A DNA stretch of 26,488 nt, taken from the IMG/VR virus record IMGVR_UViG_3300021960_000435, positions 1-26,488 of that record. One strand, 5' to 3'. Of this stretch, positions 1 through 26,488 are shown in pieces (within the stretch, counting starts at the first letter, position 1; every line of letters begins with the position of its first letter). The notes under the pieces were generated by a model, which was not told the origin of the DNA, made no database searches, and was given only the letters and a program-made list of their open reading frames with translations. Both the position numbers and the translations under genes were made by a program. The stretch is from a virus.

Positions 1-461
1 CTACCTAGTATTACTAAATCAAAGTTTAAATATTCTGCACTAGCACTTTCGCCTATGCCTATGTCAAATATGTTACCGTCACCCTGTATGCTTGAAAGCA
101 TATCAGCATAGTCGGCACTACCTGTTGATCCTGCATCAATGTCAAAGATGTTACCACTACCTAAGTTGTAAAAATCTAAAACACTGGAGCCACTACCGTC
201 CAAAACTATAGATCCAAAAAAGTCATTGTTATCACCGTCTTGTATGAGGTCTAGTATTATACTACCACCACTTAGTAATAAGTCAGAACTTTCTGTTGCG
301 TCTCCCGACACAGTATTACCTGTACCAGCCTGTAGGATGGTTAAAACTAAGTTATCACCGTCTTGATCTAGTAAAACTTCGTTGTCATCTGCAAGTATTG
401 GATAGGACATCAGTCCGATTAAAGCGAAGACACTAACCGCTAAGTTTTTAAATATCTTCAT
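1..461 (-). CDS. Curlin-repeat (CsgA/B-like) secreted protein, partial
   Basis: The ATG at 461-459 opens a frame with no stop down to base 1, giving about 153 visible residues; the C-terminus is outside the window. Residues 1-24 look like a Sec signal peptide (basic start, hydrophobic core, PILA before DDNE). The mature part carries degenerate repeats of curlin type with a Q-x-G-x-x-N spacing: LDQDGDN, LQAGTGN, LIQDGDNN, LGSGN and IQGDGN. In curli, such repeats stack into an amyloid beta-solenoid exported through CsgG and CsgF, which are encoded just upstream. The start overlaps the end of csgG by 14 nt, so the two are translationally coupled. It may be an amyloid subunit or nucleator made by the infected cell. 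Amyloid behaviour is inferred from repeat spacing only. Confidence 0.72.
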   Translation of the reverse strand, partial: MKIFKNLAVSVFALIGLMSYPILADDNEVLLDQDGDNLVLTILQAGTGNTVSGDATESSDLLLSGGSIILDLIQDGDNNDFFGSIVLDGSGSSVLDFYNLGSGNIFDIDAGSTGSADYADMLSSIQGDGNIFDIGIGESASAEYLNFDLVILG

Positions 462-1482
462 TGTTATTCTCCATTAATGGTTTATTATTCTTTAGAAGAA
501 CCTTCTTCCAAAGTGGTAATGAGTTTGGGTCTTTCGAAAATTGTTTTTTATCCTCCTCGTCAGGAAGAACACCAGATTCTTTGAGACTCATCCAGTATGC
601 CTGTTCTTGTTCTGCAACCTGGTTGTCCCAATCTTCTGGATACACTATCTTCCAGTATCCTCTTTCATCACCTTGCTTAATAAGTTCTAACACCGCGGCT
701 TCGATAGCCGACCTAACCGCAAATGTTACACTTTCGTTTTGTGTCATTCCGCTCTCAAGTTCGAGGAGTTTAGTATCCATATCTAAAAATCTAAATACAT
801 CTCCTGCTTGACCTGAACTTAAAACGGTCTTCTGTGTTTGGACATTGAGTATTACTTCGCCTGTGAGTGTGCTTACAGCACGAAGTGATATTACTATACT
901 GTCCCTTCGATATTGGTTTGTTGTACCAATACCCAAATATCTTGCCCCTGTACCTCCTGTTTCAATATTAGTGTCGTATCCTATAACACCACCTTCTAAT
1001 ATCATTCCAGCAAATAACATTGGCTGTAGTTCTTGAAACTCATCTAATCCTGCCTGTTTGGCTGACTCTGAACGAGTTGCTCTTACTATTTGCCTTTCTC
1101 TAACTAAGTTATCTAAACCTAGTCCTCTTTCAACTACTCTAAACCAAGTTCCTTTTGGATTCTCTCCTGAACCTGCCGCCTTTAGAGCGTCTACTAATAA
1201 ACTTTTTGCGTCTTGCGTAACTGCTGTACTAAAACTAGCAACTCCGTCTTGACTTTTTCTTTGTCCTGTTCCATCACCAAATGAGTATATGGCAACCACA
1301 GGCATTGTTTCTGCCGGTGGCAGATATCTTAATTTTCTATATGTGGGTAATTCTACTTTTTGTGGTTCTTCTACACATTCAAGAAAGTCAGTTTGGCACA
1401 TCTCATCGCCCGGAATAGCGATACTGGCACAACCACTTAAATATAAAACACCTATTAGTGCTATTAAAATATTTTTAGTCAA
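448..1482 (-). CDS. csgG: CsgG-family curli secretion lipoprotein
   Basis: CsgG forms the outer-membrane pore that exports curli subunits. The 344-aa product has a short signal peptide and a lipobox L15-S16-G17-C18, so it is a likely lipoprotein. The CsgG core follows closely: LPPAE...VAIYSFGDGTGQ, FSTAVTQDA, RVVERGLGLDNLVRERQIVR, GGVIGYDTN, TGGTGARYLGIG, and GDVFRFLD near the end. It is longer than E. coli CsgG (about 277 aa) because of a C-terminal extension of about 60 residues after RGYWKIV that is charged and Asn-rich at the end. The start is TTG at 1482, one base after the csgF stop (TAA at 1486-1484). Order is csgF-csgG-curlin in a late operon. Family assignment is strong; the role in a phage (export, lysis pore or surface change) is open. 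Confidence 0.96.
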   Translation of the reverse strand: MTKNILIALIGVLYLSGCASIAIPGDEMCQTDFLECVEEPQKVELPTYRKLRYLPPAETMPVVAIYSFGDGTGQRKSQDGVASFSTAVTQDAKSLLVDALKAAGSGENPKGTWFRVVERGLGLDNLVRERQIVRATRSESAKQAGLDEFQELQPMLFAGMILEGGVIGYDTNIETGGTGARYLGIGTTNQYRRDSIVISLRAVSTLTGEVILNVQTQKTVLSSGQAGDVFRFLDMDTKLLELESGMTQNESVTFAVRSAIEAAVLELIKQGDERGYWKIVYPEDWDNQVAEQEQAYWMSLKESGVLPDEEDKKQFSKDPNSLPLWKKVLLKNNKPLMENNNEDI

Positions 1483-1483
1483 C

Positions 1484-1975
1484 TTATCCGCCTGCTATTT
1501 GTCCTATACCAATTGGTATTTCTATTGTTGTTATTGTTCCATCTGGATCAACGATAGTAAGTTGGATTACTTCTAATCCATCTGCGTTTGTAACTATTTG
1601 ATATGAAACTGTATTGCCTTCGATATCAAATGCTCCACTGGTTGAACCTGTGCAACTTACTACTGTTGCTGGGTCGCAAAACATACTGTCTACGAGGCCC
1701 TTAGAAATTTGTGAATAAATTCTACTCTCCAAATTTCTAATAAATTTGTTTATTGTGCTGTTATCATCTTCTCTTTCAGCCGCCTTTAATGCCGCTTCTA
1801 TATCTGATTTAATTTTATCACGTCTTGATTTTTCTTGGTTCTCAATAGTTAAATAATGAGCACCTGTTCCTTGTCCACTAAAACTAGGACTTTTAAATTT
1901 AAATTTAATTTCATCTGCAGATAAACTAAAACTAAAAATTGATAATAAGAATGCTATTGGTAATACTAATTTCAT
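1484..1975 (-). CDS. csgF: CsgF-family curli assembly factor
   Basis: CsgF binds the mouth of the CsgG pore and couples secretion to nucleation of curli fibres. The 163-aa product has a clear signal peptide (hydrophobic residues 4-18, cleavage likely after SLSA). The mature N-terminus reads DEIKFKFKSPSFSG, matching the F-x-F-x-N/S-P-x-F-x-G start by which CsgF inserts into CsgG. A helical charged middle (about residues 45-95) and a beta-rich C-terminal part (VSYQIVTNADGLEVIQLTIVDPDG) follow. Two cysteines, in FCDP and SCTG, could form a disulfide. Its ATG overlaps the upstream small membrane gene by 4 nt, and csgG starts one base after its stop, so the pair is co-translated. Confidence 0.93.
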   Translation of the reverse strand: MKLVLPIAFLLSIFSFSLSADEIKFKFKSPSFSGQGTGAHYLTIENQEKSRRDKIKSDIEAALKAAEREDDNSTINKFIRNLESRIYSQISKGLVDSMFCDPATVVSCTGSTSGAFDIEGNTVSYQIVTNADGLEVIQLTIVDPDGTITTIEIPIGIGQIAGG

Positions 1976-2265
1976 TTTTTCTTCCCTTCCTGTTTCTCTA
2001 GGGCCTCTTTTTGTTTGGCTTGTTCGAGAATTTTTTGTGTTGCTTTGTATTCTAAAACAACATTAACTTTTTGTTGTAGTCGTATCATATCTTGATCTAA
2101 CATACGAGTTTTGTCTATGACTCTGATTAATGCAAAATGCATTTCTTCTAAAGCAGGGTCGATGTGTTCACCGATGAAATTCCAAATGAAATATATAAAG
2201 TAACCAAGTCCTACAGTCATTACAACTGGAAAACCAAATTCAGAAATTAATTGACCTACATCCAT
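1972..2265 (-). CDS. Small one-TM protein with coiled-coil tail (holin-like?)
   Basis: This 97-aa protein has one hydrophobic segment at about residues 12-32 (FPVVMTVGLGYFIYFIWNFI). A charged helical region with coiled-coil periodicity follows (about 38-75), then a strongly basic end (EGKKK). It resembles its upstream neighbour in layout and sequence: both begin with a L-I-x-E-x-G-x-P turn before the membrane helix and share the M-x-x-x-M/D-x-I-x-L-x-V coil further on. Size and topology fit small phage holins of the BhlA/UviB type, but I see no diagnostic motif. It overlaps the stop of the upstream gene by 1 nt and the start of csgF by 4 nt, so it belongs to the curli cassette. It could be a holin, an inner-membrane partner of CsgG, or something unrelated. 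Confidence 0.6.
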   Translation of the reverse strand: MDVGQLISEFGFPVVMTVGLGYFIYFIWNFIGEHIDPALEEMHFALIRVIDKTRMLDQDMIRLQQKVNVVLEYKATQKILEQAKQKEALEKQEGKKK

Positions 2266-2561
2266 TAATCTCTCCTAGCATCAACTTTGCCGTCTTCGAC
2301 AAAATTTTCTGCTCTTGCAATACGCTCGATGTCTGGTCTTAATTCCAAAGCACTTGAAACTAACAAATCAATTTTCATCATCTCATTACTCATTGTACTT
2401 GCTCGTGCTTCTAAACTTTTACAAAAAATTGTTAAAGTCTTAACTTGGTCAACGATACCTTCCATTATTTGTTTAATTACTAAAAAAATAAAAAATCCCA
2501 TCGCTAAACTACCGGCAATGGGGGCACCTACCTCGGCTATCAATTTGAAGATATCTTCCAT
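2265..2561 (-). CDS. Small one-TM protein, paralogue of the next gene
   Basis: This 98-aa protein has a membrane helix at about residues 14-34 (IAGSLAMGFFIFLVIKQIM), then a soluble coiled-coil-like part rich in Met, Ser and Glu, and a polar end (VDARRD). It aligns without large gaps to the 97-aa protein just downstream, suggesting tandem duplication or a holin/antiholin type of pair. It is the first gene of the cassette: the late promoter box (2602-2609) lies about 41 nt before its ATG. The ATG is preceded by a purine-rich AGAGTAAT stretch that gives only a weak ribosome binding site. Function is not recognised; a membrane role is supported only by the hydrophobic segment. Confidence 0.6.
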   Translation of the reverse strand: MEDIFKLIAEVGAPIAGSLAMGFFIFLVIKQIMEGIVDQVKTLTIFCKSLEARASTMSNEMMKIDLLVSSALELRPDIERIARAENFVEDGKVDARRD

Positions 2562-2601
2562 ATTACTCTCGTTTGTGTTTTTCTGCTACTCTCTACATGT
2601 G

Positions 2602-2609
2602 TATTTATC
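2602..2609 (-). promoter_or_regulatory. Late promoter box GATAAATA for the curli cassette
   Basis: The minus strand reads GATAAATAC, one base from the T4 late consensus TATAAATA. It sits between the terminator of the upstream fibre gene and the first gene of the cassette, 41 nt before that start. The same exact octamer precedes the other late operons of this window. Confidence 0.75.
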
Positions 2610-2620
2610 AAAATTTAGTC

Positions 2621-2650
2621 AAAAAGAAAGGGCCTAAAAAGACCCTTTCT
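2621..2650 (-). terminator. Intrinsic terminator after the second fibre gene
   Basis: On the minus strand AGAAAGGG (2650-2643) pairs with CCCTTTCT (2632-2625) across a 10-nt loop and is followed by a T run. It starts 18 nt after the fibre stop codon. The next late promoter lies immediately beyond it, so fibre and curli transcripts are separate units. Confidence 0.8.
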
Positions 2651-2667
2651 AAAGTTATGTAAACTTA

Positions 2668-5600
2668 TTACATTAAGTTAATTAATGCTTCAATAATATG
2701 TTCACCTACATCAGTGTCTTCCATTGCTTTACCAAGTATTCTACCTGCTGGAGCATCGTTATCTACCTTTGCATGTCCTTTTACATCTGAACTTACAAGT
2801 AAGTCACCTTTGACTACAGGACCAACAACTTTAACAGGTACTCTACCTGCTAATGCTATTGCTGGATGGCTGTCGTTATCACCTGCATCAGCATTCATTA
2901 AATGTGCTGGATTTGTACTAACAACTCCTGCTACACTATGATGATCTGCTTCTTCACATGCTTTAACTTCTTTCTCACCACCAAAACATACCACAGTACC
3001 TGGCTCTAACACTTCATCTGAAGCATATCTTTCTGCCAAGTCGGCGTATTGAGCCGATGTTGCTGTTCCACTAAATGTGTTTGCGTACATAGTACCAAAC
3101 TTAACACTACTTGAACCAATGTTGTATGTTCCTGAAGGACCAGTTGCTAAAATATTTCTAGCGGTAATGTCACCACTGAATGTACCACCTGGGAATGGAT
3201 TACCTGAAGGACCAGTTGGACCTGTCGCACCCTGTGGACCTTGAGCACCTGTGGCACCCTTCTGTCCTTGTGGACCTTGAGCACCTTGTGGACCAGTTGG
3301 ACCAGTTCCACCTTGAGCACCTACTTCACCTTTCTGTCCTTTAGCACCTTGAGGTCCAGTTGCACCCTGAGGTCCAGTTGCACCTTGAGGTCCTTGAGCA
3401 CCTGTATCACCTTTCTGACCTTGTGGTCCAGTTGGTCCTTGAGCACCTGTATCGCCTTTGTTTCCTTGTGCTCCTTGTGGTCCAGTTGCACCAGTTGGGC
3501 CTGTGGCTCCTTGTGCACCTTGATCACCTTTCTGACCTTGTGGTCCTTGAGCACCTGTAGGTCCTACTTCACCTTTAAGTCCTGAACTTGAACCTACCCA
3601 GTTACCTGATGCATCAATGACCTGAGTCGAATCTGCATAGAAACCAGCGGCTGATAGGGCCGCATCTGCTGTCCATCTATCAGTAGTTTCATTCCATAAG
3701 AACTGTTTATTAGTTGAGTCACCCCTTTCAATTTCAATACCACTGTTTTCACTTGGTGCACCAGTAACGTCACTATTAAGTACAATAATGTTGTCACCTG
3801 TTGAAACTGTTGTAGAATTAACTGTAGTTGTTGTTCCATTAACTGTAAAGTTACCTGAAACTACAATGTCACTGCTAAATGTTTTAGCACCGCCAATTGT
3901 TTGTGAACCTGATGTTCTAACAACTGTACTATCAACATCTAAACTGTCAGCACTTGCTGTAAGACCGTCGCCACCAACTACATTGATAATACCTGAACTA
4001 TATGTAAGACCAGCACCTGCTAATCCTGAGTCAGTTGCAAATGTTAATGTACCGCCATCATCATCATATGTTGCTGTAATACCATCGCCATCTACTACTA
4101 ATGCATTAACTCTATCATCTACTCTTTCATTAGTAAAGTATAAGTTAGTTGAACCTTCTGCTAAATTGTCAGTGTTAAATGCACCCATATTAACTGCAAT
4201 GTCGTCTGCATTAACAGTAATACCTGTGCCTGCACCAACATTTAATGTTCTGCTAGAAGCAATAGTACCACCGCCTGTTAAACCGGAACCTGCTAATATA
4301 CTTACACTTGAGTGATCAATGTGTTCGTTTGCTACAAAGTTGTTTAAAGCATCATGGTCTATAGCACTATCATCAGTACTAATAGTACCACTTGATATGT
4401 TAATACCTGTACCACCACTAAAATGTGCTCTTGTTTCAGAAGCACTTGGGCCTGTATAAGTAATTACACCAGTTGTGCTGTTATATGCAAGTGATCCATC
4501 GCCGCCTGCATCTGTAACACTAACTGCACTTCTGGCTCTTGCATCTGTGTAATACAAATTGGTTGAACCTTCTGTGATTTCGTCTGTGTTATCTTTACCT
4601 GCTACTTGTGAATCAACGTATGCTTTAACTGATTGCTGTGAAGGAAGTCTAGTAGCACTATCTGATGACATGTCATCTTCGTCGATTAATGCCGCTGTAA
4701 TCCTAGCATCTGCTCTTGCGTTAGTGAAATATAAGTTTGTCGAACCTTCACTTAAATCATCAGTGTCATGGTTAGCAATACTGCTAACAGTACCTGTAAC
4801 TGCGCCAGTTAAATCACCTTCTAAAGTTCCTGCTTTGAATCTTTCATTACCGATAGACCATTCGCTTTCTGAAACGTCCCATACCAATGACTTGATTGAT
4901 CCTGCAATATTGGCTTCAAAACCAGCATCTTGTGATGCTCCGTCACTGTTTACGCGGAAAATGTTATCAACAGTTTCAGTAGTAGTTGAATTAACAACTG
5001 TTTGTGTACCGTTAACTGTTAAGTTACCGCCAATAGTAACGTCAGATGCCAATTTAGCATCGATTCTTGCGTCTGCTCTTGCGTTTGTAAAGTATTGGTT
5101 TGAACCTTCTGACAAACTTCCTGTATCTGGTAATACAGCATTTACTCTAGCATCTGCTCTTGCATTTGTAAAGTATAAATTTGTTGATCCTTCTGATACG
5201 TCATCAGTGTCGCCACTTAATTCGCTCAATGCGTCTTTAGTTGCCACCTGAGCATCAACGTATGCCTTGGTTGCACCATCTTGTGCCTGTACTGGATCAT
5301 CTAGGTTGTTAATACTGTTGCTGTTCATGTTGATGTTACCACCTTGTACAGTAGCACCACCACCTGCTGTGCTGATTGTTTTACCTGCGGCTAAAACTAT
5401 GTCTGATTTCATTTGAATCTGACCGCCAGAAGTAATTTCAACGTCACCTGAACCGCTTGTTGTAATACTTAAATTTTGGTTAGTGTCTGCACTGACTGTG
5501 ATTGTACCTGAATTATCAGATATAACTTGTTGTCCATTAACATATAATGATCCTGGACCTACAAATACGTCTTTCCACACATTACTTGCACTACCTAATT

Positions 5601-6327
5601 GGTATGTATTGTTTGCACTTGGTATTAAGTTTCCTGAAAATGCTTCGTGGTTTACAGATAATGAAACAGTACCTGTAGTACCGCCTCCACTTAAACCAGA
5701 ACCTGCTGTAACACCTTCAATATCACCTGCGTCATTTGTAAAACTAATTACACCAGTACTACTGTCGTAACTTAAATCTCCGCCTGCACTAATTTTTCCT
5801 CTTATAACTGAATCAGCAATACCTAATGTACCTGATGTTGCAGTTAAGTTTGTTCCTGCCATTCCAGACGCCAAGTCTGCAATGCTTTCTTTCTTTGAAC
5901 TGTTGTCTGTGGCATCAATAATTGCAATGCTGTCTGCACTTACATCTACTGTTGCCGCTGTTAGTTCGTTTAAGTCGAGTGCTAATGTAACATCTCCACT
6001 TGAGGCTCCGCCACTTAAACCGTCTCCTGCTGTAACACTCTCAATATCACCTGCTGATGTAGTATTAGTAATTGTCAATGTGCCATTGTCATCATCATAT
6101 GCTAAACTAATACCTGCACCTGCTGTAAGTAAATTACCTACTGCATCTTCGATGTTTTCTTGGGTATTGATTTCTGAGTATTTTGCTAGTCTATGACCAC
6201 CTGCTGTACTACCATCGTGTACGCGGATGGTATTATTAGTAGTATCGATCGTGATCTCACCTGCTAGACCTGTAAAGGAACTGTGTTCTGCGGCTGTACC
6301 TCTTCTTCTTTGAATCGCGTATGCCAT
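2668..6327 (-). CDS. Giant collagen-like tail fibre protein with Mtd-type N-terminus
   Basis: This is a 1219-aa fibre. Residues 1-50 ([30 protein letters not shown]) resemble the N-terminal domain of the major tropism determinant family, a trimer-forming attachment module. Residues 50-910 are beta-rich repeats: the element [14 protein letters not shown] recurs about five times, with variants such as [12 protein letters not shown], alternating with GGTG-type turns and the [11 protein letters not shown] element. About 917-1045 is a collagen-like GXY tract (GPQGAQG, GQKGD) with no stops. The last 170 residues ([35 protein letters not shown]) form a globular end like the C-terminal domains of other marine phage fibres, perhaps an intramolecular chaperone of peptidase G2 type. 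It has its own promoter (6473-6480) and terminator (2621-2650). It probably binds host surface; whether it is a long, short or head fibre cannot be told here. Confidence 0.85.
3195..3580 (-). repeat. Collagen-type GXY coding repeat, fibre 2
   Basis: About 40 Gly-X-Y triplets give a 9-nt periodicity built from few variants ([28 protein letters not shown]). Q-K-G and P-T-G units repeat at DNA level. Identical blocks occur in the other fibre gene, so this is a likely site of unequal exchange. Confidence 0.85.
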
Positions 6328-6502
6328 TATTATATTCTCCTAAAATATTTTTAACGTTAATTATATTGGTTGCTGAAATGATGTATGTGTATGTTGCAAC
6401 CTAGAAGATTTTGACTACTTTTTAATATGTATGCCCGAAATACATAAGTTAGCCAATAGGGGCAAGTACATGTATTTATCGTATATTATGATTTTTTTGG
6501 AG
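6328..6502 (-). promoter_or_regulatory. Promoter and structured leader of fibre 2
   Basis: A late box GATAAATAC lies at 6480-6473 on the minus strand, about 145 nt before the start codon, which makes this the longest leader among the late genes here. The leader can form two hairpins: TATGTAT/ATACATA (6426-6432 with 6440-6446) and GGTTGC/GCAACC (6368-6373 with 6396-6401). The ribosome binding site is AGGAGA just before the ATG. I see no gene in this gap. Confidence 0.6.
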
Positions 6503-9500
6503 TTAGACTAAGATTTCAATTACACCAGGAGCGGCTTCTGTTTTAGTTTCCAATGCTCTACCAATAATTTGTAATGGACTTAGCGATTTAGGATCTGCGG
6601 CAACCATACCGTGTCCTTCTAAGTCACTTGCAATAATTATATCACCTTTCTTAACAACACCGCCTACTTTACATGGCACTCTGCCGCGTAATGCTATAGA
6701 CACTACATGCTCACTATCCAGTTCTGCATTCATTAAGTATGCTGGATTTGTACTTACTACACCAACTACTGCATGACTTCCTGCTTCATTTACTGCTGTT
6801 ACTTCTGCTTTACCGCCTATTACAACAACTGTACCTGGTTCATAACTAGCATCTGCTTTATAGTTTTCTGCCAAGTCAGCATATTGAGCCGAGGTTGCTG
6901 TACCACTAAATGTGTTTGCGTACATTGTACCAAATTTAACACTACTTGAACCAATATTATATGTACCACTTGGTCCTGTTGCTACAATGTTTCTTGTGGT
7001 TATGTCACCACTGAATGTACCACCTGGGAATGGATTACCCGATGGTCCTGTTGGTCCAGTTGCACCAGTTGGGCCTGTACCACCAGTTGCACCTTTTTGT
7101 CCTTTATCGCCTTGTAAACCTTGTGGACCAGTTGGACCAGTTCCACCTTGAGCACCTAATTCTCCTTTTTGTCCTTTATCGCCTTGGCCACCTTGGGCAC
7201 CTTGAGCACCTTGTAAACCTTGAGGTCCTACTTCACCTTTCTGTCCTTTTGCACCTGTTGGACCAGTAGCACCCTGAGGTCCTGTTGCACCAGTTGGGCC
7301 TGTGGCTCCAGTTGCACCTTGAGGTCCTGTTGCTCCTTGTGTTCCTTGTGTTCCTTGTGGTCCAAGATCACCTTTTTGTCCTTTATCTCCAGTAGCACCG
7401 GTTGGTCCTTGAGCACCTACTTCACCTTTCTGTCCTTTTGCACCTTGTGGGCCTGTGGCTCCAGTTGGTCCAGTAGCACCTTGAGGTCCTGTTGCTCCTT
7501 GAGGTCCTTGAGCACCTGTATCACCTTTTTGTCCTTTATCACCTGTTGGTCCAGTTGGGCCGCTGTCTGCAGGTACCCAGTCATAGTCTGAACCATTCCA
7601 ACTCAATACTTCAGATGAGTTTGCTGAACCAGTGTTAAGATGTGTATCTACTCTGGCATTGGTATAATATAAATTTGTACCTTCACTTAAATCTGATGTG
7701 CTTCTAGTACTTAATGCACCTGCTTGTAATTTACCACTTGCATCAAATAATACTGTTGAACCAGGGCCTACAATACTGTTATTAAATGTTGCACTTGCAC
7801 TAAATGTTTTAGCACCGCCAACTGTTTGTGACCCACTAGTTCTAACAACTGTGCTGTCTACTGCAATATCGTCTGCATTTACTGTAATACCGTCACCGCT
7901 ACCAACGTTTAATGTAACAGCACCACTTGTACCACCACCTGTTAAACCGTTTCCAGCACCTACGCTCTCAATGTCGCCTGCATCGTTTGTGAAACTGATT
8001 TCACCTGTTGAACTATTATAACTTAAATCGCCACTTACACTGATAGCCGCTCTGGCTCTTGCATCTGTGTAATATAAATTTGTTGAACCTTCTGATACGT
8101 CATCAGTGTCGCCGCTCCAACTAATAACACCTGTGCCGTTATTATACGATATTGGCGCACTAGCACTGATTAATGCTCTAGTTGTTGCATCACTTGGTGC
8201 GTCAATTGTTAGTTGAGATCCAGTGATAGAAGTTGTTATGTTAGTACCGCCTGCTATTGTAAAGGTATCTGTGTTTGTGGTTGCTGTATAAGATGTAGAA
8301 TCTGCATTTATTGTTTTGATAATATTCTGACTGCTACCTAGATCTGAATTTGTAACAGTGATAACGTTTGCTGATTGTGATACAGTAACACCAGTACCTC
8401 CTGCAATTTTTCTAAAATTATGATATGTTGTTGCACCTGCTGTTCTAGAACCACCGTATACTGATTCTCCACTTGCCGCTACTGATTCAATTGAGCCTGA
8501 TATGCCTCTGTTTGTTAATGGATATTCTGTGCCATTTATAATACCGTATATTTCGCTATCTCTAGCAAAAATTACACTATCAGGTGTGTCGCCATCACCA
8601 AATACATTTGTACTTGTTTGCGAATCATCGTCTGCACCTGTGGCATATTGAGTTGCATTAGTAATGTCTTTTAATAATAAATGATTAACACCTATACCAC
8701 CGTTTTCAGTGGTTGTTAATAGTGTTGCATTTGTAGATGCATTAGCATCATTTAATTGATCTCTAACTACAAATCCTGAATTAGATAATGTGTTGCCTTT
8801 TGCAATATCAATAAAAACAATCTCTTCTGCTTCAACTCTTAATATTCCTGAGCCGGCTCTAATAGAAGTTTTAAAATTTGTTCCTGTATCAAAGAATATA
8901 TCACCGCCTGTGTCAAACTCAATATCATTTTCTTTGTATATACTGCTACCGATTGTTAATGTACCGCCGCTGTTTATAACAGGACTTACACTGGAATCAA
9001 ATGTTAATTGTGATTCTACTGTTTGTGCGACACCTGTTCTTCTAAGTACGGTTGAATCTACTTGAATACTATCTGCATTAACTGTGATACCACCACCGCC
9101 TGCTCCAACAATATCAAATGTTCTATCTGAATTTAAATCACCGCCACCTGTTAGACCGTTACCTGCTGTTAAATTTCTTGTTAGTGGTGCCTTTGTGGCA
9201 ATTGAATTTGTTAATGTTGTATTAAGTGCGGCATCGTTACCTAATGCTGTTGCAATTTCATTTAATGTATCTAGTGTTGCTGGTGCACCACCTTGTAAGT
9301 TTGCAATAGCCGTTTCTACATAGGCTGTTGTGGCTACTTTTGTACTATTATCACTTGCACTTTGAGTAGTTGCAGTTGTACTTGCGGTACCTGTTAAATC
9401 CACAGTACCTGTAAATGTTTTTGCGCCACCTATAGTTTGAATGCCGACAGTTCTAACAACTGTGGTGTCAACAGCAATATCACCTGCGGTGTAGTCAATA

Positions 9501-10699
9501 CCATCACCGCCAGTTAATTCTGCATCTATTCTTGTACCAACTGCACTATTAAAATCTGTAATTTGTGAACTTGGTATTGCTATGCTTACATCTGCCGCCG
9601 TTGTTAATTGTCCTTGTGCGTTCACAGTATAAGTCGGTATTGCTGTAGCACTACCATAACTTCCTGCACTAACGGCTGTGTTAGTGATGCTTACTGTACC
9701 AGAACTTGTAATAGGATTCGGTGACGTTGTTATGCCTGTGCCACCTGTTACACTTACTAGTGTACCTGGTGCAAAATTAGTAACGTATGCTGTTGTGGCT
9801 ACTTTTGTACTATTATCTGCACTTGCTAACGTTGGTGCTGTTAATTCGGTACTAAAATCTGTTGCTTGAGTAATTTGTGAAGGTAAACTAAATGTACCAT
9901 TACTGCTATTATAATCTATTTCACCTGATGTACCGGCAAATAATGCTCTTACTTCTGTGTCAAAATCTGTAACTTGCGTATGCGGTATTGCTATTGCTGT
10001 TGTTGATGCACTTGTTATTCTACCTTGCTGATCAACTGTGAATGTGCCTACACCTGTTGCACTTCCGTATGTATTAGGAGTAACTGCTGTGTTGTCTAAA
10101 TTAAAAACAAGTGTGTTAGCAACATCGTTATAAACTGCTGTTATGCCTGTACCACCGGAAGCCATTGCGCCAACTCTGTCGTCGACTGCTTCTGAAAAAT
10201 CTGTTATCTGAGAGGCCGGTATTGCTATGTTTACATCAGCGGCCGCTGTTAATTGTCCTTGTGCATTTACAGTGAATGTTGGTATTGCTGTAGCACTACC
10301 ATAACTTGCGGCTGTTACCGCTGTATTTGTAATGTTGTATACGCCAGCACTATATGTTAAGCCTGTACTTGCTGAAAAATGTGCTTGTACTTCTGCGGCA
10401 CTTGGACCGGTGTATGTTAATGTATTACCAGAGTATGCAACACTTCCGTCGCCACCAGCATCTACAACATTTAATACTCCTGTGATAGGTGCTGACGTTG
10501 TTAATGCAGTACCGTCCCAAGTTATTGTTGCATTTGCAGTTGTTTGACTTAATTGTAAGGTTGCTGTTGCACCAGTTCTATCATAGTTGACAATTATGCT
10601 GTCATCTGCAACTCTGAGTTGATCTGCTCTTTCACTGATTGATTGGGCATTAAATATTATATTACCCGGTGATCTAAATATACCTTTTTTGTCTGCCAT
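6503..10699 (-). CDS. Giant collagen-like tail fibre protein
   Basis: This 1398-aa fibre is related to the next gene downstream. Its N-terminus ([20 protein letters not shown]) differs from the Mtd-like start of the other fibre, so it may attach elsewhere on the virion. Residues 60-1040 are beta repeats. Three or more copies of a [20 protein letters not shown] unit followed by IAIPxSQITDF occur in the first third, then [12 protein letters not shown] units, then [12 protein letters not shown]-type units. A collagen-like GXY tract spans about 1047-1217. The last 180 residues share a nearly identical block with the other fibre ([15 protein letters not shown] through SAQYADLAE) and then diverge moderately. 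The late promoter is at 10731-10738, 32 nt upstream. Likely function is host recognition or virion decoration. Confidence 0.85.
7050..7560 (-). repeat. Collagen-type GXY coding repeat, fibre 1
   Basis: About 55 Gly-X-Y triplets, longer than the tract in the other fibre. It uses the same units ([24 protein letters not shown]). In collagen-like phage proteins such tracts form trimeric stalks. The 9-nt DNA periodicity makes length variation between relatives likely. Confidence 0.85.
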
Positions 10700-10730
10700 T
10701 AATTACTCCAATTGCAACATTGCTTTAACA

Positions 10731-10738
10731 TATTTATC
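10731..10738 (-). promoter_or_regulatory. Late promoter box GATAAATA for fibre 1
   Basis: The minus strand reads GATAAATAT 32 nt before the ATG of the 1398-aa fibre, just beyond the gp23 terminator. Confidence 0.75.
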
Positions 10739-10763
10739 AGATTATGGCATTTTTTTAGGATAC

Positions 10764-10792
10764 AAAAAAAAGCACCTTCCGAAGAAGGTGCT
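10764..10792 (-). terminator. Intrinsic terminator with UUCG loop after gene 23
   Basis: On the minus strand AGCACCTTC (10792-10784) pairs perfectly with GAAGGTGCT (10779-10771) around a TTCG tetraloop closed by C-G, followed by eight T. It lies 26 nt after the gp23 stop and is the strongest terminator in the window. It would end the head-gene transcript before the fibre promoter. Confidence 0.93.
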
Positions 10793-10817
10793 TAATTCGT
10801 TTAAGTAAAACTAATAC

Positions 10818-11963
10818 TTACTTGAATGAGACGTTTGAAAGTCCAATTTCACCTAAGTAGTCAGCCGCGTTACCCAATGAACTTGCTGTGTTAGTAAGTT
10901 CTAAGTAACCGTATCTTGTCATAAATGACACTACTGGTTCAAATGTGCTTGGATCCATAACTGGACCTGTGCTCATTAATGGAATGTAAGGACAGTAGAA
11001 TGCTGGAGCATCTGTTTCAGATGAACCTTTATATCCTACTAGTACTGCTGTTCCATCAGCCGCATAGTTGTCAACAAATACTTTAACAGTACCGTTTAAT
11101 GTACCAACAAACTTAGAGTTTGTAGGAGCATCAAAAGGACCTTCTGTACTTCTAACAAATGTTGAAGTTGTTGCAGATTGTAGTATTGTTAAAGCCTGTG
11201 GACTTACAACAACATAGTTACCTGCGCCTCTTCTTGTTCTAGCGGCAATCAAGTTTGCAACTCTGTTGATAAGAATTGCCAAGATTGCGTGTCTTTCACC
11301 GATATATGTTTGAGTACCTGTGATTCCTGAGTTGAAGTCTAAAGTGTCAACTGTAGGAGCAAGTGCTCTTAATTTTGCTAACATCTCTTGGTCGATTTCA
11401 ACTGCAATTTCTTGTGCTAATGCCTGCATAATTTCTGCTTCAACATCTACACCGTGCATTGCGTTGGCGTCTTGAGCACTTTCAAAAGTCCATCTTGCTG
11501 ATAGACGTCTTGTTTTTGCTTCGACTGTTTGCTTGAGGATTTGAATAGACATTTTGCTACCCGCTGTTCCTTCACTTGCCGCAGTTGCATCAGGTGTTCC
11601 TGAATATGCTGTTGCTAATGCGAAAGGACTTAAAGCCTCTTGTCCTGCTGTTACTGAGTCTTTAGACTCTGCGTATCTTACCCTTAATGTGTGGATTTGT
11701 CCTACTGGTCCACTCATTGGTTGCACACCAAGTAATTCGTTGGCGATCAAAGAAGGCATAACCCTTCTAATCAATGGTAGCATAACTTTGTTAAGTGATG
11801 CAACGTTTCCTGCCATTGTTGACCCTGCTGTCGCTGATTCTTGTAATTGAGTTTTTGCGTTTTCTAAAATTACGTCCATTGTAGACTTTTTAGATCCCTG
11901 TAAACCCTCAAGAAGAGCGTCCTTGGTTGCGGACCAATTTGATTCAAATAATGCTTCTGCCAT
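10818..11963 (-). CDS. 23: Major capsid protein gp23-like
   Basis: This is the shell protein of the T4-like head (HK97 fold). The 381-aa product has the family landmarks: LIRRVMPSLIANELLGVQPMSGPVG followed by IHTLRVRY, then SARWTFESAQDANAMHGVD and AEIMQALAQEIAVEIDQEML, and near the end GPVMDPSTFEPVVSFMTRYG. It is clearly shorter than T4 gp23 (521 aa) and the cyanophage versions, so it likely lacks insertion-domain sequence. An LLEG motif at residues 18-21 fits the gp21 cleavage rule (L/I-x-E before A/G) but was not confirmed. The ATG has an AGGAG site. It follows gp22 and is followed by a strong terminator, as expected for the most abundant product of the operon. Confidence 0.94.
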   Translation of the reverse strand: MAEALFESNWSATKDALLEGLQGSKKSTMDVILENAKTQLQESATAGSTMAGNVASLNKVMLPLIRRVMPSLIANELLGVQPMSGPVGQIHTLRVRYAESKDSVTAGQEALSPFALATAYSGTPDATAASEGTAGSKMSIQILKQTVEAKTRRLSARWTFESAQDANAMHGVDVEAEIMQALAQEIAVEIDQEMLAKLRALAPTVDTLDFNSGITGTQTYIGERHAILAILINRVANLIAARTRRGAGNYVVVSPQALTILQSATTSTFVRSTEGPFDAPTNSKFVGTLNGTVKVFVDNYAADGTAVLVGYKGSSETDAPAFYCPYIPLMSTGPVMDPSTFEPVVSFMTRYGYLELTNTASSLGNAADYLGEIGLSNVSFK

Positions 11964-11972
11964 TATAATCTC

Positions 11973-13088
11973 CTAATATTTAAGTCCGGCTAGTTTTCTG
12001 ATTTCGTCAAGTTCGACTACGTCAACTTCATTGGTGGAGCCGGTTTGTCCGTCCAACGATCTATTACCAGTGTGTTCTGTCTTCACTGATTCATTAATAA
12101 CTTCTTTCTTAGTTCTTACAGAACCTTCTTCGTTCATAACACTTGGAAGGTACTTGTTAAATGATTCTTCAAGTTTCTCTGTTTTTACTGATTCTAGAAG
12201 TTCTGTCATTAATTCTTTTTTGCTACTACTTAAAGGTGCAATTAAGTCACTAATAACATTGTTTCTGTTGTATCTATCTTCTGCTATACGCAATTTAGAT
12301 TCAACTAATTTCTTTTGCTCTGAACTATTTTCTGCTTTAGCCTGTGCTTCTGAGATTTTAGATTTTAATCCAGTAATCTTAGATTTAAGTTTTCTGACTT
12401 CTGTATTTTCATTTAAATACGAAGTAGCATACTCACCAGCCATTGCTTCAAATATTCTTCTGCCAAATTCATTTTCTCGAGCCTTAGTAATATCTTCTTT
12501 AAATTGCGATACTTCGCTTTTTAAAGCAGATGAAATAGTTGATTCAACTTTTTCTGCGGCTCTTCTAATAAATTGTTTTTTAGCATCCGCAAGTTGCTCT
12601 CTTCCTTCGCGAACTAACTGAACTTTTTTCTCTGCTAGTTCTCGCTTATCTGAGTGGAACTCACGAATTTCATCAGCAACTGCTTCAAGTACAAAGTTTT
12701 CAAGTTTAGCAAAGTTATCACTTTGTGCATTTCTATCTTCTTTTAATTCCTTGATTTCGTTGGCTAATGTTTCTGAAACGAATTTATTTAACAGTTCGGT
12801 ATGTGAACCAACTGCTTTTTTATAATTAACTCTTTCAGCAATAGTTGCCTTCTTATCTTCTGCAAGTTCTTTCAATTCTTCTTCTAAATTTTGAGTAATA
12901 AACTTGTCCATTGCTTCTACAACTTGACTTTTGTCATGTTCGAATCTCTGTGCAAATTCTTCTCTCAATTCAGCAGTAATTTCGTCTCTTGCTTCAGCAA
13001 GGCGTGTTTCCCATGCTTCTTGTATATTGATTCTTGTCTCTTCAGACAAGTCACCATTTTCAAGAAGTTCTACGAATGTATCCGCCAT
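11973..13088 (-). CDS. 22: Prohead scaffold core protein gp22-like
   Basis: gp22 forms the inner scaffold of the prohead and is destroyed by gp21 during maturation. I set the start at the ATG at 13088 (MADTFVELLENGDLSEETR), which has AGGAG seven bases upstream and gives 371 aa. An in-frame upstream ATG at 13133 would add 15 residues overlapping gene 21 and has no such site. The protein is almost entirely helical and charged, with long coiled-coil stretches (about residues 20-290) rich in E, K and A and few aromatic residues. The C-terminal segment (VDVVELDEIRKLAGLKY) is a short helix, as in other gp22 proteins that bind the capsid protein. Position between 21 and 23 supports the call more than sequence identity does. 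Confidence 0.88.
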   Translation of the reverse strand: MADTFVELLENGDLSEETRINIQEAWETRLAEARDEITAELREEFAQRFEHDKSQVVEAMDKFITQNLEEELKELAEDKKATIAERVNYKKAVGSHTELLNKFVSETLANEIKELKEDRNAQSDNFAKLENFVLEAVADEIREFHSDKRELAEKKVQLVREGREQLADAKKQFIRRAAEKVESTISSALKSEVSQFKEDITKARENEFGRRIFEAMAGEYATSYLNENTEVRKLKSKITGLKSKISEAQAKAENSSEQKKLVESKLRIAEDRYNRNNVISDLIAPLSSSKKELMTELLESVKTEKLEESFNKYLPSVMNEEGSVRTKKEVINESVKTEHTGNRSLDGQTGSTNEVDVVELDEIRKLAGLKY

Positions 13089-13098
13089 GTGCTTTCTC

Positions 13099-13728
13099 CT
13101 ATTTGAGTTCCAATTCACGTATGAAATTTTCAATCATACGCGATAGGTGTTTTTGTGCGTTTCTGTCACTTTGTTTTATTTCTCTAGCGGCTTCAAATAT
13201 CTGAGCGCCGCCTCTCATATTAAATAAACTTTCATAAATGGCTTTAGGGTAGGCATCTGGGGCACTTGGTTGTGCTACGATGTCAACAGTTACTATATCA
13301 AAATCGCTTACCCTACCGCTTTCATTTACGTTGCCACTGCCTCGACTACTAACGCCTAATTTGGCGCCACCTTTAAGTAATGCTTCGGCAATCTTACCCA
13401 TTGGAGTATCCAATATTTTAAGTTTACCGAATCCATCTGCTCCGTCGACCCGCATGTCTGTTATCATGTGGCTAACTCTATCTAAATTTATTTGTAATTC
13501 TGTTGGATGATCTAATTCACCAAGAACAGTTTCACCAGATTTAATTCTACCACCAATTGATTCTACAGCCGTCTGTATTTCTTCTTTGGGATATACTCTT
13601 CCATTCTGGTTTTTGACTTCGCCTTGTATAAACAGTCCGCTCATATGCATAATTTTACCATCATTAGATGATTCAACTACAATATTTGCTTTATCTGGAC
13701 TATAATACTCGAATAACTGTCTTGACAT
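13099..13728 (-). CDS. 21: Prohead maturation protease gp21-like
   Basis: gp21 is the serine protease that cleaves scaffold and capsid proteins in the T4 prohead. At 209 aa it nearly equals T4 gp21. The start is compact (GLFIQGEVKNQNGRVYPKE), with the expected catalytic His in ELDHP (H74), the serine in GVSSRG (S127 or S128) and an acidic residue in TVDIVAQPSAPDAY (D149 region). NESGRVSDFDIVTVDIV is typical of the family. It sits 13 nt after the acidic core protein and ends 10 nt before the gp22 ATG. Translation signals are good (AAGGAGACATAATG). Confidence 0.94.
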   Translation of the reverse strand: MSRQLFEYYSPDKANIVVESSNDGKIMHMSGLFIQGEVKNQNGRVYPKEEIQTAVESIGGRIKSGETVLGELDHPTELQINLDRVSHMITDMRVDGADGFGKLKILDTPMGKIAEALLKGGAKLGVSSRGSGNVNESGRVSDFDIVTVDIVAQPSAPDAYPKAIYESLFNMRGGAQIFEAAREIKQSDRNAQKHLSRMIENFIRELELK

Positions 13729-13741
13729 TATGTCTCCTTAA

Positions 13742-14590
13742 TTACTTAACTTTTCCTGCTATAGGACTCTCTGATTTCTCAGCATTTACTTTTGCTGGGG
13801 AAACAGATGCTGGTTTTTCGCCAATGTTATCGCTTACTGGATTGTCTTTGGCTGAATCACCTTTTTTACCTTCTGCACCGTCTTTACCAAAAAGTTCTTT
13901 TTCGTCTGTTCCGAAATTTTCTTTCTTTGGAAACTTAGGTGATGCATCGTGGTCTGCACTTGAGTCATTTTTAGCAGATTGATTTTTACTGAAGTTAGTT
14001 GCTTCTTCTAGTTCTTCTTCAACTTCTTCATCTAAGTCAATTTCTTCTTCAAAAGATTCCATTTCCATATCGTCTGCTAATTCGTCCTCAGCATCTTCAA
14101 TTTCTTCTTCGCCTTCGTCATCTGACATTAACTTTTCGAATTCTGCTTTTAGTTCATCTAGTTGTGCTTCTAAATCGTCAACTCTGTCTTCGACTTCTTC
14201 TTCAGACTCTTCTTCACCATCAATTTCCATTTCTGGTTCCATTTCGTCTTCGATTTCGTCTTCTTCTTCGTTAACACCTGATTCATCTGCATGAACGTCT
14301 GCTTCTACTTCATCGTAGAAGTCTTCACTTGGTGAACCTGCAACTGTTTCTTCAACAGCCTCTTCTTCAGACTCTTCAGCCTCTTCGACTGCTTCGTCTT
14401 CAGATTCAGATTCTTCTTCAACAACTTCGTTGTCGATTGCTTCTTCTAGAGCATCTTTATCTAAGAGATCTTCATAAATCTCTCTGGACTTCTCTACCAT
14501 AAAACTGTGTAACAGGTCTTTGGCCTGAGCATCGTCCTCTGCTAAAAGATGTTCCAGTACTTGTTCTAAAACACTTTTATTATCTGACAT
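13742..14590 (-). CDS. Acidic prohead core protein (gp67/gp68-like position)
   Basis: This 282-aa protein occupies the place of T4 genes 67 and 68, just before gene 21. A helical N-terminus (VLEQVLEHLLAEDDAQAK, then SREIYEDLLDKDALEEAI) resembles the D-x-x-A-x-x-L-F layout of gp67. It is followed by about 130 residues that are mostly E and D, with a coiled-coil stretch VDDLEAQLDELKAEFEKLM near the middle. The last 85 residues are Lys/Ser/Pro-rich and basic (KFPKKENFGTDEK). T4 gp67 is only 80 aa but also ends in an acidic tract. An internal core role, packing scaffold and then cleaved by gp21, is inferred from position and composition. The ribosome binding site is AAAGGAG. Confidence 0.68.
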   Translation of the reverse strand: MSDNKSVLEQVLEHLLAEDDAQAKDLLHSFMVEKSREIYEDLLDKDALEEAIDNEVVEEESESEDEAVEEAEESEEEAVEETVAGSPSEDFYDEVEADVHADESGVNEEEDEIEDEMEPEMEIDGEEESEEEVEDRVDDLEAQLDELKAEFEKLMSDDEGEEEIEDAEDELADDMEMESFEEEIDLDEEVEEELEEATNFSKNQSAKNDSSADHDASPKFPKKENFGTDEKELFGKDGAEGKKGDSAKDNPVSDNIGEKPASVSPAKVNAEKSESPIAGKVK

Positions 14591-14665
14591 CGTAATTTCT
14601 CCTTTAAACTCAGGCTATACCTGATATATCGTAATTGTATTTAATAGTAATGTAGTGTTTTATGT

Positions 14666-14682
14666 AAAAAACGGTGTTTTTT
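14666..14682 (-). terminator. Possible weak A/T hairpin between SGNH gene and core gene
   Basis: AAAAAAC and GTTTTTT form a 7-bp stem with a 3-nt loop, 24 nt after the SGNH gene. It has only one G-C pair, so termination would be partial at best. The rest of the 115-nt gap (14591-14705) has no gene and no exact GATAAATA box. Confidence 0.25.
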
Positions 14683-14705
14683 TGAGGTATTTTAGTTATA
14701 ACAAG

Positions 14706-15521
14706 TTATAAAGACCTGTTATTTACTACCTCTATGATGTGATCTGCATACTTTCTATGTGCGTATGGTGAGTTATGATTGCTTACTGGGTAATGTGTAG
14801 TTTCGTTTCCTTGCTCGTCTAAGTGTTTAGGATTAAACTGAGCATAGTACCCAGCACCATTTTGTAACAAGTATTTATCAGGAACGAAGTCCCAATTAAA
14901 ACTGCCTATTTGGTGATGGTCTTCTATCAAACCCGTTTTATCAAATTCGCTAAATTCGAAGGTATTTGGGGAGAATAAAAACGGCACATTATGATTTAAT
15001 ATACTCAGTAAACCACTTTGCAACACATAGTAATCATTGTGTGCTTTTATGTTTTCATCAAACACATAGTATGCATAGTCCTTTAGTGCATTTACTCTGT
15101 CTTCATCAATGTCTTGATAACGTCTTGCTTCTTGACTTATAACTGTGTAAATGCTGTCGCACCAAATTTGAGGATCATATGTTTTGCCATAGTTTATATG
15201 GTGCTCGTGATCAAAGTGATCCCAGTCAAACTCGCCAAAGCAAATTTGATCATATGCTTTGTTATGATCGTAAGTGTTATCTAGTTCTTTGAGTATTTCA
15301 AATCTGTTTACACCAGTTGCATTAATGATCATTAAATCTGGTTGTAAGTGTTTTAGTGCATAGTCAATCTGTGTACGAATACCAAAGTTACTCATACCGC
15401 ATCGTGCTAAGTTGATGTAATTGTAGCCTAGGTGTTTTGCTACTAGATAACCGAATTCAAAATTGGGATATAGTGGATCGCGGCAACTCCAACTGCAACC
15501 GCAAACTACAAGGGTCTTCAT
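14706..15521 (-). CDS. SGNH/GDSL-like protein inserted in the head operon
   Basis: This 271-aa protein begins MKTLVVCGCSWSCRDP. The beta strand, then G-C-S-W with a serine at the nucleophile elbow, looks like block I of SGNH hydrolases. A conserved Gly/Asn segment (NLARCGMSNFGIRTQIDYAL) and a beta strand leading to NATGVNRFE (like blocks II-III) follow. Near the C-terminus SNHNSPYAHRKYADHI could supply the catalytic His. Similar proteins occur in marine T4-like phages as hypothetical proteins. Substrate is unknown: esters on the host envelope, or a non-enzymatic role. It starts 4 nt after the 70-aa gene, with no strong ribosome binding site, so coupling with that gene is likely. T4 itself has no such gene between 20 and 21. 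Confidence 0.6.
   Translation of the reverse strand: MKTLVVCGCSWSCRDPLYPNFEFGYLVAKHLGYNYINLARCGMSNFGIRTQIDYALKHLQPDLMIINATGVNRFEILKELDNTYDHNKAYDQICFGEFDWDHFDHEHHINYGKTYDPQIWCDSIYTVISQEARRYQDIDEDRVNALKDYAYYVFDENIKAHNDYYVLQSGLLSILNHNVPFLFSPNTFEFSEFDKTGLIEDHHQIGSFNWDFVPDKYLLQNGAGYYAQFNPKHLDEQGNETTHYPVSNHNSPYAHRKYADHIIEVVNNRSL
14872..14879 (-). promoter_or_regulatory. Internal late promoter box in the SGNH gene
   Basis: An exact GATAAATAC lies inside the coding sequence (codons for DKYL) and points toward the acidic core protein and genes 21-23. Since the intergenic gap lacks a box, this may boost the capsid genes. It could also be chance, since the octamer lies in ordinary coding sequence. Confidence 0.4.
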
Positions 15522-15525
15522 TAAA

Positions 15526-15738
15526 TTATATTAAGCCGCCTGCTCCGCCACCATCAACTGGTTTGGCATACATCACTGAAGCAAGTTTTTTATGACTTTC
15601 TGCTTCTGCTTTTTTGAGTTCTCTGATCTTTCTCAATTTGCCAAGTTCTTCCAAACTAAGCATCTTTTTTCTAGTATCAGTTTTATGCCTTTGATTAATA
15701 GTGTCTTTGGCTGGTTCGTAAAATTCGTTTAGTTTCAT
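15526..15738 (-). CDS. Small basic helical protein after portal, unknown
   Basis: A 70-aa protein using the ATG at 15738, one base after the portal stop TAA, with AGGA upstream. An in-frame start at 15771 would lie inside the portal gene and lacks support. The N-terminus is MKLNEFYEPAKDT, then a helix LSLEELGKLRKIRELKKAEAE rich in Lys/Arg, and a C-terminal MYAKPVDGGGAGGL. The L-x-K-L-R-K-I-R-E-x-K pattern and the Gly-rich end look familiar from portal-adjacent small proteins of marine T4-like phages, but I know no function. It may help prohead initiation by its place beside gene 20. Confidence 0.65.
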   Translation of the reverse strand: MKLNEFYEPAKDTINQRHKTDTRKKMLSLEELGKLRKIRELKKAEAESHKKLASVMYAKPVDGGGAGGLI

Positions 15739-15739
15739 A

Positions 15740-17437
15740 TTATATTCCTGGGTTTCCGCTTTCGTCTCCAAGTTCTCCTAATGTGTCTAGTCCACTAGTG
15801 CCATCGCCAGCATCAACTGGTCCCATGTCTATTGGTGCAGTAGTAACATCACTACCTGATTGCGGTCTTACACCTACTTGACGTAAGTCTGCTGATGTTG
15901 TATCATCTACAGCATCAACATCAAATGCGTTTTCTTCTGCCCACAGTAATTCGTTTCTTCTGATTTCGTCTTCGCTTAATCCTAAGTACTTAGCAAGTTT
16001 GAACTGTGTAGACAAGTAAGGTATGCCTTCTAGTGTACCAAACAGTTGTGTTCTTGCTTGATCTAATTCTAGTTCTCTATAAGAACTGAAGTTCTGTGGT
16101 TCGCCAAATGTTATATCAAATAAACTGTTGTCTACTTCAACACCACTTGCTTTTAAATAAATTTTGAATTCATCATTGAGACTTTTGATTATCTGTCTTT
16201 GCAGTCTTTCACAGTATTTGGCAAATCTATATTCCTGTATGTATGCAACACCCACCTTACCATCATTGTAAGGTGCTGACCCATCGTCTGGTCCTGTTGG
16301 CAAGTAACTGCTAGGTATACGCAAACCTCTAATCAGTTTGTTGTTGAAAAACTTGAGGTCATCAATTTCTCCTAAGTTACTACCACCTGGTAGTGTGTCA
16401 ACTTTACTGCCTCTACCATCTGCCGTTTGTGCAAAGAAGTAGTCTTCTAACATACTCATTGGATTGTAACTGCTGTCTGCTATATTTTGACCACTTTGTG
16501 ACTTGTTAGGTATACGTTTTTGTTGTACTTCATACTTAACACGTTCTAAGTATTGTTGTGCTTTATGAGGAGGCATGTTGCCCACGTCAATAAAGAACAC
16601 ACGTCTTTCAGGTGCTCTGTGTACACGATAGATAATAATTGCATCTTCTAATAATTCTTTTTGTTTGTAAACTTTGAAAATAGGATCTAGTATGCTGTTA
16701 CCAAAAGGCCAAGTTGTTTCCATGCCTTCGCTCATGCTGATGTGTAATACATGCTGAGCATCAACTGGCATAGCATTATTGGCATCCGGGCCATAACCTG
16801 AACTACTGCTTTTGAAACCTGCACTTGATTGTGGGTTGGTGTAGTCACTCATGATTGCACCTGAACCATATGGTCTATCCTGATTAGGTGACACACTGGT
16901 TGCCGCTAAATCTTTTAAATGTAGATCTAGATTTTTAATAAAGTATTGTTCAATCTTTTTACCATTGCTTTCGTTAACTAGCACTTTTTCAACTTGATAA
17001 GGATCTACCCAATATAATTTTTTAGTTTCTGGATCTCTAATAAAAAGTTGGTCTCCGTATTTAAGTGTGCTACGGAATATTTTAAAAATACGTCTTGGCA
17101 GTTCGTTGAGTTTGCACCATTTTTGTAATCCTTGTTGTATAACTTTGATTTCTGGATTACTTGGAGTATCATTATACTCAATTTTAAATGGTAATTTTGT
17201 ATCTTCTTCTTGCGTACAAAATTCTGCTATAATATCTAATGCGGCGTTGATTTCTAAATCTCTATCCATTGCATCATACTGATAATATCGCATGACCCTA
17301 TCAGGTGATCCGCTGTAAACTTCTGGTAGCCAACTGCTGTATCTACTGGCATACATATCTGCCTTTCCGTCAGTTCCTCTAACACCTGACGGTAAACCGC
17401 TGTTTTCTACCGGATTAAAAAATTTTTTCCAACTCAT
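15740..17437 (-). CDS. 20: Portal vertex protein gp20-like
   Basis: gp20 forms the dodecameric portal through which DNA is packaged and to which the tail joins. The 565-aa protein (T4: 524) carries characteristic stretches: SSWLPEVYSGSPDRVMRYYQYDAMDRDLEINAALDIIAEF at residues 33-72 (read as two segments), KYGDQLFIRDP, VLHISMSEGMETTWPFGNSILDP, and IIIYRVHRAPERRVFFIDVGNMP near the middle. These are followed by LPGGSNLGEIDDLKFFNNKLIRGLRIP. The C-terminus (about 510-565) is Asp/Gly/Thr-rich and probably disordered. It is first in the head operon, with a late box 29 nt upstream. Confidence 0.96.
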   Translation of the reverse strand: MSWKKFFNPVENSGLPSGVRGTDGKADMYASRYSSWLPEVYSGSPDRVMRYYQYDAMDRDLEINAALDIIAEFCTQEEDTKLPFKIEYNDTPSNPEIKVIQQGLQKWCKLNELPRRIFKIFRSTLKYGDQLFIRDPETKKLYWVDPYQVEKVLVNESNGKKIEQYFIKNLDLHLKDLAATSVSPNQDRPYGSGAIMSDYTNPQSSAGFKSSSSGYGPDANNAMPVDAQHVLHISMSEGMETTWPFGNSILDPIFKVYKQKELLEDAIIIYRVHRAPERRVFFIDVGNMPPHKAQQYLERVKYEVQQKRIPNKSQSGQNIADSSYNPMSMLEDYFFAQTADGRGSKVDTLPGGSNLGEIDDLKFFNNKLIRGLRIPSSYLPTGPDDGSAPYNDGKVGVAYIQEYRFAKYCERLQRQIIKSLNDEFKIYLKASGVEVDNSLFDITFGEPQNFSSYRELELDQARTQLFGTLEGIPYLSTQFKLAKYLGLSEDEIRRNELLWAEENAFDVDAVDDTTSADLRQVGVRPQSGSDVTTAPIDMGPVDAGDGTSGLDTLGELGDESGNPGI

Positions 17438-17465
17438 ATAATATCTCTAATGTGTTATAATACTA

Positions 17466-17473
17466 TATTTATC
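17466..17473 (-). promoter_or_regulatory. Late promoter box GATAAATA for the head operon
   Basis: The minus strand reads GATAAATAT 29 nt before the portal ATG, in the 82-nt gap after the tape-measure-like gene. No terminator hairpin is visible in that gap, so some readthrough from the tape-measure gene is possible. Confidence 0.75.
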
Positions 17474-17519
17474 TCTTGATGTCAATCGAGTTAATTGTTA
17501 TGGCTGGGGTATATGAAGG

Positions 17520-20500
17520 TTAGCCGCCGGAAGAGGCGTCTGCTCCGTCTTGTTTAACATACTTGGAAAGTTCGTTAGTTAAATCACTAACTTTCTCTAC
17601 TAGTTCTTTTGTTTGATTGATGTATTCTTTGTCTGCCGCATTGAGATTTGGATATCTCCTTTCCATTGTTTCCAGCATTGTGGATAATGAAGTTGTTTCA
17701 CCCAGTGTTAGACCATCGACTATTTTATCAACGAGTGCTTTATTTAATACTTCCATATCAGCAAGTGCATTACTGTCTTTACTAAAATACTTAGATCTAT
17801 TTTTACCAACACTATTGAAAACATACGCACCATCAATTCCGTCTTCTCCTCCAACAACTTTGGATAATGGACTACTACCAATTGTTTCTTGAATTAATGC
17901 ATTTAATTCATTTCCCATTATAAATTGTCCAGGATTGAATCCTTGCATTGCACTGATATTTTGTGATGATCTTGCAAATTGCTCTATTCGATATCGGTCT
18001 GCGGCACTATTACTTCTTTCACCGATAGACGCACCATCGATAACTATATCATCCATAATCACGTCCAGACTGAGGCCTTTCCCAAGTTTTTCAAGATATT
18101 TAGCACCATTTATCTTAATGTTGTTAGCATCTGCGTTTTCTAAAAATGCGGCATAACTATTATAGGCTTGCTCGTTTATAGATACAGCCTGTTCATATCT
18201 TTGTTGCATCATTTCTTGCATTCTTTCTGCTCTTGCTTTATCTTTTTCAGATAAATCACTTTTCATTACTGTTCTGCCTTTTTTATTATCGAAATCAAAC
18301 AATCTAAAGAGGTCGTCTTCAAAATCTGTATCTATATCGTACAAAGAACCGGTAATAGCATCTATTAAACCTGGGTAGTCTTTTCCAAAGGTTGCTAATA
18401 TTTCATCTGAACCCGAGGTAATGTCCTTGAACATCGTCGATGTATCTCTGCCGGCTCTTCTAGATAAGTTTTGACCAATTCCTGTTGTCTCGTAAGCACC
18501 TCTTACTTTGCTTGTGATCATTTGATTTGTTAATACATTTGCTTCACTACCGAAGAAGCCTTCGGTATAACGACCTGCCTGTTGATTGTACTGACCAGCA
18601 CTTATTTTTCCACTGATAAGTTGGCGAGCATAAATTTCACCAACCTTGTCACTGAAAAGCATTCCCTTGGTTGCCTTGTTTATGGAAATTGCCATGTCGT
18701 CCATTAAATCGCCAAAAAATCTACCTATAGTTTTAGCCAATGTGTTATTTGCTAATTCTTTGTTAAGGTCATTGCCTATTGATATGGCAAAATCTGATAT
18801 GTTGTCTACAAATGCAGTTCTGGCTTCTTCAAGTTTTTTTTCAAATACTTCTTTGCTATCGCCTTGTTGACCTCCAAACATTACATTCATGTATTCTGTG
18901 AAGTTTTCAAAAGCCTTGTATATCCCGGTTTCTCTACCAAACACATTGCCGACCAATTCTGTTATTCCGTTAGATAATGATACTACACTATCATTAAAGT
19001 CATATGTATTGTCAGACATTTTATCAAAACCAAGTGCTGTCATTAACACAGTTTTTCCAAAATCACCTATGGTTGCTGTGCCCTGATTAACAATAAATCC
19101 TAATTTATTAAATGTACTCAGCATACTAAATCTTGAGGTGTCTAATGCTTCGTCAAATTTTGCAAGTTGTTCGCCACTTAACTTTGCAATGTTTTTGGCC
19201 AAGTTTTGTATACCCGCCGCACCATCTACGCCGGCTGTGAATAATGATGATGAATATGCAAGTTCATCTGCGGATAGGTTTCTGAGTAGTAGTGCAAGTT
19301 CTCTGCCTGCACGTTTTGGCAGTTGACCTGTTGTCTGAAAATCATTTGCCAATCGTTCTACGCTTTCATATAAACCAGGGAATGCTGTTATAAGATTCAT
19401 TGTTTCAGCGGAAAGACCCGCAGAACCTTTGGATATTGCTTCAAATAATGGATTTGTCAAATCTTCTAATCCAGCCGCTTTTAATTCTGCTGATATTATT
19501 CTAGTTGAATCAGCAATGGCTTCACCATTAGCACCTAACTTAATACCTGTTGCTCTCATCTGATCTACATAATCTTCTTGAACCTCAGCACCATCTCTAA
19601 GTTCTTGTTCAGACATACCGGCGGCTTGAGCAAATCGCCTAATCATTCTGACACTTTCTGTGAAACTGCTTTGTAGGTTGTTACCCTGATTCTGAATCAC
19701 CATACCAAACCTACGTCTATATTCTAATTCAGCCATCATAGAACCTAACGCATCTTCCGCCGTAAATCCTAATTCTAATAATCCACCACTTGCAATTAAA
19801 CTTTTAGAATACAAGTCTCCAAAACCTTTAGCAGTTAGTGTTCTCATTATCTTACTGTTACTTCGAGCAAATTCTCCAAATTCCTCAAGGCTCATTCCTG
19901 CTAAATTGGCCGCCCTGGCTACATTTTCCACAGGATGTGTTAAACCAACTATTCCGCCTGTGCCTGCGGATAACGCCTGATTATAAAATTTAAACACATC
20001 TAAAAACTCATTTTTAATGTAATTAGCGGCAGTAAGTATTGCGGAACCCAATACGCCGGCAGTGGCCTTAAGTGCATCAAAGGCAAAGCCTAACGCAAAT
20101 CCAGCCTTAGAACCCATGCCTGCCATACTCATTAATCCGGTTGAACTGTTGTTCAAATTGTTTAAGATTTTATCTAGATTTTTATCGTTTTCAGTCATGT
20201 TTTTATTCAACTTGTTAAGTTGACTGATACCGTCTGACTGTAGATCCTGTAAATGTTTTAATCCTTTATCTATTGTTTGAGTAGACCCTTTGTCTCTTCT
20301 GGTTTGTTTTTTGTCAATGTCTTTGAAAGTTTTCTGCAGAGTTTCAATTTCTTTTTTTACTGCTTTTTGATTCTTGTCATCTAGTTTACCGCCTCTTGCT
20401 AATATTTCAAGGATTGTTCTGGTTTTGGTTGTTTCTTTGGCCATGCCTTTCAGCACATTCTCAACACTGACTTGACCAGCCGCAGTGGCCCATGCAGGTA

Positions 20501-20552
20501 TGTTGTTTATAGTACTCTGACCTTCTGGACCGTTAATTATAATGTCTGCCAT
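17520..20552 (-). CDS. Tape-measure-like tail protein, copy A
   Basis: This 1010-aa protein has a helical charged N-terminal third (coiled-coil-like about 35-135). A hydrophobic Gly/Ala segment follows (about 140-180: MAGMGSKAGFALGFAFDALK, ATAGVLGSAILTAANYI), then a long helical body. That build is typical of phage tape-measure proteins, which set tail length and pass into the host. Residues 262-321 align with 250-310 of the second protein at the right edge: GFTAEDA...RR/IRRFAQAAGMSEQELRDGA against GVTLDDA...ESIKQLRMFSTALGISTDELRQGA. T4 gp29 is about 590 aa. It lies divergent to a gp26-like chaperone gene, 115 nt apart, as the second copy does. AGGA precedes the ATG. Another large structural role cannot be excluded. 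Confidence 0.7.
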   Translation of the reverse strand: MADIIINGPEGQSTINNIPAWATAAGQVSVENVLKGMAKETTKTRTILEILARGGKLDDKNQKAVKKEIETLQKTFKDIDKKQTRRDKGSTQTIDKGLKHLQDLQSDGISQLNKLNKNMTENDKNLDKILNNLNNSSTGLMSMAGMGSKAGFALGFAFDALKATAGVLGSAILTAANYIKNEFLDVFKFYNQALSAGTGGIVGLTHPVENVARAANLAGMSLEEFGEFARSNSKIMRTLTAKGFGDLYSKSLIASGGLLELGFTAEDALGSMMAELEYRRRFGMVIQNQGNNLQSSFTESVRMIRRFAQAAGMSEQELRDGAEVQEDYVDQMRATGIKLGANGEAIADSTRIISAELKAAGLEDLTNPLFEAISKGSAGLSAETMNLITAFPGLYESVERLANDFQTTGQLPKRAGRELALLLRNLSADELAYSSSLFTAGVDGAAGIQNLAKNIAKLSGEQLAKFDEALDTSRFSMLSTFNKLGFIVNQGTATIGDFGKTVLMTALGFDKMSDNTYDFNDSVVSLSNGITELVGNVFGRETGIYKAFENFTEYMNVMFGGQQGDSKEVFEKKLEEARTAFVDNISDFAISIGNDLNKELANNTLAKTIGRFFGDLMDDMAISINKATKGMLFSDKVGEIYARQLISGKISAGQYNQQAGRYTEGFFGSEANVLTNQMITSKVRGAYETTGIGQNLSRRAGRDTSTMFKDITSGSDEILATFGKDYPGLIDAITGSLYDIDTDFEDDLFRLFDFDNKKGRTVMKSDLSEKDKARAERMQEMMQQRYEQAVSINEQAYNSYAAFLENADANNIKINGAKYLEKLGKGLSLDVIMDDIVIDGASIGERSNSAADRYRIEQFARSSQNISAMQGFNPGQFIMGNELNALIQETIGSSPLSKVVGGEDGIDGAYVFNSVGKNRSKYFSKDSNALADMEVLNKALVDKIVDGLTLGETTSLSTMLETMERRYPNLNAADKEYINQTKELVEKVSDLTNELSKYVKQDGADASSGG

Positions 20553-20584
20553 TTCAATTCCTGTAATATACGCATTTTATGATC

Positions 20585-20592
20585 GATAAATA
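20585..20592 (+). promoter_or_regulatory. Late promoter box for chaperone gene A
   Basis: GATAAATAA on the plus strand, 75 nt before the ATG at 20668. It lies upstream of, and faces across, the minus-strand box at 20627-20634, so the two transcripts overlap at their 5' ends. Confidence 0.72.
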
Positions 20593-20626
20593 ACACTAAC
20601 AAATTTAGTGATGCTTCGATAGTTAA

Positions 20627-20634
20627 TATTTATC
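20627..20634 (-). promoter_or_regulatory. Late promoter box for tape-measure-like gene A
   Basis: The minus strand reads GATAAATAT, 74 nt before the ATG at 20552. With the plus-strand box 34 nt away it forms a face-to-face pair, matched at 24730-24767. Confidence 0.72.
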
Positions 20635-20667
20635 GTTTTTATTAAAACATCACATATTGGAGATATT

Positions 20668-21510
20668 ATGACACAAAACACAAGTCCATTAGCAGATTTC
20701 TATAGAAATCCCAAGTTATATGTTTCATTGCCCAGCGGTACTGATTATTATAGTGCAGATGTAGTTGATATGCCTGAAGTAGGCGAACTGCCTGTGTATC
20801 CTATGACAGCAAAAGATGATTTGCTAACAAAAAACCCAGATGCATTATTAAATGGCGATGCAGTAATTAAGTTAGTAAAAAGTTGTGTGCCCAATGTAAA
20901 AAAACCTGCAGAACTATTAGCACCGGACATGGAAACAATTCTTATTGCTATACGTCAAGCAAGTAGCAAAGAAAAATACATGGAAATTGTGAGAACCTGT
21001 CCAGAATGCCAAGCAGAAAACAATTACAGTTTAGATTTAAGTTTGGTAATTCAAAGTGCAGAAGAAGTTATTGCACGACAGGACGTTAATCTATCAAACG
21101 GGTTAATAGCAAATATTTCACCAACAAACTATATTCACACAGTTCAAAGTGCTAAAACCATTATAGAACAAAACAGAAACTTTAGAAACGTTGATGTCAA
21201 TGACAGCGACGAGCAATTAAGGTCACTGGGACAAGCAATGGAACGTTTAAGTGAAATGAACTATCGTGTAATATTGGAATCTATCAATCATATATCAATA
21301 CCAGACGGCGAAACAGTTTCCGACCCTGTAATGATTTCAGAATTCTTAGAAAATGTTGATAAAGAAATTGGTATGGAATTAAATGATGCAGTAAGCAAAA
21401 TAAACAATGGCGGTGTTGTAAAAGAAGCACCAATGTTGTGTAATGAATGCAATCACGAATATACCACATCCATAAACTATGATCCAGTCGGTTTTTTCTT
21501 GAATTCCTAG
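20668..21510 (+). CDS. 26: gp26-family tail/baseplate protein, copy A (short form of frameshift pair)
   Basis: The zero-frame product has 280 aa. It matches the T4 baseplate family that includes gp26: PKLYVSLPSG near residue 16, ELPVYPMTAKDDLLTKNPDALLNG at 40-63 (read as two segments) and KSCVPNV at 71-77. Cys pairs C111/C114 (CPEC) and C258/C261 (CNEC) could bind one metal ion. It ends VGFFLNS-stop, and the FF codons are part of a slippery heptamer (21492-21498), so a fraction of ribosomes should make a 370-aa fusion. In lambda-type tails, such short and long forms are chaperones of the tape-measure protein. The tape-measure-like gene is divergent next door. GGAG stands before the ATG. It is about 2.3 kb from its homologue on the other strand. 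Confidence 0.88.
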   Translation: MTQNTSPLADFYRNPKLYVSLPSGTDYYSADVVDMPEVGELPVYPMTAKDDLLTKNPDALLNGDAVIKLVKSCVPNVKKPAELLAPDMETILIAIRQASSKEKYMEIVRTCPECQAENNYSLDLSLVIQSAEEVIARQDVNLSNGLIANISPTNYIHTVQSAKTIIEQNRNFRNVDVNDSDEQLRSLGQAMERLSEMNYRVILESINHISIPDGETVSDPVMISEFLENVDKEIGMELNDAVSKINNGGVVKEAPMLCNECNHEYTTSINYDPVGFFLNS

Positions 21511-21549
21511 GCAGAGCAGAACCTGAGCAAATTAGGGACTACCTAGGAA
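21492..21549 (+). promoter_or_regulatory. Programmed -1 frameshift site, copy A
   Basis: The heptamer T TTT TTC (21492-21498) is in the correct phase: zero-frame codons are GGT TTT TTC. After a 5-nt spacer, TTCCTAGG (21504-21511) pairs perfectly with CCTAGGAA (21542-21549) over a 30-nt loop. The zero-frame stop TAG (21508-21510) lies in the 5' arm. In the -1 frame the ORF stays open to 21779. The second gp26-like gene has the same arrangement. Confidence 0.87.
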
Positions 21550-21779
21550 CGTTAGAAGAGGACAGAAACAGCATAACCAAATCGATTGCTGACTTTGTTA
21601 TCTATACTGAAGGTTCTATCCCTTGGGAAACAGCATGGAATATTGCTCTTACTGATCAAACTGTATTATTAGAATCATTTACTACTCTAATGGATGCCAA
21701 GTCTGGCAAGAAATCCAAAGATGTTATGACACAGGAAATGATACCTGATAGTGCACCTGAATTGCCATCAGAGGAATAA
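21498..21779 (+). CDS. -1 frame extension of chaperone A (gp51-like position)
   Basis: These 93 codons are read after slipping at 21492-21498, starting LEFLGRAEPEQIRDYL and ending with TAA. The frame opens after a TGA at 21480 and has no ATG, GTG or TTG before a Met codon near its end, so independent initiation is unlikely. The sequence matches the extension of the second copy: FL-x-RAEPE, YL, ED, VIY-x-x-GS, W, L, then a Lys-rich AKSGKK end against AKAGKP. It is mostly helical. In lambda, the T part of GT binds the tape-measure and tail-tube proteins; the same role is inferred. The last 12 nt overlap the 3' end of the opposing 298-aa gene. In T4, gene 51 follows 26, but homology of this segment to gp51 is not shown. 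Confidence 0.82.
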   Translation, partial: LEFLGRAEPEQIRDYLGTLEEDRNSITKSIADFVIYTEGSIPWETAWNIALTDQTVLLESFTTLMDAKSGKKSKDVMTQEMIPDSAPELPSEE

Positions 21780-22664
21780 GTCGGTACTGTTGTTGCCTTT
21801 TAATTGCTCCACGTGGTTAACACCGTCATGGTGTTCGTCAATCAAATGCTCTAAGTCAAGTTGTTCTAACTGATCTACTATAGATTCAATTTCATCTGAA
21901 AGATAACAAAACTCTGAAACACAATTAATCACATTGCCTGGTACTACACTTGCTTGTAATTTATATTTGGTGCGATCAAACATTGGTATTTGTTCATTGT
22001 GTTTTAAATGCAGTAATGCATGATTGATGTTTCTGTGCATTACAAGACGCATAGCATCGAGTTCTTGTGCCGCTATACCAATGAACCCATGATGTGTGTT
22101 GTGTTGCATAGCGACGTTTATAATGCGTTGTAGGCCCCCTAAGTGACTGCACACTAACACTCTGTTATACAATTGAAACCAACTTAATCTTAATATGTAA
22201 TTATCATGCTGTGGGTCTAGGAGGTCGCGGAAAGATACAGAGTGCTCCGGCTTAAAATTTTCATAGTTTCTGTCCAACATATAACTGCCGGCATCTTCTC
22301 TTATCACCCAGTCAGCATACTCAGGTGCTTCGCTGTTTGTTTTAACTATGATTTCATCCGGGGAATCCTTGTATACCAGGTCTGCTGTTTGCTCCGAAAA
22401 TTGTTGTATAAGAAAAGGCATACTACCTATCTTTGCAAACTCATGTGCAACTGTTACATCATGCTCTGCTATAGCCAATACACATTCTAAAAAGTCTTGT
22501 GGGTGTCCTGATAAACCGTTGTATTTTTTATCCAGTAAAAGTTTGAACAATCCTAAGTTTCTAAAAGTCATGAGATTGTCAATAAAACTATTATTGTTTA
22601 AGTTATCACATGCTTCAAGAAATTCATGCTTTATGTGTAACCAATTATCTTCTACTGGTATCAT
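21768..22664 (-). CDS. Acyl-CoA-dehydrogenase-like protein, reduced
   Basis: This 298-aa product resembles the acyl-CoA dehydrogenase/flavin monooxygenase fold in layout. An N-terminal helical part FRNLGLFKLLLDKKYNGLSG, then FLECVLAIAEHDVTVAHEFA, recalls the family's LGL-x-x-L-x-x-x-YGGLG and eela-x-D-x-SVA. A short beta region (DEIIVKTNSEAPEYADWVI) and a C-terminal helical bundle (RVLVCSHLGGLQRIINVAM, then AAQELDAMRLVMHRNINHAL) follow. Members usually have 370-400 residues, so the beta domain looks shortened. I do not see the usual catalytic Glu context or FAD motifs. An enzyme, or a fold reused for another purpose, is equally possible. The gene is convergent with chaperone A. A CATAAATA box at 22677-22670 is too close to the ATG to serve it unless translation starts later. 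Confidence 0.42.
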   Translation of the reverse strand: MIPVEDNWLHIKHEFLEACDNLNNNSFIDNLMTFRNLGLFKLLLDKKYNGLSGHPQDFLECVLAIAEHDVTVAHEFAKIGSMPFLIQQFSEQTADLVYKDSPDEIIVKTNSEAPEYADWVIREDAGSYMLDRNYENFKPEHSVSFRDLLDPQHDNYILRLSWFQLYNRVLVCSHLGGLQRIINVAMQHNTHHGFIGIAAQELDAMRLVMHRNINHALLHLKHNEQIPMFDRTKYKLQASVVPGNVINCVSEFCYLSDEIESIVDQLEQLDLEHLIDEHHDGVNHVEQLKGNNSTDLFL

Positions 22665-22713
22665 GTTAATATTTATGTGTTAATGTTTATAGACACTTCG
22701 TGTCTTTGCCAAC

Positions 22714-22763
22714 TGCAAACTTCATTCACTTCGTTCATTTCAGTTTTTGTTTGCAATTTTTTT
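22714..22763 (+). terminator. Plus-strand terminator-like hairpin
   Basis: TGCAAAC (22714-22720) pairs with GTTTGCA (22749-22755), followed by a run of seven T. The loop is long (28 nt) with imperfect inner pairing around TTCG. It may end the plus-strand transcript from chaperone A, in which case that transcript would be antisense to the whole 298-aa gene. It may also end a small RNA beginning near 22665. Confidence 0.45.
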
Positions 22764-22922
22764 AATAAAGAAGTTATCATGTATGTTGAGTCATAATTCA
22801 CCTACTACAGGTGAATCAATGAGGTGTCATCATGTGATGCATCGTCATCTCTAACCCAGGTGCTATAAAGAGGTGGTGAGCCTTATCCCCTCATACACTA
22901 CTGTCACGAATCTCACGGAAAC

Positions 22923-22963
22923 CAATATAACCTGGTAGAGTTCAGTTATATTGACTGCAGGTT
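22923..22963. other. Two mutually exclusive hairpins
   Basis: CAATATAAC (22923-22931) can pair with GTTATATTG (22945-22953), 9 bp. The overlapping AACCTG (22929-22934) can instead pair with CAGGTT (22958-22963), 6 bp. Both pairings cannot form together, a layout found in switches and attenuators. The strand is not known. Confidence 0.4.
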
Positions 22964-23177
22964 GCTTTTCTCAGAGCCTGATCATTTAATACTGTTTGTC
23001 GTTTGTCTGTATTTCATTTAACGCCATACATTCCAGAATCTCGCACCGGGTGTTTCCATTGCCGGATTGTCAAAGAAATCGATATTAATAGCCTCGATGG
23101 GGTGGTGTATGGACCTATGTGTGCCTGTATTATGCCCTGGTATGATTGTGTTCTAACTTTCGTTTTAACACTCCTAC

Positions 23178-23600
23178 TTATAAGGTCTTTAAGGCCTCTT
23201 TGAGGATTTTTGAACCACCTACTCTGACGTTGATAATTCCGTTATAATAGTCGTCAGTTTCAAGTACTCGCCTCTCGAATTGCTCTCGGGCTTCTATGTA
23301 ACTTGCTACTCCTCGGCTAGGGCAATAGTACAATATTTCTCTACGAAATTTGTCTTCTCCTAGCTCTAATACATCTGCATTAAGATGATCACTACTACCC
23401 CAATAAGTACGCCAGTCACTTTCTTTGTAACCACGTCTTTTATTCTTTCTGCCTTTTAATGGGGGTTTGGTTGTTTTGAACTTGGCAAGTTTTTTGCCAA
23501 CATATTTCATATTGTTAGTTAGGTTTGTGATCAGATATACAAATGCTTCACAATCTTCCGGAAGTGTTGTAACTTCTGTGTCTTTATAATACCAACTCAT
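23178..23600 (-). CDS. GIY-YIG-type endonuclease-like protein
   Basis: At 140 aa it has EAFVYLITNLTNNMKYVGKKL at residues 18-38 (read with its flanks), which fits the GIY...YIG strand-turn-strand (FVYLI ... KYVGKK). A basic loop (KGRKNKRRGYKESDWRTYWG), EDKFRREILYYCP with a possible catalytic Arg, and SYIEAREQFERRVLETDDYYNG carrying the likely metal-binding Glu follow. Similar short proteins are common in T4-like phages and are often called homing or Seg-like endonucleases. Its ATG shares one base with the stop of the chaperone B extension, so it is the last gene of that operon. It may act as a mobile nuclease or in DNA processing. It sits between two duplicated tail modules, a setting where homing could favour rearrangement. 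Confidence 0.68.
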   Translation of the reverse strand: MSWYYKDTEVTTLPEDCEAFVYLITNLTNNMKYVGKKLAKFKTTKPPLKGRKNKRRGYKESDWRTYWGSSDHLNADVLELGEDKFRREILYYCPSRGVASYIEAREQFERRVLETDDYYNGIINVRVGGSKILKEALKTL

Positions 23601-23833
23601 TATAAGTCTTCAGTGGCAGGCTTTCCTGCTTTTGCTTTAAACAAGTCATTAATAATTTTGGCAGTTAATTGTCTTTGCGGTAAACTCATACTCCAGACGT
23701 CGCTCAATGTCAAACTGCCTTGTGCATAGATAACCATTTCAGTTACTTCTTTATTAATGGCTTCGGTGTCTTCATTGAGCTTCCTAAGGTAAGCCACTAC
23801 CTCCTCAGGCTCTGCACGAGCTAGGAAGCCGTG
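23600..23833 (-). CDS. -1 frame extension of chaperone B
   Basis: These 77 codons are read after slipping at 23839-23833: HGFLARAEPEEVVAYLRKLN and onward to AKAGKPATEDL-stop. They align throughout with the extension of copy A (FL-x-RAEPE, YL-x-x-L, ED, VIY-x-x-GS). A GTG at 23797 preceded by AGGAGG could in principle start a 65-aa protein, but the spacing to the GTG is only 2 nt. That start would also remove the part most conserved with copy A, which has no start codon there. Frameshift expression is the better reading. Confidence 0.82.
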   Translation of the reverse strand, partial: HGFLARAEPEEVVAYLRKLNEDTEAINKEVTEMVIYAQGSLTLSDVWSMSLPQRQLTAKIINDLFKAKAGKPATEDL

Positions 23834-23839
23834 AAAAAA
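23779..23839 (-). promoter_or_regulatory. Programmed -1 frameshift site, copy B
   Basis: On the minus strand TTTTTTC (23839-23833) is in phase, with zero-frame codons AAT TTT TTC. GCTTCCTA (23829-23822), 3 nt downstream, pairs perfectly with TAGGAAGC (23786-23779) over a 35-nt loop. The zero-frame TAG (23823-23821) begins in the 5' arm. Stem position matches copy A although the paired bases are partly different, so both arms changed together. Confidence 0.87.
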
Positions 23840-24705
23840 TTTACAGTATTAAAGTTTACAGCACTTTCAAATGTAAACTCTTCTCCTTCTGGTAACTTTT
23901 CACTACAAGGTTCGCATGTTAATTGCATACGTTTTTGGATACCTTTATCGCCCATATCAGTAATAAACCTCTCTAGTTCTTTACCTATAGAGGAATCACA
24001 GTTTTCTAAAAACTCCTGAATATGTTCTTTATCTTTAACTACAACTGGTTCGCTTTCTCCTTCAGAAGGAGGCATAGTAATAGTGTTTACACAATCTACT
24101 AAAATATCAAAGTTTAAATTTGCAAGTTCTATAAAATTGGTATTAAATGCTTTAATTTTTTCTAATTCATCCTCTATATTTGCAATTGATTGTAAACTTC
24201 TTTCGCTTCTAAAGTTGGCAACACCTGCCTTTACAGCAGTTTCATAACTAAAAGGAACCATAGAAATTAATAAACCTGAGTCTGTAGTGAACTCGTAAGT
24301 ATCATCAAGTGTATCCATGTTAGATAAAACTGCTTCTGTGCTAATAATAGCAGATGCATTTTCTGTACATTGTGGACATGGTGCTCCTACATCTAATTCA
24401 TCACCAAATGTAGCACCTTGTATAGCAACTAATAATGCATCAACATCATTAGCAACTAGCCTTCTGGGTGCTAAAATATTAGGTATGCAACTGGCTATGA
24501 CTTGAGCTACTGCTTCACCATTAAGCAAAGCATCAGGATTTTTCATCATGATCTCATCTTTAGCCGTCATGGGGAAAACTGGTAGTTCACCTGTGCTGGG
24601 TAAATCTATTATAGTTTCGTCATAAAATTTACCTTGACTTGGTAAACTAGTATATAATTTTGGCGTCCTAAAGTGACCTACTAGCGGGTTTTGTGTATTG
24701 GACAT
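23821..24705 (-). CDS. 26: gp26-family tail/baseplate protein, copy B (short form of frameshift pair)
   Basis: The zero-frame product has 294 aa and is a clear paralogue of copy A: PKLYTSLPSQGKFYDETIID, ELPVFPMTAKDEIMMKNPDA, LLNGEAV, ASCIPN, and Cys pairs C110/C113 (CPQC) and C264/C267 (CEPC). The middle has diverged, and the copy is closer to the usual gp26 pattern (LPSxGKFY). It ends VNFFTAS-stop at a slippery site, giving a predicted 368-aa fusion, almost the same length as the 370-aa fusion of copy A. It is divergent to the second tape-measure-like gene, 94 nt away. The GIY-YIG gene follows in the operon. A role as tail-assembly chaperone or baseplate hub part is inferred from family and context. 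Confidence 0.88.
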   Translation of the reverse strand: MSNTQNPLVGHFRTPKLYTSLPSQGKFYDETIIDLPSTGELPVFPMTAKDEIMMKNPDALLNGEAVAQVIASCIPNILAPRRLVANDVDALLVAIQGATFGDELDVGAPCPQCTENASAIISTEAVLSNMDTLDDTYEFTTDSGLLISMVPFSYETAVKAGVANFRSERSLQSIANIEDELEKIKAFNTNFIELANLNFDILVDCVNTITMPPSEGESEPVVVKDKEHIQEFLENCDSSIGKELERFITDMGDKGIQKRMQLTCEPCSEKLPEGEEFTFESAVNFNTVNFFTAS

Positions 24706-24729
24706 ATTAAAACTCCTGTTAATTAAAAT

Positions 24730-24737
24730 GATAAATA
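24730..24737 (+). promoter_or_regulatory. Late promoter box for tape-measure-like gene B
   Basis: GATAAATAC on the plus strand, 62 nt before the TTG at 24800. It is paired face to face with the minus-strand box at 24760-24767. Confidence 0.75.
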
Positions 24738-24759
24738 CATTAAGTGCTTTATCAGATAA

Positions 24760-24767
24760 TATTTATC
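24760..24767 (-). promoter_or_regulatory. Late promoter box for chaperone B
   Basis: The minus strand reads GATAAATAT, 54 nt before the ATG at 24705. Only 22 nt separate it from the opposing box, so the two polymerase footprints should overlap. Confidence 0.75.
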
Positions 24768-24799
24768 ACCATAAAATACGCACATAATGGAGAAACCGG

Positions 24800-26488
24800 T
24801 TGGCTGACAAAGATAAAAGAATAGAATTCGAACTTCCAGAAGAAGGTTCCAATAGAGGATCAGTTTTCATACCTCCATTAGCAATGGACAGCACTCTGCA
24901 GGCTTTGTTAAAAAATAATGAAAAATTAAAAACAAATCTAGACAAATATCTAATGGCAGTAGCCAGAAAGATGCAAGACAGCGATAAGCAGAGCAAAGCA
25001 TTAGACGATTTAATTAAAACTTTAGAAAAAAAATCAGAATCAACAAAAAAAGAAACAGAAGAAGCAAAAGACACAGTTGACAATTTCTCCCAGTCTGTTG
25101 CTGGCGCCTCAGAAGGTTTAGAAAAACTAGATAAAAACTTCTCCGAATCTTCTGACGAGCTAAGGGAAAAGTCCAATAAGTTAAGCCGAACAATGGTAAC
25201 TCTGAGTAAAGACTTTACTTGGACTCTAAATGCTTTTGATTTTGTTGTTAAAAGTTTGATGTCTTTTGGCACGATAACAGGTGGTTATCTAGTAGCCAGT
25301 GTAAGAAATACAGGTGAAGCTCTTAATAGTTTAACTGATGTAGGTCAGGCCTTTGGTGATGTAACTGGTACTGGTACAAGATCTACCCTAGAAAATATTT
25401 CTGCTATGGGCAGACTGGGTTTAACAGTTGACCAGACCGCTCAGGTTTTTCAAACATTTTCCAGAACAGCCGCAATTTTAGGACAAAGCCAAATTCCAAA
25501 CCTCACTAAGCAATTTTTAGAGCTCACAAATTATGGTGCTGATTTTGGTGTAACACTGGACGATGCCACACAGATATTTCTGGAAGATCAGGAATTCCGA
25601 AGCAGAATTTTAAACAGAGATCAGATGATGGATCAACATCATGCTCGTAGGTCTGTGGAGTCTATAAAGCAGTTAAGGATGTTTTCTACAGCATTGGGTA
25701 TCAGTACAGATGAGTTAAGACAAGGTGCAATGAGTATGCTGGACTCCAACCAGAGTATTCAGTCATTAATAATGAATATGGGTAAGAGAGGACCTGAAGT
25801 AGAAGCCGCCTTGAGCTCATTAGTTGCTGGTTTAAAAGGATCTGGAATAGATGATGAAATTATATCCGGCATTTTAGACGTTGCCTCAGTGGGAGCAACT
25901 GGTGCCAGTGACTTCCTTAACAAATTAATTCCATCTAATCCTGAAGCCTATAAAGCCTTAACGCAAATTGGTTTGGACATCAGGGAGGGAGAACTAAACC
26001 TTGCAGATATGCCCAACCTCATCAGAAGTATTACAAACACTTTTTCAACAATTGATAAAAATGGTAAATTACAGGCTTTGTTGGCAAGTGATGTTGGTGG
26101 TGATTTACAAGGTCCCACTCGGGCTTTGATAAGAAGTTCTCGTAATGCCGAGGAGGCCGCAGACAATTTAGCCAAACTGATCGATCAGACCGGCGTGTCT
26201 ACACAAATGTATGATGAAGTACAAACAGCATTAAATCAGGCCAAAAATTTGTTTTCAAAACTTGTTGCCACTACTAGTGTTTTCCAAGTAAGTCTGGTAA
26301 GCAATATAGGTCAGGGTTTTACAAAATTTATCAAAGATGAGAAAAAAAGAAACAAGGTTATAGAAAACTTTAGTTTGGTCGTGGGTAATATAGGCAAGGC
26401 AATTGGTAAGGTAATAGGCGATTTTATACAAAAAATAGGTGGCGGCGGACCTAACAGTTTGCAAAATGGAATTAACATATTAATAGAT
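24800..26488 (+). CDS. Tape-measure-like tail protein, copy B, partial
   Basis: The frame is open from 24800 to the right edge (563 codons) with no stop; the C-terminus is missing. I use the TTG at 24800 because an in-frame TAA lies at 24785 and GGAG stands seven bases before the TTG; the first in-frame ATG is 28 codons later. The N-terminal part is charged and helical (about 35-130: KTLEKKSESTKKETEEAKDT). A hydrophobic stretch follows (about 140-170), then a helical body. Residues 250-310 align with 262-321 of copy A at 17520-20552. The same order of coil, hydrophobic part and body supports common descent. It is divergent to chaperone B, as copy A is to chaperone A. It may be the second tape measure or a diverged tail-lumen protein. 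Confidence 0.75.
   Translation, partial: MADKDKRIEFELPEEGSNRGSVFIPPLAMDSTLQALLKNNEKLKTNLDKYLMAVARKMQDSDKQSKALDDLIKTLEKKSESTKKETEEAKDTVDNFSQSVAGASEGLEKLDKNFSESSDELREKSNKLSRTMVTLSKDFTWTLNAFDFVVKSLMSFGTITGGYLVASVRNTGEALNSLTDVGQAFGDVTGTGTRSTLENISAMGRLGLTVDQTAQVFQTFSRTAAILGQSQIPNLTKQFLELTNYGADFGVTLDDATQIFLEDQEFRSRILNRDQMMDQHHARRSVESIKQLRMFSTALGISTDELRQGAMSMLDSNQSIQSLIMNMGKRGPEVEAALSSLVAGLKGSGIDDEIISGILDVASVGATGASDFLNKLIPSNPEAYKALTQIGLDIREGELNLADMPNLIRSITNTFSTIDKNGKLQALLASDVGGDLQGPTRALIRSSRNAEEAADNLAKLIDQTGVSTQMYDEVQTALNQAKNLFSKLVATTSVFQVSLVSNIGQGFTKFIKDEKKRNKVIENFSLVVGNIGKAIGKVIGDFIQKIGGGGPNSLQNGINILID

Follow-up and report, generated by a model that had tools for sequence, protein, structure and literature searches.

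The question raised by this locus is what a phage gains from genes of the curli (type VIII) secretion system, and whether they serve to burst the infected cell or to display proteins on its surface. The window, that is, the whole stretch of DNA analysed here (26,488 bases, the complete IMG/VR record), comes from a T4-like myophage, as indicated by T4-type capsid, portal and prohead protease genes (phrog_138, phrog_213 and phrog_207) together with a late promoter motif. A five-gene cassette lies at its left end on the minus strand, behind collagen-like fibre genes. A DNA-level search of the first 12 kb against the phage collection gave no match, and the window contains no Rfam or tRNA hit. In the direction of transcription, the features are as follows.

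2625..2650, minus strand: intrinsic terminator with an 11-bp stem and a T tail, between the upstream tail-fibre gene and the cassette; 1 found against 0.1 expected
2602..2609, minus strand: T4-type late promoter motif GATAAATA, 40 bases ahead of the smA start codon, with the terminator just before it
2265..2561, minus strand: smA, a 98-aa membrane protein with an N-terminal hydrophobic segment; phrog_18771; no histidines
1972..2265, minus strand: smB, a 97-aa smA paralogue (phrog_18771) with the motif RMLDxDxIRL and, by prediction, a short N-terminal helix followed by one long helix
1484..1975, minus strand: csgF homologue, 163 aa, with a signal peptide and an N-terminal SPSFSG motif; Pfam PF10614, E 8.3e-11, above cut-off
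448..1482, minus strand: csgG homologue, 344 aa, with a lipoprotein-like N-terminus and a TTG start; PF03783, E 2.3e-46; outer-membrane curli secretion channel family
3..461, minus strand: curlin-repeat gene cut by the record end, N-terminal 153 aa only; PF07012, E 7e-4

A sequence-only reading of this DNA had proposed that csgF, csgG, a curlin-repeat gene and two small membrane genes form one operon under a late promoter, and both parts of this proposal hold. All five genes are present on the minus strand and are tightly packed, with overlaps of 1 base (smA/smB), 4 bases (smB/csgF) and 14 bases (csgG/curlin) and a gap of 1 base between csgF and csgG. The CsgG protein matches E. coli CsgG structures in a sequence comparison with the PDB (best E 3.5e-46), and no solved chain was matched by CsgF in sequence. 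The window contains 9 copies of the motif GATAAATA, including the one read at 2609-2602, where 1.73 would be expected; this count was reached in 0 of 100 shuffles, and the copies stand mostly ahead of gene starts. Among related loci, 85 of 97 carry NATAAATA within 130 bp upstream of smA, where 0.046 would be expected per 130 bp, and 3 more have it inside an over-extended smA ORF start. The terminator fold (2650-2625) has an MFE of -17.7 kcal/mol and a z of -3.63. The pelagiphage HTVC008M is annotated with a late sigma factor and a late promoter transcription factor. Late expression of the cassette thus appears well supported at the level of sequence.

The record stops inside the cassette, and its complete form was described from relatives (32 with 69-97% CsgG identity, plus the best 80 of at least 586 more distant ones). 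Their common order is smA-smB-csgF-csgG-curlin-fecR-curlin-(variable genes)-CHASE2 adenylate cyclase, in which fecR, the second curlin gene and the cyclase lie past the point where the window record ends. Counted over loci that were not deduplicated, csgF is upstream of csgG in 273/273 testable cases; downstream of csgG, a curlin gene comes next in 247/255, the 8 misses including loci whose curlin gene falls outside the distance filter. The sequence-only reading was right about the linked curlin substrate. When 7.5 kb of downstream sequence is available, fecR is found in 73/73 loci, at least two curlin genes in 65/73 and the cyclase in 72/73 (again not deduplicated). The small membrane genes were tabulated in 115 loci, including the window and some duplicates (e.g. 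L034/L036), and 1.2 kb of sequence ahead of csgG is available in 107; two such genes are present in 98 of these 107 and none in 9, so smA/smB are not essential to the system. The nine loci devoid of the pair were inspected except for L098 and L109, and five of them (L099, L105-L108) have a short, divergent Fis-like ORF upstream of csgF, which in L099, the sole copy checked, matches HTH_8; this ORF was not found upstream of csgF in L093 and L097. A variant order, smB-csgF-smA-csgG, is seen in L084-L087 and L089-L091.

This type of cassette is already published, and our locus adds another case. According to the available text of Wittmers et al. 2022 (PMC9599517), pelagiphages carry a T8SS module with FecR, adenylate cyclase and curlin genes, preceded by one or two short "histidine kinase" genes before csgF. 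The cassette of HTVC008M (KC465899, 6900-13807) has the same gene set and order as here (two small genes, csgF, csgG, curlin, fecR, curlin, cyclase), its csgG product being 44% identical to that of the window phage; the window cassette differs in being placed behind collagen-like fibre genes. The view that the curlin gene and the membrane pair were the less familiar part of the locus was thus partly wrong, as PMC9599517, in the text available, reported curlin genes as well as "histidine kinase" genes at the position of the pair. Compared with the proteobacterial curli operon, the phage cassette has csgF, csgG and curlin-repeat substrates in common, and differs by the lack of a detected csgE and by the addition of smA/smB, the FecR protein and the CHASE2 cyclase. 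Profiles built from the phage proteins, which distant relatives may escape, found no sm, fecR or CHASE2 cyclase gene in five alphaproteobacterial curli regions of roughly 9 kb, four of which carry csgF and csgG by the profiles used.

In the E. coli curli system, a periplasmic CsgE cap is canonical. CsgE (PF10627) was found in 0/10 phage records searched, with a positive E. coli control, the window itself being a fragment. The text available of PMC9599517 also describes CsgE as missing in pelagiphages. Missing this gate would suit a CsgG that acts as an open outer-membrane channel importing nutrients or cofactors, as suggested in the accessible parts of PMC7029224 and PMC9599517. We consider such a role highly improbable, for it leaves the universal csgF and the near-universal curlin genes unexplained. 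As to the channel itself, E. coli CsgG needs an aromatic residue at the loop position before STAV. Among 219 distinct CsgGs, the 160 that match the pattern have L (83), F (56), I (20) or M (1) at this position.

The substrate was examined in relatives as well. The curlin fragment of the window scores 19.9 bits (E 7e-4) and just misses the curated Pfam cut-off of 20.7; a relative (L002) encodes a full-length curlin protein of 263 aa, identical to that of the window over the visible part. Second curlin genes are above the Pfam cut-off in L024 and HTVC008M, and that of L002 is unmatched. The model of the L013 curlin protein is a solenoid of repeated strands, a predicted beta-solenoid (pLDDT 73), which in structure comes closest to phage proteins labelled "Curlin associated" (E 8e-8); a Foldseek comparison with the PDB retrieved zero solved structures at E <= 0.001. 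We regard secretion of a curlin-like protein as likely.

An outer-membrane pore for lysis was among the roles offered by the sequence-only reading, which stated correctly that lysis had been suggested before for phage CsgG/CsgF. The accessible text of Buchholz et al. (PMC9004378) proposes for phage Melnitz a pore timing lysis, states that csgA/csgB are missing and describes Melnitz as having no other lysin-like genes. CsgG/CsgF would then have been turned into a pore resembling a pinholin or secretin, the curlin proteins being bystanders, and the late promoter and the HTVC008M annotation, which lists no holin and no spanin, are consistent with this. However, that argument was drawn in part, in the text available, from the absence of csgA/csgB, yet the Melnitz record annotates two curlin-repeat genes inside the cassette, so that the lysis model loses its missing-substrate premise. 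Moreover, peptidoglycan hydrolase domains are encoded outside the cassette both in HTVC008M (glucosaminidase and GH108) and in Melnitz (GH108 and Hydrolase_2). Together with a curlin substrate that is nearly always present, these hydrolases weaken the lysis reading. Of the complete separate lysis set that, by the sequence-only reading, would weaken the lysis model, only half is there: hydrolases were found, but neither a holin nor a spanin turned up anywhere. LysM, sought as a lysis marker, gave nothing, and the closest long relative of the window (G001, 250 kb) has no glucosaminidase, Hydrolase_2 or GH108 match. Holins act in the inner membrane, unlike CsgG, which is a lipoprotein-type outer-membrane protein. 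The curli operon is also absent from fonsimyophages in the available text of PMC7029224, a further point against the pore. Overall, we judge the pore very unlikely, and the weakest of the roles first offered.

Lysis could also involve the small membrane genes. smA and smB are paralogues, about 20% identical, with median lengths of 93 and 97.5 residues; both products have a short N-terminal hydrophobic segment followed by a charged helix, and the smB model is a long helix (pLDDT 83, pTM 0.39). We equate them with the "histidine kinase" genes of PMC9599517 from their position and from the description of those genes as short in the text available. A kinase identity is ruled out by two observations: the 30 smA/smB members searched match 22 Pfam families between them at E <= 1, none of which is a HisKA/HATPase domain, and no phospho-acceptor histidine is conserved, the highest share of histidine in any column being 0.36 in 233 smA and 0.17 in 252 smB sequences. 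That the genes at the published "histidine kinase" position lack kinase features appears to be a new point.

Their architecture rather resembles that of YvrJ-type small holin-like proteins, which have a similar short N-terminal hydrophobic segment and charged helix, and presumably also those of the BhlA type. The pair might accordingly be the holin or antiholin pair of the phage, merely parked in the operon. A PHROG holin family is weakly matched by smB (E 0.0017 in L245 and 0.0061 in L299, over spans of 15-35 residues only), and YvrJ is weakly matched by 5/30 members (best E 0.013), which points in this direction; no linkage of the pair to lysis genes emerged. Among 342 distinct smA-smB pairs, a sample biased by our searches to cassette-bearing relatives and excluding L001, L116-L118, L373-L391 and L470-L485, 228 are accompanied by csgF/csgG, 28 by type I secretion genes (256 in all with either), 68 by cassette fragments and 18 by nothing recognised. 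Five pairs have no cassette gene in 2.5 kb on both sides, which would suit a holin pair; one of them (L283) has odd G+C-rich flanks. The association of the great majority with csg genes, type I genes or cassette fragments stands against this idea, as does the lack of the pair in nine cassette loci. Furthermore, a search of 50,697 phage records with smA and smB matched only six HTVC008M/Melnitz records, all of them also csgG-positive. (csgG additionally matches a 1.5-kb Salmonella phage record.) We therefore consider a parked holin pair distinctly unlikely.

The view of smA/smB as an ordinary part of bacterial curli systems was also rejected: the smB profile matches 1/385 alphaproteobacterial genomes, a Pelagibacter MAG with phage contigs around which the sample was centred, and the other 384 have no smB. 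In the genome collection, 18 smB loci lie beside phage or cassette genes on contigs binned to scattered phyla, which we read as phage contigs in MAGs. By these gene neighbourhoods, the smA/smB pair is phage-borne and separable from the cassette.

The companions of the curli genes were also found with a second, unrelated exporter. The CHASE2 cyclase is preceded in 21 distinct loci by a type I secretion system, made up of an efflux protein of the outer membrane, a short membrane protein resembling ABC transporters, and HlyD; smA and smB are present in 18 of these 21 cassettes and a FecR-domain protein of more than 600 aa in 9. Typical matches are PF02321 for the efflux protein (E 4.5e-48, L299), a PHROG ABC transporter for the short ABC-like protein (E 2.6e-11, L299; the L428 copy has no Pfam match) and PF13437 for HlyD (E 5.9e-17, L428). 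No recognised ATPase domain was found in the two phage copies of the ABC component examined. Three large proteins of these cassettes were examined and combine FecR with cadherin and/or RTX repeats. In one type I contig (G410), 10 large proteins comprise 2 with matches to tail families, 1 to a phage carbamoyltransferase, 5 only to PHROGs of unknown function and 2 unmatched proteins. phrog_138 was sought without success in 12 contigs of the type I kind, a result that carries little weight, as no control gave a signal. CsgG is present in 1 of 12 type I records searched whole (that of L443), and just 1 of 12 type I rows, duplicates included, has the late motif. On contig L414 the curli and type I systems adjoin, the FecR protein belonging to the curli side. 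Two alphaproteobacterial loci (L481 and L482) have the order ABC-HlyD-CHASE2 cyclase-OEP-FecR/RTX giant without sm genes, and the ABC protein of L481 is full-length. The type I RTX/cadherin adhesin operons (L481 and L482; in phages, for example, L399, L428, L439 and L464) thus have the FecR domain and CHASE2 cyclase in common with the curli cassette, and smA/smB in phages only, whereas exporter and substrate are unrelated. The open-licence PMC literature, whose coverage was incomplete, yielded no phage type I cassette of this kind, and the sharing of FecR domain, CHASE2 cyclase, smA and smB with a type I cadherin/RTX exporter appears to be new.

These shared companions favour surface adhesion over cell bursting. 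Surface display is the best reading because of the linked substrate, the presence of CsgF and the companions common to an adhesin exporter. We propose, with a probability of about 0.62, that the cassette is a late exporter of adhesive surface fibres with a phage-specific membrane pair. Turned on together with the late genes, this phage type VIII system would export curlin-like beta-solenoid proteins, delivered by Sec, through CsgG, which would sit together with CsgF in the host outer membrane. We infer that these would build fibres on the cell surface, that the fibres would be adhesive and that the benefit would be to keep new hosts or progeny near. The FecR-domain protein and the CHASE2 adenylate cyclase, known here from relatives, may form an envelope-sensing pair; in Burkholderia, an operon combines FecR with a CHASE2 kinase, and an insertion in the regulator abolishes biofilm (PMC5192318, in the text available). 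smA and smB would be phage-specific inner-membrane helpers; as a best guess, they would adjust either the inner membrane or the cyclase while late export is under way.

The same secretion could instead coat the infected cell and so keep rival phages from adsorbing. Phages are known to modify the host surface against rivals. Superinfection exclusion of this kind is put forward in the available text of PMC9599517. Late timing is ill-suited to exclusion, and the parallel export of a cadherin/RTX adhesin-like protein by the type I cassette fits better with adhesion; we regard the coat as unlikely.

Returning to late-exported adhesive fibres, we hold adhesion or aggregation as their purpose at even odds. 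Melnitz cultures showed no clumping in the available text of PMC9004378, which counts against adhesion, as does the failure to find CsgE. Against the reading as a whole count the sub-threshold curlin match of the window, the empty Foldseek comparison with solved structures, the often non-aromatic CsgG loop residue, the nine loci devoid of smA/smB and the type I cassettes mostly without the late motif.

More tentatively, and at slightly less than even odds, we suggest for ocean phages a surface-display module with interchangeable parts, in which a chassis of FecR, CHASE2 cyclase and smA/smB would receive either a curli or a type I RTX/cadherin exporter and make infected cells sticky. smA/smB would then represent a new phage membrane-protein family, one that licenses or tunes envelope export during infection; common to both export routes and without a match outside phage contigs in the bacterial genomes that were searched, the pair offers a handle on the function of the module. 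If this is true, some widespread marine phages would lend to planktonic, streamlined hosts an adhesion system that these hosts lack, via two unrelated export routes, and late infection would alter cell-cell contact in the open ocean.

The baseplate hub family phrog_150 is matched by two genes of the window, lying on opposite strands, and a third gene matches homing endonuclease families as well as phrog_447, whose label, NAD synthetase, looks doubtful for this gene.

Window 20668-21510 (+), phrog_150 (baseplate hub) match
Window 23821-24705 (-), phrog_150 (baseplate hub) match
Window 23178-23600 (-), phrog_447 and homing endonuclease match

Among database records, the loci L119-L136, from a genome collection, are read as phage contigs that ended up in MAGs assigned to scattered phyla, with labels including Flavobacteriaceae, Pirellulales, Thaumarchaeota and others. 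A csgG-like gene also occurs in the short "phage" record OR851715.1 (Salmonella phage S.Kent 1-2-1, 1499 bases), which is probably a bacterial fragment.

The cassette itself varies in order and content. In L084-L087 and L089-L091, the order is rearranged to smB-csgF-smA-csgG, so that csgF splits the pair of small membrane genes. In five csg cassettes that lack this pair, its place upstream of csgF is taken by a divergent Fis/HTH_8-like gene.

L099:7063-7335 (-), Fis/HTH_8-like gene
L105:1706-1963 (-), Fis/HTH_8-like gene
L106:1036-1293 (-), Fis/HTH_8-like gene
L107:7065-7307 (-), Fis/HTH_8-like gene
L108:7069-7311 (-), Fis/HTH_8-like gene

Six uncultivated phage contigs (L399, L405, L428, L436, L439 and L464), drawn from a set of 21 distinct cyclase loci, carry a cassette for type I secretion (an efflux protein, an ABC-like component and HlyD) together with a CHASE2 cyclase and a large protein of the FecR/cadherin or RTX kind. 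In the copies examined, the ABC component appears to be missing its ATPase domain.

The stretch that separates the cyclase from the second curlin gene holds variable genes, among them one for a DUF5658-like protein and one for a small lipoprotein-like coil protein; the latter may belong to the envelope or be of spanin type.

L002:10823-11146, variable gene
L002:11312-11785, variable gene
L022:14443-14733, variable gene

In phage Melnitz (MZ577097), a domain search identified Hydrolase_2 at 42349-42723 (E 7e-23), making this protein a candidate second peptidoglycan hydrolase besides GH108; PMC9004378 reports other lysin-like genes as absent from Melnitz. At L245:6192-7525, smA-smB occur without csg genes and adjoin a phrog_1158 gene. 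An endolysin (phrog_894, E 5.5e-47) is encoded about 3 kb away on the opposite strand, and this neighbourhood is possibly a lysis context for the pair.

Follow-up and report, generated by a model that had tools for sequence, protein, structure and literature searches.

A very probable programmed −1 ribosomal frameshift yielding short and long forms of a T4-type tail assembly chaperone

In the G/GT system of phage lambda, a −1 frameshift near the 3′ end of a chaperone gene that lies beside the tape measure gene, upstream of it and co-directional with it, yields a short and a long form of the protein (Xu, Hendrix and Duda 2004). The T4-like tail assembly chaperones (TACs) gp26 (short) and gp51 (long) likewise constitute two forms, but these come from separate paralogous genes, 26 and 51, and not from a frameshift (Vladimirov et al. 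2022, as cited in PMC10885494 and PMC12846349). T4 gp26 stops soon after a pair of phenylalanines (FF), ending in EFFELL, at the place where gp51 runs on into an added C-terminal domain; the T4 tail gene region is divergently transcribed, and we found no in-phase heptamer near the end of T4 gp26. Further, PMC12846349 reports poly-T slippery sites in T4-like TAC-N genes (see also PMC10885494) and describes, in the Vandenendeviridae (e.g., Pseudomonas phage Adele), a −1 shift at a conserved poly-T stretch where TAC-N ends, the −1 frame being open throughout in all relatives.

Here we describe a locus of this kind in the window, that is, the whole 26,488-nucleotide stretch of viral DNA that was analyzed (IMG/VR record IMGVR_UViG_3300021960_000435). 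We propose with high confidence, from its sequence, that the T4-type TAC gene in it, gene A, is subject to a programmed −1 ribosomal frameshift and thereby gives rise to a short and a long form. The lambda shift occurs on G GGA AAG, whereas the site in the window is T TTT TTC, and the adjacent tape-measure-like gene, both here and in RaK2-like phages, is divergent from the chaperone gene rather than downstream of and co-directional with it; hence, our claim is that the locus works like G/GT, not that it is G/GT. The Vandenendeviridae site differs in being GTTTTT, which is not a full X_XXY_YYZ heptamer, and belongs to another phage family (PMC12846349). The cyanophages P-SSM2, S-RIM8, and S-CRM01 have an in-phase T_TTT_TTC 7 to 10 nt before the stop; they differ in having a −1 open reading frame (ORF) of about 60 codons, as against the 93 of the window, and in having gene 4 upstream, with no divergent tape measure gene visible. 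As both the T4 TACs and the poly-T sites have already been reported, the frameshift in the window is a feature of a known kind; what is usefully added is that it extends to RaK2/121Q/PA5oct-like jumbo phages and that their annotation mislabels it.

A gp26-like gene divergent from a tape-measure-like gene

Gene A (20668 to 21510, plus strand) encodes in its zero frame a 280-aa protein, the TAC-N form, with two CxxC motifs (residues 111 to 114 and 258 to 261). This protein matches the PF12322 (T4_baseplate) profile with 53.6 bits against a cut-off of 24.5 (E = 3e-14), a model that is also matched by both T4 gp26 and T4 gp51, as well as phrog_150 (PHROG 150, baseplate hub; E = 5e-16). The best BFVD match of its AlphaFold2 model (pLDDT 89.9) is a predicted T4-like baseplate hub assembly protein (TM about 0.85 to 0.86); gp26 of Aeromonas phage 25 is a weaker fold match in BFVD (TM 0.47/0.61), and a PDB fold search with the same model gave no match. 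The original prediction had spoken of a T4 baseplate-family protein: the family is borne out by the PF12322 match, but tail assembly chaperone is a better name for the protein than baseplate component.

The divergent neighbor of gene A (17520 to 20552, minus strand) encodes a tape-measure-like protein of 1,010 aa, so designated from its position and its counterparts: the equivalently placed proteins of RaK2 and Erwinia phage pEa_SNUABM_47 are noted or annotated as tape measure proteins, and the tape-measure-like neighbors in two relatives of the window (L002 and L017) are 40 to 45% identical to it. The same divergent arrangement is seen in RaK2, 121Q, and PA5oct, and a T4-type portal gene comes after the tape-measure-like gene. 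Farther away on the minus strand (2668 to 6327 and 6503 to 10699), two long proteins with collagen repeats are encoded, both containing BppL_N domains and one also an Mtd_N domain; they are probably receptor-binding or fiber proteins. The source of the window appears to be a jumbo-type marine phage.

The slippery site and its conservation

Codons 275 to 277 of gene A are GGT TTT TTC (21490 to 21498), which places the heptamer T TTT TTC (21492 to 21498, plus strand) in the X_XXY_YYZ phase. It is followed by the 5-nt spacer TTGAA (21499 to 21503) and by an 8-bp stem core in which TTCCTAGG (21504 to 21511) pairs perfectly with CCTAGGAA (21542 to 21549), the 5′ arm including the zero-frame UAG (21508 to 21510). 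The −1 frame is uninterrupted from 21483 to its stop codon at 21777 to 21779; counted from the heptamer (21498 to 21779), the extension comprises 93 codons plus the stop, and tandem slippage is predicted to yield a product of 277 + 93 = 370 aa, whose predicted tryptic junction peptide ends in DPVGFFLEFLGR. The extension lacks a start codon over its first 66 codons, the earliest ATG/GTG/TTG being the ATG at 21690, codon 67 from the heptamer. The original prediction had described the heptamer as correctly phased, the spacer and perfect stem as having the stop in its arm, and the extension as startless in its early part; it proved accurate in each respect.

A tblastn search recovered relatives of gene A in 62 phage records, among them RaK2, 121Q, PA5oct, Atu_ph07, Phosso, and XaC1; Salicola phage SCTP-2 was found via the extension rather than the body of gene A. 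Those of these phages whose records were fetched all have an in-phase T_TTT_TTC 10 to 40 nt ahead of the stop, with the −1 frame open. From IMG/VR, 80 loci were taken. Once duplicates had been dropped and sequences grouped at 80% identity, 74 lineages were left (<80% identical to each other), including three wider T4-like relatives. T_TTT_TTC is present in all 70 lineages that have the FF pair, against 8.8 expected from pooled codon usage, and the four lineages without FF (L036, L041, L051, and L060) have in the equivalent place an in-phase A_AAT_TTT, another canonical heptamer. The residue preceding FF is variable (N, S, D, H, G, T, R, or A), and T is nevertheless the last base of its codon in every case; an in-phase T_TTT_TTC does not occur at any of the 18,888 other codon positions of these genes. 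That the heptamer might not be conserved in relatives had been named among the findings that would count against a frameshift, and this is clearly not the case: a slippery heptamer is kept in 74 of 74 lineages, and hence the site is real.

Two other explanations of the overlap were considered. One is that it reflects a sequencing error or a decayed gene, as might be suspected from the window being a metagenomic contig and probably composite elsewhere. However, sequenced isolates and numerous independent assemblies share the arrangement, another contig (L001) has a copy of gene A with 100% identity, and purifying selection on the extension (see below) argues against decay; we give this explanation next to no credence. 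The other is that the −1 shift arises by transcriptional slippage on the T6 homopolymer run at the site, giving mRNAs with an extra U. T6 is a short run for transcriptional slippage, and the four lineages with A_AAT_TTT have only T5 and yet keep a ribosomal heptamer; moreover, the poly-T run is held in a constant phase relative to the codons. We accordingly consider transcriptional slippage extremely unlikely.

Outside these lineages, T_TTT_TTC occurs exactly 10 nt ahead of the stop in 77 of 77 distinct cyanophage-type gp26 loci, together with a −1 ORF of the kind annotated as “gp51” in P-SSM2, S-CRM01, and S-RIM8, and it is found in P-SSM2, S-CRM01, Aeromonas phage 65.2, Cronobacter phage LPCS28, and SRB7757. 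It is absent near the end of gp26 in T4, QL01, 44RR, and ZZ1, which have separate genes 26 and 51. No canonical heptamer was found in the Ackermannviridae-type phages VAP7, K393, and allotria, nor in Cygsa01, all of which retain a −1 ORF after the hub gene and may thus use re-initiation or a weaker slip; Cygsa01 and VAP7 have TAATG at the zero-frame stop. Thus, the T_TTT_TTC frameshift is widespread in T4-type chaperones outside T4's own group, covering jumbo phages (RaK2, 121Q, PA5oct, and Atu_ph07), cyanophages, and Aeromonas phage 65.2, and is probably very old. This is consistent with the separate genes 26 and 51 of T4 being a derived substitute for the frameshift. In public records, these loci appear as a hub gene whose small ORF is entered separately, mislabelled, or left out, and the T_TTT_TTC pattern offers a simple rule for mending this annotation.

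The −1 extension, its probable translation, and the downstream RNA

The extension, which has a median length of 78 codons from the heptamer across the 74 lineages, is conserved in alignment across relatives and predicted to form four helices. Beyond the zero-frame stop, its dN/dS is 0.06 to 0.43 across 12 pairs, mostly below 0.3 (0.26 to 0.43 among close relatives); two further pairs, L052/L064 and L007/L014, are saturated at synonymous sites and stand outside the 12. The extension is therefore under purifying selection. Scans against Pfam and PHROGs assigned it to no family, and a PDB fold search gave no match; hhalign found a weak likeness to the C terminus of gp51 (probability 38%, E = 3e-4, 29 columns), discernible by eye as ..M.P.ER....L.

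Such a conserved extension could also be a gene in its own right, reached by ribosomes through re-initiation or internal initiation, with the poly-T run merely reflecting the conserved FF. An ATG does overlap or abut the zero-frame stop in 121Q, Phosso, Atu_ph07, Kaldavass, and S-CRM01, and in several records these −1 ORFs are entered as separate genes; in those relatives re-initiation could also supply the extension. In the window, however, the first potential start, at codon 67, lies past the conserved part of the extension, 44 of the 74 lineages have no start codon in its first 20 codons, and FF alone does not force T_TTT_TTC, as is evident from the observed and expected counts given above. 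We therefore regard a separate gene as very improbable and, as with transcriptional slippage and assembly error, have rejected an internal start as the source of the −1 extension.

Family membership, the slippery site, its conservation, and the selection on the extension all support the lambda G/GT-style programmed −1 frameshift that was originally predicted. We infer that slippage takes place with an efficiency such that most ribosomes would end at the UAG at 21508, releasing the 280-aa TAC-N, and a fraction, perhaps with help from the stem that follows, would slip back by one base on T TTT TTC and make the 370-aa TAC-NC with its helical C-terminal domain. If the analogy with lambda G/GT holds, TAC-N might coat the tape measure protein during tail assembly, with TAC-NC tethering to the tape measure protein made from the divergent neighboring gene. 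Neither form would be expected to stay in the virion. In the PA5oct record, an ESI-MS/MS note accompanies the portal and tape-measure-like proteins and none accompanies the hub gene, which fits a chaperone that does not end up in the virion.

Among the elements of the proposed signal, the stem is conserved least and, judging by the folds, is kept only in close relatives rather than being one family-wide structure. In the window and its four nearest relatives (L002, L017, L018, and L019, which amount to three distinct lineages, L018 being a near-duplicate of L002), an 11-pair outer stem is predicted, with its 5′ arm at 21504 to 21514, which includes the 8-bp core with the UAG, and its 3′ arm at 21539 to 21549. 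This stem encloses a 5-bp inner hairpin (21522 to 21536; 21522 to 21526 paired with 21532 to 21536), and two pairs of the consensus fold, one of them in the inner hairpin, are changed on both sides. The stem of the window is mildly unusual relative to shuffles (z of −1.8 over 75 nt, and −2.6 when the 70 nt that follow the site are taken). On average over 73 lineages, the corresponding 70 nt form more stable folds than shuffled sequences do (mean z of −1.6, SEM 0.17). On 26 aligned sites, RNAalifold found no consensus structure and pair counting did no better than shuffles. From the stem of the nearest relatives and the average folding excess, a downstream stimulator may well be present, but with a form that varies. 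Lambda G/GT itself is not known to need a downstream stimulatory RNA structure.

A second gp26-like gene and a probable join in the window

The window has a second gp26-like gene, gene B (23821 to 24705, minus strand; 294 aa), whose product is 33% identical to that of gene A and matches PF12322 (E = 8e-13). It has the same kind of site, a T_TTT_TTC at 23833 to 23839, and a −1 extension of 79 codons from the heptamer plus a stop (23600 to 23839), recognized from the open frame and the alignment. Gene B is divergent from a second tape-measure-like open frame (24800 to 26488, plus strand), which is cut by the end of the window and is 49% identical to the tape-measure-like protein of contig L029. 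A match was also obtained in 42 other records, each of which has a single copy.

Comparisons with other contigs suggest that the two genes come from different phages. Contig L107 matches the window from 17149, with 97.7% identity overall to 23565 and complete identity over 22749 to 23072, and diverges from it at about 23.07 to 23.12 kb, beyond which it follows the A-type contigs L108 and L109. The right part of the window instead matches the B-type contigs L197 and L029, in which the B genes adjoin a portal gene of their own, and a 35-base probe across the join is found in no other IMG/VR contig. The window is thus probably a join of the left part of an A-type phage and the right part of a B-type phage near 23070 to 23120, likely through misassembly or recombination in a shared noncoding stretch near 22.7 to 23.1 kb, and gene B probably belongs to another phage. 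Gene A lies far from the join and is unaffected by it. It is unlikely that the window is a true genome with two complete, oppositely arranged modules (17520 to 21779, and 23600 to beyond 26488), each combining a tape measure protein with a frameshifted chaperone serving it; as the left and right parts match different phages, we dropped the second copy as proof of a two-chaperone phage.

The noncoding stretch at 22682 to 23123 shows 75 to 99% DNA identity across phages that share their proteins at about 30 to 70%. Some 28 records of the group contain it, in one orientation or the other; it gave no Rfam match at E <= 1, and no tRNA was found in it. RNAalifold predicts 81 pairs in it, of which 26 show changes in both partners. 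On either strand, the stability of the fold far exceeds that of column-shuffled controls, making the stretch a candidate large structured RNA. Beside it is a gene for a SegE-type GIY-YIG endonuclease (23178 to 23600, minus strand; PF19835, E = 3e-32), and a gene of this type is located near the structured stretch in many of the compared relatives, in an orientation to the chaperone gene that varies.

Follow-up and report, generated by a model that had tools for sequence, protein, structure and literature searches.

The gene B locus

The DNA analysed here (the window) is a 26,488-base IMG/VR virus record that carries a T4-type portal and a prohead protease. Gene B, on its minus strand, combines a frame-0 reading frame with a slippery site, a stem and a −1 extension. 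Its features, and that of the gene beside it, are as follows.

23821..24705, minus strand: gene B frame-0 ORF, 294 aa, predicted short tail assembly chaperone (TAC-N), gp26-like, PF12322
23833..23839, minus strand: gene B slippery heptamer T TTT TTC (U UUU UUC)
23821..23823, minus strand: gene B frame-0 stop UAG, 16 nt past the heptamer start
23822..23829, minus strand: gene B stem 5′ arm GCTTCCTA, beginning 3 nt past the heptamer
23779..23786, minus strand: gene B stem 3′ arm TAGGAAGC
23600..23833, minus strand: gene B −1 extension (putative TAC-C), 77 codons plus stop
23795..23797, minus strand: gene B GTG, proposed start of a free 65-aa protein; not conserved
24803..26488, plus strand: tape measure-like gene divergent from B; phrog_167 (tail length tape measure), E 7e-6

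Frame 0 ends, on the minus strand, with the codons GTA AAT TTT TTC ACG GCT TCC TAG. A second heptamer, A AAT TTT, overlaps T TTT TTC from upstream (AAATTTTTTC), and the UAG overlaps the 3′ end of the 5′ arm of the stem. The tape measure-like gene is cut by the contig end.

The window contains a homologue of gene B, gene A, which also has a tape measure-like neighbour.

20668..21510, plus strand: gene A frame-0 ORF, 280 aa, homologue of B, PF12322 at E 3e-14
21492..21498, plus strand: gene A heptamer T TTT TTC
21504..21511, plus strand: gene A stem 5′ arm TTCCTAGG
21542..21549, plus strand: gene A stem 3′ arm CCTAGGAA
21498..21779, plus strand: gene A −1 extension, 93 codons plus stop; fusion 370 aa
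17520..20552, minus strand: 1010-aa tape measure-like protein divergent from A; resembles the protein encoded from 24803 (E 1.6e-13)

The frame-0 parts of A and B are 30.5% identical (E 4e-59) and their extensions 37.7% identical over 69 residues (E 2e-15). Inspection of the sequence placed the heptamer, the UAG, the 8-bp stem and the −1 extension of gene B where the first-pass annotation had put them, and the fusion lengths it gave, 368 aa for B and 370 aa for A, agree with ours.

What do the frame-0 ORFs encode? Both products match PF12322 (T4_baseplate), B at 49 bits (E 8e-13) and A at 53.6 bits against a curated cut-off of 24.5, and both genes match phrog_150 (baseplate hub). In profile searches the 1010-aa protein gave no convincing family match of its own. 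The model of the frame-0 protein has a mean pLDDT of 86. In a viral structure library T4-like baseplate proteins ranked at the top, with Aeromonas phage 25 gp26 at E 8e-4, and on this model the frame-0 protein appears to share its fold with the gp26 proteins. A Foldseek search of the PDB with the same model returned no chain at E ≤ 0.001, and all VIA-align matches had Z < 8. Three haemoglobins found as PDB sequence matches, at E 0.03 or worse, are not believable relatives and were rejected.

Elsewhere in the window, 2668–6327 and 6503–10699 encode two large proteins with collagen-like GPTGPQG repeats and a common C-terminal stretch of about 310 aa (66% identity). They are probably tail fibres.

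Conservation of the slippery site and its extension

If gene B is read by slippage, how widely are the elements of its site kept? We examined 84 sites: 82 from viral contigs together with genes A and B. Of 593 confirmed relatives, 80 were kept. Left out before the count of 84 were L011–L013 (site sequence the same as L010), L017 (gene A identical to that of the window) and L019 and L020 (the same as L018); L096–L100, L103, L157, L158, L160, L163 and L164 were left out as already counted under other loci. The 84 sites still contain near copies, and 63 are distinct over 91 nt.

TTTTTTC is present in 75 of the 84 sites. The other nine read AAT TTT TCC and have no TTTTTTC, but they keep the overlapping A AAT TTT, which allows the same −1 shift. 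(The loci with A AAT TTT and a −1 extension, and without T TTT TTC, are L125, L129, L134, L142, L143, L144, L150, L151 and L161.) At all 84 sites the stop lies at a constant distance from the site and the −1 frame stays open for 72–91 codons beyond that stop. Past the stop the extension is under purifying selection, with a dN/dS of 0.07–0.52 between B and ten relatives.

T TTT TTN occurs in 25 of 27 named non-T4 phages (22 TTTTTTC, two TTTTTTT and one TTTTTTG), and the distance from heptamer to stop ranges from 7 to 40 nt among the named non-T4 phages. Given the amino acids at the site, the codon choice in the 25 phages has a product probability of 10^-24.6, a figure that is overstated because the phages are related. 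Vibrio phage D532 (L092) and CBA120 (L095) have no canonical heptamer; their gp26-like genes have a −1 extension of 53–58 codons.

Might the extension be a free small protein, made from a start of its own (GTG 23797 in B) or by termination–reinitiation? Two bases ahead of that GTG gene B has GAGGAGG, and in some jumbo phages an ATG overlaps the stop (121Q, TAATG; Phosso, ATGA), with separate small ORFs annotated at such sites. On the other hand, 39 of the 63 distinct sites have no ATG, GTG or TTG within the first 30 codons of the −1 frame. The homology of the extensions starts near the heptamer, upstream of the GTG, and a free start leaves the conserved heptamer unexplained. The first-pass annotation had asked whether GTG 23797 is the sole start of a free 65-aa protein; a GTG stands at that codon in 19 of the 63 distinct sites, and we reject the 65-aa protein as a conserved product. 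Production of the extension as a free protein, from a separate start or by reinitiation, is very unlikely, but reinitiation may operate at the jumbo-phage sites where a start codon overlaps the stop.

The RNA stem

Is the stem stronger than the encoded protein demands? For the 63 distinct sites we took as the stem score the best pairing of the first 22 nt past the heptamer with the region 30–78 nt past it. In the null, the −1 codons after the stop were swapped for synonymous ones according to the codon usage of the family. The real pairing beats the null mean in 62 of the 63 sites and reaches z < −1.64 in 54, with a mean z of −2.8; after clustering at 85%, 29 of 34 pass. When all 78 nt are scored together by folding energy, 44 of the 63 sites pass. 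Seven frame-0 control windows and three of four control windows in the extension have mean z values between −0.55 and +0.33. The extension control window at +60 (60–144 nt past the heptamer) has a mean z of −1.16, with 23 of 63 sites passing. The pairing in this last window is perhaps a second RNA structure.

These values bear on a rival explanation, in which the heptamer is no more than a conserved pair of Phe codons and the stem arises incidentally because the protein sequence is conserved. Phe–Phe is indeed nearly conserved in frame 0. However, its codons take the form NNT TTT TTN in 25 of the 27 named phages, the frame-0 tail beyond the heptamer differs in length among the named phages, and the stems of 54 of the 63 sites exceed the synonymous-codon null while the controls mostly do not. 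We assign a negligible probability to this explanation.

In most sites the 3′ arm lies where B has it, in Lys–Leu codons. In a sister group of 17 sites it lies about 12–15 nt further downstream, in Glu–Ala codons. The check proposed by the first-pass annotation, covariation of the stem across homologues, gave a divided answer. In the sister group we counted 12 cells with two-sided changes, where shuffles gave 4.8, and the covariation score was reached by none of 500 shuffles. In the group to which B itself belongs (44 sites) covariation is not above that of the shuffles, and the 5′ arm is nearly invariant. In this group changes on the 3′ side of the outer pairs keep the pairing, and the inner pairs often become a bulged version.

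Among the named phages a significantly strong fold past the heptamer is present in nine of 25 (Phosso, Atu_ph07, 121Q, XacN1, S-SSM4, P-RSM6, Astolliot, Moby and 6E35.1a) and absent from 16. With heptamers in 25 of 27 and strong folds in nine of 25, almost every phage has the heptamer, whereas the presence of the stem depends on the lineage. A search of the region against Rfam produced no believable family. The spacer between heptamer and stem is usually quoted as 5–9 nt; that of B, at 3 nt, is shorter.

It had also been argued that, between A and B, both arms of the stem had changed together. The two stems do differ, but mostly by a shift of the 3′ arm by one nucleotide in register. Six core pairs, TTCCTA/TAGGAA, are common to both; the 3′ arm of A comes one base earlier than that of B and its stem is lengthened inward by GG/CC, and the stem of B is lengthened outward by GC/GC. 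Because the six core pairs are identical, the A/B pair by itself is weak evidence of compensation, and we reject it as the strong evidence for which it had been taken.

Could RNA polymerase, rather than the ribosome, slip on the six-U run? Most sites do contain the homopolymer run that transcriptional slippage would use. Yet runs of six are short for slippage by RNA polymerase, and the conserved downstream RNA stem and the fixed codon phase suit ribosomal slippage. We consider the transcriptional route extremely improbable.

The heptamer, the extension and the stem are conserved and selected. The proposal that slippage is selected at this site is well supported: all three elements are kept across a broad family, and the stem is kept beyond the needs of the protein. 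The first-pass annotation had allowed for homologues that lack both stem and heptamer. Instead, homologues have the heptamer and most close relatives have the stem.

Two chaperone genes, probably from two phages

It had been supposed that a single phage kept both A and B as paralogues. Our analysis of the contig speaks against this reading. The window appears to be a mosaic of two phages, each normally with one copy, and A and B are probably orthologues from these two phages joined in one contig.

23071..23122, no strand: approximate mosaic junction, with A-type sequence on its left and B-type on its right; inside the shared noncoding element

By base-by-base alignment the window is A-type up to about 23,070–23,089 and B-type from about 23,108–23,122, so that the identity switches within about 50 nt. 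L071 (G015; the same as L017) is 97.7% identical to the window over 17149 to 23565 as a whole; its GIY-YIG protein has 76% identity to that of the window and is followed by gp46 and gp47. The B-type contig G001 matches the window from 22682 on, at about 94% over B itself, and runs in the order gp47, gp46, noncoding element, GIY-YIG, B, tape measure, portal, protease, capsid. Relatives usually carry portal, tape measure and chaperone, then the noncoding element and GIY-YIG gene as a cassette in either orientation, and then gp46 and gp47. The head-to-head order of the window would follow exactly from a joining of A-type and B-type DNA inside this cassette, which is inverted between the two types. 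G003 has the same signature.

Two complete chaperone and tape-measure modules in one phage, with A and B true paralogues, would agree with the presence of both on one 26.5-kb contig. They would also agree with G003 (L053), the sole other contig with two copies, which has the same arrangement. Against this stand the L071 match up to the junction region with its GIY-YIG–gp46–gp47 continuation, the gene order of the B-type contigs and the abruptness of the switch. Moreover, 86 of the 87 other IMG/VR records, many of which are fragments, have one PF12322 gene, G003 being the one with two, and the exact 46-nt junction sequence was found in no other viral contig searched. On the mosaic analysis and these copy counts we rejected paralogy within one genome as the likelier reading; it is unlikely. 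The junction may be an assembly error or a true recombination.

A related and distinctly unlikely case is that the contig is genuine and its two complete head-to-head modules, each with its own frameshift stem, represent a duplicated state. If so, the arrangement of T4, with a short 26, a long 51 and no slippage, could have arisen from such a state by specialisation. With A and B probably orthologues, the argument from retained paralogues is replaced by one from conservation among orthologues. The window illustrates how metagenomic arguments from a ‘retained paralogue’ can rest on chimeric joins at shared elements.

The noncoding element shared by the two types (22690–23178) is conserved, about 450–480 nt long, and lies beside the GIY-YIG gene; we found 53 distinct copies and no Rfam family for it. 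On the minus strand RNAalifold folded 39 copies at −66.8 kcal/mol, against −3.0 ± 2.0 for shuffled columns, into 88 pairs of which 44 have changes on both sides. Since this energy is far below that of the shuffled columns, the element is a candidate for a new structured RNA. Together with the GIY-YIG gene it stands between the chaperone and gp46, in either orientation, in L051, L054, L058, L060, L062, L070, L101, L102 and others, as if the cassette inverts or was inserted more than once. The GIY-YIG protein (23178–23600) is 79–94% identical across the contigs compared, and the chaperones adjacent to it are 33–94% identical to B, a pattern consistent with a recent spread of the GIY-YIG gene.

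Compared with L063, the window is 95–99% identical in portal, capsid and orf298 but 40% in the tape measure, 70% in gene A and 60% in the gene A extension. The tape measure and chaperone may have been exchanged as a pair or may be evolving together.

Mechanism and comparison with known systems

To judge from these comparisons, gene B very probably uses −1 programmed frameshifting to make tail assembly chaperones of two lengths, short and long, for a marine T4-like phage. The majority of ribosomes would end at the UAG and yield the short form (TAC-N, 294 aa). The stem 3 nt past the heptamer would make a minority pause and slip by −1 on U UUU UUC; these would translate a further 77 codons and so produce the long form (TAC-NC, 368 aa). 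If the two forms act as lambda gpG/gpGT do, they would coat the tape measure protein, whose gene lies divergently beside B, and bring in the subunits of the tail tube. Gene A would be a site of this kind that belongs to another phage. We infer the slippage, its rate, the ratio of its products and the chaperone role.

How does gene B compare with T4 itself? The gp26/gp51 chaperones of T4-like phages belong, like B, to the PF12322/gp26 family, and there too the long form consists of the short form with a domain added at the C-terminus. An alignment of the C-terminus of T4 gp51 (residues 201–249) with the extensions is possible, but the identity is low (18% with B). In contrast to the one gene with a frameshift site in B, T4 has two genes, a gp26 without heptamer and a gp51 that is a continuous longer protein. 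This split arrangement (26, 51) is not what we found, since 86 of 87 other records have one PF12322 gene with the heptamer. Vladimirov, Gautam and Davidson reportedly found in 2022 that several T4-like groups conserve the frameshifting, with T4 itself using 26 and 51. A downstream RNA structure is common but not universal among frameshifting tail chaperones. The heptamer of lambda gpG/gpGT differs from that of B.

According to PMC5009743, −1 slippage giving short and long tail chaperones is established in lambda and many long-tailed phages, with T4 excepted. As described there, lambda gpG/gpGT resembles what we propose for B in its −1 slippage near the end of the chaperone gene and in forms that act on the tape measure (PMC5009743). 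The tape measure gene is downstream in the lambda type, whereas it is divergent beside B. With the G/GT type gene B shares a heptamer before the stop, an open −1 extension and a neighbouring tape measure gene. As a downstream RNA structure it has the conserved stem, a candidate stimulator.

PRFect credits to Vladimirov 2022 the separate short and long genes of some T4-like phages (PMC10885494), and PMC12846349 credits to the same source poly-T −1 slippery signals in T4-like TAC-N genes. The TAC genes of phage Adele and of the Vandenendeviridae/Andersonviridae have, like B, a conserved T-rich slippery motif (there GTTTTT) and an uninterrupted −1 frame, there of >200 bp (PMC12846349). A term search of the main text of the Adele paper found no mention of stem, hairpin, pseudoknot or secondary structure (PMC12846349).

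According to these sources, the mechanism is already reported for T4-like phages, and the gene B locus is a further case of it. To this we add the evidence on the stem and the correction of a chimeric contig. The comparative evidence indicates that selection on the heptamer and the RNA stem maintains frameshifting in T4-like chaperones, in lineages with the 3′ arm about 12–15 nt further down as well as in the group that keeps only A AAU UUU, and it makes the conserved stem a testable stimulator.
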